A DNA stretch of 64,000 nucleotides from Odontesthes bonariensis (lineage: Eukaryota > Chordata > Actinopteri > Atheriniformes > Atherinopsidae). The position numbers and the translations under genes are program-made. The first letter of the stretch is position 1. The number at the start of each line of letters is the position of its first letter. Where the stretch lies: positions 25,351,209 through 25,415,208 of the forward strand of contig NC_134510.1 in the NCBI RefSeq assembly GCF_027942865.1, read 5' to 3'. Shown one piece after another: positions 1-64,000 of the stretch. Below the pieces are notes generated by a model. That model was not told where the DNA came from, searched no databases, and was given only the letters and a program-made list of their open reading frames with translations.

Positions 1-597
1 TGTTTTCTGATCAAACTTTATACCGTGATGACTGATCTCTAAATTCAAGATTGATTGAATGATAGCCTGATATTTTGCTTAAAGAGTCTCTGTTTTCTTC
101 AAAGAAATATACACTTGAAGTCTGGATTGAAGACTTTATTCAAGTTTTTAATCAAATCTTTGGGATCTGAAATATTTTAATATTTCTTTCATTTTCCTGT
201 TGGGATCTGTTTGCATCAGTTCCGTCAGTTCCTCAGTTTTTCCTCTAGATGGCGCCAAGGAGCAGGGTTGGGCCACAGGCTCTCCAGGTGTGTTTTCCTT
301 CGCACCTGCAAATCATCTACCCTCATCAGCAGCGTTACTATGGCGATCAGAGCTGATATGGAAGCACCGTAGACACCAGACTGAACTCCGGCTGAAAGTC
401 AATGGTTTTTTGGCACCAGAAAACATCTGTAAATCCACTCAGTGTTCAGTTTATACATTTTAAATTATACAACATAACTCCAAAATATCAGATGCATTAC
501 AGCTGTCTTGGTTTGTTCTGTTAAATGCTTTAGAGCTTTAAAGTTGGAATAGAAAGCAATATATATATAATATAATATAGAATATATAAAATAATCA

Positions 598-638
<41 letters not shown>

Positions 639-650
639 CAATATATATTT
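1..650. other. no gene recognised at left edge
   Basis: AT-rich sequence. An 87-codon plus-strand ORF (200-463) has no recognisable domain and only weak splice-like edges. I see no supported gene here. Confidence 0.5.
612..645. repeat. AT dinucleotide microsatellite
   Basis: A run of A is followed by about 15 TA units, directly beyond the GATG-type tail of the neighbouring LINE fragment. It has no coding content. Such a tract may be the insertion site or a decayed tail. Confidence 0.85.
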
Positions 651-1480
651 ATCCATCCATCCATCCATTATCTTCCGCTGGTCCGGGGATCGGGTCGCGG
701 GGGCAGCAGCTTAAGCAAAGAGACCCAGACGTCCCTGTCCCCGGCCACTTCCTCCAGCTCTTCTTGGGGGACCCCGAGGCGTTCCCAGGCCAGCCGAGAG
801 ACATAGTCTCTCCAACGTGTCCTGGGTCTTCCCCGGGGCCTCCTCCCAGTGGGACGGGCCCGGAACACCTCACCAGGGAGGCGTCCAGGAGGCATTCTCA
901 CCAGATGCCCGAGCCACCTCATCTGACTCCTCTCGATGCGGAGGAGCAGCGGTTCTACTCCGAGCCCCTCCCGGATGACCGAGCTTCTCACCCCATCTCT
1001 AAGGGAGAGCCCAGACACCCTGCGGAGGAAACTCATTTCGGCCGCTTGTATTCGCGATCTCGTTCTTTCGGTCACTACCCACAGCTCGTGACCATAGGTG
1101 AGGGTAGGAACATAGATTTACCGGTAAATCGAGAGCTTCGCCTTCTGGCTCAGCTCCTTCTTCACCACGACAGGCCGGTGCAGAGCCCGCATCACTGCAG
1201 ACGCCGCACCGATCCGTCTGTCAATCTCCTGCTCCATTCGTCCCTCACTCGTGAACAAGACCCCGAGATACTTGAACTCTTCCACTTGGGGAAGGATCTC
1301 ATTCCCGACCCGGAGAGAGCATTCCACCAATTTCCGGCCGAAGACCATGGTCTCAGACTTGGAGGTGCTGATGGTCATCCCAGCCGCTTCACACTCGGCT
1401 GCGAACCGCTCCAGTGATAGCTGGAGGTCACGGCCTGACGACGCCAACAGAACCGCATCGTCCGCAAAGAGCAGAGACCC
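651..1480 (-). mobile_element. 3' end of an RTE/Rex3-like LINE (reverse transcriptase C-terminus)
   Basis: This is the 3' part of a non-LTR retrotransposon read on the minus strand. The translation starts at the edge of the RT catalytic region, with an LLFADDAVLLASSGRD block near 1450-1480. It continues through VEEFKYLGVLF, then an RRVSGLSLRDGVRSS and WLGHLVRMPPGRLPGEVF C-terminal region ending near 668. A tail of GATG units (651-669) follows, as is typical of Rex3/RTE elements in fish. An in-frame stop (TAA, 1118-1120) splits the reading frame after LSIYR, while the same frame stays open on both sides. The upstream part (endonuclease, most of RT) is missing, so the copy is 5'-truncated and dead. 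The family call rests on the motif wording and tail type. Confidence 0.8.
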
Positions 1481-1706
1481 GATTCTGAGGTCGCCAAACC
1501 GGTATATATTTATATTATATATAAAATTATAATATAAGTCCTAAATAGATAAATGAAGTGCATATCTGTAGATTAAAGATGTGATATTCAGTTGTTGTAT
1601 TAATGCGGGACGGTTAAAGGATGATTTTTCCTTTGGAATGCGTTCGATTCAAAGCTATTGTTGCTGCTCAGTCATGTGTTCGTGACATTCGAGCTTTATC
1701 TTTCAG

Positions 1707-1802
1707 CTCTGCCCTGTGAGATCCAGACTGTGGCTGATGACAGCATCGCATGCAAGACCGCCGAACATCAGACGAAAGATGGCAACGTGACGGCGTATCC
1801 AG
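1707..1802 (+). CDS. candidate internal exon of a plus-strand gene (possibly IPT/TIG type)
   Basis: A 96-nt block lies between a good acceptor (TTTATCTTTCAG) and a good donor (GTGAGAAC). Exactly one frame is open across it and reads LPCEIQTVADDSIACKTAEH followed by QTKDGNVTAYP. The pattern of a Cys, a short strand and then an S-I-x-C-K-T strand resembles the end of an IPT/TIG domain of the fibrocystin/PKHD1L1 type. That is only a resemblance. No flanking exon of the same gene could be identified: the left neighbour is a LINE fragment, and nothing to the right is clear. It may be an isolated exon of a gene whose remainder lies outside the window, or a gene fragment. Confidence 0.35.
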
Positions 1803-3183
1803 GTGAGAACGGCTCGTCTTTTTGTCTGCCGCTGTGATGCAACCCGCCCATGTCCTGACCCTTGTAGCTGCTTTCCTCGGCTCATTGTTTCAGCAGCAAC
1901 GCGAACACAGAAGGAACTCAAAGAATCTGCGTTTGCACGCATCAACAAAGAGTTTCTTTTGTCTTTCATTCCATCTCTTGTTGCAGTTGAGATGAGCTGT
2001 TATCTGACTGTTAGGAAGCACGTTCCTGTCAGCATTTTTCTGACTCATCAACTGAACTGGTTAAGACCTTCAGTGCAGACAGTTCAGTTGATTGAATGAA
2101 ACAAATCAGCTGTGCTGCTGCAGGGTTGGAACAAAAACCTGCAGCCACACCGACCCTTTACCGGATCACTTTGACACCTGTGCTTTAAACAGACGCCGTT
2201 TGCTTGAGTTCATCCCAGTTTGTAATCTGTGAGGAAGAATTCTCATTTAACTCGATTTTTTTTTTTTTTACTGTTCTCATCTGAAATGGCACTTAAAAGT
2301 ACACTGTTAAAGGAAGTATCAATGCACATGATTAAGTGTATGCGTTTTGAAAATCCACAGGTAACTAGGTAGAGCTGTTCCTGTGAAACAGCAGTGAGAG
2401 TGCTTATGAGCTGAATGGGGATAGCTGACCATGCTAAAAAAGCTGACAATAGTTCAATTTTAGCAGTAAAAACTGTTGCTAAGGTATTGGTTGAAGGAAT
2501 TTTGTGATTTTTGTGTACTACCAAACTTAACATTGGAGTTAGTCAGAGAATTTGAGAGGTTGATCTCGGTTCAAGGCTCATAGCTGAAATTCTGTAAGTG
2601 TGAGCACTTTAGTAGTTACTTTGGCTGAAAGAGGACAAATGTTTCTACATTTTAAAGTATAATTTTTTTCTCTAAGTTAAACTGTATGAAAGTTAGAGGA
2701 ATTTGTTTGAAAAATTTGAAACTTATCAGCACACACTCAACTGTGTGCTCATTCATAAAAAATCAAGAAGGAGCAAAATGTTCATGTTTTTTAAACTGTC
2801 ATATTTCAAAATTGGCTGAAGATTTGAAAAAGCTGAAACAATTAGTAATAGCTGAATGTCCTGTGACCCGTTTAAAGTTTGAATGGTGTCTCTAGCTGAA
2901 AGCATGCAGAAATAGTTTGGTTGGAAAGAGGAAGATGATTTGGAGGAGCTGAAAGCAGTTTCCATTCATTTGAATGACGGGAAAATTTGAATAAAAGTTG
3001 AATATCTTAAAAAGCGTAAAAGTTAAAAACACCAAAAATGATAGCAGGCGTTAGTTTTACCATTAGGCCATTTTGTTCTGTTAAACTGGAAGTGCATAAC
3101 CTATTTAAAGACTACACTGACAGACACAGAGTGAAACCGCGGCAGCCGCGGGACAAATCTGAGGCGCAGACTGTCTTCTAACA
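1803..3183. other. intergenic or intronic AT-rich sequence, no gene seen
   Basis: About 1.4 kb of AT-rich DNA with short unrelated ORFs on both strands. No domain, RNA gene or clear repeat end could be supported. Confidence 0.5.
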
Positions 3184-3447
3184 CGTCCTGTGACAAAAGT
3201 TGACCAGCTAGAAAAATAATTTGAACACCGTTAGAAGCAGAAGGCTTAGAGGAACTTAGCAAAGTAGTTTTACATCTGTGGAGTCAACTATATTTAAATC
3301 GAAGCAGTTTGAACACACACAACATACGGAGAGATGACACACACACACAGAGGTCCTGCGCCGGGCGAAAGCTGAAACGCAAGACCCCATACTATGACAT
3401 CCTGTGACAAAAGTTGACCAGCTAGAAAAATAATTTTAACACCGTTA
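3184..3447. repeat. 50-bp direct repeat pair, 214 bp apart
   Basis: The block 3184-3233 recurs almost exactly at 3398-3447; both contain CCTGTGACAAAAGTTGACCA. The second copy directly abuts the GGTGCGTTCACACC element end at 3449. The pair may be internal repeats of one transposon, or a long duplication made when the following element arrived. Confidence 0.75.
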
Positions 3448-3448
3448 T

Positions 3449-3775
3449 GGTGCGTTCACACCAGACGCGGTCGGGCGACGCGATTACATACAAAGTCAAT
3501 GCAAAGACGCGATTAGACGCGGATTCGAGCCGGTGGCGCGATGAGGAGCGGTCGGGCGGCGCGGTGAGGAGCGGTGACCGCCGCGCGAGTGAAAATATGC
3601 GATTCGCGCGAGTTCAAAAAATCCAACTTTGGCGAAATATTCGCGCCAGACAGCCTATCAGCGTTGAGATTCTGGACAACAGTGACGTGGAGACAGATGG
3701 ACAGGCGCTGTCTGTGACATGCAGATGGGACTGCAGATGGAAATTAGCTTCTAAGCTACAATCTGGTGCAGGTCA
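3449..3775 (+). mobile_element. dispersed repeat block, copy 1 (GGTGCGTTCACACC end)
   Basis: This block of about 327 bp is shared with 17338-17719 in the same orientation. It opens with GGTGCGTTCACACCAGACGC and passes a GC-rich CGCG-rich stretch. It then contains the shared TCAGCGTTGAGATTCTGGAC core and ends at CTGGTGCAGGTCA. The two copies diverge abruptly after that point. The terminus looks like the end of a DNA transposon, but no inverted partner end was found nearby. Confidence 0.65.
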
Positions 3776-3867
3776 TCTATTTACTTTGTTATTAATGTAC
3801 TTTGCACATGGTCCCTGACTAAATAAAATAAAAAAAATTAAATCACCGCCTTCTCCAGTAGTTCCGT

Positions 3868-4140
3868 CTGGATGACGGCCGCCTCCGAGCAGGCCACCAA
3901 ACTGGGTCCCGGCGAGCCCGAAACACCGCTGGAAGCGGCCGCCACGGGAGGATCGGTGCTGTGATCTCTCGGCGGGACGCCGGCTGCAGGCGCTCCGCAG
4001 CTGGGCCGCGGCTCCGTTCAGCTGCGGGGCGCCTGTGGCATGGTGTCCTGCCGAGAGATCGCGGCTCCGGTCCTCCCGAGCGGGTCGTCGGGCTGGGTCC
4101 TGGTGGGCCTGGTGTGCCGCTGGAGGCGGCCGTCATCCAG
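3868..4140. repeat. GC-rich imperfect palindrome with 19-bp perfect outer arms
   Basis: The outer arms, 3868-3886 and 4122-4140, are exact reverse complements (CTGGATGACGGCCGCCTCC). Inner segments also pair, for example the GATCTCTCGGCGGG and CCTGCCGAGAGATC blocks, with the centre near 4005. The whole block is much richer in G+C than its AT-rich surroundings. Short ORFs on both strands are mirror images of one another and are not separate genes. Confidence 0.75.
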
Positions 4141-4166
4141 AAGCAACTCCTGGCAGACTTGCCGTG

Positions 4167-4670
4167 CCCATGGCCAAAAAAGAGATTAAAAGGAGATGTA
4201 TATCTGTTGTTGGGGTTGCACTGTGGAACAATGCCAATATAAAAGTAAGAAATTGTTGTCCTTTTTTGGTTTTCAAAAAAATGGTTTGTAAGGCGATTTT
4301 TGAGGGCTACAAGTGTTTATAATTTGTGAAGGATGTTGTACTTATTTATGATTTTGTTGTATTTTGTTTTATAATTTTTCTACTTTGACTCTGTTACGTT
4401 ATCGTTATTATTATGTGTATTTGTATATCTATGTATATGTGTTTGTATACATATATACGTATATGTGTGTATATGTATGTGTGTATGTATGTATGTATAT
4501 ATATATATACTGTACGTTGATGGGCAGATTAATTTATTAATTTGTTAAATAGGACAGGCTTTAATATAAGCATTATGCTTCAGCCTGTGCCTTTTCAGTC
4601 ACTTTATGATGTTTGAGGTTATTATGATTGTATTGTTATTATTGTGTGACTGAATAAAATAAAAATATAA
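4167..4670 (+). mobile_element. LINE 3' end: RT C-terminal tail and 3' UTR
   Basis: A short frame ending with a stop at 4320-4322 reads KKEIKRRCISVVGVALWNN, then FKKMVCKAIFEGYK. This resembles the G-x-x-LWN followed by FKKM ending of fish L2/CR1-type LINE polyproteins. An AT-rich stretch with TATG/TGTA microsatellite follows, ending in an AATAAAATAAAAATAT-type tail near 4670. Only the last 50 or so codons are present. Confidence 0.5.
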
Positions 4671-5633
4671 AAAAATATAATATATATTATAGCATAGCTA
4701 TGATACGACAAGTGAAGTAACACATTACAACTCGGCATCTCTTGTTTCGTGTGCGTAACTGTGTGTCATCCTGTTCAGGGATGGTACCATTTCTTGTTCT
4801 TTGACCCTAAACTCGAGATTTTACATATAGTGTTAATAATGTAAGAGGATAAAAAGCTTAAAACGTGCAGAAATTAAATAGTGGTATGCTAATTAAATGT
4901 CATGTCAAGAGAACGGCTGCATATGTTCTTACTAGTGCTAGGATTTAAAAAATGATTTTGCTGTTGTTAAGATGCAACATCAATGTAGAACTTTAAAGAA
5001 ATCAAGAAGCTATCAGGAAGAGACATTTATATATATATATTTTAAATTTAATTTGTTTATTAGGACATTATCAGTAAACCCAAAATCAGTGTCACAGGAG
5101 AAAGAATTACAATATCCATTTCTTTTTCATACACACACAAAACAAGAACAAAAGAAAAGAAACCCCATCCACCCTCCCCACCCCCATTGGTCTGCACTTA
5201 TAATTTTACCCAAGCAAACCTAAGCACTGTATAGTCTATATAATGTGCTCTAATCTATGGCTAGTACTTTACAAGTTTAGCTAAAAATTACGGGCAGGGT
5301 GTCCGCGGGGTCTTAAAAAGTCTAAAATAGTCTTAAATTACACATTTTCAATTTAAGGCCTAAAAAGGTCTAAAATATAGAGATATTTTGCACTGTAAGT
5401 CTAAAATTGAGTTTGAGTAATTTAAGACCTACGTTTCAATGCAAAATATCGACAAAGGATTAATGTTTTTTGTTTTTTTTTTCGTCCTTTTCCACGCTGT
5501 TTTTTTTCTGTTATGGTGGCAGTTATGGTCCGTGTAGTTCTACATGACGCGTTGCTGTTAGTGGAACGTACAATAATAAAACTACAGAAAATGTACTGCC
5601 ATCACAGGATGCAGCAGCAAGCATTTTGATTCT
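4671..5633. other. AT-rich intergenic DNA with a repeat fragment
   Basis: There is no gene. Around 5286-5430 there is internally repetitive text with several variants of GTCTTAAA / TCTAAAATA, of the kind that often precedes zinc-finger-coding transposons in fish genomes. The remainder is low complexity. Confidence 0.4.
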
Positions 5634-5993
5634 GTGTGCAAGCAAGGCGGGAATCGTTATGAAGTAGGCTCCGAATGGCAGGAGATGGGGAAGTGTAAAT
5701 TCAACGAGAATTGGCTCTCAAGGGAAGAGTTTGCAGACTGGCTAAAACGTGTCCCCGCTGACAGTAGTGAGGCATATTGCACGTTCTGCAAAAGAACGCT
5801 TAAAGTCGGGACCCTGGGCATCAAGGCACTGGAGTCTCACACGAAATCCAGCAAACACCAGGAGTCGGCAAACGCGGCACGAAATTCCCACGGAATTGCC
5901 CAGTTCTGTTCAGTAGCAGCTAGCCGCACGTCGTCAAGAAATGATACTGGTGGTGTTACTTCCAATATTGATGGATGGTTTGGACATGCATAG
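5634..5993 (+). CDS. N-terminal zinc-finger fragment of a transposon-derived protein
   Basis: An open frame contains MGKCKFNENWLSREEFADWL and then a C-x2-C...H-x5-H finger: CTFCKRTL at about residues 49-56 and H-x5-H in ESHTKSSKH at about 67-75. This BED/U1-like arrangement is typical of the N-terminus of fish hAT-like transposon proteins. The frame ends shortly after the finger and no transposase core follows, so this is a fragment or a single exon. An in-frame ATG just before GKCKFNEN is a more plausible start than the first codons of the frame. Function beyond DNA or RNA binding by the finger cannot be assigned. Confidence 0.55.
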   Translation: MCKQGGNRYEVGSEWQEMGKCKFNENWLSREEFADWLKRVPADSSEAYCTFCKRTLKVGTLGIKALESHTKSSKHQESANAARNSHGIAQFCSVAASRTSSRNDTGGVTSNIDGWFGHA

Positions 5994-6421
5994 GAGCATG
6001 CATTGCTTATCTGAATGTCAGCAGGATTTGTTGCACATTAATGGGCCTGCCTTTCCTCACCTGGTTCTCCCCGCTCACCTTTCTTTGCCTGTTTGTACAT
6101 GCTTAGCTTCAAACATGTGCTCTCACAGATTAAGCCTGACTATTTTAGCCAGTGGCGATGCTGCTGTACATGACCTCCACCCAAAAACTGTCTCTGAATA
6201 AGCATCTCTTGTTTAAGTTGGCATGACAAGTTTGTCAAATAAACAATTCTGTGTCTAATTGTTTATTTGACAACTGAGCAAGAAAATCTGTCATGAACTT
6301 ACTTAAGACTCCGACACAGCGGCACCAATCAAACACTAAAATTATGCTGTTGTTATCCTCCTGCTCTGTTTTATTGTGAAGGAAATGTGACCTTGCAATA
6401 TTAAAGTGTGTAAACTCTCAC

Positions 6422-6942
6422 TTGTGCAGGAGCTTCTAATGGAAGTGCACTGTCTGCAGCAGGCTCTGATGTCACACTTCCTGATGGAGCCTCTGGTACT
6501 TCTTCTGTCTGAGTTTCTGAAACACTTGGTGCAGGTGCTGGAACTTCTGCATTCTGGATCAGTTCAGCAGCTGATTCCGCTTCTATAGCCAGGGCAGGTG
6601 TGACCTCTGCTGGTAGGGTAGTCTCAGCAGGGCCTGTAGGGGCCTCTGTTGCCACCTCAGTGGCAGGATGAGGGTCAGCCTGGGCAGATACTGTAACAGG
6701 AGATAACGGAGGTATCTCTGGAACAGATGCTGCAGCCATAGCAGTGTCTATTACAGGCTCTACAGCATCTTCGAGAACTGAGGGTTGAGCTGGTGCTGCA
6801 GGTTCAACAGACACTGAAACTACACCAGGTGCTGAGGACTCATTTGGTGCATTTTTTGAAACATCAATCTGTGTTTCTGAGGTGGTCTCTGGTGCAGAAT
6901 TGTCAGGCAGGGCTTCTGCCTCTACAGCTGCAGACTCTTCAA
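6422..6942 (-). CDS. orphan Pro/Ala/Glu-rich acidic exon
   Basis: On the minus strand an acceptor (AACCTACAG) opens a 521-nt frame without stops that ends at a donor (CAA|GTGAGAG). It encodes about 174 residues rich in Ala, Pro, Glu, Ser, Thr and Val, with almost no aromatic or positively charged residues (for example SETQTEEVPEAPSG). This looks like an intrinsically disordered acidic linker exon. I do not recognise the protein. No neighbouring exons of the same gene were found on the minus strand within several kb, so it may be an isolated remnant or part of a widely spaced gene. The plus-strand ORF over the same bases is a shadow. Confidence 0.45.
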
Positions 6943-7756
6943 CTGTAGGTTCATGTTTTCATTTAAACACAACACAGTTCTTTAATTAGCAGGTTTTTTG
7001 TTTTTTTAATAATTCAATTGAATTTTTTTATTTTATTTTTTTTATAATTAAATTGAAAAATAAAAGTGCCCGAGCCCGGCCCGTGTCCGAGGTAATTATA
7101 CGGTCGTCGGCCCGAAGCCAGGCCCTCGGGCTGTCGTGCCGTCGGGCCCCTCGGGCCTAGAGCTCCAGTGCAGGACTCTAGCTGATGGTGTGGATAGTGA
7201 TTTCATCGAGGCAACAAGCCGCGTCACTTTCCCGGATCCTTGTCAGAAAAAAGCACAAGGTCGTCATTAATGGTTCGATACAAACAATTTATGTCACACA
7301 AAGCAACTGTGTTAGGACACAGATTCTCAACTGGGTCGTCTGGCTCGGTTAATTGTGTCTTGTTGAGGGGACATTGGGGGCACTGTGGCTCCAACCAGTC
7401 TGCAGCATAACACGCAGATCAGGCTAAATGTGAACGCTATCAGGCTGGATTCCCACGTACACGATGCGCCTGATGGTTGGAGCCGTGGCCACAATCATCA
7501 GACGCAATTACTCCAGCGATTTGATTAGACGGTGCATCTGCTATCGCATGCAAAAGTTTGACTGTTTGCGGCTTACACCACAAACATTGTTCAGTATTGT
7601 AAGGCGTCACCTCAATCAAAGTAACCGAGGATGAACGAGACCCTGGAAGCCTGAAACATGCACGTGTGAAAACAAAACTATCAAGTCACACAAAATTATT
7701 TCTGAAAAACCTTCCAGAGGGTCTTAAACAACTTTCCTCAGATGGGATCTGAGGCT
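6943..7756. other. intergenic, with a GC-rich repeat segment
   Basis: The stretch 7070-7165 is GC-rich and full of GCCCGAGC / CGGGC motifs, resembling the end of a fish DNA transposon; no partner end was identified. The remainder shows no gene. Confidence 0.4.
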
Positions 7757-10700
7757 TTACCTTGCGGTCTCCACTCCCTGATCGTCCAGTTCCTCTCCTG
7801 ACAGATGGTGGATGAGTGAGGCTCCAAAGCAGTCTCCCAGGACATTAACCACAGTGTTGCTGCGGTCTCTGAGGAACACAAAACAAACAACGTGTGTAAT
7901 ACCATGAACTGGGACTTTGTCTCGCCCAACTCTTCAGCACCTGTTTTATGCACTGCTAAATTAAAACATCCACAACATGAGGGCTGCCTTGCTAAAATAG
8001 GACTCGTTCTTTTTTTTTTTTTTACATCAAATAGTCATGGAAATACGGTCTTCTGGGCCACTTAACTCTGACCTATGACTCGTTCAAGCATACAAAAGGC
8101 CCCGAAGGCATGAACCAGTGTTGTGTCCACACACAGACAATTTAGCAAAGAACCAATTTTGAATTGTAACTTTAGGCACTTTGTTACTAGCAGCCTGTCA
8201 CTCCGTCCCATTTATTTAGTTGTATCTATCAAAAATACCAAAGATAACACAGTTGGACCGAGAAAAGTATTTTGGCACCAGAATTGTGAAATGGTGTCCA
8301 TGGAAGGGTGGCTGTCAGGAAGCCGTTCTTAAAGAAGGGAAACCGGGAGAAAAGGCTGAGCTGTGCCAAATGACACAAGAAGTGGACTGAAAATCAGTGG
8401 CAGCAGGTCTGATGGAGGGATGAATCCTCCCCAGAGAGAAGAGCTTTGGGATGTCCTTCAAGAAGCCTGGAGAACTATTCCTGAAGACTCCTTAAAGAAG
8501 TGACAGAAAGCTTGTCTGAGAGGGTTCAGGCTCAGTTGGAGAATAAAGGAGCTCAGACCAGATATTCACTTTAAAGCTCATTAAAATTGTACAAACTCTG
8601 TTTCGGTCTGATATACTGTATTTACATTTTTTTTTTGCCATATCAGGCCATGAATAAAGGGTTAAACTTACAGGATCCACTCCACGACCACCAGAAGAGA
8701 CGCATCCTTTGCTGGCAGACCGACCGCACTCAACACATCAGAGAATGGTCACAGCTCCAGTTCCCAGGATCCCTGCTGCTCCTATGCTGGAGATGGCTGC
8801 GGTCAAGCTGCAAATCACGCACACACACTCTGTCAACTGTCATTTCAGGACCTTATTATGAAACTGTATATTCCATTTCTACTTAATAGCCCCATCACAT
8901 GACTACATCACAGAAACACTTTGATTTGCTAAAGAAGAGGAAGCGACTCACCAGAGTGTAATCATCTGGCTGACCGAAAGTTCAATGTTGCTTAGTTGTG
9001 CTATGAAAACAGCTGCGACCACTTCATAAAGGGCAGTTCCATTCATGTTGATGTTGGTCGCGATGGGCAGCATGAAACGGGTGATTCTCTTGTCGACCTT
9101 CAGTCTGTTCTCACAACACTGTAATGTTTGTGGCAGCGTGGCAGAGCTTTGACAGACAAGAAAAAGGTGAATGCCGTTTTTCTCTGACGATAAGCCGTGC
9201 TCATGAACACGTGCGAGCGACTCAGCGATGCCATCTTACCTCGACGAGATGAGCAATGCAGTCAGTAACGCAGGACAAACCCCCCCGATGACAGAATAGG
9301 GGTTTCGTCTCACACACAGGAAGTACATCAGTGGGAGAACGATAAGTGCATGACATGTTACTCTGAAAAGAACAATCAACAAACAATCAACACTGGCTTT
9401 GTAGACGGAGTTCCTCACTGGGTGGCTTAAAGAAAGACCACAAGACTTCAAGATGTCCCCTTTGAAGTGTTCTGCTTTATCCCTGAACAGAAGAAGCATG
9501 TTTTTAAAGAAGCCTCCGTAACGATGCATTTAAAGTAGCCCATGGCAGGGTGTTAGTACAGCAATGAAGAAAACAAGTTCAGGGTTTTAATGACTACATT
9601 AACTTTTTAAACTTTTTAAAAGAGGAATCATTTAGGCCCATGTGTCTACACGGCCTTGCTTTAAAGGCACCGGTCTCACAGAACACACTTTTTATTGCTC
9701 TAAAAGGCTTTTTAAGATTACGTAGTATTTCTGAAAGATGACCAAAGTGCACTAAGTTCAATTCAATTCATTTTTAGCGCCATATACAACAAATGTCATC
9801 TCAAGGCACTTAAATAATCAAGTCAAATTCAAGCCAATTGGAATTCAATTCATTGTAATCATAATTATTCATAAAATAATCCAATTCACTAAGTGAATTC
9901 TGTTTTCAGGCAAGCAGTGCTTTGTGAAAACACTAATATCATCTGGTTAGACATACTGTAGGTCTGTTTCATGTGTTGTTGCTCCCACAACAGCAGTGAA
10001 AAACCTGACATTATCAGTCAGGCTGTGTTCATTCATTTATTATTCATCTAGAAATTGAAAGTCAGAAAAAGAACGTTCTGATTTTTCTCATTTTTAGAGA
10101 TGTAAAATCAAAGAATCAGTCAGTGACTAACGCCGACATATTTTTTCTGTCAGATTTGTGGCCTCTAATTCGTGAGAATCGCACATTAAGATCCTCTGAA
10201 CAGGTTGAAACTACTGCTGATGTTGATGAATGCTGCTACAGGAGGACCAGCGGTGTCATTTTGGCAACAGTGCTAAAATAGTAAATGCGAATAGTAACAG
10301 TATTATCACAAACATTTCACAAAACGGTTGAAAACACTATTTTAACACTTGAGATCTTCAGATGTGGACAGAAAGTGTCATTTTACCACAGGATCCAGGT
10401 CACCACCACTTTTGCGGCCTCGTTGATGGCGATTTGGCTTTTTCACCTATCATTACAAACAGAACGCCTATTATGAATGACCAAACGATCAACCCCAGCA
10501 CGTTGGTCCCTGGAATGTAAGTGTCCACCAGTCCATCTAGATCGCCCTGTAACAAGACCACAAACAATAAGCGACTGAAAGAAACACTATGTACCCAGAT
10601 TATAAACTTTACACAGAAATAGTAACAAACTTATTTACCGATGTGAGATTTACTGATGTCAGATTAGTAAATTGGTCATCCTCCTCTCTTGGAAAATACA

Positions 10701-11626
10701 CTCTCTCAGTCTTGTACTATGAGAGAAACAAGTGTTTACTTCACAAACATAGTATGGAAAGTCTGAAAATGACCATTAGACCTGAATCAAAAACATACCT
10801 GTTGGTAGCAAGCCACAAAAAGGCTTCTTGGAGCCATGTTCCTATGTGCAGTAAAGGAAAGTCATACTAAAACTCAGCTTGTTAATGTTGACACAAGTCA
10901 CAAAACATGCCGGACGATGACCTCGTGGTCTAACAAACAAAGTATCTTATTACCACTTAACAAAAGCAAAGACGGTCCGGACTCAAAATGATCAGAAATG
11001 ATTTTAATCTGCCCCAACACGAACATTTTCTTCTCACCTAGCAAGATCCATCAAGGTATCCGCAGTGAAAAAGGGACTCCTGTCCTTGTTCCTCAGCATT
11101 TTCACTATAAGCAGATCCCGGCTTGATTATCAGCGCCAATACCAGTCCTACAACACACAATGCGAGGCCAAATGTAAGAAGCAACAACTGAATTCATGCT
11201 GCAGCTGTTTTAATATTGTGTTGAGATGTACTGCTGGTCAGTGACAAGTTTTAAGATGAAACAAAGATAACTGTCTCACCTAAAACCACAGCCATAAGGT
11301 TAGATAAGAAGATGTACAGAATTGTACGTGCTGCAACTTCCCTGGAGGCTTTAACACTGAGACGGCTGACACCTGATAAAATAAAACCACAACATGAGCT
11401 AAAGTCTGCTAACGTTCACCTGAGTGTCAGGTCCTAAATGTGGTCTGCATTATCAGCATCAAGTATTTTGGAGCAGGGAGCTTACCTGATATCACACTTG
11501 TCACAATCAGAGGAAGGCCAACCATCTGAAGCATATGCATGAGTAGCTCTCCTGGAAAGGCGATGTAGATTTGCTCAATATCAGACAAATGCACATAGAC
11601 CTTGAGAACTAGGCCGATGGCTATAC
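7757..11626 (-). pseudogene. decayed SLC1 family (glutamate/neutral amino-acid) transporter gene
   Basis: The order and wording of the exons match the SLC1 (EAAT/ASCT) fold. Exons on the minus strand: 11486-11626 (GELLMHMLQMVGLPLIVTS), 11280-11372, 11038-11147 (GLVLALIIKPG), 10799-10841 (MAPRSLFVACYQQ), 10639-10716 (glycosylatable loop), 10387-10546 (GTNVLGLIVWSFIIGV), 9240-9362 (IVLPLMYFLCVRRNPYS), 8952-9136 (SSATLP, then NMNGTALYE), 8672-8807 (ISSIGAAG) and 7757-7868 (DRSNTVVNVLGD). Splice sites are good, so it arose as a normal intron-bearing gene. It carries single-base frame breaks in three exons: in 11038-11147 after IIKPGSAYS, in 10387-10546 before AINEAAKVVV, and in 8672-8807 after AVTIL. 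The exon expected between 10387 and 9362 was not found, nor was the first exon. An L1-like insertion lies just upstream. The SATLP and NMNGT motifs would be transport-core elements. The exact paralogue is not determined. Confidence 0.8.
9755..9905. repeat. fish interspersed repeat fragment
   Basis: The text contains AATTCAATTCATTTTTAGCGCC and several AATTCAATTCA variants, a common type of fish short interspersed repeat. It lies where the missing SLC1 exon would be expected. Confidence 0.45.
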
Positions 11627-12028
11627 CTGTGACAGAAAACAACAATAACTGGGTTAAAATCAAGAAAGGGGCATGTTATGTACTAAACAAATTCATTTCA
11701 CAGGCAAAACCACCTATAAAACCCACTGCAACACTTGTCAAACACAGGCTACAGCAATAATTATACTCAGATAAATGGAGTCTCTTTTGGCTACGTGCCC
11801 ACAACAACGCTCTGAAGCATAAACGCATATGTCCGTTTTTGTCCTCCACAATTTATCTGCGTTCTCACGAGCGTCTTGGGGGTGGATATCTGTCTATCCA
11901 TGGGAACAGGGAAAACGTATAAAACTCATAAAACTCGCAGTTTGCCGATGTAGTATGCACGCCCCGGACATAGGTGGCATACTAGCAACAATACCTTTGG
12001 TATTGTTATATGAGTTATATTGTTATAT

Positions 12029-14042
12029 ATTTTTTTTTTTTAACAATATTTTTTATTGAAGTTTCAAGTGCATATCAAACTTTATGTTGAATGTAAACTT
12101 TTTCATTTTCATTTATATCCCCTCGAACAGCCACTCATTCACACAGACAAAGAAAATAAATAAAAAATAAAATAAAATCAGGGCAGAATCGTTTCATAAC
12201 CTGTTATTCAGTCAGTGTTATCTGTTTCATTGGTCAGGAATGACATAAATGATTCCCAAATACAAGCAAACTCCTCCTGTTTACCTTTAACAATGTATGT
12301 CAATCTCTCCAGTCCAAGACAAGTCATCAACTCCTTCTTCCACATTGCCAGTGATGGTGGCTCTACATTTTTCCAATATAGTGCAATCGCTCTCCTTGCA
12401 TGGAGAAGTCCAAAGTCAATCATTTTCGATTGCTTTGTTGTTCTGATGAAATCCTTGGGGTATATTCCAAGTATGCAGATTGTTGACGTCAAAGGAATGT
12501 TACACTTAACCATCCGTGATAAACGTTTAACTACATTTCCCCAAAATACCAAAATCTTAGAGCATTCCCATAGGCAGTGAATCAAAGTTCCCTTTTCAGT
12601 CAGACATTTAACACAAACATCAGGGATGTTAGGGGAGATATGGTGAAGTTTTGCAGTTATATAAACCCTCATTAACCACTTATACTGAATCAATTTTAAT
12701 CTTGTGTTAATTGAATTATTTTGTGCTTTTAAACATGCTCTTCCCCAATCTTCTTCACTAATTTTTCTTGTGTATCTGTTCTCCACACATTTAATTTATC
12801 CGATGCTGATTCTGTTGAGTAATCCGCTAAAAGGTTATAGAATCTAGATATGTGTTTTTCACCGTTTCCTCAATAATCGATAGCGGGGGTGTGGCCATGA
12901 ATGTCTCGTATTTTGATGCTATAAAACTTCTTAATTGCAAATATTTGAAAAAGTGTTTTTGAGGAACTCCGTATTTATGACAAAGTTGATCAAATCTGAG
13001 AAGGGTACCTTCAAAATAAAGGTCCGAAACGGTCCCAACTCCTTTCTCTGCCCATAATTTGAAACCCCCATCCAATCTACCAGGTTTGAATTGTCTGTTG
13101 CCCCAGATAGGAGTAAATTGTGATAAAGTTAATGTTTCATCAACAAAGTTATGTGCTGCATACCACACTGATATTGTATTTTTAACAAAAGGGTTTCTTG
13201 TCTGTTTTTCCAGTGTCTTGATGTCTGAGGAATATAAATACTGCTTTATGGGCAGATCTGACACTGATTTTTGTTCAATATTTACCCAAGCAGGTGGTGT
13301 GGATGAAGAAAAATAGTACATTGCAGAACTTAATTGGGTAGCCCAATAATACCACTTCAGGTTAGGGACCCGAAGTCCTCCCCTTTCATAGGGTAAAATA
13401 ATAACTTGAGCCGGATTCTACCCTTTCTATTGTTCCAAATGAACTGGCTAAATATACTATTAGTTTTTTTTATAGAAGTCACTTGGTAATGGAAGCGGGA
13501 GTGCTTGGAAAAGATATATAAATTTGGGTATAATAGACATTTTAATAAGATTTATACGACCAATCATTGATATCGGCAATTTAGACCACCGGTCCAACTT
13601 TTCTGTCACTTCGTCTACCAGAGGGTTATAGTTTATGGGGACAATGTCGCCAAGTTTCGGGGCAATCTTAATACCCAGATATTTAAATCCATCTTAAGTG
13701 GCCGTAAATGGTGTATTTATTTTGGGATTGCGTCTTTCTTCTTCATTTAGGAATAACAATACTGACTTAGAATTGTTTATTCTGTATCCAGAAAACTCGC
13801 CAAAGTTTTCGAGTAAAGTAATCAAATTTGGAATACTGTTCCTCAGGTTTGTTAAGAAAAAAATGATGTCATCAGCATATAATGCTATATGATGCTCTAC
13901 GTCCCAAATCCTGATGCCGGATATATTCCTACGTGTCCTTACTGCTATCGCGAGAGGTTCTATTGCTAAAGTGAAAAGCAAAGGAGACAATGGGCAGCCT
14001 TGCCTGGTTGAGCGTTGTAAACTGAAAGGTTTAGAAATTGTG
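12029..14042 (-). mobile_element. L1-like LINE, 3' half (RT and C-terminal domain)
   Basis: On the minus strand the frame starts near 14042 inside the reverse transcriptase: RQGCPLSPLLFTLAIEPLA, then the catalytic box LYADDIIFFL. It continues with GYRINNSKS and a C-terminal region ending at 12208 (MENRYTRKISEEDWGRAC, with a CVKCLTEKGTLIHCLWECSK zinc-knuckle-like block). A 3' UTR of about 170 bp follows, ending at a poly-T on the plus strand (12029-12042), which is the poly-A tail of the element. Several frame breaks (near 13690 and 13410) make it inactive. The 5' side of ORF2 is absent, because the element switches orientation at about 14043. Confidence 0.85.
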
Positions 14043-15114
14043 TTATTAGAGGGCGCTAGCGAGCAGGCGATGGAGTAGGCAGCACAAGTGACATGCTCTG
14101 CTGAATTTCGTTTTAAATTTCTTTTCTAGGCACAGTATTCAATAGGAACCTGTGACACATCGCCTCAGTCACTATTTTTTTATCATTATACATTATTTTT
14201 TGTGTGATACATGGCCTACAATTTGCGGAAATTCGAGTTCACCGGAGGAGCCTCTGCAACTGGGCCAAAAACCTCGAGTGAGCCGCCACCCAAGTGTAGT
14301 ACACCTCAGCCTGCTGACCAAATGGACTTGGCGGACCTGAAGACCGAAATCCTCGCGGCGTTGAAATCAGAAATAGCCATGCTGCTCAGGTCGGAGCTTA
14401 AAGCCGCTCTATCTGAAGATTTTGAAAACATCAAATCCGAGCTACAGGCAGTAAAGTCGGAGCTGGCTAACAACACCGCCGCGATCCGCTCCGAAGTGGA
14501 GGTGATGAAAACAACGGTGTTGCACATGGAGCAGGGGCTGTCATCCTGTTCAGACGACGTTACCTCGTTGCTAAAGAAAGTGGGGAAACTTGAGACGGAG
14601 GTCGGCAGTTTGCGGGAGAAGTGTCTTGACATGGAAGGAAGAATGAGACGCTCCAACATCCGAATATTAAACGTCCCAGAAACCCCAGGCTCAAGCTCAC
14701 CAACGGCTGTCTCCAAACTGCTAAGAGAAGCGCTGAAACTGGATAAAGACATCCTGATCGACCGGTCTCACAGAGGTCTGCAGCCGAGAAGCCAAGACGG
14801 AAAACTCCGGGGTCATCGTGGCGAAAGTTCATTACTACCAGGATTGCGCGGACATCCTCCGCCGCGCCAGGGAGTCCGGACCGCTCCGATTCAACGGGAC
14901 AGATGTTTTAATTTTCCCGGACTATCCCCCGAGCATCGTACAGGCCAGATCTGCCTTCAACGAGGTGCGACGACTGCTTCGTGGTCGAGACGGTGTTAAA
15001 TACGGTCTCCTTTACCCAGCGCGACTCCGGATCACATATAACGGAACTGAGAAACGGTTTCAAAGCCCGGGAGAAGCCATGGCTTACGTGAAAGCCGAAA
15101 TCTTACCGGACTGA
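14043..15114 (+). mobile_element. L1-like LINE, inverted 5' half (5' UTR and ORF1)
   Basis: Immediately beside the RT fragment but on the opposite strand lie about 170 bp of leader and an ORF1-like frame from 14211. It begins MAYNLRKFEFTGG. A long coiled-coil follows (LKTEILAALKSEIAMLLRSE, then repeated heptads through about residue 145), and then the RRM-like start RRSNIRILNVPE. Near 14815 the frame is broken. The C-terminal domain continues in another frame from 14818 (KVHYYQDCADILRRARESG to the stop at 15112-15114). This is the nucleic-acid chaperone type ORF1p of L1/Tx1 elements. Confidence 0.85.
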
Positions 15115-15442
15115 CTGATTTAAAACGGGTGATTTGTCTAAATGCTGCGCATGTACAAGGTTGGTACTTTACACTCTATCACCCATACATCACCCTGACT
15201 GAAGGGAGTGAAGTTAGTTAAAGTTAAAACTCCTGTTTCTCATGCTATTTTATTTACAGCAGATATAACAATCTGATTTGTCAGATTACTGTAATGTGCT
15301 TCTGTTACGTTATTATTCTCTCTAATTTAGACACCAGAAGAAATTATGTTTATCTTAGGCCATATGTGCAGTCTGCGTGGGTGGTTCGGAGCCCGGGCAC
15401 CCACGGGGATTAATGAGCACCCACGGAAAAATCCGAGCACTT
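15115..15442. other. no gene recognised
   Basis: The first part could be the start of the L1-like ORF2 leader. No RT or endonuclease motif appears before the hAT fragment begins. Confidence 0.4.
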
Positions 15443-16104
15443 AAGTGACACAATCAACCATTATATAGTATAGCTCGTCAGGTGTCTGGAAGCTGCGCGC
15501 CGGCGCAATTGCGTTTTCCAACCGGCGGGGAATTTTTCTTGGTCGGGGCAAAACCGGGCTTTCCAAAGCCATGTCATCTGCTGCTGTAGTGTTTTCCCAA
15601 AATTCACCGAATCCTTCCCGAATAGCCTTCAGATCGCCTCTCAGTGTGTCAATCATTTCTCTCGCGCTCTGTGTGTGTAGCTGGCGCTTTTGGAGAGCGG
15701 CGTTGACCGCCTCCACGCGAGAGAAGAAAGTGAGCATGAGCTGCAAAGAAAAAAAAGTTCCAAACTTCTGCAAGTGCACGAGCAGGCCACTGGCTTTCCC
15801 CCCTGCATCACCTTTTTCTTTTGCACTGAAGTCCTCTAGAAAGTCCATCAAAGCACTGTAGTTTGCAGCAATGGATTGTAAAGAGGCCGCCTTCACAGTC
15901 CAGCGAGTGGGGTGGTCTCAGCGATGGTGCGTCCTTGAACCAAGCGAGTCGTTTTGGTGAATTTCTGATCAGTGTGATCAACTCGCGGATGAGGGACATG
16001 AAGTTTCTACATGCAGGGATGCTTTGGGCGACGTAATGTACCATTAAATTCAGCAAATGTGCGGTGCAATGCACATACTGCGTCCGGGGCTCCTGCTCCA
16101 GCAC
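15443..16104 (-). mobile_element. hAT-type transposase fragment (ZMYM/DUF4371-like)
   Basis: Two minus-strand frames in tandem read as one decayed transposase: YVHCTAHLLNLMVHYVAQS and LIRNSPKRLAWFK in 15808-16104, then ANYSALMDFLEDFSAKEKGD in 15441-15896. The CTAHxLNL motif is a landmark of the hAT-derived ZMYM1-like/DUF4371 proteins. The frame shifts around 15890-15900, and both the N-terminus and the C-terminal dimerisation region are missing. It is non-functional. Confidence 0.75.
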
Positions 16105-16272
16105 GCGTGCATTTTAAGAAGACGTACTATGTATGACCAATAAAGAAGTATAAGAATCTGAGTGGATGCGGTCTCCGAGTCGTGAGTATAAGTTTCAGTA
16201 CTAGTTTCAGTTTGTATAAATATATTTTCAGTTCAATTCAGTGCATGTTGTGATTATGTCATCGGTTTTTAA

Positions 16273-17042
16273 AGGAACAGTTCACTATTTAAGACCTTGA
16301 GTCCCAGTTCCAGTTTGTTTATCAAGAATAAGAAATGAGGAGACCATTTTCACAACAATAGCTCATTTCTATCCATTTTGGCTGTTTTCGCTGGTCCATC
16401 CTGCTGCTACAGACAGGGTTCCATTGGGCACTCTGTTCAATGTCCTTAAAACAATACTAATGTTAATTTTAAAGAAAAGGTCAACTCACCGGGTGGTTCG
16501 TGGATGTTCCTGTGTGTCCCAAAAAAAAATTGCGTTGCGAAATAAAAGTTATTTCTTGCTTTATTTAGCATTTTGTAATCCAATTGTATTCCGTTTGGAA
16601 GACTTTTCACTTTCACTTTCACTGTCAGATCACTGCGCCAGGGTGAAACTCCCATCTGGTGGCCGGGAGTGGGCTAGAGCCTCAGACTCAAATATAGAGC
16701 GGATGTTTACGTGCGTCGTGATTTAGCATGAAAAATAGTTCCTGAACAGCAAAGAACACGGATTACACGGATGGAAAACCATAAAATGCACCGACATTTT
16801 TTTTTTTAATACCACTAACCACCCGGTGAGTTGACCTTTTCTTTAAAATTAACATTAGTATTGTTTTAAGGACATTGAACAGAGTGCCCAATGGAACCCT
16901 GTCTGTAGCAGCAGGATGGACCAGCGAAAACTGCCAAAATGGATAGAAATGAGCTATTGTTGTGAAAATGGTCTCCTCATTTCTTATTCTTGATAAACAA
17001 GCTGGAACTGGGACTCAAGGTCTTAAATAGTGAACTGTTCCT
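16273..17042. mobile_element. TTAA-flanked foldback transposon with ~225-bp inverted arms
   Basis: The element is 770 bp long. The left arm 16273-16497 and right arm 16818-17042 are near-perfect reverse complements. The ends read AGGAACAGTTCACTATTTAA and its complement. TTAA lies directly outside each end (16269-16272 and 17043-17046), which fits a TTAA target-site duplication. The central 320 bp has no transposase. The ends do not start with CC, which argues against piggyBac; Kolobok-type elements also use TTAA and are the better guess. Confidence 0.85.
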
Positions 17043-17337
17043 TTAAGTCGCTTTGTAGAAAAGCGTTTGCCAACTGTAACATAGGCCTAATTCCATTCAA
17101 TCAATCAATTTCAATTCAAATATAGGCTATTTTATTGTAAAATATTGATGTGACATCCGCAGGGAAAATAAATAGGATACATTTATTACATATACAAATA
17201 AAGTGACCAACTCATGAAACGGTTATATTATTGGAAAACAAGGTTTTATGCAAACGGGTCTTTCTGTGGGTCGCGACCCCCAGTTGGGAACCACGAGCAC
17301 CCACCGGCATAAACATAAGTCGGCGCCCCTGTCTAAC

Positions 17338-17719
17338 GGTGCGTTCACACCAGACGCGGTCGGGCGACGCGATTACATACAAAGTCAATGCAAAGACGCG
17401 ATTAGACGCGGATTCGAGCCGGCGGCGCGATGAGGCACGGTGGGGCGGCGCGGTGAGGCGCGGTGGGGCGGCGCGGTGAGGCGTGGTGAGGAGCGGTGAG
17501 GCGGTGCGGTGATGCGGTGGCCGCCGCGCGAGTGAAAATATGCGATTCGCGCGAGTTCAAAAAAATCCAACTTTGGCGAAATATTCGCGCCAGACAGCCT
17601 ATCAGCGTTGAGATTCTGGACGACAGTGACGTGGAGACAGATGGACAGGCGCTGTCTGTGACATGCAGATGGGACTGCACATGGAAATTAGCTTCTAAGC
17701 TACAATCTGGTGCAGGTCA
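17338..17719 (+). mobile_element. dispersed repeat block, copy 2 (GGTGCGTTCACACC end)
   Basis: This is the same block as 3449-3775 and in the same orientation. It carries an extra internal expansion of GCGGTGAGG / GCGGTGGGGCG units near 17440-17515 that copy 1 lacks. The sequence after 17719 continues towards the YqaJ ORF, so this copy may be the left part of a longer element. Confidence 0.65.
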
Positions 17720-18530
17720 CAGCGAATTGCACCTGTATGGCGGGGTAAGTAGCCTATTATGCTAGCTGTTGTGGGTTTAAGATAATATAGTGCAGCAGAG
17801 CTCTATGATATACGTAGCTATGCAAAGATTAATTATGCTTCTGTGTGATGGTCCACGGGGCAACTTTTTGGCAATGTTGTGTGTATCATCACCTTTGTCC
17901 TTTCAAGTTTAACTGAGCCTATTACTCCTTCGTAAAAATCGTATTCCTAGCATCTAACTTTCTCACAACCAGGGTTTGAAACTAACATTTTCATGAACTA
18001 CACAGAGTGGCAACAGGGTTCAAAATGTCTGCAGCCAATATAATTCAGTTAGGCTACATTCAAAACCTTAGCTTAGGTCGGATGCTCACACGTCTAGTAA
18101 GTCAGATGTTTATATACTTAATAGCTAGTGCCGAAATATGGCGAGAGCAAATGTTACTTTCAAGCCTCGGTCATAACATTATGGATCAGCCAGTAAGTTT
18201 ATTATGTTTTTGTTCAATTTCAGGCTTGGGTCATGCTGCAGCCATACAGCTGCAATATTATTCAAAGTTGAGCTCTATGTTAGGATGGGAAGGACAGAGA
18301 AAGCTGCGGTAACTTCAGGAGAGTGCATGTGGAAAGACATCAGCAGGAAAGAAGTCAAACCAGCTCCATCAGCTTCCACAAACCAAAGAGGCTAGGCAGG
18401 CAGCTTCCAGCAGCTTCAACATCTACTAGGAAGAATAGTATCACACACACAGAGGCATGTAATAGTTGACAGAGCCTAGAAAAGTTTTCTATTGCCATAG
18501 TGCATTCAAGTAATAATCAGCCACACATAC
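17720..18530. other. possible transposon interior, no recognised gene
   Basis: A 101-codon plus-strand ORF (18007-18312) has no known motif. This stretch may be intron or leader of the downstream YqaJ-coding element. Confidence 0.35.
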
Positions 18531-18953
18531 TTGCATGATATAATGCAGTACAAAACACAGTTAAATGTCCCATCTGTGCTCTGGGGTAAAAACATGGAGG
18601 AAACGGCAAAACAACACTACACTGCATTTATGTCCCAAAGCCATCCAGATTTCAACGTCAACTCATGTGGCTTAGTAGTGCATCCTTCTGAGCCACACCT
18701 TGGATCATCGCCAGATGGGATAGTGAGATGTACCTGCTGTGGCAAAGGGGTGGTAGAAATAAAGTGTCCCTACAAATACCGCAATAGCCTTGAAGGATGT
18801 GCAAAGGACAAGCAGTTTTGTCTGGACAAGTCATTCTCATTGAAACATTCACACACATACTGGTATCAAACTCAGCTAAACATATTTGTGTGTGATGTTA
18901 ACATAATTAGTGATAAAAGTAGCACTATAAACTTTAATAACTACAGAAAATAA
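18531..18953 (+). CDS. YqaJ/lambda-exonuclease-like nuclease domain (transposon-derived)
   Basis: A 140-codon frame carries the PD-(D/E)xK nuclease pattern of the YqaJ/lambda exonuclease family. It has WGKNMEETAKQHYTAFM (E-x3-A-x3-Y helix, residues about 19-35), then PHLGSSPDGIV (catalytic Asp), VVEIKCPY (E-x-K), and a late YQTQLNIF (conserved Gln helix). All expected active-site residues are visible. The frame continues to about residue 140 and ends shortly after the domain. The frame is open upstream, so the real N-terminus may lie in an earlier exon. YqaJ proteins in fish commonly belong to DNA transposons such as ISL2EU. The ORF converges on the integrase/Ulp1 gene, whose stop is only about 110 bp away. 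Activity is inferred only from motifs. Confidence 0.75.
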   Translation: MHDIMQYKTQLNVPSVLWGKNMEETAKQHYTAFMSQSHPDFNVNSCGLVVHPSEPHLGSSPDGIVRCTCCGKGVVEIKCPYKYRNSLEGCAKDKQFCLDKSFSLKHSHTYWYQTQLNIFVCDVNIISDKSSTINFNNYRK

Positions 18954-19064
18954 AATGGTTGTATTTATTTATTTTGGGACAAAGACATAATTTTTTTAAA
19001 TTTTCTTGGAGTCCCTGTTAATGTATTAAGTTTTGGCTAAGTACTCCTGTCCTTGTAGCAACAG

Positions 19065-22000
19065 CTACAAACAATTGTCATTGTGATAACAATTGTGGCA
19101 AACTAAAAAATAAGAAAATTTAGGGTGAACAATATTAGATTTCTCACCACTGCTAAGGAGAAGTCTCACAGCAATGTCCAACCTGAGGCTGTTGACCGCC
19201 TCTGTGGAAACAGGGAAGTCCACAGCCTCTTTTGCAAGGAGTCTTTCTGCAAACTGACATGTAAAGCTTCATTTAATGGTTATAAATTTAAGAAAGTAAA
19301 AAAGTTCATATGTTTCAAAATATATGTCATAATAATAAAATCGCTACATTTTGTGAAAATATGTATGCACCTTCAATGCAAATACTCCACAGGATGTACT
19401 GTCATGTTGTTTGGGATGTTTGACAGTATCACATGTCCACCTTGACACATTGCACCCCTTCTTGCTCATAAAGGCCCTGTAAATATATGTATATTTATAA
19501 GAAGAACATCACTTGAATTTAATGTTTAATATTTACCCATACCTTGTGATTTGCAAACATTGCTGAATGTCTTGCTTTGATTCCCCCAGTGGATCCAAGA
19601 GCAAAGACCTTTTGTCTTGTGGGTAGATCACCTAAAAAATGTGCAATCAACAGTTTTCATGTGGTTTTTGCCATGACATAGCTATGATATAAGACATTTT
19701 TAAAATATAAAAGAAATTTCTTACCACTAATGTCCAGTGGTGGTGACTGTTATTGATTCCCAGAATGATATCATTAAGCATTGGGTTCATCTGTGTTTAA
19801 AAAAATAAATAAAATCTGTAAATATTTTGATGTTAAGAACCAAAAATGTATGTTTAGTAATACTAACAATGAACTAAGATTAGAATTTGGTCTAAGTGAT
19901 GCAGAAACATCTGCTAATATATATATTGAACAATAATAGCATAACCACAATCATTATAATGCTATAATATCATAACCATCAACAAACTATCTTATCATTG
20001 ATAGTAGAAAAGTTACCTTTAATCTAGGACTTTTTCCCTGCCACATTGCTGTCATTGCAAATGAATCAATAAAAGCCGCCTGTCCTGTATTCTGGATGTT
20101 GTAATCTTTCACGATGACAGCCAGAAATGCATTAATAGACTGCAAATGTATTAAAAAAAAAAAAAAAAAAAAATCAAAGATTAGCAAAATGTAACAGCTT
20201 TGAAATTTGAAAACAATGTAGTCATTGTACCTCACTCTCCAGCTCCATATCGGGACCGATTTTATTTATGTCAGAGTAAAATAACTTGTAAGCATTCACT
20301 CTTGACAGAAGGACATGGACGTCTTTTCCCATAAAAGTATCTTGGACATCTGATGATGAGGATAAGGTAGTGGAAGACAAAACGAAAATTAATGATGAGT
20401 TTCATTATTATAACACCCATTTCCTGTAATTTTAAAAAGTAATATATATGTTATCCACCATTAGGCAAATAAGATGATTGGAGTATGATAAAGTAGTACG
20501 TTCACTGATGAAGACAGCTATTCTTCATCAGTGAAGAATCAGTGATAGCTGTCTTTTAATAATAAAGTCTTTTAAATAATAAAGTTTGCAGTATTAATTG
20601 TATTGTTTGACTGTCATTTTTCTTTAGATTAAAACAGGGTCTTTATGAGATGCTAAAGAAAAGTTACATATTTAAGCTATGTAGATTGATATACATTCAT
20701 AAAAATAAAAATATAAAACTTACTTTTCTCCGCTGCAGTTTTTCTTTGTTGAATATCAGACTGAAGAGTAGTTGTAGGTGGAGCAGAGTGAGGTGATGCT
20801 GGAGCAGAGTGAGGTGATGCTGGAGCTGGAGCAGAGTGAGGTGATGCTGGAGCTGGAGCAGAGTGAGGTGATGCAGGAGCTGGAGCAGAGTGAGGTGATG
20901 CAGGAGCTGGAGCAGAGTGAGGTGATGCAGGAGCTGGAGCAGAGTGAGGTGATGCTGGAGCAGAGTGAGGTGATGCTGGAGCTGGAGCAGAGTGAGGTGA
21001 TGCAGGAGCTGGAGCAGAGTGAGGTGATGCTGGAGCTGGAGCAGAGTGAGGTGATGCAGGAGCTGGAGCAGAGTGAGGTGATGCAGGAGCTGGAGCAGAG
21101 TGAGGTGATGCTGGAGCTGGAGCAGAGTGAGGTGATGCTGGAGCTGGAGCAGAGTGAGGTGATGCTGGAGCTGGAGCAGAGTGAGGTGATGCTGGAGCAG
21201 AGTGAGGTGATGCTGGAGCAGAGTGAGGTGATGCTGGAGCTGGAGCAGAGTGAGGTGATGCTGGAGCAGAGTGAGGTGATGCTGGAGCTGGAGCAGAGTG
21301 AGGTGATGCTGGAGCAGAGTGAGGTGATGCTGGAGCAGAGTGAGGTGATGCTGGAGCTGGAGCAGAGTGAGGTGATGCTGGAGCAGAGTGAGGTGATGCT
21401 GGAGCAGAGTGAGGTGATGCTGGAGCAGAGTGAGGTGATGCTGGAGCTGGAGCAGAGTGAGGTGATGCTGGAGCTGGAGCAGAGTGAGGTGATGCTGGAG
21501 CTGGAGCAGAGTGAGGTGATGCTGGAGCTGGAGCAGAGTGAGGTGATGCTGGAGCTGGAGCAGAGTGAGGTGATGCTGGAGCAGAGTGAGGTGATGCAGG
21601 AGCTGGAGCAAAGTGAAGTGATGCTGGAGCAGAGTGAGGTGATGCAGGAGCTGGAGCAAAGTGAAGTGATGCTGGAGCAGAGTGAGGTGATGCTGGAGCA
21701 GAGTGAGGTGATGCTGGAGCAGAGTGAGGTGATGCTGGAGCAGAGTGAGGTGATGCTGGAGCAGAGTGAGGTGATGCTGGAGCAGAGTGAGGTGATGCTG
21801 GAGCTGGAGCAGAGTGAGGTGATGCTGGAGCAGAGTGAGGTGATGCTGGAGCAGAGTGAGGTGATGCTGGAGCAGAGTGAGGTGATGCAGGAGCTGGAGC
21901 AGAGTGAGGTGATGCTGGAGCTGGAGCAGAGTGAGGTGATGCTGGAGCAGAGTGAGGTGATGCAGGAGCTGGAGCAGAGTGAGGTGATGCTGGAGCTGGA

Positions 22001-25000
22001 GCAGAGTGAGGTGATGCTGGAGCAGAGTGAGGTGATGCTGGAGCAGAGTGAGGTGATGCTGGAGCAGAGTGAGGTGATGCAGGAGCTGGAGCAGAGTGAG
22101 GTGATGCTGGAGCTGGAGCAGAGTGAGGTGATGCTGGAGCAGCCACAGGTTGAGCAGAAAATGTTTGGTTTTCTTGTTTTTTTAGACGATGTGGCACTCG
22201 GGGACTTTCGCTTATACAGAGTTTAAGATGATCTGTGCTTATTTTGCGAAACATTACTCCATTATCATCTTTAAGATCTGCACTTTTCCCTTGGATAGCG
22301 ATGATCGTGAAAGGCCCAAGAAAACCTGCATCTAGCTTTCCACCTTTTCGCTGCTGACTCCGGATGTTTTGTCTCCACACTTTGTCACCGACTTTAAGCA
22401 CAATGTTAGTTTGCTTTGTTCTGCCCTTCATTTTATCCTGTTTTTTTTTAACATTGTCTCTAACAATGTTCCTAAGGCTTTCTTGAATTTTGATGTCCTC
22501 TGACAACTCTTCCACTGCAACAATGTCCTCCACGGCATTGTCAATCTTTCAAGACAAAATTAATATTTCAAGTGTCAGTACAAATTTGTCAATTAGAGAG
22601 TATACCATATATCATATACCATAATCATATTAATGCCATACCATAGACAGATATCAAAACATATTTTGTGAATGAGAACTGACAATGTCTCTTTAAAGGG
22701 TTCATCTAATTTTCAAACTTAAGAAATATTCTGAAACCCCTCTCAAAATAAAGTCAATGTCACATTTGTGAAGGATACACTGAAAGTAGATTCTTTACAT
22801 GACCTTTATGATCACAGTTAAAGCAAATACCAAATATTCCTCACAAGGCAAGAGAACAAAACAAAACAAAAAAAATTTAGATAAACACTAACGGTACCTA
22901 TGTAAAGAAGTGGTAATGGAAACTTTGAATTCTTGACATAAATACAATAACATGAAATGTAAAGATTGACCATAACCATACCAAGTAGTCTTCAGGAACT
23001 TCGGAAGGATACCGTGCCTCTCTTCCAAACATCAAATAATAGGGAGAATAGTGCTTAGTTATTTGCTTCTTAGTGCGAAGCCCAAACATGACAGCATCCA
23101 GGTACTCATCCCAGGTATTTGGATGGCCATCCACAACTTTACTCAGAGCTCTGAAATACAAGAAAGGTATAATATGTCACAGATGGACATAATTTCAATT
23201 CACAAATTCTCTGCCTTCGTCAGTCAAAATCATTTTTGGGGCTTCAAACTGATGCACAAACTTTAGTATGCACTCAGTAACTTCTGAGGCGGAGTTTGTC
23301 TTCAGTGGGTAAGCCTGTGGCCACTTTGTAAAGCAATCAATCATGACACAGATGTACTGGTGTCCAGATTTTGTTTCAGCCAGTTTTCCAATGAGGTCCA
23401 TTCCAACCAGTTCAAAAGGATGGGAAACCTTAAACAAAAGAATTAATACATTGATTAATTAATAAATAAAAAATAAAATAGGAACACGTACTGTTATCAA
23501 AATTGATAGCTTTTCGACACAGTGAATTTTTTGAATATGTAAAAATCCATTCATCCATTTTCTACATCAACTCGTTCTAGATCCATACCCCTAATGAGAA
23601 CACACAGAGAAAACTGGACAACCAACAACTGATACTCGTTGAGAGGGGCAATTTAGGGCGTATTCACACCTACCTCGTTAGTTCCGGACCAAACGACCAA
23701 ACGGACCAGATTTTCGTTAGTTCGGACCTTTTGGGATGGTCTGAATACAAACCACCGAACTCTGGTCCGGACCAAACAAGCGGACCGAGACCGAGCTGAA
23801 AGGTCGGACTCGGTCCGGATCAGACGAACCCTGGTGCGGATCTTTTGGAGGTGTGAAAGCAGACCGGACCTAATCCCAGACTTTTTGCTTTTTTGTACCT
23901 CGGGAGCATCCGTCGTTTGTCTGCTGCTAGGTAACAGAACAGAGCGGCGTTCTTCTAATTACTAGACCGGCTGTGGTAAAGCTAACGAAAGACCGAAAAT
24001 AATATTTCTAGACCGAAAATGAGTAGGGGACAAACGTGGGCCGAAGAGGAGACCCGTGCTCTTGTGGACGTTTGGGCAGATGCCCACATATCATATACGT
24101 TGGAGCGCACTCATAAACATATAGTTTTGATTATATTAAAAGCAATAACGGCACGGAAAGCGTCCATGACTACATTCACTTTTGAACTTAGCACTTTGTG
24201 TTGCGCGTGTCGATTCTGACCAATAGCCGAACGACTTCAGGGCGCGTGGCTTTGATGACATATTTTGGTCCGTTTACTGAAATGTACAGTCTGAAAGCGA
24301 ACCGCACCAAAATGAAAAAAAAAAAGGTTCGGACCAAAGCAAGTGAACTATCGGACTTTCCTGGTCTGAATACGCCCTTAGAGTCAAGACTTAACCAAAC
24401 CTATCATGAGTAGACCCATAGGTAGGACATGCAAACCCCACACAGAAAATACCTTAATACCAAACATCCTTGTATGTTGAGGCTACTGTGCTTACCAACA
24501 CACTACCATGTAGTCTCACTAAAAGTGCTTCTTTTTACTTTCAATTAGTTTACCTTTATGGGAGTGTACTCTGATGGTTGTTTCAGGACTTGGGCACTGG
24601 CCTGACAGGATGAGCAATCAGAGACCTGAAGAGTTATTTGAAGACAAAAATCAAATAGATTTTAACACGTGTAAAGTAGATATTATTGGACAACTATATT
24701 TTCATATTGGCAATACAAATAAGGCTTACTCATTTATTTTCCTAAAATTTTAAACTTTTAGTAGGTAGCAGTCAAGAAAATTGTTTATTTTGTTCATGGC
24801 TTATTTAACATACCCATTTCTTGATGTCAACAGACATTCCAGGCCAATAAAACCTCCTTGAGATGGTATCTATTGTTTTGATCTGGCCACAATGTGCCCC
24901 AGTCGGGCTGGCATGGAAGTCCACAAATATTTTTTCTGCTGCCTCAGCACCTTTCACAACTTTGACCTTTACTGATGTAACACTGCCTCTGTGTCTTACA

Positions 25001-25016
25001 TAGAAGAGGTCATTTC
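19065..25016 (-). CDS. multi-exon Ginger/Gypsy-type integrase - repeat linker - Ulp1 protease gene
   Basis: Minus-strand exons with good splice sites: 24814-25016 (HHCC zinc region, HASPTGAHCG and RRFYWPGM), 24554-24625 (CSSCQ), 23204-23428 (integrase core, VGMDLIG and ILTDEGREF), 22982-23150 (TKKQITKHYSPYYLMFGREA), 20724-22545 (integrase C-terminal domain GDKVWRQN and LGPFTIIAIQGKSADL, then the Ala-Pro-Ser-His repeat), 20231-20349, 20017-20139 (FIDSFAMTAMWQGK), 19725-19790 (SHHWTLV, catalytic His), 19543-19631 (LLLDPLG, Asp), 19371-19476 (KQHDSTSCGVFALK, Gln and Cys) and 19065-19253 (stop 19065-19067). The Ulp1 part looks catalytically complete. The integrase lacks the stretch holding the third acidic residue, because 23204-23428 jumps directly to ALSKVVDG. 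No start exon was found upstream of 25016, so the gene is 5'-incomplete or its first exon is unrecognised. The SPYYLMFG block is typical of Ginger/GIN1 and Gypsy integrases. It is probably a transposon gene; domestication is possible. Confidence 0.8.
20501..20535. repeat. short perfect hairpin
   Basis: Arms TTCACTGATGAAGA (20501-20514) and its exact complement (20522-20535) enclose a 7-nt loop. A second small inverted pair, AGACAGCTAT / ATAGCTGTCT, overlaps it. It lies in an intron of the integrase/Ulp1 gene just upstream of the Ulp1 exons. No function is assigned. Confidence 0.8.
20781..22145 (-). repeat. coding minisatellite, ~56 units of 21 or 27 bp
   Basis: The tandem array is built from two unit lengths that differ by a 6-bp GCTCCA-type insert: 21 bp encodes APASPHS and 27 bp encodes APAPASPHS on the coding strand. 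I count about 56 units. A two-base variant giving SLHF occurs in two units close together (near 21604-21670). Since both lengths are multiples of three, the array stays open in the true frame. It also yields long spurious ORFs in a second minus frame (LQHHLTL) and on the plus strand (EQSEVML); those are shadows. Confidence 0.95.
22546..22981. other. intron of the integrase/Ulp1 gene
   Basis: AT-rich, no separate feature seen. Confidence 0.6.
23656..24377. mobile_element. Harbinger-like element with TTA duplication and SANT-like ORF remnant
   Basis: The termini GGGCGTATTCA and TGAATACGCCC are inverted, with TTA on both sides (23653-23655 and 24378-24380). That is the 3-bp target duplication expected of PIF/Harbinger. 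Long subterminal stretches are full of GGTCCGGACC-like motifs. A short frame at 24019 (MSRGQTWAEEETRALVDVW) matches the start of a Myb/SANT-like domain, the DNA-binding partner protein of Harbinger elements. It stops after about 30 relevant residues. The element sits in an intron of the integrase/Ulp1 gene. Confidence 0.85.
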
Positions 25017-26057
25017 CTTGGAAAAGGTAAAGGACAACATTTAAAATTTGATTGAAACATACAAATCTATGTTTAAAATTCATTTACATTTTCCAAAAAT
25101 ATACAAATGTGTACTGTATGACGACTTGAGTAGTACACCAGTTGAAATAATAAGCATGCAAAAAAAATAAACATACTGAAAGACATAATTGCATATTCAT
25201 TTCAAAACTTTACTTTTGGAGAACCAAATAGTGCTTATTTGAAGGAGTAAAGCCTTTTAACTGGTTTTAGGTAAGAATTTTGCTTCAAAATTGTGCACTC
25301 TTCTGGATGTTGTTTCTGATATAGATTAATGTAGCTGTACAGAAATTTTCTTCAACACAATCAAACACAATTTAAAAGAAAAAATTAAATATAACTCTAT
25401 TTCCCATGAAGAACTAGAAATGCACTCACAGAGTGCAGACCTCCGTCAACCGCCAACCTACCTGTGGATAGCGAGCCATGTATGGGCATACGTTCCTGAT
25501 GTGGGCTACTTGTTCTTTGGCGCTGTCAGCAGAAGAGGCATTCCCTTCTCCCTATTCATTATTGAACAGCAGTGTTCGCCGTTATTAATTATAATTAATA
25601 TTATTATATTGTTTTGTCGGGAAGCAGTGTTCGCCGTTATTATTACGCTATATGCAGTTATGCACACTGGCTTGCCGTTGCAATCTTTTGTTGTGCTAAT
25701 TACAGCAAATCCGCGCAATATGCATTCTGTCTGGCTTTGGCTCTGTTTGGCTTTGGCACCTTGAGGTCGCGCCACCTTGTGGAGGTCGCGCCACCTTGTG
25801 GCAGGTCGCAAGATTGCAGCACGAACAGACGAACATCCAGACAAAGCAACAGACAAACTCGGGCGATCACATAACCTCCTTGGCGGAGGTAAAAATGGAG
25901 GTAGAGAACATTGTGCGTCACTTCAGCATTATAACTATAATGATGAATTTCCTTTCATCGTAGTAGGCATGTCATTGAAAAAACCCGCTACTCCACCTAC
26001 TGTCCTGGTGGTGAATCGCCACGCAGCACACGCAACCGCCAAAAAAATGAAGCATTA
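25017..26057. other. intergenic with fish repeat fragments
   Basis: There is a small tandem duplication at about 25764-25804 (unit GGTCGCGCCACCTTGTGGA, two copies). Nearby is a CTCCTTGGCGGAGGT segment typical of fish interspersed repeats. No gene was identified, and no first exon for the integrase/Ulp1 gene. Confidence 0.45.
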
Positions 26058-26712
26058 AGGCTGATTCATACTCGGCGCAACCTCGCTCTTACTAGCTGGT
26101 CGCAAATGGCGCAAACGGTCACGCGACCCAAAATTCCGCCACGCCCCCCCGTCGCAAGCTAGAAAATCCTCGCGCGGCGCATGGGCGCGCACACAACTTT
26201 TTTTCTGACTTCGCGCGCGCTCAACCGGAAACAGCTGACCAAGAAAAAGAAAACATGAACACTGCAGAGACCGCGGTGACCGAGAGGGTGCGCCTCTACA
26301 AACATCTGTACGACACGTCTATGAAGTTACACTGGGACAACGTTTGACAAAGTTCGTCTTGTTGCAAAGGACGAACATTCCACCTTCTCTTCTGTTTTTG
26401 CCGCAGCCGCTTAGCTCTGAGATACATATACAGTTCTACACCCAGAGTAAATTCATTCCGCATCAGATGTGCCAGCCTCTGCTGACGTGACACCACAGGT
26501 GGCATTGTGTATGCTTTCTTCGTATGCTTTTCAGCTTGTTTCCTCAACAGTGACGTTCGCTGGTCTGGAGAGAACTGCAAATGTGACGCATTCTCGGCGC
26601 AAACTGCGCTAATGAGCTGAAGGAACTGTTAAGGGGCTGGCGCTTTCGATGACGTCATTAATGGTTCTCGAGCCAGAACAGTTGCGCATTTGCGCCGAGT
26701 ATGAATCAGCCT
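26058..26712. mobile_element. Harbinger-like element, copy 1 (internally deleted)
   Basis: The element is 655 bp with ends AGGCTGATTCATACTCGGCG and its complement, and TTA on each side (26055-26057, 26713-26715). From the left end a short plus frame reads MNTAETAVTERVRLYKHLYD, the start of a MADF/Myb-like protein. From the right end a minus frame reads NEFTLGVELYMYLRAKRLRQ and ends KRRWNVRPLQ, like the N-terminus of a Harbinger transposase. The two Harbinger genes therefore point inward from each end, and the middle that would hold the catalytic domain is missing. Confidence 0.85.
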
Positions 26713-27764
26713 TTAGGGTAGCCGTCCACTATTCCGGCACGTCAACTTAACTCGCCGGATTGGATGCCTAGTCTCGCCGTGTTGCTACTGCAGTGGGCGT
26801 GTACAGAGGGGCTTGTATACGAAGTTGTAGATGGAACATACGGGCTCCGGGGGAAAGTAAATAACTTGTGATTTTAACCAACCGAAGTTTCTCCCTCTAA
26901 AAATTTGAGTTTTGGAGGGAAATGAATGTGTATAAATCGTCAGCAATGGAACATTATTTCGTATTTCACCATGGCTGTGGATCTGCGAGCGAGGAGAGCT
27001 GGTGTGCTGCTGCTGCGACACAGGAGATCACATGATCTACTTTCATTGGATAACGCACTCTGTCTGCCGTGGCAAATTTGCATAAAGTCCGGCCGAGCCC
27101 AACTTTTTGACGTGCCGCAGGTCCGCCGCTCGCCGTGCCGGAATCCCAGCATGCTTTGCGAGCATCTCCTGCCTTAGCAAAATCCGACAACTTCCCACTG
27201 ACTAAATTGGCGAAAGGAACTTACTGGAACAAAACAGAATGACTACAACCTGCAGCAGATGAAATTCATTGCCTCCTGATCAATATAGTGAAGTCATGTG
27301 ATCAACTGAAAGTAAAACGTAACTCGGAGACGAAAGCAGCACAAACGCCAGTTTTAACGGCACAAACCAGCACAAATGGAGCACTAAAAAAGTAGACCAC
27401 TCTGGTTTGTTTTGGAGCAAGATAGGGGGATGATGACGTCATCGGCCGAAATTATAATTCATAATATCTCAGAGACGAAAGCAGCACAAACGCCAGTTTT
27501 AACGGCACAAACCTGCACAAACGGAGCACTAAAAAAGTAGACCACTCTGGTTTGTTTTGGAGCAAGATGGGGGGATGGTGACCTTTGGATGACCTAAAAA
27601 ATAATCTTTAATATCTCAGAAACCAAAGCAGCACAAATGAAAATTTTAACGGCACAAACCAGCACAAACGGAGCACTAACCGATCAATCTATTTGCTTGA
27701 ATTTTTCACGTGGGTGGGGTGTCAGCTTCACTCAGCTGCCGGATTTAGTGGACGCCTACCCTAA
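26713..27764. mobile_element. DNA transposon sandwiched between two Harbinger copies
   Basis: The inverted ends begin TTAGGGTAGCCGTCCACTA and, on the other side, TTAGGGTAGGCGTCCACTA, extending about 26 bp with few mismatches. There is no transposase. An internal tandem repeat of about 145 bp lies near the right end. Its own target duplication is not evident, since the terminal TTA and TAA are inverted rather than direct. Confidence 0.75.
27323..27685. repeat. ~145-bp tandem repeat, 2.5 units
   Basis: Units start near 27323, 27468 and 27615 with CTC-x-GAGACGAAAGCAGCACA-like text. All contain TTTTAACGGCACAAACC and GAGCACTAA. The units sit inside the sandwiched element. Confidence 0.85.
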
Positions 27765-28412
27765 AGGCTGATTCTTACTCGGCGCGACCTCGCTCATACT
27801 AGCTGGTCGCAAATGGCGCAAACGGTCACGTGTCCCAAAATTCCGCCACGCCCCCCGTCGCAAGCTAGAAAATCCTCGCGGCGCAAGGGCGCGCACACAA
27901 CTTTTTTTCTGACTTCACGCGCGCTCAACTGGAAACAGCTGACCAAGAAAAAGAAAAAATTAACACTGCAGAGACCGCGGTGACCGAGACGGTGCGCCTC
28001 TACAAACATCTGTACGACACGTCTATGAAGTTACACTGGGACAACGTTTGACAAAGTTCGTCTTGTTGCAAAGGACAAACATTCCACCTTCTCTTCTGTT
28101 TTTGCCGCAGCCGCTTAGCTCTGAGATACACAGTTCTACACCCAGAGTAAATTCATTCCTCATCAGATGTGCCAGCCTCTGCTGACGTGACACCACAGGT
28201 GGCATTGTGTATGCTTTCTTCGTATGCTTTTCAGCTTGTTTCCTCAACAGTGACGCTCGCTGGTCTGGAGAGAACTGCAAATGTGACGCATTCTCGGCGC
28301 AAACTGCGCTTATGAGCTGAAGGAACTGTGAAGGGGCTGGCGCTTTCGATGACGTCATTAATGGTTCTCGAGCCAGAACAGTTGCGCGTTTGCGCCGAGT
28401 ATGAATCAGCCT
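27765..28412. mobile_element. Harbinger-like element, copy 2
   Basis: This is the same element and orientation as 26058-26712, 648 bp, flanked by TAA (27762-27764 and 28413-28415). Compared with copy 1 it lacks 4 bp near 28128 (GAGATACACAGTTC against GAGATACATATACAGTTC). That breaks the transposase N-terminal frame just before the KRRW motif. Confidence 0.85.
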
Positions 28413-28592
28413 TAAACGTCTCGAGCCATTAACAGAAGCGCACGACACAAGTGCAAGGGCAGTTAAAAGAAGTATAACTCAGCCTTAACGTTCGTGTGAG
28501 CAAGCATATTAATCGAAATTTAATACAGTAATACTATAATGACTACATTTTACCTAACTGTGTTTACACAATTTATGCATTTCACTATGTAT

Positions 28593-29815
28593 AGGGCTCG
28601 GGCACGTGACGTCACTACGTGAGCGGCGGCCATACTGGAGGCTCAGAACTGTTTTGTTTACATTGTTTTCCACTGCGCGCAGACGTACTCCCGCCTGGTC
28701 TCGGAACTTTCTTCGTTGGTTTATCTATTTTACTTATTGTCTTTGCCACTATGGTCGCACGTTGCTGTGTCGTGGGGTGCAATTGCGTAAGCTGTGACAG
28801 GAATGGGGGGGAAATCGTAAATGGTTTATCTTTTTACCGGTTTCCTGCTTGGAGGCGCACCCACGGAGACCAAGTGTCCGAGATAACAAAGCGTCGTCGA
28901 CTAGCATGGATCGCTGCTGTAAGACGACCAAGCATAACTTTCCACTCAATCCCGGTGTCGATGAGAGTGTGTTCTCTGCATTTTCATTCTGGTAAGTTAC
29001 AGACTTTTGTGTGCTGAGGTAAAGATCCCCGCCTTCACAAGAGGACACTGTCAGTTGGAAGCAAGGGATGTCTCAATGGGTTAAAAGCGGAGGACAAATT
29101 TCGTGTGTATGTATGTCTACATGACAATAAATCTGATCTTAATCTTAATTTAATGTGGAAAATACAAGGAAAATTGCCCATCTCCAAATTCACATGGAAA
29201 GGGCGATTGGAACTGTCAGAAACAATACACCTTTTTGTCAGCAAAAGTACCTATCAACATAGTTCTGCCATGCGAAGGTGAAGAGAAAACATTCTTTGAC
29301 AAGATTGCGTCTGTATGTTGTACTCTGACCACCATGAGCAGGAGTGTTGTGCAAAGTTGAAGTTGTCTGAAATAAATATGCTTTGAGATACAGCCAAGTG
29401 TGTGTGTTTCATTATTTATTTACAAGTAGAGTAACATGACAAAAGTGTAAAGTGTCATTAGAATTGAAACTGTTGCAAAGTATAAGCACTGACACCACAT
29501 ACTATAATACGCAATTATGTCCGAAAGGGTGAACTTAGGCAGTAAATCTTCGTCGACAATCCATTCCTTGCTCGGTATTTCATAAGGGTCCAGTCCGTTT
29601 ATAACGCCAATCTTCTGTATGTACCGATCTCTGGCTTCCTTCTGTAATGTATCCCGGTATATCCCACATCCTTTCTTCGATTTTAACATGCTTTTCTCTC
29701 ACTTTTCTCTCACTGTTTGGTCCTTGATCTCCGTCTTGCCTCAGGGTTTGTTTACGAGATTGAGCCTCCAATATGGCGACCATATCCCAGAATGCAACGC
29801 GTGTGCCCGAGCCCT
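28593..29815. mobile_element. small THAP-domain DNA transposon (ISL2EU- or P-like)
   Basis: The inverted ends AGGGCTCGGGCACG and GTGTGCCCGAGCCCT are followed inside by a second matching block (GCCATA-x-TGGAGGCTCA on each side). AT lies on both sides (28591-28592, 29816-29817), suggesting a 2-bp target duplication. It carries a THAP-domain exon on plus and a convergent minus frame (29420-29783). The minus frame contains EARDRYIQKIGVINGLDPYE and IPSKEW, a motif I associate with fish THAP/YqaJ transposon proteins. Two-base AT duplications and such gene content would fit ISL2EU; I hold that assignment loosely. Confidence 0.75.
28751..28991 (+). CDS. THAP zinc-finger exon
   Basis: It starts at an ATG in MVARCCVVGCN and shows the THAP C2CH pattern: CVVGC at the N-terminus, SFYRFP, RRLAWIAAVRR with the conserved Trp, and CSLHF. 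It ends at a good donor (TCTG|GTAAGTT). THAP domains bind DNA and are shared by P-element-like and ISL2EU transposons. The remainder of the protein is not found downstream inside the element, so this is probably a truncated gene. Confidence 0.75.
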
Positions 29816-30433
29816 ATTAGGTATATCTTAAACTAATGGGTATCTGAAAGCTAAAGATGCTTACCTTCAATGTCGTATGAAGACGCTTTTCTTCGAATGA
29901 CATATTTTTGTTGTTTTGTTGAATGCTGTGGATATTCGCCTTTGAATTTATAGTTAAGGAGCGTGTCATATTCCACACTGTCCATATTTCTGAAAGGTGT
30001 CGACTTGATAAAAGACTATCCGTGGGACACAACAGCAAGTTATGACCTAAACTTAGCGGACTTACTTATTTGCATAATTGATTGAAGGAATAACGTCACG
30101 TGGTTTTTTGACTTTCCGGACAACAGTATATATGTCGTAGGGGATCTTTTTCTGGAACATTTTTTTTACATATTGCTTGAAATACTCTTCACACCCCCAT
30201 TGCAACCAATTAATTAAAAGTTTTGACACAAATATGAAAAGTTTTAGTGGCCTCTAGAACGTACAATCTAGGAAAAACGCCGTCTATCAAACTGCAATCT
30301 GCTCCTCCCTCCCCCCCCTCCCCCTCCCCCTCACCCTCCTTCCCCCTGTGCGCGTACCCTGCTCCGTGAGCGCGTCCAGATGCTTGGCAGGAAGCTAACT
30401 AGAGCCAGCTTGGCTAGCATCTAGCATTATTAA
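29816..30433. other. intergenic, no gene seen
   Basis: It contains a C-rich run near 30306-30345 and short ORFs only. Confidence 0.5.
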
Positions 30434-31035
30434 AGCTGCAGTCTGCAAGATTTGTTGTTGTCATATGTAAAGTCCTACTTTTTGGCATTTTAAGAGTTTA
30501 CATGATCTATCAGAACGCTTGAAGTTGAAAACGGTGACCTCCGTAGTCGCAAAATGCAAGAAATGCTTATTTTTTAACCGAAAAATAAAAAGTTATTCAA
30601 CTTCCTGTCCCGCCCCTTCAAAACACATGAGAACTCGTGCACGTAGACGTGCACGCCAGATGCGCCTACACGACTCCTCATTCATCAACTCACCTGTCAT
30701 TTGCGATCATGGAAGACACAGTAAGTAGACTAGCCCGAAATGAAATTCAATAGTCCAGATAAATAAGCGTGGGTACGAGCCTACCTTGTATCGCGCGTGC
30801 ACAATCGGTGATTGACAGGCAGCAGAGCCCAGCTCGTAACCTGATTGGTTACCTTTTACCGGTCCGGTCTGCAATTTTGTAAACAAACCTGCTGGCTTTG
30901 GAGGGACCTAGCGGGACATATAGGGGACCTAGAGAACTCGTTTTTTTTTTTGTATTGGGGTATTTAATGTACTACTTTCAGAATCCCCGGACAGTTCCAG
31001 GCATTATGCTTGAAAAAGAGTTGCAGACTGCAGCT
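30434..31035. mobile_element. TTAA-flanked short DNA transposon
   Basis: The element is 602 bp with inverted ends AGCTGCAGTCTGCAA and its complement, and TTAA immediately outside both (30430-30433, 31036-31039). It has no transposase. It shares the TTAA target with the elements at 16273 and 35955 but not their end sequence. Confidence 0.8.
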
Positions 31036-31403
31036 TTAAACGTAAAGTATAGTTAGCATATGCTAAATACTAAATACTAAATACGGCAACGATCGATGCT
31101 TGCTGCACCTTCGTGCTCGTGCACGTTCATGTACTCTAGAGGCGTGCCTTCGGGGGGAAAGTGAAGAAAAGGGTTGGGACTTTTTACCTGTGTATTTTCA
31201 AAATGCAGCTTCGCTGGACTCAAAATCCAGGATCTCCTACCCTACTATGTTACATTTAATTTCTGTGAAAATATTTGTAAATTAACATGTCAACATTTAA
31301 ACAGGAGATTTATTTCAGAAAAATCAACAAACGCAAAAGTCTTTTTATTTATTTATTTTTTTTTTACAATTTTTGGTTTGACAATATTATTATTTTCTCC
31401 GAG

Positions 31404-31790
31404 GTAAAATTGGCAAATAAAGAGCAAATGTTTTCAAATTCACAGGATTTGTTGTCCATGATGAGAAGAACAAACACAGTTAAGGACTTCCTGGTAAATT
31501 AATTTGTTACCATATTATGTAGGGGAACAGGTTATTTCAGGGACCTGAAATATTTGGTTCCCCCTGGTAACTTTGGCAAATAAAGAGCAAATGTTTTAAA
31601 ATTCACAGGATTTGTTGTCCATGATGAGAGGAACAAACACAGACTTCCTGGTAAATTAATTTGTTACCGTGTTATGTAGGGGGAACAGATTATTTCAGGG
31701 ACCTGAAATATTTGGTTCCCCCCTGGTAACTTTGGCAAATAAAGTGCCAATGTTTTCAAATTCTCAAGGATAGTTGTGTATGATGGTATA
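31404..31790. repeat. ~160-bp tandem repeat, 2.3 units
   Basis: Units begin at TGGCAAATAAAG near 31411, 31574 and 31733. Each contains the ATGTTTT-x-AAATTC block and a GGTTATTTCAGGGACC-like block. It lies between the last transposon and the sphk2 promoter region, with no coding content. Confidence 0.85.
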
Positions 31791-32339
31791 ATTGAACGAC
31801 CTAAATCTCCAGATGATTAATTAATCCCTGCCCATGAGGTAACAAAACATTACAAGGTATGAGCTTCAGGCTGAAACATTGTATTTGATGTTTCTAAAAG
31901 CATACATTACAGAATAATTGAGAAATATTTTAATATTATGCTAGAGCTTATTATCTAATTTTTCGTGTCCTGCTAACAGCTAGCTTCCATCCTTTTATAT
32001 CATCAATAAAAATGATAAATACCACAATGTGTTGGAAGACAGCGTTTGCTGGCTAACTGATATTTGTCAGGCTAAAGTGAACATGACAAAAGATGGAAAG
32101 ACTGATTCTCTTTGCGATTAAAAAAACGTGTCAGAAGAACTCACACACAAGTAGGTTTATTTGTAGTTTATTTTACAGGTTTGTTTTTCTTTTTTACAGA
32201 AACTGTCGATTAAACTGAAAGTTACAACATGATACGAGAGTCGTTTAACTGAGAAATCGATGAGAAGCGCCGCAAACATGTTCGGATCCGCCTCTCTGGC
32301 TGCAAAGCGCGCTCCCGACACAGGGGGAACAGATTCTCA

Positions 32340-32554
32340 CGGGGGAACAGAATTTCGTACAAGACCGGAAGTGGTGGCCAGTCAATGATTGGAGAATGTC
32401 GGTGGGTGTTGCGATGTTTCCTTATCGTCATTGGATTTCCTCTCCGCCGCTCAGAGGTGCTGCTGCTGCTGCTTCGTCTCCAGACACTTCCTGCACCGAG
32501 CCACAGTTTCCACAGCCCGCGACTAACTCGTCGTGAAGGGGTAGACAAAATGAG
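32340..32554 (+). promoter_or_regulatory. candidate sphk2 promoter and non-coding first exon
   Basis: This CpG-containing stretch has an ETS-type CCGGAAGTG (32365-32373) and an inverted CCAAT (ATTGG, 32388-32392), and no TATA box. A likely first exon runs through a TGCTGCTGCTGCT tract and ends at a donor (AATGAG|GTAATC, 32554). Only sphk2 lies downstream in this orientation. How the leader is spliced to the coding exon could not be resolved. Confidence 0.5.
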
Positions 32555-35252
32555 GTAATCTTCGGCTTTGTTATCTTTGTGTTTGGTCCAGCTGGACTCG
32601 TTTTCTATCCCGGGCTTCCATAATATTGAGCTAAAAAAAAAAAGGACGATTTATCGTGTATTATTGATACACAAAACGCCCCGTTAGCCAACGCTCTGAC
32701 GTGTCTGCCCTCTTAAATGGAAATAAGATAAGAAACTTGAAACTTCAATTAGTGCGTTTTGGTATGCCTGATGTACGACCTGTCTAATTACGAGGAAATA
32801 GTTTGTAATAGCTGTAAACTGGCTTAAACCAAAGCTGCGCGTGAATGGCTAACTGCTAGCCAGTGCTAACTGACAACGCTGTGACAGGCAGCAGTTTACA
32901 GCAGTTAAGCTCGAGCCCATCACATTTGCTAGCACCGTTATTAGATACTTCGTGGTTCCTTACAACTTTAAACTCCTCTTAATTTCCTCAATCCTTAAAC
33001 GTTAGTGAAAATGGTTCTTCGGCTTGACTGTACAGCAATTGTTGAAATGCAGTTTGTAAGTTAGCTGGCCGGTCAGGCAGCTAGCTGGCGCAGGCTGACA
33101 ACATCGAGCAAAGTTTACCGGCGCATTGGCATTTACTAAATATCATCAGACTGCTAAACAAGCTTTTAACGCGACTACTGAGTGTGAACATTATCCTGGG
33201 TGGATGAATGCTCCCGTGCCCAAGGCGTAACCCCACCGCAGCTTGACCAACATATTCAACAGCAGCCTCATTGTGTGGGTGACAAATTTAGCCTGCTTGT
33301 GTTATTATTTCTGGGTGTACCCGCCCTGCGCTTCAAGGACGTAAGGTGCAACAATAGGCATCAGTGAGGTGCTTTTCTGCGTGTTTTGTCAGGACAGGAC
33401 ATCCGCCATGTATTGATTTTGTCTCCATTACAGCTTGCTCAATGTTTCCTGACTGTTACAGAACTTGGAAGATGTGACCAGGTTATTAATTTATGGTATA
33501 CTGAAGTCCCACAGCAGTAATCATTATATTCAGACGCATGGTTAGGACCCAGCTTACTTGGAGCTTCAACAATAAACCTCTTGTAGAAGATCAATTCACT
33601 GCTGTCAGAATTAATGCGGCCACTAATGTATAAGGTTAAATTTACGAGTTTGTTCTGCCATTTCCCCCCACTTGTAGTCACTGTTAATTCTTAATCTGAC
33701 TCCTAATTAATTAATTTCTTTGTTCTATGATGAAATTTCTAATGCGCATTGCTAACGCTCTAAAATCCTGTACCATTTAGGTCAGCGTTCCAAGATTCAG
33801 TTTGTGAAAGAGGCACTTTGTCCCCAAATCCCGTTAGCCAAGAGCTCTGAGTAGAAGAAAAATACCAGCAAAGTGTGGTCATTTCATCCTCCAGACAAAA
33901 CTAATGTGATGTCTCAGCAAAGGCCATTGAGGATGTGTGACTGTGAGTCAGTAGATGCACCTAAGGTCAAGGAGCACGATGGATCTTGTATTGCTTCACC
34001 CTGTTAGCACAATCTCTGCCTCTTATCACAGCTCTCTTCTGTACTCGCCGCACTCCAAATGTTAAGAAAACGTGATAAGGAATCATTTTCCTTTGCTCAG
34101 CAACATTCAGGGTACAAATTAATTTGGTCTACCTGCTTTAGAGATACTTCCAGAATGATCACACTGCAGTTTTGTTTGTTCTCCACTTCTTACATTTACA
34201 GTTGTCCCCTCCTGCTCCCCCATACAGGAACAGAGGTCTTTGGGAGGGAACGTGAGGCTTTGTTAAAGGACATTAAGATGACATAAACTAAGGACTTGCC
34301 TGGAACTGTCTTCTTGTTTGTCTTTTGTTTTTTTGTTTCTCTTTTCTGTTTTGTCTTTTGTTGTTTTTTTTTTCTTTTTGTTGTTGTTTGTGGAGGAGAA
34401 TTTTCTCGGATAAAACTTTAACGTATCACACTACTGTCTGGGAGACTGGCCTTGTCACTCCTCTTGTCTGCCTCCTGTATATCACTGAGTTTTAAGATAG
34501 CAATAGAGGTATCAAAGGTCGAACAACCTGCACTTATCATATCTTTGTGGCATTAATTACACTTCAGTTTGCACTTACCATGCAACATAATTTACATAAA
34601 TCTTGTGCATTCACTTAATTGAATTGTTTTAGCCTCCTTGTGTGAGCAAGGTGTGTTCGCTTTGTCTTAAGACTTCATTTGATCGATTTGTTAATGAATT
34701 TTAGAGGTTCAGTTTTGTCCATTTGTGTAATTATTTAAAGATTTCTTGTTGATGTAAAGTTGCTGCTCCGCTGCCTTGCATTGCTATCAAAAGAGGTGGC
34801 TTTAAGTTGTTATGTGAAACTGTTTTTATACATATGCAAATTTTACGTGAAGAACACTTGTTTAAAAAAGTCTGATTTTACATTGTTAAGTCCTGTTGTA
34901 TTGAAGTATTGCCCGTCTAAGTTTTCAACTGACAGGGATCGGTGTAAGCTGACAGATCAAACTGTGACATAAATACTTGTTTTAGCAGTTCCCATCTTCA
35001 CTGGATGATCACTCTAAACAAACGACACCTTTAACTGGACAAAGTTTTTTTTTTTTAAATGAAGCCCTAATCTGACACGGACACACAGGAACCGAAGGGA
35101 CGTTGCTCGAAGAATGATTTTGAAGTGGTTTCAGGGATAAAGTTCTCAGATTTTCCCATTAGACCTTGAGGAGCTGCCACTCTTCAGGCTTCTAACCACA
35201 TAAAGATCCACTGTTTTAAGACTGGTGAACTTTGTCCACTCGAACAGCGAGG

Positions 35253-38200
35253 ATGCGATCCCCGGAACCTTCTTCACCTTCTCCAGCAGAAGCCCTCCTT
35301 CATGGCCAGTTTGCCAGCTGGGGATCTGGCAGTAACGGCAACAATAACAGCTGCCCCAACAGCCCTGGAAGTCCAGGAGGGCTCTCCCCCGCTGCCTCCC
35401 CAACTCTGGCGTCCAATTATGCCTTGACCCTCACCCACACCCACCTACACATTCAGCGGCTGTCACCACGTTCAGGAAAGGAGGCCCGTCTCCTGCTCCC
35501 TTTATCAGAGCTGGTGGGGTGCAGCTGCCCTCGTGCCCCTGCACCGCCCCTGCTGGTGCTGTACTGGTACCCTCCGGGGAAACGACGGAAGGGGGTGTCG
35601 CGACGCAGGCAGGTGAGGGCCTACCTAGCAGAAAGCAGGCCCGAAGCTGAGAGGTGGTCGGCCGCTGTGCAGTGTCTACTCAGAGGTGTGACCGTCACTG
35701 CTGACACAGGTGAGTGGGCGTTTCACCTCGTTGGCTCCATGTGATGCTCGAGGTTTCAGGCAGTTTTGACATCAGCATGTCAGGATAATGTACTTGCAGG
35801 GTCGTAAGATTTTTCTTAAAGACGCATCACAAATTATTACCCTCAGGTGAATAAGCTGTAGTTTTTACTGCCGTCGCCATTAAGCAAACACGTTTCTGTA
35901 TGAAGGTTGATATGAAATTCTTTGAAATATGCAAATTGGGTATCGTCTATTTAAAGGATAAGACCGGTTTTTTGACATTGGGCCCTTGATTTCACATTAT
36001 AACATGATGTTCTACTCACCCCTGCTTGTTGTTGAACATTTGGAGCTGTTCCGAAGATATTCGAGAGGCGTCTGGCTGCTCTCTTGAGATATTCGGCCAT
36101 GAAACGGTTTCCTATGGGCAAGCTTATACAGGCACAAAATATGCTGTTTATAATTTATTAATTACTGTACATTAGCACTGATAACGTGGAGGTGCGTCGC
36201 TTACTTAAAAAAATCCGGGTTATTGTAATTTTGATTTTTTTGTCTTAAAGTGGGTGTTACTGACGTCCTCGTCGTGCTACTGCCACAGACAGCCCACAGA
36301 CCTGCTGCCTATTTATTCATTCGGCTAAAATTCAAAATTAGTAACCCGGATTTTTTTAAGTAAGCGACGCACCTCCACGTTATCAGTGCTAGTGTACAGT
36401 AATTAATAAATTATAAACAGCATAGTTTGTGCCTGTATAAGCTTGCCCATAGGAAACCGTTTCATGGCCGAATATCTCAAGAGAGCAGCCAGACGCCTCG
36501 CGAATATCTTCGGAACAGCTCCAAATGTTCAACAACAAGCAGGGGTGAGTAGAACATCATGTTATAATGTGAAATCAAGGGCCCGATGTCAAAAAACCGG
36601 TCTTATCCTTTAAACCTACAAGGATTTTCCTAAAGGTCGCCAGGGAAACGGTGGTAAACACCTGTATGGATGTTTTAGTTGCGTCCTGTCCGCTGGTCTG
36701 CGAGAAGATGCGTTACGAAAGCAGAATTTCAAAAGCAAGGTTGTCTTTGTTCTTTTCTTGGGTTGTTTTCATCTGTAATACCCTTTTCTAAATAGTAAAA
36801 AAATAACCACGGTGATCTCCTGAGACACAGCATGATGAAATGTCTTTTGAGTCATAAATCCAAAGAAACTCGGCTTCATCAACATAAAACCAAAATTAAT
36901 TTGATTGTTTAGGTGGAAAATGACAGGATTTCTAATTTTGTGTCCAAAGTTCCAGCAACTCAAACCACAGAGGTTACTCTGTTTCTGTTTAAGGATGTTG
37001 ATCGTTGATACTTTGTTGAGTTAAATGGCTTCATTTGTTTTCAATAGTGACAGCTTACTGGTCACACATTTTTGTGGGACTTGCTTGCTCTGACCTTCAT
37101 GATTGTCTCCATGACTAAGTCTTGAACTCCACACAATGCTGCCTCATTCTGCTTTGATTTACACCTCCTTTGTAATTGCTTGCTAAGTTTAGCTTAATGT
37201 CACAGTGTTCCAAGACTTTCCTGTATGTACAGCGCACACACTGAGAGAACAAATTGGCCAAAAATTTGTTAGCCATGCAGGGAAAAAAAAGAAAAGAACA
37301 GAAAACAAAAACAATGGTTTTTAACTTAGATTAAGACGAATACACCCAGATAGGCATTCATATCCGGGCAGCTGTTTATTTAGTTTGTTTCAAGTGACAA
37401 CCCCCTGAGCTTATTTATCTATAACTATACTCCATTATTCCCTCCCTTATCTGTACTGCACACACGGCCTGTATCATACCGTGTCAAATGTAAAGATGCA
37501 GAGGGTGGGGTCGCTGAAGCTTGCCAGCCCTTCTTCTTGCCATATTCACCAGGATCAGTTATCAACCAGATAACTGCTTTTTGTTTACTTTCCCTGGCTG
37601 GTTTTTATGTCTTTTTTTTTTTTTCAAAACTTTTGTCTGTGCATCGCTTCACTTTCCCAGCTTCTCCATCTTTTCTTCGTCCTTTCGTCCCTTCTCGTCT
37701 TCATCTTCGGCTGTCCTTAGTCACAACCTGTCTCTCACCCTCCTTCCCACAACTTTGAAAAAAGGGAAATGAAGCCATGATTTGATTTTGACTCTCGCTC
37801 GTCCTCTTCGTGCCTTCTCTTGTCACGCTTCAGTCATAATCTGTCAAAAATTCACGTCGCTCAGCACTATTATAGAATCACTGTCTCCATTCTAACGCCG
37901 ATTGGCGTGACAGCCGTGGTTCGTTGGTTTCTGCTTTGCTTTGGTCTAATTTGTTGCGTAATCCAGCTTTAGCACAGCCATTTCAACTCCTTCCCTTCAT
38001 CCGTTGGCATCATTACCACACTTTATCTTAGCACGATTTGTAGGTTTAACTATTGCTTTTCCTCCCGGAAAAAAAAAGGAGGGAGGTACCTTTGCTCTAC
38101 TGCTTCAGCAGACTGTTTTGATCCCAAAACTAAATCGGGGACCGACACAACAAGTTTAGAAGTGTTTTCTTACCATGTTTCTGAACTTAAATGATTAACA

Positions 38201-41200
38201 GAAGTGAATCAAATGGCAGTGCTGTGCAGGGTGAAGTAGATTGTGTGACGTGAAATAAAAGAGGCTCAATTAGTTAAATGCACTCAAAGTCCAGGGTTGG
38301 GCAACGCTGTAATAAGAGCTTAGCTCATGTCCCAGTTGTGTTTTTTTTTCTTTTTTGTCACGCAGAATTTTCAAGAAGTCTCCTACCTCGTCCCAGGCGA
38401 CTACTGTTATTGGTCAATCCGTTCAGTGGAAGGGGCCAGGCAGTGCAGTGGTGTCAGACCTACATCCTGCCGATGATCAGAGAGGCCAACATCAGCTTCA
38501 ACCTCATACAGACAGGTAACGCAAAGCCAAAAACAGCCCCGTGTTACAGGTGGTAGACATGTACGTGAGACATGTGCGTATAACGGGCAATATTTGATCT
38601 CATCTCAGAACGTCAGAACCACGCAAGAGAGCTCATCAGAGAGATACCGCTCTCAGAGTGGGACGGCATCATCATAGTTTCTGGGGATGGCTTGCTGCAC
38701 GAGGTGAGGGCTGAGACAGTCTCTACAGATATGTTATAGTTTTTTTTGGACACGTGTATTTATGTGTCCGTCGATGTGATTGTCTCAACATTCCTGTGTT
38801 ATATTTCTGCAGGTAATTAATGGGCTGATGGAGCGCCCAGACTGGGAACAAGCAATAAAAACACCCGTCGGCATTCTGCCCTGCGGCTCTGGGAATGCAC
38901 TGGCTGGTTCCATCAACCACCACGCAGGGTGAGCATGTCTCTCATTTATATCAGTAAATCATGTGCCATCTGTGATTGGGAAATGCCTTACAGCTCCGCT
39001 TTAGGTGTGCGACGGGGCCAAAGAACACATCTCTGTCTGCACTGTCAACACAAGAGCATATAGAGCTATCTTTCAAAGCAGTCTTTTGTACCTAACTAAA
39101 TCGCTGCAGAAGGAACACAGATTTTGTAAAAATCGTGGACACGTTGATTTACTCGAGAGTGAGAAGTTGGCCTCCCGCCACACTGAATTACAGGCTGGAT
39201 CTGCTCGCACTGCGGCCGTTATTTGATATGGAGGGACCCTGATTACTGACCTGTAGGATCAAGTCTTTATGCAAATACCACAACAATAGCAGAAATGTTT
39301 CAGTGCATTTCTAGTCCACATTAAACAGTAAGAAACATACATGTCCTCTGCATTTTTAAAAAAAGCATTGATTAACACATTCCAAGATAATAGCAAATTC
39401 TTTTTAACAAACAGCAGCTTATTACACCCACTGATTACAACTCCATAAAATTAACACTTCGCTGGATCTATGTAGAGTGCTATAACTGCCTTAGTTTAAT
39501 AAATTGGACAAAAAGTTGGTCAGGTATTGCAAGAAATATCATTTTTATTAGCAAATGCTACGTAGATTTGCTGCAAAACTTTTTGCAAGCTTGAATCACT
39601 AACTTTTAAATTCACATAAAGTGCATCCACTCACTCCTACAATGTAGTTTTCCTTATGCACAGAACTGAGTGGAGGTGCTTTAGTGCACAAGGGCCAGTA
39701 ATATATGTACAGCGTGTGGATCTATGTAGTTTAATTTGCATCTTGGCAATGTAATTAGGTTTTACCTTTTAAGGTCAGTTTTTGTCCCTTTTTCGTCTCC
39801 ATCTTTCTTCTTCTCCATCAAATTTGACCCTTTTGAGCGCCGTTTTAGCCAAACTAAATCAAAGCTAACCTCGCAACTGCAGCAGGCACAGTAACAGGAG
39901 AGTGTACCCCACAAAAAGGCGCTCTCGTCCCAACACGTAACCCAGGCGGGTCGTACCTTCACATTCCCTGTTAGGTTTGGTTAAATCTAGTGCTGAAAAA
40001 TTTATTTTTTTGTTTCCTTTTCTTTTTTTCCCTGCACACCTCTCCAAGGTATGACATGTGCCTTCGAGAGCCCCTTCTGTTGAACTGCTGCTTTTTGCTC
40101 TGTCGAGGCGGTGTCCGACCCATGGACCTGGTCTCCGTGACGACAAGCCCTGCTCCATCCAACAACAGCCGTGCTGCTGCTCCCAGGAGGCTGTTTTCCT
40201 TCCTTTCCGTTGCCTGGGGCTTTGTGTCCGATGTGGACATTGAGAGTGAGAGGTGGGTGTCACTACTTATGCGGCATCACTTTGTTCAAAAACGCAGTAA
40301 ACGTGACTTAACTTTAAATGTTAATTTTACAGGTATCGTGGCTTGGGCTCAGCGCGCTTCACCCTCGGCACCTTAGTGCGCATTGCCTCGCTTCGATCCT
40401 ACAAGGGTCGTCTGTCTTTCCTGCCTCCCTCTGTCGTCACCACTTACTCAGATGGCACACCTCCGCCAAGAAGACCACTCTCCCGCAGTATCACAGAAGG
40501 CCTGGATGGCTTCTGTCGGACGCCTATACATCGCACCTGCTCTGATATAGGCATCAGCGAGCAGAGGAGCCTGCGGAAGGGTGAAGGAGAGAGGGAAAAG
40601 GAGGAGAGGCAGAGAGAGAGGGAGAGAAGAAGGGAGAGGGCCAGAGGAGGAGGAACCGGTGTTGTGAGGGCAAGCAGTCTGGCAGAAGACAGAGAGAGGG
40701 AGGGGCAGATGGAGATGGAAATGGAAGCAGAAGAGGAGAAGTCTGGGACATGTTCGGAGAGGTCCGGGACGAGTTCTGAATCAAATGACAATATGGGAAG
40801 GGAAGAAAGGTTGACGAGGATCGATGATGAAAGGGAAGATGAAGGAACGGAGGATCAATACTCTGGCGAGATGGAGGAGGATAGGGGGAAGGATGGGGAA
40901 AGCAGTGGTGGATCAGTAGAGGTGGAGGGAGTGCTGCATGCAAGAGAGCTGGGCGAGAGCTACGGGGTAGACATGGGGCGAGAGGCAGATGAAGAGGCCG
41001 AGCGTTGCATCAATCACCAGGACGACCTTCAGGAAGCCAGAAAGATGGTAAGAAAGAATTCAGCTCCGTCCAGTCAGATAGCCGACGCTCTGTTCAGCCA
41101 GCCTCTCGGTCAGGAGGCCAGCACAGATTCTGGCTCCTCATATGGGGTGGAAGACATGGACCTGAATGGAACCTACTTCCAGAAAGAGTCTTACCCACTG

Positions 41201-42170
41201 GATGTGGCTCGTGAGCGATCCCTCACCATCTCCTCTCCTTTTCGTCACTCTCCCTTCTCTTACAAGAAGAAGGCGCTGGACCAAAACCAAAACGCCTCCC
41301 GTCCGAGGCCCCTCTCACTCCTTCAGCACTCCCACTCAAACACCCTCCCCCCTAAGTTCCCTTCCCTCTCTCTGTCCCCTACACCGCCCTCTTCCCCTTC
41401 TTGCGCCTCCCCGCACTCGTCATCCTACCTCGTCCCCCGTCCAAACACCCCAAATTCCACCTCGCCGTCTCCTTCCTTACGCACACCGTCCTCATCCTTT
41501 AACTTTGACATTGCTGAACCAGCAGGACCCTTCAAGAACCGTCCATTTGTCTCGCTGCCTTTCGATCTACCAAGAGATGACTTGTTACCCCCTCTTGACC
41601 AACCCATTCCCACTAGAGACTGGGTCACCATTGAAGGGGACTTTGTTTTGGTCTTGGCCCTTTATCAGACCCACCTCGGGGCTGACCTCCATGCTGCACC
41701 CCAGGCCAAGTTTGACGATGGGCTGATCCACTTGACCTTTGTGCGGGCAGGGATCTCCAGAGCCACGCTACTCAGACTGTTCTTTGCCATGGAGAGGGGA
41801 AACCACCACTCCGTCAGCTCACCGTACGTGAGCCACATTACCTGCAGGGCCTTCAGGCTGCAGCCTCTGTCTACACGAGGAACGCTCACTGTGGACGGAG
41901 AACTCGTGCCCTACGGGCCGCTCCAAGCGCAGGTCAGAGGGAACAAAAATCGTGCTTTGTACTCAATATAATTGTCATGGAATGCTGAAAATCTGTGTAG
42001 TAACTATGTGATCACATAGGATGTGCTTTGCACCAAGTATTAATGCTGTGGTATTGTGTTCATTAGATATTAATGACGTTTTTTCTTGATCTCTCACTGT
42101 TTCACAGGTCCATCCTTCCATCGCTCGTCTCATTGTTGGAGATACTGGAGTGCAGATTACTAGATTTTAA
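35253..42170 (+). CDS. sphk2: sphingosine kinase 2
   Basis: A lipid kinase that phosphorylates sphingosine to sphingosine-1-phosphate. Coding exons: 35253-35709, 38366-38515, 38609-38703, 38813-38928, 40049-40252, 40333-41932 and 42108-42170, about 894 residues in all. The ATG at 35253 starts MRSPEPSSPSPAEALLHG. Conserved blocks in order: LLVNPFSGRGQA (C1), IIVSGDGLLHEVINGL (nucleotide-binding, C2), GILPCGSGNALAGS (C3), AWGFVSDVDIESE and RYRGLGSARFTLGTL (C4), and DGLIHLTFVRAGISRATLLRLFF (C5). The long N-terminal extension and an insert of nearly 400 residues between C4 and C5, rich in Glu/Arg/Ser then Pro/Ser, point to type 2 rather than type 1. It is clearly longer than human SPHK2 (about 654). 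The insert lies wholly in one exon without stops. The large intron before 38366 hosts a foldback element. Confidence 0.93.
35955..36609. mobile_element. TTAA-flanked foldback transposon in a sphk2 intron
   Basis: The element is 655 bp. The arms, about 270 bp each, are near-exact reverse complements. The ends are AGGATAAGACCGGTTTTTTG and its complement. TTAA flanks both sides (35951-35954, 36610-36613). No coding content. It is unrelated in sequence to the element at 16273 but has the same architecture. Confidence 0.88.
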
Positions 42171-44375
42171 TCAGGGATTCTTTGAGTAGAATGACATATC
42201 GGCACTCTACTGATTTATTTCATCTCTGTTGCCATCACTACTCTGAGAGAAGGGGTAGTATCCGAGACACCTAAATTAGCCTGGATTGCAGGAACTGCTT
42301 TTGTAGGGATTAACGAAAGGGAAAACTCCCCGAGCCACGCATCATTGGAGAACGACTGCAGGGATTAATATTAAATTTGAGAATGGATGAAAAATGTGCT
42401 TCGTTGCACAGATGTTGGATCGCGCTCAGCGTACCCCGAGAAGCATGAAAACTGCACAGCTCTGGATAATAAGAGGGAAGAACAATCGAATGTTTTGGGT
42501 GTTTCTGTGCTGATGGTGCATGTGTTGGATGTGTACATGTTAGTATGCATGCAAAGAAGCACTACCTGATTTTTGCCTTACACTGAGACAGTGATAAATC
42601 AGATTATTTTCCCCCAAAAAAGTTGTTTTTCAAATGTGGAAAGTTATTTAAAAAAAAAAAAAAGAAGATATATATATATATATATACACACTGAGATTCA
42701 CATGGGCCAGCCCAACATGATAAACAATCCTTCTCCCTTATCTTCAGCCTCACCTCCATCAGTGTCCAAATGTCCAAAAGTATAAACACTTCAGTCCCTT
42801 AAAGGAATGCCTTATCTGACACAGTTCAGCTGTACCTTTGCCTGTTCTTTCTTATACGAGGAACCTAAATCTTATCGATCTGACGTCGACCTGTGAGATT
42901 AAATCAGCTACATAAAAAGCAAAGCTATTATTGTATATTTAGAATGATTCTTTGTACCAACTACAAACTGTTATCTTTGAGCGTGCCACCCAACCGCTGT
43001 TGAACAGGGGAAAAATGTGGCTCCGAGTCTGCGCCGCCGAGCAGCAAGAACAAACTTTTTAGAATCATTAAATGAGTCGGAGAAGTGGAACCGTTGAACC
43101 AGTTTTAACATACCTGGATTCTGCCTGTTTCCCTTCACCAGTGGATGCTGGACGTGTCGGTGATATTAGTCTTAAAAAAAAAAAAAATGAACAAAGCAAG
43201 CTTCTTTGTCGATGCTTTTCCCCAGTGACAAAAAACAAAACAAAAAAAGGAATCATATTCAGCATTATTCCCTGTCTGAAACATCAGTTATCATGTTTGA
43301 TAGTGTGATCAGAGGACACCACGTGCCTCAGTTAAATAGGAAGCAGTGCATTTATTTTGCACAAACTTGAGCTGTTTTCGGCAGTTGCACAGTTACATTT
43401 CCATACTAACCTCAGAGTAACATAGTCCGATGTCGTTTGTTTCAGAAAAATGGATCGGTTGGCATTAGCAGCCCCGTCCAGGTAATAAGAATGGATCACA
43501 TTAATTTCACTGACTGCTATTTGAACACTCAGAGCGGAGGAAAAGTTGGACTGAAAGGACAGAAAAAGACTGACAAGGAAGCCACACTAAGTAAAGCAGT
43601 GCTGCATCGTCAGATCAGATGGAAGAAAAACCTTTTTTTGCACTGTTAAAAATTGTTGTTGTTGTTTTTTTTTTTAAATAAAACGTGCTGAAAACAAACT
43701 TCCAAATGATAAGTAAAGCCTTACAGCACAGCGTGGAGCCTGAGTCCTTTTTAGAAATGAATTTGACTCGCAGAGAAAAACCGTCATCAGTGTCAGATCA
43801 CGTGCCAACTCCTCGCATCATCGTCATCAACATACTGTATGACTCGGTCACGCTGAGACAAATCAATGCCTTTGTATAATAAGCCTGTAAATTCTGGCTG
43901 CTGGTCATGAACTTTTGAACCCAACTGCAGAAAATGGAGTAAAATGTTGTACCTACCAGGATGTATTTTTTTTTTTCTGCTTTGCCTTGTTTTTCCCCCT
44001 TTGAGAGCCCCGTGCAGCTAGTTTACCACAATTACACTGTTCTCGCACAGCTACAGAATGTGAGTACAGCATTTTGAGTCCTGGCTCGTAATATTACCAA
44101 ACAGGATATACACATTTTGCCAAATTGTTTAGTCTTGATGTTTCGGAGCCTAGTCATGCCAGTTTACTTTCCTGAACCTGCTGTTGTCTACGGCCGTAGC
44201 TGGGACCATGGTGTCATAGACTATTTTGATATGACAGTGTCGGGGTGTAACTCCTGAGTTGATAATGCCATTAAGATGTCTATAGAGGACTGCCTGTAAT
44301 GACATTGTAATTATTACTAAATCAATGAAAATACACGTAATGTACAGTTAATAGCTATATGTGGTTTCAAATAAA
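42171..44375 (+). other. sphk2: sphk2 3' UTR with polyadenylation signal
   Basis: There is no other gene between the sphk2 stop and the AATAAA at 44370-44375, the best candidate poly-A signal. It includes an AT microsatellite (about 42667-42687). The length of the UTR is inferred. Confidence 0.45.
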
Positions 44376-46975
44376 TGTAACTTCAGCAGTTTGGAGCAAA
44401 TGGATGCTTTTTTATCTGATGTGTCTCAGCATTTTTATAACAGGTGTGAGCTCTTGCTTTAATCAGCATTTTATGTAAGAGGTCATTCATCTGCGTCACT
44501 CTTAATCACACTAACGATAAGATAGGTAACTGACAGACCGTATCAGGAGAGTAATTTTCTCTTAAATATATTTGTGCTATTTGGACATAGCTATTTTTTT
44601 TTTTTTTTTTTTACATGTTCCTGAGTGTGAATATATCTTTGAGGTTCTGTTGTCCCAGAGAGTTTCAGATCTCTGACCCCAGCGCTGTAAGGCACTGAAG
44701 ATGACCTTAAAAAAGACCACCAACCAGCCCCTAAAAATAAACACAAAAGTTTTAAGGGTACAATAAATGCAGACAAGCACTAGTCCACTGTATGGCCAGT
44801 GATTTTAGTCCAGTATGGAAAAACAATTAGCAGCATTATAGGATCCTGCAACCCAGAACAGGATGAAGCTGTTATAGAAAATGAAAGTGAATATATTAGG
44901 ATACATGTATTATTAATATTTGGCTTTACATATTAACTCTGATCTGATGATGAGCGCCTAATAAAAATCAAAAGTGCCAGCAGCAGAGACTGCTGATGTA
45001 GTTAGATGCTTCATAAGAAAGATGGATTTTATTTTAAACACTTTTATCCTCAGTGTTGGTCTGCCTCTAACTTTCCTTTTGTGGTGTTTGAATATCAGTG
45101 ATTCATTTGTTCTCTTTATACAAACACTACAAAATATGTTGGTTTTTTTTTCATTTTTACTTTTAAATAAAGCATAAATTCCCTGTTTTTATTCACATAC
45201 CTTCACTGGCCACCATCGCTCTGTGGACCATTGCACTAACCAGTAGGGTAACATTTAGGCCATTTTGTGTTTTGAGCTTCAATTATCTGTGCTTTCATGT
45301 AGAAATCAATAACTACAGGCCTTACTTAAATCTTGCTTTCCTTGTTTACTGAACCGTGGAAAAAAAATCAGTTGATAAATCATCTTCAAACTAGTTGGCT
45401 TTTGGGCCCTGGAGTCTGGTATCATGACACTAAACTTAACCCATTGTAACATTAAAGCAGAACTCTGTAACCATAAGGAGAAAGTTGTCTTTGCTTGAAA
45501 ATTTGAGCAAATACAACTTGTAGGTTCTTACTGCTCCCTTTCCACTGTGCTTCAGCTCTGATTCCCTAGACTCTCCCTGCAGAGGCCACCACATTCCCCC
45601 ACTGCTCTGCTTTGATCAGTCAAAGCTGCATATCACACATGAATGTAATAAAATACATGTTAGATCTGTTACTGTGCTTCCAGAGAAGGAGGGAGATATT
45701 CTTTTTATTGGGTTATATGATGGCTTTCATCATTTTGCTGCCATTGGAAAGCTTTAGGCTCTTTTCTCTTAATGCCTTATGTCAAGCACTTCAAATGGCC
45801 TGCAGGTTTGAAACATGGTGTATCAGCAAAGTTGGCAACTTGAGTTGCATATACAACCATTTTTTTCTGCTGGAGATGTATCTGGATAATATCCAAGAGG
45901 CAAGCTGGTGTATAAAAGAAAATGAAACCTCTTACAAGATCAGTCACTGTGACATTCTTTTTGTTGGATAACGTCCAGTGATTTTAACCTTCTGTAATTC
46001 GGTCTATTGTATAAATTTGTGAAACAAATGATGGCGAGAAATTTGACTTTCAAGCAGTTCAGAGGCCTTTAGGCTATAATAGAGTCAAGTTCAACAGCCA
46101 AACCGGGAGTGGTGTTGTTCAGCATTTATGTGGTGAAAGAGCCAAACTGAGGCCAGAGAAGAGAAAAAATATATATTTGAATTTAAGATCAACTAGAGTT
46201 GCTTTTATTTGACAAGCATCAATATTTCATGACTTGTTTTATTGTATTTGCAAATGAAAATTGGAAATATGACAATGTAACAGGAAATTTGCACCAAACT
46301 AGCAACAGATGTAAAGAGTAATTAAGCTTTTGACCATGTGTAGGCAGATGGTCTGCCCTGTTTCAGCATGTTACTCAGACTTACAGAAAAACATGGAGAT
46401 TTATACACATAAAACTGGTTTTATGAAGCAGGAGTTTGTGGACTGTCTGTTCATTTAGTTGTTGAAACAGCTGAAAACAGATCATTAAGGTCAAATTAAC
46501 AGCTTGGTGCCACACTAGAGCAAAGAATCTTCATCCAGAACAAAAAGATGTTAATGTCTGCTATTGATGATGCAATAACACATCTATCGGTTAAAAAGTA
46601 ATTAATACTCTGAGTAGTTTTTGAGAAGAGTACTTTGTACTTTTACTTAAATATTTTTGTAACACTAGTACCTTTACTTGTAATTGATTACAATTTAAGC
46701 AATGTAACAGTACTTGTACTTAAGTACAAATTTTCAGTACTCTTTCCACCTCTGCTTCTTAGTGTCCCTTAAGAGTGTAGCTTTGGTACCAGGTATTTTA
46801 TTAAAATCCCATTATCATAGCTAAGAAGGTGGGGGAGTGAATAGCATAGCACTTAAATTATCTGACTGAAGTTATATACAATTGGTTTCTCCCTCTCTGT
46901 CCTTTGTACTGTTTGAAATCAAGCCTTAACATCTTGAGCCCTTCAAACGTCACCCAAAAGGGATTGTATTTTGAA
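44376..46975. other. intergenic between sphk2 and cyth2
   Basis: I see only short ORFs and low-complexity runs. The text around 46600-46750 repeats AGTACTTGTACTT-like words typical of a fish interspersed repeat. No gene or RNA is supported. Confidence 0.5.
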
Positions 46976-46983
46976 AAACCACT

Positions 46984-47160
46984 GACCGGAAGTAGACGGC
47001 TTCGCCAAAGTCAGAGACCGCTTCCGGTGTCGCCACCTTCTTTGTCTCCGGCCCAACATTTCGACACCAGGGGTTGTCTTTTTTTTCCCTTTAGTTTTGA
47101 GGATATATTTACATATATATCCCTAATTTTCTAACCTTTAATGACAGTCGACTCTGACCT
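46984..47160 (+). promoter_or_regulatory. cyth2: candidate cyth2 promoter with inverted ETS sites
   Basis: CCGGAAGT (46986-46993) and CTTCCGG (47021-47027) form an inverted pair of ETS-type sites about 30 bp apart, in a locally GC-richer stretch without a TATA box, shortly upstream of the cyth2 start codon. This is the usual layout of a housekeeping promoter. The transcription start is not determined. Confidence 0.5.
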
Positions 47161-47164
47161 ATTT

Positions 47165-50100
47165 ATGCCTAAAAGTAAAGCTCCAAAAATGGATGAACTG
47201 GACTACAGTAAGTGGCCGCACTAAGTCGCTGTTTGTATTGGCTATTGTAGCTAGCCGTGGCTAGTAGTGTAGCTTGTGCCCCAGTTTATTAGCCCAGGTT
47301 GGACACAATGTGAGTCCCACTGAACTTATGAATGAAAATGATTTTGCATAGACCATTTTCTCTATTTTCCTAGAAGTGTATTTACGACAAAGCATATCTG
47401 GGTGAAAATAAAGCACAGGATCGTGTTAGCTTAGCCAACTAGATATTGATTGTGTCGCTGTGTGCTCGAAGCTAACTTTACAGAAAACGTCGGCGGACAT
47501 TTACCATCCCAACGTGTCGTCAAGTTATACAATGTCTTTTATTTAAAAAAACAAAACAAAAACGTATTTCCACCAAGCCTTTCACTTGCCGGCTGTAATT
47601 AATGTGCAGGCTGCAGTTTAGTGAACGAAACACCACAGTCGATCCAGACTGTGGGCGTGGTTGGTGGTGGTGTAAAGCAGCTGTTTGTATTGCAGAGTCA
47701 ACTCGGTATTCTGGGAGGTTTTGCCAACCACTGCTGATCACAAGTTGCTGCTTTGAGCATCAGACCTGCGTGTTTTGGACAAAAATTAGACCCTTAATTT
47801 TTTTTTTTTTTTTTTTAGATAAATGAACATATTAATGTTTGCAGCACAATCTCTATCAAACACGCAATGTTCAGTTGTTTGTTGCTGTTCAGAGATGTGT
47901 CGATCCAGCTGGTGGTGCTGTTGAATTTTGTTGCCTTGCACTGGCAATTGTCATTTTTAAACATTTACTACATCACGTGTGTCATTGAAGATAGACAAGA
48001 CACTTACATCTCTCAGAAATTTAATAAATAGCCGTAGCAGCACAGACTTTAACCCCCTAAAATGAATGAACCCCGCTCACTTTACCGTAACTATGTGTAT
48101 TATGAGTTCAACAGCTCTGCTTTTAATGCTACCCCGATGAAGGTTATGTTTTTTAGTTTCACTTGACTCTGTTTTAACAGAGATGACATGATAATCTGAT
48201 GGTTATTTGTGTGTTTGTGTTATTCGTTATCATTTGGATTGTGAAGGATATCTGACATTGCCTCCTAAAGCGGTCAAACATCAAACATTTGAATTTTTTT
48301 GGCTGGTGTGACTGTTAATCTGGCAATTAAAGGTTGCTTTAAATAATTGCCGATGCATTTATACAACATGTATGGTAGGCGCTCATATTTTTGTTTTGTT
48401 AAGTCATTTGATAGGTCGCCCAAGCGGGTAGGCTCGAAGTTTTGAAAATGGCTTCAGAGAGATTTGTTGGCTGTACCAGGTTTGGTTTCGCCACAGCAGA
48501 AAATCCAGAGCAGCTGCCAGGCTAATAGATTGTAAATGAATAAATAGGAAAGGGAATTTTAATACCTTCTCAAGCTGTGTCCCTTAAATTTATTTTATTC
48601 TTTAAAGACGGAGCATAGATGGAGACTGGTACTGGTTCACCACAAGTGGCACAGATTAATTGATTCTGTAGTTGCTGATTGAATCTCAGGAGAGAGAAAA
48701 TTACTTGGTACTTGGGTTGATCGGGAAATATAATTTTGTGGTTGAACAAACCATTTGTCCCTTTGACACATTTCCCAGTGATGAACTGAAACTGTGGAGG
48801 TTGCATGTTCTCCCCGTGCACGTGTGGGTTCTTCTCCGTGTACTCCAGCCGTCTTCCAAAGCCCAAAAGCTTGCATGATTTTAAACCAAAGTGAGCGTGC
48901 ACGGTTGCTTGTGCCTTTGTTGGCTCTGTTATGGACTGGCGACCTTCACCCTGCTTTTCTCCTGATGGCAGCTTGGATAGACTCCAACCCCGCGGCCCTA
49001 AACGGGATGAAGTGGGTATGGGGGAAATTAATGAACTGAAACTGGCATTTAGAGCAAAACCTCAGCAGTTTCTGAGCCACATTATCATTTATTGTGGTAA
49101 GATTGTTGTAGAGTCATCTAAAAGGTGAATGTGGGAATGTGACTTTACAAAAGTGGGTTTTAACCGTCATTATTTCTGAATAAGGAAAGGGTGGACAAGA
49201 GTAGATTAACGCAAAACATTCAGATGTGTAGAATAATGTGGTTTTAAATTCAATAGTCTCTGTATTTACAGTCCATCACTGCCCAGCTCTTTTTCTTATT
49301 CCTTGTTCAATTTGTTTTACCACTACTCTCTCCCTTTATTTTTTACCACTTTCCATTGTAAGATAGGAGTTTTAATAACAATGATCTTTTTTTACCCCCC
49401 CACATTTTTATGCCACCAATAGAGAATAGCTTTTAACCTAGATTGTGTGGACACTGTTACCACTTGTTAGATCTACAGCTGCAGCAGTAGTGCACTCATT
49501 CTTCTTGTCTTCCCCTGCAGTCCCAGTAGACCTGAGCCCAGAGGAGCGCTCTGAGCTGGAGGACATCCGCAGGAGGAAGGGCGTCCTGCTGCAGGAGATC
49601 CAGAGGCTCAGGGAGGAGTTAAGAGAGGCGATTTTAGAAGTCGAAGGACTGGAGACCAGTACAGAGGGCAGGTAAAAAAAAAGAAGAAAAAAGCTGTTTG
49701 CATTTTTACATCTCTTCTCTTGAAGCACCTTTTTCCTCTCACCACAGCTTCATTACTCCTCTGGTGGCGTGGTGTTGCCAGCATTTGGTCATGCCACAAG
49801 CTGTCCTTTTTATTGAGCCAGCGCTCAAAACTATTCGGTTCAATCCAGAAAACTGGTTTCATCATTGTCCTCTTTTCTCCTTTTTAAATGTTTGAATAAA
49901 ATAATGAGAGTTGTTGCTGAGTTAGAGCAACATGTGAAAGCAGCAATGCCTTGTTTTGTTGTACACATATGTAACACTTTCAGACCCTTTCTGAAAGCAC
50001 AGCATTGTTATAATTCAGCTACTTAAACCGGGTTTTCTGGGGGCGGGATATTGACCGAATTGGGACTTTCCACGAAAATATTTATTTCTCAGCTTCATAA

Positions 50101-53100
50101 TAAGTCATTCAAAATATCTGAGAAGTTTAAACTTCAGTTTTTTTATTGTAATTTACTGACTTTGTCCTTCATGGTAATCGATATGTTTCAATAAATCGTT
50201 AAATAAAAATGTTATTTGTCTGTTTTGAAAATGATGGATGAAAAATAAGATCATGTAGACTTTGCTACAAGATCCCAAAGTCATGCTTATGTTGCAGTGG
50301 GAGTTAATATTGTTTTATAAGTGTTATTATCTTTATATCGCCCATCAAATGATCAACATAAGACTTTTTTTGTTTTTTTCTACCTGAGGTGTCGAAAAAA
50401 GCTTGGATTATTATTTAGCTATGTTGTGAAATTGCTCTTGTTGATGTGATACAGAATGTAACATCGGAGTTGATAAGTGAAACATTTTCTAATATCGTGC
50501 TGATATTTGGCCCTTCGTCCGATCTGCAGTAAAACTCTACAGAAAAGTCGGCATGTGGCAATGGGGAGGAAAAAATTCAACATGGACCCAAAAAAGGTAC
50601 CGCAGACTCATAGTTGTGTGGATGCTGTTAGTTTCGCTTGTTATTTTGGGCTTCATTCCGACTCTGTGCTCTCCGCAGGGCATCGTGTTCCTGGTGGAGA
50701 ACGAGCTGCTCAGACACACATCAGAGGACATCGCTCAGTTCTTGTACAAAGGAGAAGGCCTCAACAAGACCGCCATAGGAGATTACCTGGGCGAGAGGTG
50801 CAAGATGCTGAAATGTCTCTGCTCCTGTTGTGGTTTTGTGTCAGCCATTTGTAACTGTGAGGCTTCTGTTCCGCAGGGATGACTTCAACATAAAAGTCCT
50901 CCAGGCTTTTGTTGACCTCCATGAGTTCACTGATCTCAACCTCGTCCAGGCTCTCAGGTAAACTCCACTTTTGTGTCATTTCTGTCTCAATCGAAATACA
51001 AAAAAAAATCTATTGAACGGCGTCCAGGCATTCCTCAGCGAGCTAACATTTCCCAACAACGGAAAGTCCCGTTGGCTCCTCAAGTTGTTGAGGGAAGGCT
51101 TTCTGTTAGAGGGCAACAGTGACTGTGCAACTCTGCCTCAATTGCAGAGCGTGCTCACTCAGATTTGCCCTAAACCTTGACTTGTTCTCTGCAGACAGTT
51201 CCTGTGGAGTTTCCGTTTGCCTGGTGAAGCGCAGAAGATTGACAGAATGATGGAGGCCTTTGCTCAGAGATACTGCCACTGCAACCCCGGAGTCTTCCAG
51301 AGCACCGGTAAACTAAACAGAAACGCACATAATCATGATACATTTCAATCAAGACTTGTTTTCCCTGCAGTTCTCATGCTTTGAGTAGTTTTAATGTGAG
51401 GTGCATTCATTCAGTTTTCTTTAGTTTAAGCACTAGTATCTTTTCAAGTGTGGCACACAGTGTGTGATGCACACTTTTTGTTTTGAGATTGAACGATAGC
51501 AGCAGGATGGGATAGTTTTTCTCCTATCAGTCCAGTTGTTAACCAGTAATGATGCACCGATACCAGTATCAGGTGTAATCTGTGCTTTTTGTGTTTGTAC
51601 CTGTTGTGGTAAAACCTGTTAGTAACAGTGCGCCGCATCACGGTAACAGTATGTTCGCTTCTGGTTGGTTGTGCAAGTAGTAAGATAAGGAGGCACGCTA
51701 TTAGTTTTGTGATACCGTGAGATAAGCTTTCTGAAACTGAAGTGAGAAAATTAAGTTGCTTTCTCTTTTGTTGTCTTCACGACACCAGAATGTCTGCTCA
51801 GTGTGGCAGATGTGAGCTGTAGATGAATTGAATATTGAATATGAATATTGAGTGTAGACGCTGTACCTGGTTAATGGGAAACAACTGTACATCAACAGGC
51901 CAGCTGTTCACCTAAAAGTTAAAGTTTGTTTTCTCCTCTTCTGCTTGATAGAAATCACAATTTATCCACGATGCACAGGGTTCACAGTATTTTCATTCAT
52001 TTGGAGAAGAACTAGTCGCAACGTTTGCCCCTTTCCAAGAAAGTCCTTAGTTCAGAGAGAAAAAAGTGGAGGATTTCTGTCTCCTACGGTCCAGTGTAGC
52101 ATTGTGCTCAGTCATTCTGTGTGTTCTTGTTTGTCTCTCCTGCTCAGACACGTGTTATGTGCTGTCATTTGCCATAATTATGCTGAACACAAGCCTACAT
52201 AATCCCAACGTGAGGGACAAACCCGGACTGGACCGTTTCATCTCCATGAACAGAGGCATCAACGAGGGGGGCGACCTGCCAGAGGAGCTGCTCAGAGTAC
52301 GATCCAACCCACGCCGTTTCCCTTTGTAGATGTGGAGAGATTTCTGGTGAATTAATGATGTCTGTTTTGTTTTTTTTTCCAGAACCTCTATGAAAGCATT
52401 AAAAATGAACCCTTCAAGATACCAGAGGACGACGGCAACGACCTGACGCACACCTTCTTCAACCCCGACAGGGAGGGTTGGCTTCTTAAACTCGGTGAGA
52501 TGATGCTAGCGAGGCCTTTTGTGCTGCGCTTTGCTGCATTTTGTGTGTCGCCTTTAACACTGATCGCGTTCAATCTTTTACTGACAAAATGCAGTATGTG
52601 TTACAGATGTCGGGAGTGTTCATTGCCACTGCGATAAGAAAGTGATTCCTTCTGTCTTCTGCTGTGTTCTGCTCACCTTCGAGGCTTCGTGCTATGATGA
52701 AACTGTCCTTCTGTCTGTGAGGTTTTCAACCTCTTTGCCTCCACCTGAGTTATCGGCTCACGTCGTTGTGGCACTGAAACACTGGCACTGACAGACAGAC
52801 TCACTTCCTTGTGTTATGGCAGCCTTCAGATCCGATTGTTTTCTTTTGCATGGCGGGACCTGTGATTAGTGTGTCACTAATACGATCTTCTCTTCCTCCT
52901 CCTTGTCTCTGTTTGTCATCTGCCTCCCTTTAAATCCTCTGGTTCTCTTTGTCTCTGCTTCTTCCCTGCGATTTCAACCTCTACTGCCGCTGCTTGTTTT
53001 CTCAGGAGGTATGTACTGAGTGTTTAAAAAGTTGTAGAAAACAATTGGGTATTTAGTTTGCTGATAGAATAAAGACTATAGAGTAGTATTCAGTGAATGT

Positions 53101-55590
53101 ACAACCCTACTTCCTTTGCTCTGCTGTAACTCATAATGTGTCTTTTATTTTTATTTCCAGGGGGAAGGGTGAAAACCTGGAAACGTCGATGGTTTATTCT
53201 CACAGACAACTGCCTTTATTACTTTGAATACACCACAGTAAGTCTTCACTAAAAGTCTTTTGTTCTACCCAGAACATTTTCTGATGATTTTTAGTTTTAT
53301 AAGAAGGGGATTCACACATTCTCCAAATTCATGGTTTGCTTTACACCTCATTGTTTACTTGTACTTTTTTTGTAAAATGAATGAAAATGACATGATGTGG
53401 AACTCCATTAAAGGTGCATTCTATCTAATTACCAGCAGGGGGAGACTCCTCTGGCTGCACAAAAACTCCATTCGTATAGAAGTCTGTGGAAAGATGACCA
53501 CTTGATTTGTCACCTCAGTAAACATTTTCTTTGTGAGATTATGGCCTTAATGATATAAATTGTGGTTCTGTTTAAAATATAAAAGGCAATAAAACAGGTT
53601 ACAGATAAAGAATTGGCCCTGCTGGGATGCATAGATTGTCTGCATTGCTCAGTACATTTCTTTGCTCAGTTTAAAAAGAAAACAAAATGGTGATGGTCGA
53701 ATCTCTGCAGTCCAGACATGAAGTCTAAAACACAAGTCCAGAATCCAGTGAGTGAAAACAAGACTGATGCATCCACCTATTTTATGCGATCTTTGGAAAA
53801 ATCCCAGCTCAAGGCCATGGATCATTGTGTTTCTGAACTTTTAATCCACTTTTTGTACCCTTTTAAAACCTTTTTCATGTATTTATTGGAGCTGGAAATG
53901 CAGGTTTGACTGTGTCAGTTAAAGACATTTAACCAGATTTTTTTCAGTTAATAGTTTGCTAAAGCAGTGTGTTTATAAAGAATAAGCGTACTGGTTGAGT
54001 TACTTTAATGCTGTTTGCTGCATTCATTCTTTTTTTGTGTGTTAAAAATGATCTTTCAGCTTTAATTTGGTATCATATTTTTTGTAGAAAATGGTTGAAG
54101 TTGTGCCTCCAAACTCGTGTCTAAATGAAAGCTCTGCTGGGTTTCGAGCTTTATTTCCATCCACTTCTCAAAAACGACAACAAAAGTTGTGTGTGCGCTG
54201 AAGAATGAGAAGTCTTTGGTCAGACAGCATCGTGGGTGGGATTAACAAGCTGTCGAGGATATGTGGAATATTCTGGCTCTGCCAACAACTCCATCAAGTG
54301 TGTTTAGTCTAGTTTTGTGTTGATGTTAAATACAGGTAGATAAATCCTGTTTTTCACCAACAGGATAAGGAGCCACGAGGTATCATTCCCTTGGAAAACC
54401 TCAGCATCCGTGAAGTCGAGGACCCACGGAAGCCTGTAAGTTTGCTGAACGGTGTGATGAGCTGTTATTGTTATATTTTCATATTCCATGATTGAATGTA
54501 TGCTCTGAGAGTTTACTCAGAGTTCAAAGTTGTTTACCTTTGTCAAACAGAACTGCTTTGAGCTGTACATCCCCAACAACCGAGGCCAGCTGATCAAAGC
54601 ATGTAAGACAGAGGCTGATGGGAGGGTGGTGGAAGGAAACCACAATGTGTACCGTATCTCTGCGCCCACACCAGAGGAGAAGGATGAGTGGATCCACAGC
54701 ATCAAGTATGTAAATTGTACCTGCCAAACTCGGTTCACAGATGTGCTGTAGTTGGTGTGGATGCTCTCATCTTCCTCACACACCACACTCCCAGTTTGGA
54801 CTCGTTCTTAGTTTCCTCTTGCTAATTATTGTCTCAAGCCCCTTTCATACTTCATGTGTGAGTTACCAGCACAGCCCAGCTGTGTGAACTGCTGCGTCCA
54901 CATTAACGGACAGATGTGCACCGCAGCATGGTTTGATTTGACATGTGATCAGCTTTTAGAGGAAACCGACAAGTCAAAACGTTCAAACTTCTCTTTGCTA
55001 TGATTTTATGTACATTAATATAGCTGCAATACAGGGTCATTTTCTTCACTCAGCATCTGAAATAAATGACATTAGAGGCGGCGTCCTCAGTACAATAAAG
55101 ATCACGTTAATCTTGAGTTCACGATGCGATTACAGTCGTGCAGTCGAACCCTCACGGTGTAACACTGACTGTTCAGCAGGTTTAAATATGTAGAGAAGTG
55201 ATATTTTCAGCTTCTTCCATTCACCACCATTTGGTACGCTACTATGAATTGTTGAAGCAACAGGACATGTTCTCAGAAAACTGAGGGACTATTACATTAT
55301 AGCACAACCACAAACAACACGGGTCTTTACTTTCACTGGCATGTCTGAATGAAGGTCTGTGAATGAGTCGGTGCCAGCGCTGTAACAGAGCGATAATGCC
55401 ATTACTGTTCTATATCTTGTGTTTGGAAGGGCTTCAGTCTTTCTCCTAATCGAGTATTTTTTAACCCAGTAAACTCCGTTTTTTTCTCTGTCATCATTTC
55501 AGATCTGCTGTTAGCGTGGACCCCTTCTATGAAATGCTCGCTGCCAGGAAGAAACGCATATCACTGAAGAAGAAAGAAGAGCAGCCGTAG
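47165..55590 (+). CDS. cyth2: cytohesin-2 (ARF guanine nucleotide exchange factor)
   Basis: It exchanges GDP for GTP on ARF proteins at membranes rich in phosphoinositides. Exons: 47165-47207, 49521-49671, 50530-50596, 50679-50797, 50877-50957, 51195-51307, 52148-52296, 52383-52494, microexon 53006-53008, 53161-53237, 54364-54435, 54551-54705 and 55503-55590. Two in-frame ATGs exist. The second (47189, MDELDY) gives 401 residues, close to mammalian cytohesins (about 400); the first adds eight residues. Domains: N-terminal coiled-coil ([20 protein letters not shown]), Sec7 from about 60 to 245 with the catalytic Glu in [15 protein letters not shown] domain from about 260 to 375 (REGWLLKL to KDEWIHSI), and a basic tail [15 protein letters not shown]. 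Every splice site is consensus and all phases join. CYTH2 rather than another paralogue is favoured by the C-terminal EEQP tail. Confidence 0.95.
48778..49015 (+). repeat. fish SINE-type repeat in cyth2 intron 1
   Basis: It contains GTGGAGGTTGCATGTTCTCC, then GGGTTCTTCTCC and TGTTATGGACTGGCGACC, landmarks of a very common fish tRNA-derived repeat. A tail with a clear short repeat was not defined. Confidence 0.6.
53006..53008 (+). CDS. cyth2: 3-nucleotide microexon (GAG) of cyth2
   Basis: Between exons 52383-52494 and 53161-53237 lies CTCAG|GAG|GTATGT. Including it makes AAA CTC GGA GGG GGA, which is KLGGG. Skipping it makes AAA CTC GGG GGA, which is KLGG. The reading frame is kept both ways. 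The diglycine/triglycine choice in the PH domain of cytohesins is known to alter preference between PI(3,4,5)P3 and PI(4,5)P2. The site here has a full acceptor and donor, so alternative splicing is probable. Confidence 0.88.
53402..53545 (+). repeat. possible single-ended TTAA element remnant in a cyth2 intron
   Basis: It begins TTAAAGGTGCATTCTATC, the same TTAA-AGG start seen at the ends of the foldback elements, but no inverted partner end was found. Confidence 0.3.
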
Positions 55591-58174
55591 ATGGCTTCCT
55601 TCAGTCCCTCCTCTCTTTTCCTTCATCCCTGCTCCCTGTTACCTGTTCTTAACTTTTGTTAACCCACCCTCCTCTTCCCCAAATGCCTTCTCTTCCTGTT
55701 CCGAGGACTTCTTGCTATCTTGTCCGCCAGACTTTTGTAAAGCCACAATCGGAGTGCAGAGCTCACCCTCCGTGGCGCCCACTTACACTGCTGCTAATGC
55801 ACTCAACCCGACACACTACACCCAGAGCACAAAATCTGTCCCGTCTTCTCACCTTCACTCTCATGTTCGTAGACAGTGAAGCGTGTTTTAGGCCGTATTC
55901 ACACGGGTGCTGATAACTTTCAAAGCACTTCTGTTGCCGTTTCATCCACACTTACTGACCCAAAACGATGTAAAAAAAAAAAAAAAAAAAAGCTATTTCA
56001 GGCGGCTGTGTCCCGATTTATTTTTGAGAATCTCAACTTGCTGGTGAACTTCCTGCTTCAAAACCTAAAAAAAAAAAAAACACCAGGAAGCAGAAATGTA
56101 TGTTATAGTGTCTTGTGCATGTCCAGTTAGAGACATATAATGTTCTATTGGCTGTTTAGCTTGTATCGTGTACTTTTACGAGACTTTCTGAAAAATTGGC
56201 GTGGATCAAAAAAACATGAGACAAAACGGCCCTCTGAGATTTATCTGCATTCGTGTGAACATGGGCTCATTCAGGGTAGCAAGCAGCTTCCGCTTCACGA
56301 AGTCCTCCGTTACATTTATGAATGCCGCCTTTTTGAGAAATGGCCTTTGATTGATTGTGCATACCCGAGACAAAATGTGAATTCAAACACTAATAATAAT
56401 TTTGTATTCAGCTGTTGTTGAGGAAATGCAAACAGATTTGGGACTGAGATGTGCTCAAGGCTTCCTATAGTACCCTTGATGGCTTTAAATCCACATCCAC
56501 ACCTAAGTACTGAAGCATTATCAGGCCGTATTGTATATTTACACTATTTACAGTGGAGTCTCGAGGTTAAGAGCGTCTTTTAGTGCAATTAGCTGCGTGT
56601 TTGAGCTCTCTGAGACGCTGCATATTTTCCTTTAGCGTGTTATTCAACATGTTTGAGCAATAGCAGAGCAGAACATTGTAGTCCGGAGGCTTGTGAACAA
56701 ATCCTTTTATCTCTACTGAGCAGTTACCACCATGTCCTCTCAGATGTACCATCACAGCATGCCACGCATCACGTCCTCCTTGATCAGCGCTACAAGACAA
56801 ACGCCAACATCTCTCACCAGTAATAACTGACCGAGTCGGAAATGACAGCGCGAGTTTCACGACATCACAAGGCAGCTCATTACAATGTACACTTTTTGTA
56901 AATAGATGTTAGCATATTTGTTTACAAAACACATAGAAATGATTTAATTTATTCTTTATCTTTTGTTAAGAGCCAATTTTTGTACGAGCTACTGTATTAC
57001 TGCATGTTGATAGACGGGGGCTTCGGTCGCAAGCTCTGATGCCTCGCTGCCCATGCTAGTGCACTGATTTGAGAAGTGTTAGTGTTCCCTGTTGACCTGG
57101 AAAGATTGCGTTTAATATCGAAGTTGTTTTATGAATAAGTGAATGATCCCGGCACAGACTTTTGAAAATGCGGCGTGTTTAGCGGTCTGATTTAACTGAT
57201 TTAACTCTTAACTTGGCCACTCTTGTCTTCTTTGTTTGTGTTGTTTCTGTCGGGAAAATCGGACTCATTAAAGCACAAGCTGAGATCGGTCCTCACACTC
57301 GGCTGCCCGCTGTCCAGCCGCAGTGTGAGCCGCGACTTTCCTCTATAGCACAGTGATACGATTAAAGAGATGGCTAAACGAGGAACACTAATAAATCTTT
57401 GATTCAATATAAAATTGTAAAAAGTAATGAATCGGTAATGCGTTTAGATTTCTGTCCAGTGATAGATTTGCTTGACTTCCAGTTCATTAGCTGTTGGTTT
57501 AATGAATTGGCATTTTAGATTGTAGGGAAAATAGTTGTCTACTGCACTTTATCTAGCATTTTGGAGAAAATGCTGTTACTCTGACTCCATGGCACCCTCT
57601 GCTGGTATTCACACAAGTCTCTGTTAACTGAAGGATGAATTTGTGTAAGAATACTCAGCAACATCATCTGGTCCCTTACAGTTATAGAAGTAACAGGTAC
57701 TAATCAGCATGTACTGGATTTATCGTTCATTGATTATTCACCAGGTAATGATCATGTCTCATTAAGCTTAGCAGAGTCTTCTCTGACCTAAACACTAAAG
57801 CCACAGAAAAGTGACGGACAGACAACCTGCCCTTTGCCTCCAGGAGACTGTCAGAGGCCTAACTGTAAGCCTCTGTTTGTTTCTGTACACGGGGACTGTC
57901 TATATGCCGTCACTTTCTATGAATTTTCGAAGTGCAAAGTTGCCAAAACATGACTAAATAATTATTTCCACGTAAAAGCAAGAATGAATGCTGAAATGAA
58001 AGCGGTTCACGGTTTCATCTTCGCTTCACTGCAGAGTCGCCTCTTTTCAGAACATGTTTATTTTGTATTTATTTTTGTTTACTGTTAGGTGAAGATGGAC
58101 ACATCAATTATGTACATGTAGCAAGAGGAAAACTACCATACGTTGGTGCCAGTAAACTACTGTGTAACAATAAA
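55591..58174 (+). other. cyth2: cyth2 3' UTR with polyadenylation signal
   Basis: There is a long non-coding stretch after the cyth2 stop; the best poly-A signal is AATAAA at 58169-58174. Short ORFs inside look like chance. Several A runs occur (55972-55991, 56066-56081). Confidence 0.45.
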
Positions 58175-58719
58175 AAGGTAAACGGAGACAAAGGCCTCTT
58201 CAATGTGTGCATTTTTTCCTCTTGTTTTTATTTTTTATTTTTTGTAAAGTTGCTGCTGCAGCAACTCTTTCAGTAATGGACTCGATAGTCTGATAGTTAT
58301 TAAATTCATGTATTTGTATAGTAAGGTAACTTGTGGACTGAAGTGATTAACGCCATAACTTATTATTGACGGGAAAATAAATTCCACACTAATTAGAAAT
58401 TAACATGAAAAGACTGGCTAGCCACCAGAAAGTTACGGTTTTCCAGTGCCATAATATTTCAGAGCTGCAGCCTTCCTATAGGGTCCATAGGTAGGAGTGC
58501 TTAGAGACATGACCATGGTAAAAAACATGACTTTCACATAAGTATAAGTTACGGGTCCCTCTCTGCTGTGCTCAACTTCCTCAGTTCCACCTCAGCAGAG
58601 AAGGCTGTAATGGATGAGCATTTAAGTAACAACGGCAACTGTTGAAGAGATCTTTAAGAGAGTCCATATGGCTCTTAATAGTTCTTTTGAGCCATTTATG
58701 GTGGATTCTTAAGAAGGGT

Positions 58720-58960
58720 GTAGTGTTGTGGTGATTAACACCACTCCCTCACAGCAAGAAGGTTCCTGGTTCAAATCCTACAGTCTGTATGTACCTGCTC
58801 GGTTTCCCCCAGGTTATTCATCTTCTTTCTACATTCCAAAAACACAAATGTTAGGTTAACCTTAGAAGGGAGTTGCTTGTGTGGCCCTATAACAGATTGG
58901 TAGCCTTTCTGTGTGCTAGCTTTTTTTTCCAATCTCTGGAAGACGCTCCAGCAGCCCTAC
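58720..58960 (+). repeat. tRNA-like SINE fragment between converging genes
   Basis: A promoter B-box-like GGTTCAAATCC (near 58773) follows a TGTGGTGATTAACACC block, and after it come CAAATGTTAGGTTAACCTTAG and TATAACAGATTGGTAGCC. The order matches a fish tRNA-derived SINE. It is too diverged to be a working tRNA: the acceptor stem is not closed. Confidence 0.5.
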
Positions 58961-59003
58961 GTGATGGACGAAAGAAAAAACGAGCCGCTTATATTTTCAC
59001 GCT

Positions 59004-59009
59004 TTTATT
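59004..59009 (-). terminator. candidate poly-A signal of the pentraxin gene
   Basis: AATAAA on the minus strand, about 880 bp beyond the stop codon at 59887. It is tail to tail with the cyth2 poly-A signal about 830 bp away. Confidence 0.4.
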
Positions 59010-59886
59010 TACACACGTTCAAAGACACACACGATGATCAAGTTTGAACCTTGCTAAAATGTTATTCTATGACATACTGTGCAATAAGAAATATACAATC
59101 AAGGCCAGATTCACAAAAATCACAATGTCACTCAGAATTCACAAGCTAATTCAATGAAAAATTGAGAAACATCAGAGCTCTGTTCAATGAACAAATTATC
59201 CACATTGAGAGTATATAAAAGTTTGGGGGAAAAAAACAATTAAGTAACATTTTCTAAATGTTTAAAGGAACCCCTTTAAGTACAAAACTGAGGTATGAGT
59301 CCATATAGTACATAAAACCATCAGAAACTCTATTTTATGTCTGATAGGATCTTCAGCATTCCTCGTATAACATCTAACTGATATGTAGATTCATAAAATT
59401 ACAAAAAAGCATCACAAATATAACTTAATCCTACAGTTTCTTTGGTAAGTTAGCTGTATGTTTCATGGAAACCTTTAGAAAGAGAATCCAGAGTAGAAAA
59501 CAATGTTCATTCAAACTAACAACATACTGTTTGTTACTTCACCACAACTGAACCCATGTAAGGTCTGATAATATAAGCTCAGACCTGACAGTCTTATTAA
59601 CAATATGACAATATGTCACACTCAGCACTTCTCTGTTTAAAATAAAACACAAACTTATGGTTACAGTAGATGATGTGGCTCGTGACCACTAAGACCCAAC
59701 ACATGATCTGTAAGCACAGATTCGACACACTATCAGTTTTTTCTTCTTTTATATCATTTAGAAAAGTCACTTTTTTAAGGAAGGCATACACTGATTTCTT
59801 TTCAAGTTCAAGGAATTTTTGTTCTATTTTGCTGCGTCTTCAGTCTCTGGATATCTTCAAGTTCTTCTTCTTTAATGTGACAACCT

Positions 59887-62800
59887 TCAGTGACAGGGAT
59901 CAAATGGGTATCTGGCAACGCCACCGTGAAGCTCCACCTCTGTGTCGGACCAGGTGATGAGGTCTCCTTGGAGGTGGTTGCCACAGGAGGCCAGACCGTA
60001 GATGTCACTGGGACTCAGGACATGTGACCACATGTGCAGGTCTGACATCTCGCCCACATATGACTGAGTGGCATCAAAACGGCCTCCCAAAGTGTCCTGA
60101 AAAAGAGATGGAACAATGGTAAATATACATCACTTTTGGACCTCAGTGGGTGCTTTTCTCACATGGATCAAGACAGAAAATGGACACACTAAAAGGGAGA
60201 GAATTTTAGACATAAAATCCACAGTAAATAACAACAATCAGAGCTCACAGAAGTCAAACACTGAATCTGATTGTGGGGTTTTTTTTTTCAGCATATTCTC
60301 CAGCATGACTGTTCTGAGACTGAAAACAATTTCTCTGCTTTTTCTTTACCTGCTCCTGTCCCAGGATGAAAACCCCTCCGGGTCTGATGGCATGCCAGGG
60401 TGAGAGATTTATCCCAGATCCCCTCTGCACGCCATCCTGGTAGGCCTCCCACTGTCCTTCCCTTGTTGACCACGTCACACACACGTGGTGCCACTTCCCA
60501 TCAGTCAGAGACAGGGGCAGCGTCACGGCCTGAAGATCAGAGGGTGAAAACTTCCATGATTATTGCCTGGGATTAAATCTTTCTCCATTCACATGTTGTT
60601 CTTAACAGACACCTCTGTCGGTCTTTTCAAAAGTAAAATGTAGATGCAAACCTTTCAGAAATAAGTCCAAGTTAAAAAGTCGAGCTTCTCTGTCCTCTTT
60701 TCAATTTAAAGTAGTCAGAGGCGTGATTTGCTGCAGAGGTCGGCGTAATGTCTTCAGTACACCGTCACATTAATTCAGCAAAATGAGGTCAGACCACTGC
60801 GAGGTCAGCGAGAGCAAGTTTTAACAAGAACAAGAATGAATGTGTGGTGCCGACTGCGTCCAAGACTGTGTTGAACTTTTTATGAACTTCGGGAACACTG
60901 TGACGGGGATTACCGATTTAAGGTGTGGGAAATGTGTGTGATGTTCTGTAAATAGTCAAACTGGAAAGAAGCAAATGTGGCTGTTCCTGACATTCATGCC
61001 ATTAATTTGAGGGGAAAATGCAAAGAAAGACGTCATCAATTTCAGCTAAAACTGAAGTTTTATAGATCACGGGTGCATAAGTAACACATGGGATTCTAAG
61101 AAGTTATAAACCTGAACAACCCAAAGCAACCTCTTTTTTTAGGTTCATCTTCAAGTTTGTGGTTTTTGATTGAGTGTTGCACATTTATGCTCCTCTTAAA
61201 GTATTTATCTAAATCCTTGAATATAAATGACTAAATAAGAAACACTCACAGTTGAAATGTGTCGCTGTTATTTTCTTATTGTGAGTATAAAATTAAGTTT
61301 AACACCAAAGTTATTAGATTTGATTTGTGCACTGATTTGATTAGATGTGATTGAAAGTGTTCAAATCATTGTCCAAATCCTAAAGTATATGAATTTCAAA
61401 TTGATCAAAAATCAGCTAAGATGTGTTGAACTGTACAAAAAGATTGTGATGTTGGTGAATTTATTGTCAGTATTATCATTTCACGTATTAATTTTAGCTA
61501 CTTGGACTCATTTCAGACATAAATATCAGATAAACAGATGCCGATTGGTTCATCTAACAATGTGACATCACATGTTGACAACAGTGGGGTTTGTGTCAGT
61601 TTTGTCTCACCTTGTCGTCGATCAGCAGCTCTACGGGGTTGTTCCCCCACTCGATAAGCACCAGTTCATTGGCCTGTCCAGGGGCAGAGTAAGAAAAAGG
61701 CGTTCCCAGTCCAGGCCCCATGCCCGCCTTCATCCAAAGACACAAAGTCAGAGCGAAGATCTCCTGCAGCAGAGTCCTCTTCATCCGCCCGTACATATAG
61801 TTGGTCCTCATGGGGAAGCTGATCTGGAAGGCATCAAGGCCCTTGATTTTCTTCCTGCCAGATCCTGTTAAAAAAGACATGATTAGAGTCTGACTTCAAG
61901 GCCTTTTTGGTTGCTGTTCTGGTCTGAAAATGATCCCTGTATCATATAAATTCTCCAAAAGTGTCACACGGTTGTGATGTGCATGCTCAGGTTTTACATT
62001 TTTGGAGCAGATTTAAAGGAGTTCTTGTTCATTCGTAACATTTTGGCAGCTTATGTTTGGAAAAAAAAGGAGGGTTGCCGTCCCTTGGTTTAGTTTCCCC
62101 TCGCTGCATACATGTATTCGTGTATGAAGGTTATAAAGTTGTGTACCTGCGAGATGCAGCTGATTGAGCATTGTTTCCAGTTTATTGGAGTTGAAACCAG
62201 TCCGAGGCCCCGGCGCCCTGTATCCTGTCTGTGGAAGGTAACTGTGACTGTCTGCTTCATTACTGTGGTGATCACCATCATCATCGTGATGGCTGTTGTC
62301 GTGGTCACCATCTGCATCATGATGGTCATCACTGTGGTTGTCATCGTGATGGTCTGTGTGGTTGTCATTGCCGCCATGATCGTCGTGATGCTCGTCGTTG
62401 TGGTCGTCTCTGTGGTTGTCGTGGTGGTTGTCATTGTGGTGGTTGTCATTGTGGTGGTTGTCATTGTGGTGGTTGTCGTCGTGATGAGCGCCGTCGTCTC
62501 TGTGACTGGAGTCGTCGTCGTGATGGTCGGGGCTGCCGAGGGCGACGGTGTGATGGTGCAGCTGCTCCTCCAGGGTGCTGATCTTCCTCTGCAGCAGCTC
62601 CTTCAGAGAGCTGGAGTATGTGGAGGATGTGTTCCTCTTCTGTTGGGGGGGGGGTGGAAACACAGAGGTGAAGTCTTAAACAATATCATTGACAGTTAAA
62701 GCTGCTGTGACACACAGATAGAGGCACAAACTGGTCTAAGGTGGCATGTGCTGGTCTGCTTTGTTTCCTGAAATGTAGCAGCTGTTTGAGCTTCAGCTCT

Positions 62801-64000
62801 CATTTTCATTGTCTCTTCCCGTGTCCGTCTCTGCTTCTCTTCCTCTCAGGTAATCCAGGCTTTGCCCTGGTGCGCGCCCTGATTACAAGTCTGTCAAGGG
62901 AGATCACGATAATTACTGCTGATTTTAGACACCCCCTCCTTACTCCTCCTCACATATACTCCGTAGCTCCTGACATATGTCTGGGATCCCAATTCAGGGA
63001 AGACAAACAGCATAAAAGGGTGGATAAAATAAACCTGAAAACAGACTTTAAAGCATCCAAATGTCCAGCAGCACCTGCAGTCAATGTAAAACATCACAGA
63101 AGCACCTTAAGTCTGTGACATTCACCTTTGAGCCTGTTGCCGCTCTCAGGTGCCCACAGAGAGACACCAGAGTGGCTCTCTTGGCAAAGGAGAGAATGGC
63201 TTTATGAGCTTAAGTAATTCATTGTCCTCTTGTCTTAAGTGCTCAGTAGACATACCACTCTGGGACTTCGACAAACAGCCTCGTGACAAAAGCATTAATG
63301 TGTCAAAATAAGAAGAAGACACACATGGGAGCGTCACACAACTCCCTCTTCCTAAATCCAAATCTCTCTCATTCATCCGCTGACTAGTACTAACGGTTTA
63401 CTTTAACACACTTCTTTAGAAATACACCCCGTCTGTCTTTCTGTAGTTTGGTCTGAAGTTGATAAAGTTGTCCCCAGCTCTTGCTGCTCACCTGAAGGTT
63501 GTCCAGTCTCTCCTTCAGCGCCTGCAGCATCCTCTCCATCTGCTCCATTGACGACGTGCTGTCCCCCGGAGTCACATGTTTATCCTTCCCCTGGTTGCTG
63601 CTGCCGTACCCTCCATCAGATCGTTGCCCCCCCACAGAGGAGGGATAGTGCGGTGAGTCCGGTATGAGGTTGCGGTTTCCATGGTGACCATGGAGGTTGC
63701 CATAGTGCCCATTGTCAGTGTACGTGTGAAGATTGGCCGTGCCTGCATGATGCGAGCGCGAGGCCGGGCCGTGGCGCTCGTCATGAGGCGACACGCCTCG
63801 TCCAAAGCCTTCACACAGGGTGAGCTTTGCTGTCAGCTCTCTAATGGTCTCCCTCTGGTCCAGGATGATCTCTTTCTGTTGAACGAGGCTCTCCCTGAGG
63901 TGCAGGACGGTGGCTTTGGCCTCTTCGCTTGCCCCCCACCAGCTGTTAGGAGGCACATTTTGATGGCTCGGTCCGCCAGGCCCCGCCGACCCGACACCTG
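59887..64000 (-). CDS. neuronal pentraxin family gene (5' end beyond window)
   Basis: A secreted or membrane-tethered pentraxin that in vertebrates clusters synaptic glutamate receptors. Minus-strand exons: 63492-64000 (open to the window edge), 62147-62639, 61611-61864, 60350-60529 and 59887-60096 (stop 59887-59889). The N-terminal coiled-coil reads LHLRESLVQQKEIILDQRET and IRELTAKLTLCEG, and a second coil reads LKELLQRKISTLEEQL. The pentraxin domain starts near FQISFPMRTNYMY. It holds GTPFSYSAPGQANELVLIEW, the family signature HVCVTWST, WEAYQDG and DTLGGRFDATQSYVGEM, and ends YPFDPCH. Calcium-site positions were not checked. The first exon lacks a start or signal peptide here, so the true N-terminus lies to the right. 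NPTX1, NPTX2 and NPTXR cannot be separated safely; the GGRFDATQ wording leans to NPTX2/NPTXR. Confidence 0.9.
62230..62545 (-). repeat. His/Asp/Asn-rich coding repeat in the pentraxin gene
   Basis: About 100 codons in the second visible exon are almost only His, Asp, Asn, Gly, Glu and Ser (units such as HHNDNHHNDNHH and HHDDHGGNDNHTDHHDD). They lie between the coiled-coil and the pentraxin domain. The frame is intact, and the opposite-strand ORFs (valine-rich) are shadows. The repeat is a trinucleotide-type array of CAC/GAC/AAC codons. Confidence 0.9.

What the first reader, a model, noticed from the sequence alone, without database searches (positions are those of the whole stretch)
19065..25016. 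Integrase - minisatellite linker - Ulp1 protease gene with an apparent gap at the integrase glutamate
The Ulp1 half shows His, Asp, Gln and Cys in order and all splice phases join. In the integrase half the first two acidic positions are visible (VGMDLIG, ILTDEGREF). The segment that should carry the third (the HPQTNG-E region of Gypsy/Ginger integrases) is absent between 23204 and 23150; the only bridge is a 53-bp intron-like stretch. A gene that keeps a protease and a long open reading frame while losing integrase catalysis could be a dead transposon or a repurposed protein.
Basis: partly seen in the sequence, partly recalled or inferred. Interest (0 to 1): 0.75.

Follow-up and report, generated by a model that had tools for sequence, protein, structure and literature searches.

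The report
Broken Ginger1-like transposon in a fish
This stretch is a decayed copy of a known kind of jumping gene (integrase plus SUMO-type protease); a small deletion removed the exon with the catalytic glutamate, and comparison with its sister copies shows no clear sign that the fish has kept it for a new use.

Summary
The gap is real, but it is a deletion, not an intron. The 53-bp bridge (23203-23151) is 7 exon bases plus the last 46 bases of a former intron. In 3 of 3 sister copies compared in the same genome, extra sequence lies there (313 and 314 bp in C12 and C23), including a donor site and a 116-base exon for the YHPQTNG-E region. Contrary to the finding, splice phases do not join across the bridge. 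The gene is larger than reported: an exon 1 lies at 29985-29865 and the element's 5' end is near 32364, beside CCGG. Homology to a sister copy stops at 18898; the PHD-finger exons and 3' terminal repeat are missing. Domains (H2C2, rve, GPF, Ulp1; PHD in relatives), inverted terminal repeats and CCGG-like flanks point to a Ginger1-like DNA transposon. The five sister copies looked at all carry damage. Differences private to this copy are no rarer in exons than introns, in the integrase half (25/825 vs 18/920) and the Ulp1 half (18/570 vs 15/806). A dead transposon fits; a repurposed gene is not supported. Worth keeping: a gene of about 15 exons, and a tandem-repeat linker in 17 of 17 relatives measurable, with units differing between lineages.

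The parts
32365..32368 (.). CCGG next to the element's 5' terminus (candidate target-site sequence)
   Evidence: CCGG directly outside the terminus here and at 6 more of 13 termini read; ACGG at 1 of 13; GG as last two bases at 13 of 13
31403..32364 (-). 5' terminal repeat (contains a 163-bp tandem repeat); inner border approximate
   Evidence: matches the 3' end of the C12 copy in inverted orientation, 88% over 940 bp; its outer 217 bp has 23 matches in the genome, this one included; tandem repeat 31403-31785
24814..25016 (-). exon 2, H2C2 zinc-binding domain
24554..24625 (-). exon 3
23197..23428 (-). exon 4, integrase core with the two Asp motifs; its last bases, its donor and the following intron start are deleted
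23196..23197 (-). deletion junction: 313 bp (C12) and 314 bp (C23) lie between these two bases in sister copies, including the donor and the 116-base Glu exon
23151..23196 (-). last 46 bases of the former intron before exon 5
22982..23150 (-). exon 5, sequence following the Glu region (phase 2 in)
20724..22545 (-). exon 6: GPF motif region, then the tandem-repeat linker
20779..22140 (-). minisatellite linker, 55 units of 7 or 9 residues (SAPASPH / SAPAPASPH)
20231..20349 (-). exon 7, start of the Ulp1 part
20017..20139 (-). exon 8
19725..19790 (-). exon 9, Ulp1 His
19543..19631 (-). exon 10, Ulp1 Asp
19371..19476 (-). exon 11, Ulp1 Gln and Cys
19148..19253 (-). exon 12, end of the Ulp1 part, followed by a GTGAGA donor; the PHD exon expected next was not found
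18898..18899 (.). 3' truncation point: homology to the C12 copy stops; PHD exons and 3' terminal repeat are not in the window
23655..24378 (.). insertion in intron 3 with 16-bp inverted ends, absent from C23 and C29 at the same point

Best explanation
A degenerate copy of a Ginger1-like cut-and-paste DNA transposon of a fish. When active, the element made one protein from about 15 exons: N-terminal region, H2C2 zinc finger, DDE integrase core, GPF module, repeat linker, Ulp1 protease, PHD finger. By analogy with Gypsy-type integrases and Ginger1, the DDE core would have joined the element's ends to CCGG-like targets, and the protease presumably removed SUMO or a similar tag during transposition (both inferred, not tested). 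This copy lost about 314 bp (a donor, the Glu exon, most of the next intron) and ends early at 18898, without the PHD exons and 3' end. It cannot encode the whole integrase and appears to be drifting. Shown: domain order, deletion, truncation, sister copies, no detectable constraint. Inferred: activity of the ancestor, exon count of the full gene, order of the events.
For: Pfam domains. 163 related proteins, the named ones among the 120 listed nearly all from fish; rve runs to profile position 102 of 102 in P0001, P0003 and P0012 but only 3-78 here. Own genome: close copies at C29, C12, C23, C19 by DNA and C25 by Ulp1. Glu exon in 3 of 3 copies compared. PHD remnants in C12. Terminal repeat with 23 genome matches, this copy included; facing inverted arms at one locus (L041/L042, outer ends missing). 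Private differences: integrase exons 25/825, introns 18/920; Ulp1 exons 18/570, introns 15/806 (Fisher p 0.17 and 0.15). If Ulp1 exons changed at half the intron rate, 18 or more would have probability 1.2e-5 (intron rate taken as exact). A second family in the same genome (C15) shows the same exon order with another linker repeat. Several genera fall in more than one clade of the Ulp1 tree.
Against: Apart from deletion and truncation, the 12 remaining exons hold no stop, cleaner than the sister copies. Unpolarised private codon changes are 17N:10S in 359 codons here against 16:4 (C23), 11:2 (C29) and 5:2 (C12), where 0.73-0.76 N is the neutral expectation. Outgroup-polarised changes: integrase 4N:0S, Ulp1 1N:3S, with 3N:2S and 3N:1S ambiguous (Fisher p 0.14): too few, but leaning to constraint on Ulp1. 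A protein-level test shows 0 of 33 changes at conserved Ulp1 columns; it covers the whole branch, active life included. The usual TGTNR end is TCTTG here. Among the loci read no copy with both ends and a two-sided duplication was seen.
Confidence: 0.9

Rival explanations
1. Repurposed host gene: the integrase was inactivated and the locus now makes a DNA- or RNA-binding protein or an Ulp1 protease, comparable to GIN1, GIN2 or Imagin.
For: No stops in 12 exons; Ulp1 His/Asp/Gln/Cys kept; polarised Ulp1 changes 1N:3S; precedents in print.
Against: Exons not slower than introns in either half; no upstream exon ends in the phase that exon 5 needs; PHD exon not found and homology ends at 18898; the sister copies looked at all carry damage.
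Confidence: 0.05
2. Assembly artefact: the 314 bp are present in the animal and were dropped from this assembly.
For: Only one assembly was seen; no reads were available.
Against: Three sister copies were assembled with the segment; the 3' truncation is separate damage.
Confidence: 0.04
3. The 53-bp bridge is a true short intron and the protein simply lacks the Glu region.
For: It begins with GT and ends with AG.
Against: Frames do not match; the GT is coding in most relatives and the real donor lies a few bases downstream in the sister copies.
Confidence: 0.01

Closest known systems
Ginger1 DNA transposons with Ulp1 or Ulp1+PHD (Ginger1-4 to -10_HM and -12_HM of Hydra; Bao et al. 2010, PMC2836005, parts 1-3 of 5 read)
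   Same: H2C2 + Gypsy-like DDE core + GPY/F + C-terminal Ulp1, PHD in one of them; terminal inverted repeats; CCGG-like flank
   Different: This family has about 15 exons against 0-4 introns in that paper's table, a terminal repeat of roughly 0.95 kb against 40-270 bp, mostly TCTTG rather than TGTNR ends, and a tandem-repeat linker not mentioned in the parts read; this copy lacks the Glu exon, PHD and 3' end
GIN2 / GIN1 vertebrate host genes (PMC2836005 parts 1-3; passages of PMC3424704)
   Same: Ginger1-derived, multi-exon, H2C2 and integrase core; in GIN2 the DDE triad is reported as less obviously conserved
   Different: Those are described as orthologous host genes; this is one of several damaged copies with transposon ends and no detected constraint
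Imagin, a Ginger1-derived gene of malacostracan crustaceans (abstract and passages of PMC12863088)
   Same: Ginger1-derived and without the catalytic Glu
   Different: Imagin is reported as single-copy in kuruma shrimp, conserved for over 400 My, under strong purifying selection and expressed in gonads; copy number and lack of constraint differ here, expression was not testable

Membership tests
Ginger1 DNA transposon | H2C2 zinc finger | tested here: met
   PF17921 E 5.3e-18
Ginger1 DNA transposon | DDE catalytic triad | tested here: not met
   Two Asp present, Glu segment deleted in this copy; Glu segment present in 3 of 3 sister copies compared. So: a broken copy of a Ginger1-like family, not a working Ginger1
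Ginger1 DNA transposon | GPY/F motif | tested here: met
   LGPF read directly in exon 6; the SH3_Tf2-1 profile hit is below its cut-off
Ginger1 DNA transposon | C-terminal Ulp1 or OTU protease | tested here: met
   PF02902 E 5.7e-11; SENP2 E 1.2e-4
Ginger1 DNA transposon | YPYY motif upstream of the zinc finger | tested here: inconclusive
   An N-terminal exon in the right place containing EYP and a later Y exists; the motif's exact columns were not available
Ginger1 DNA transposon | Terminal inverted repeats | tested here: inconclusive
   Window 5' end matches C12 3' end in inverted orientation; facing arms at L041/L042; no pair above chance within the window, whose 3' end is lost
Ginger1 DNA transposon | CCGG or CCGT/ACGG target duplication | tested here: inconclusive
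   Outside 13 termini: CCGG 7, ACGG 1, other NNGG 5 (two of the five are one duplicated flank; L051 and L054, whose first 7-9 bases do not align, were left out and do not show it). GG at 13 of 13 could also be part of the terminus. Two-sided duplication not shown
Ginger1 DNA transposon | TGTNR termini | tested here: not met
   TCTTG here; TGTTG at 1 of 13 termini (L055)
GIN2/GIN1 host gene | conserved orthologous gene under purifying selection | tested here: not met
   Close sister copies; exons not slower than introns. Orthology to GIN2 itself was not tested
Imagin-type domesticated Ginger1 | intact frame without DDE under purifying selection | tested here: not met
   Frame broken at the gap; no constraint detected

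The most novel reading that the evidence does not exclude
Fish Ginger1-like transposons are unusually intron-rich mobile genes (about 15 exons, same exon order in two families of this genome that are roughly 61-76% alike exon by exon) whose integrase-protease linker is rebuilt again and again from unrelated minisatellites, so the many introns of the host genes GIN1/GIN2 may have come from the transposon rather than arisen after domestication.
Probability: 0.45. Interest if true: 0.5.

Novelty: new member of a known kind. Interest (0 to 1): 0.27.

Why it matters
It explains an apparent oddity as ordinary decay and shows that a missing catalytic exon plus a long open frame is not evidence of domestication until sister copies are compared. 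For specialists it adds a vertebrate Ginger1-like family with Ulp1 and PHD, far more introns than the elements in the founding paper's table, and a repeat linker that differs between lineages, which bears on how GIN1 and GIN2 got their introns.

Tried and rejected
Searched for terminal inverted repeats between the window's two flanks: best score 32 against 26-31 in 8 shuffles, taken as chance; the 3' end turned out to be missing. Scanned IMG/VR for relatives with P0001: none. Searched the window for the missing exon with 7 relatives' pieces and for the PHD with 8: best E 0.047, and no plausible match except the eight residues ending exon 4 (best 60 rows seen). The protein-level constraint test was kept but given little weight because it covers the whole branch: the window ranks 10th of 13 rows (integrase), 20th of 45 (exons 5-6) and is among 13 of 32 rows with ratio 0 (Ulp1). 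A first exon/intron count left out the C23 Ulp1 match, pulled under its identity limit by the array, and was replaced; one search uses BLAST pieces of at least 60 bases and 82% identity from C12, C23, C29 and C19 (C25 was found later and is not in it). Considered a true micro-intron, an assembly error and domestication: see rivals. Literature: searches (1 of 1 paper listed; 11 of 11; 4 of 4; 12 of 48; 12 of 48) were seen as listings; apart from PMC2836005 no listed title or abstract start describes a Ginger1 with Ulp1, and none a teleost one. PMC4746887 (passages) lists Ginger among teleost superfamilies; PMC5753468 (passages) lists Ginger1 as a Repbase superfamily; in PMC9341512 the only match to 'ginger' is an author's name. 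Many subscription papers are not held.

Full report
What is there. On the minus strand the window holds the exons of an integrase and of an Ulp1 protease: 25016-24814, 24625-24554, 23428-23204 (coding on to 23198), 23150-22982, 22545-20724, 20349-20231, 20139-20017, 19790-19725, 19631-19543, 19476-19371 and 19253-19148, with AG before and GT after each; only at the gap does this mislead (last exon end). Pfam finds H2C2 (E 5.3e-18), rve (E 2.7e-11, profile 3-78 of 102) and Peptidase_C48 (E 5.7e-11). The Ulp1 part aligns with human SENP2 (E 1.2e-4) with His, Asp, Gln and Cys in register (that these are the catalytic residues is recalled). tblastn with relatives, among them a tilapia protein (P0001), found one more exon 5 kb upstream, 29985-29865, with ATG, a GTAAGC donor and the right phase. 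The 12 exons hold no stop.

The gap. Exon 4 ends in phase 0 and exon 5 starts in phase 2, so the 53-bp bridge cannot join them in frame; the join gives three codons and a stop. In relatives the residues after the second-Asp motif are Val-Asn in 39 of 51 motif matches, and the bridge begins with those two codons, so its 'donor' is coding. Seven of the 16 relatives printed have gene models that leave the family sequence one residue after this place, which hinted at an ancestral exon end there. The own genome settled it: a DNA search found sister copies at C29, C12, C23 and C19. The alignment of C12, C23 and C29 with the window shows in 3 of 3 a donor a few bases further on, an intron, an exon (116 bases in C23) with the YHPQTNG-E region (one residue differs in C12, the end is altered in C29) and the next intron. 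C12 and C23 have 313 and 314 bp between the bases that are neighbours at 23197/23196 in the window. The bridge is thus 7 exon bases plus 46 bases of the old intron end.

The other damage. Homology with C12 runs to window 18898 and stops. C12 continues with PHD-finger remnants (6074382-6074323 and 6073905-6073834) and then, in inverted orientation, with a match to window 32368-31491 (88% over 940 bp). The window copy lacks both. Beyond 18898 lies a YqaJ-like reading frame on the plus strand (PF09588 E 7.9e-15, profile 41-147 of 150), whose match ends about five bases before the junction.

What it is. The domain order is that of Ginger1 transposons with Ulp1 and sometimes PHD (PMC2836005, parts 1-3 of 5 read). 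A search with the outer 217 bases gave 23 matches, this copy included. I read 13 termini: 11 aligned from the first base, L055 from the third, and C23 by eye. The four bases outside are CCGG in 7, ACGG in 1 and other NNGG in 5 (L052 and L053 share one flank). L051 and L054, whose first 9 and 7 bases do not align, were left out; the places extrapolated for them do not show CCGG. CCGG and CCGT/ACGG are the target sequences reported for Ginger1; since GG is constant, it might instead belong to the element. The usual TGTNR end is not met here (TCTTG), only in L055. No copy with both ends was seen among the loci read, so a target duplication is not shown. I therefore call it Ginger1-like.

Dead or repurposed. 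At sites where at least two of C12, C23, C29 and C19 are aligned and all aligned ones agree, the window differs at 25 of 825 exon and 18 of 920 intron sites in the integrase half, and at 18 of 570 and 15 of 806 in the Ulp1 half. Exons are, if anything, faster (Fisher p 0.17 and 0.15; pooled 0.036; CpG content could cause this, not tested). If the Ulp1 exons had changed at half the intron rate, 18 or more changes would have probability 1.2e-5. Against this: private codon changes are 17N:10S in 359 codons here, against 16:4, 11:2 and 5:2 in C23, C29 and C12; polarised with two outgroups they are 4N:0S (integrase) and 1N:3S (Ulp1), with 3N:2S and 3N:1S ambiguous and 6N:2S and 0N:2S assigned to the sister copies (neutral share of N 0.73-0.76). 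These counts are too small to decide. The frame is clean, too. The sister copies are damaged: a stop and a changed donor in C12, a frameshift and a stop in C23, scattered 5' parts in C29, a stop in C19, and a repeat insertion in the Ulp1 half of C25 (only that half held).

Relatives. Two protein searches gave 163 and 159 proteins; in the listed 120 of each the named sources are nearly all fish, with one turtle and a number of unnamed or environmental rows. On the Ulp1 tree (45 rows, quick method) the window groups with Menidia and Gambusia proteins (4 rows, SH-aLRT 100), and Oreochromis, Melanotaenia, Labeo and Menidia each appear in more than one clade, as expected of a transposon family. In the same genome a more distant family (C15; 0.61-0.72 identity to the window exon by exon, the second outgroup copy up to 0.76) has the same exon order, the Glu region, Ulp1 and PHD, with no stop seen in the exon letters printed.

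The linker. The array is 55 units of 7 or 9 residues, also present in C23 and C19. Of the 120 relatives, 17 had a linker that my patterns could delimit; all 17 exceed 100 shuffles for tandem repetition, with best periods of 7, 8, 9, 15, 18, 22, 27 or 32 residues, rich in Pro, Ser, Thr, Ala and Gln. The signal is weak in four cichlid rows (P0001, P0020, P0021, P0053: 0.25-0.30 against 0.21-0.23), and rows of one lineage share a repeat (cichlids; pipefish; P0007 and P0022), so the 17 are not independent. Between lineages the units differ, so they probably arose repeatedly at the same spot (inference).

Verdict. A broken Ginger1-like copy; the finding's gap is a deletion. Ordinary as a locus, mildly interesting as a sample of a fish family with many introns. 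The species was not identified; 'fish' rests on the relatives.

Noticed in passing
window 18501-18953 (+): YqaJ-like nuclease reading frame (PF09588 E 7.9e-15, profile 41-147 of 150) whose match ends about five bases before the point where the transposon copy begins (18898).
   Followed up: partly
P0008 (Menidia menidia) and P0032 (Gambusia affinis): 97% identical over 231 residues although the fish are from different orders (recalled); both have Asn where the window and many relatives have the Ulp1 Asp: recent horizontal spread, contamination or strong constraint.
   Followed up: no
window 30430-31040: About 610-bp element with 19-bp inverted ends, 97% like C19:35288838-35289446 and 98% like a piece inside the C25 copy; flanked by TTAA by eye.
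   Followed up: no
window 16269-17046: Near-perfect 235-nt inverted repeat (99%) with 308 nt between the arms.
   Followed up: no
window 23655-24378: About 0.72-kb insertion with inverted ends, absent from C23 and C29 at that point; PIF/Harbinger-like by its TAA flanks (recalled).
   Followed up: partly
window 40325-41971 (+), 35229-35744 (+): Possible sphingosine-kinase-like host gene: YegS_C PF19279 E 1.5e-10 in the first frame, no Pfam hit in the second; the name is by eye.
   Followed up: partly
window 13697-14125 (-): Reverse transcriptase fragment (PF00078 E 1.5e-14), probably a LINE.
   Followed up: no
G000 C15:34809011-34813749 (L030): Copy of a second Ginger1-like family with the Glu region, Ulp1 and PHD and its own linker repeat.
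   Followed up: partly
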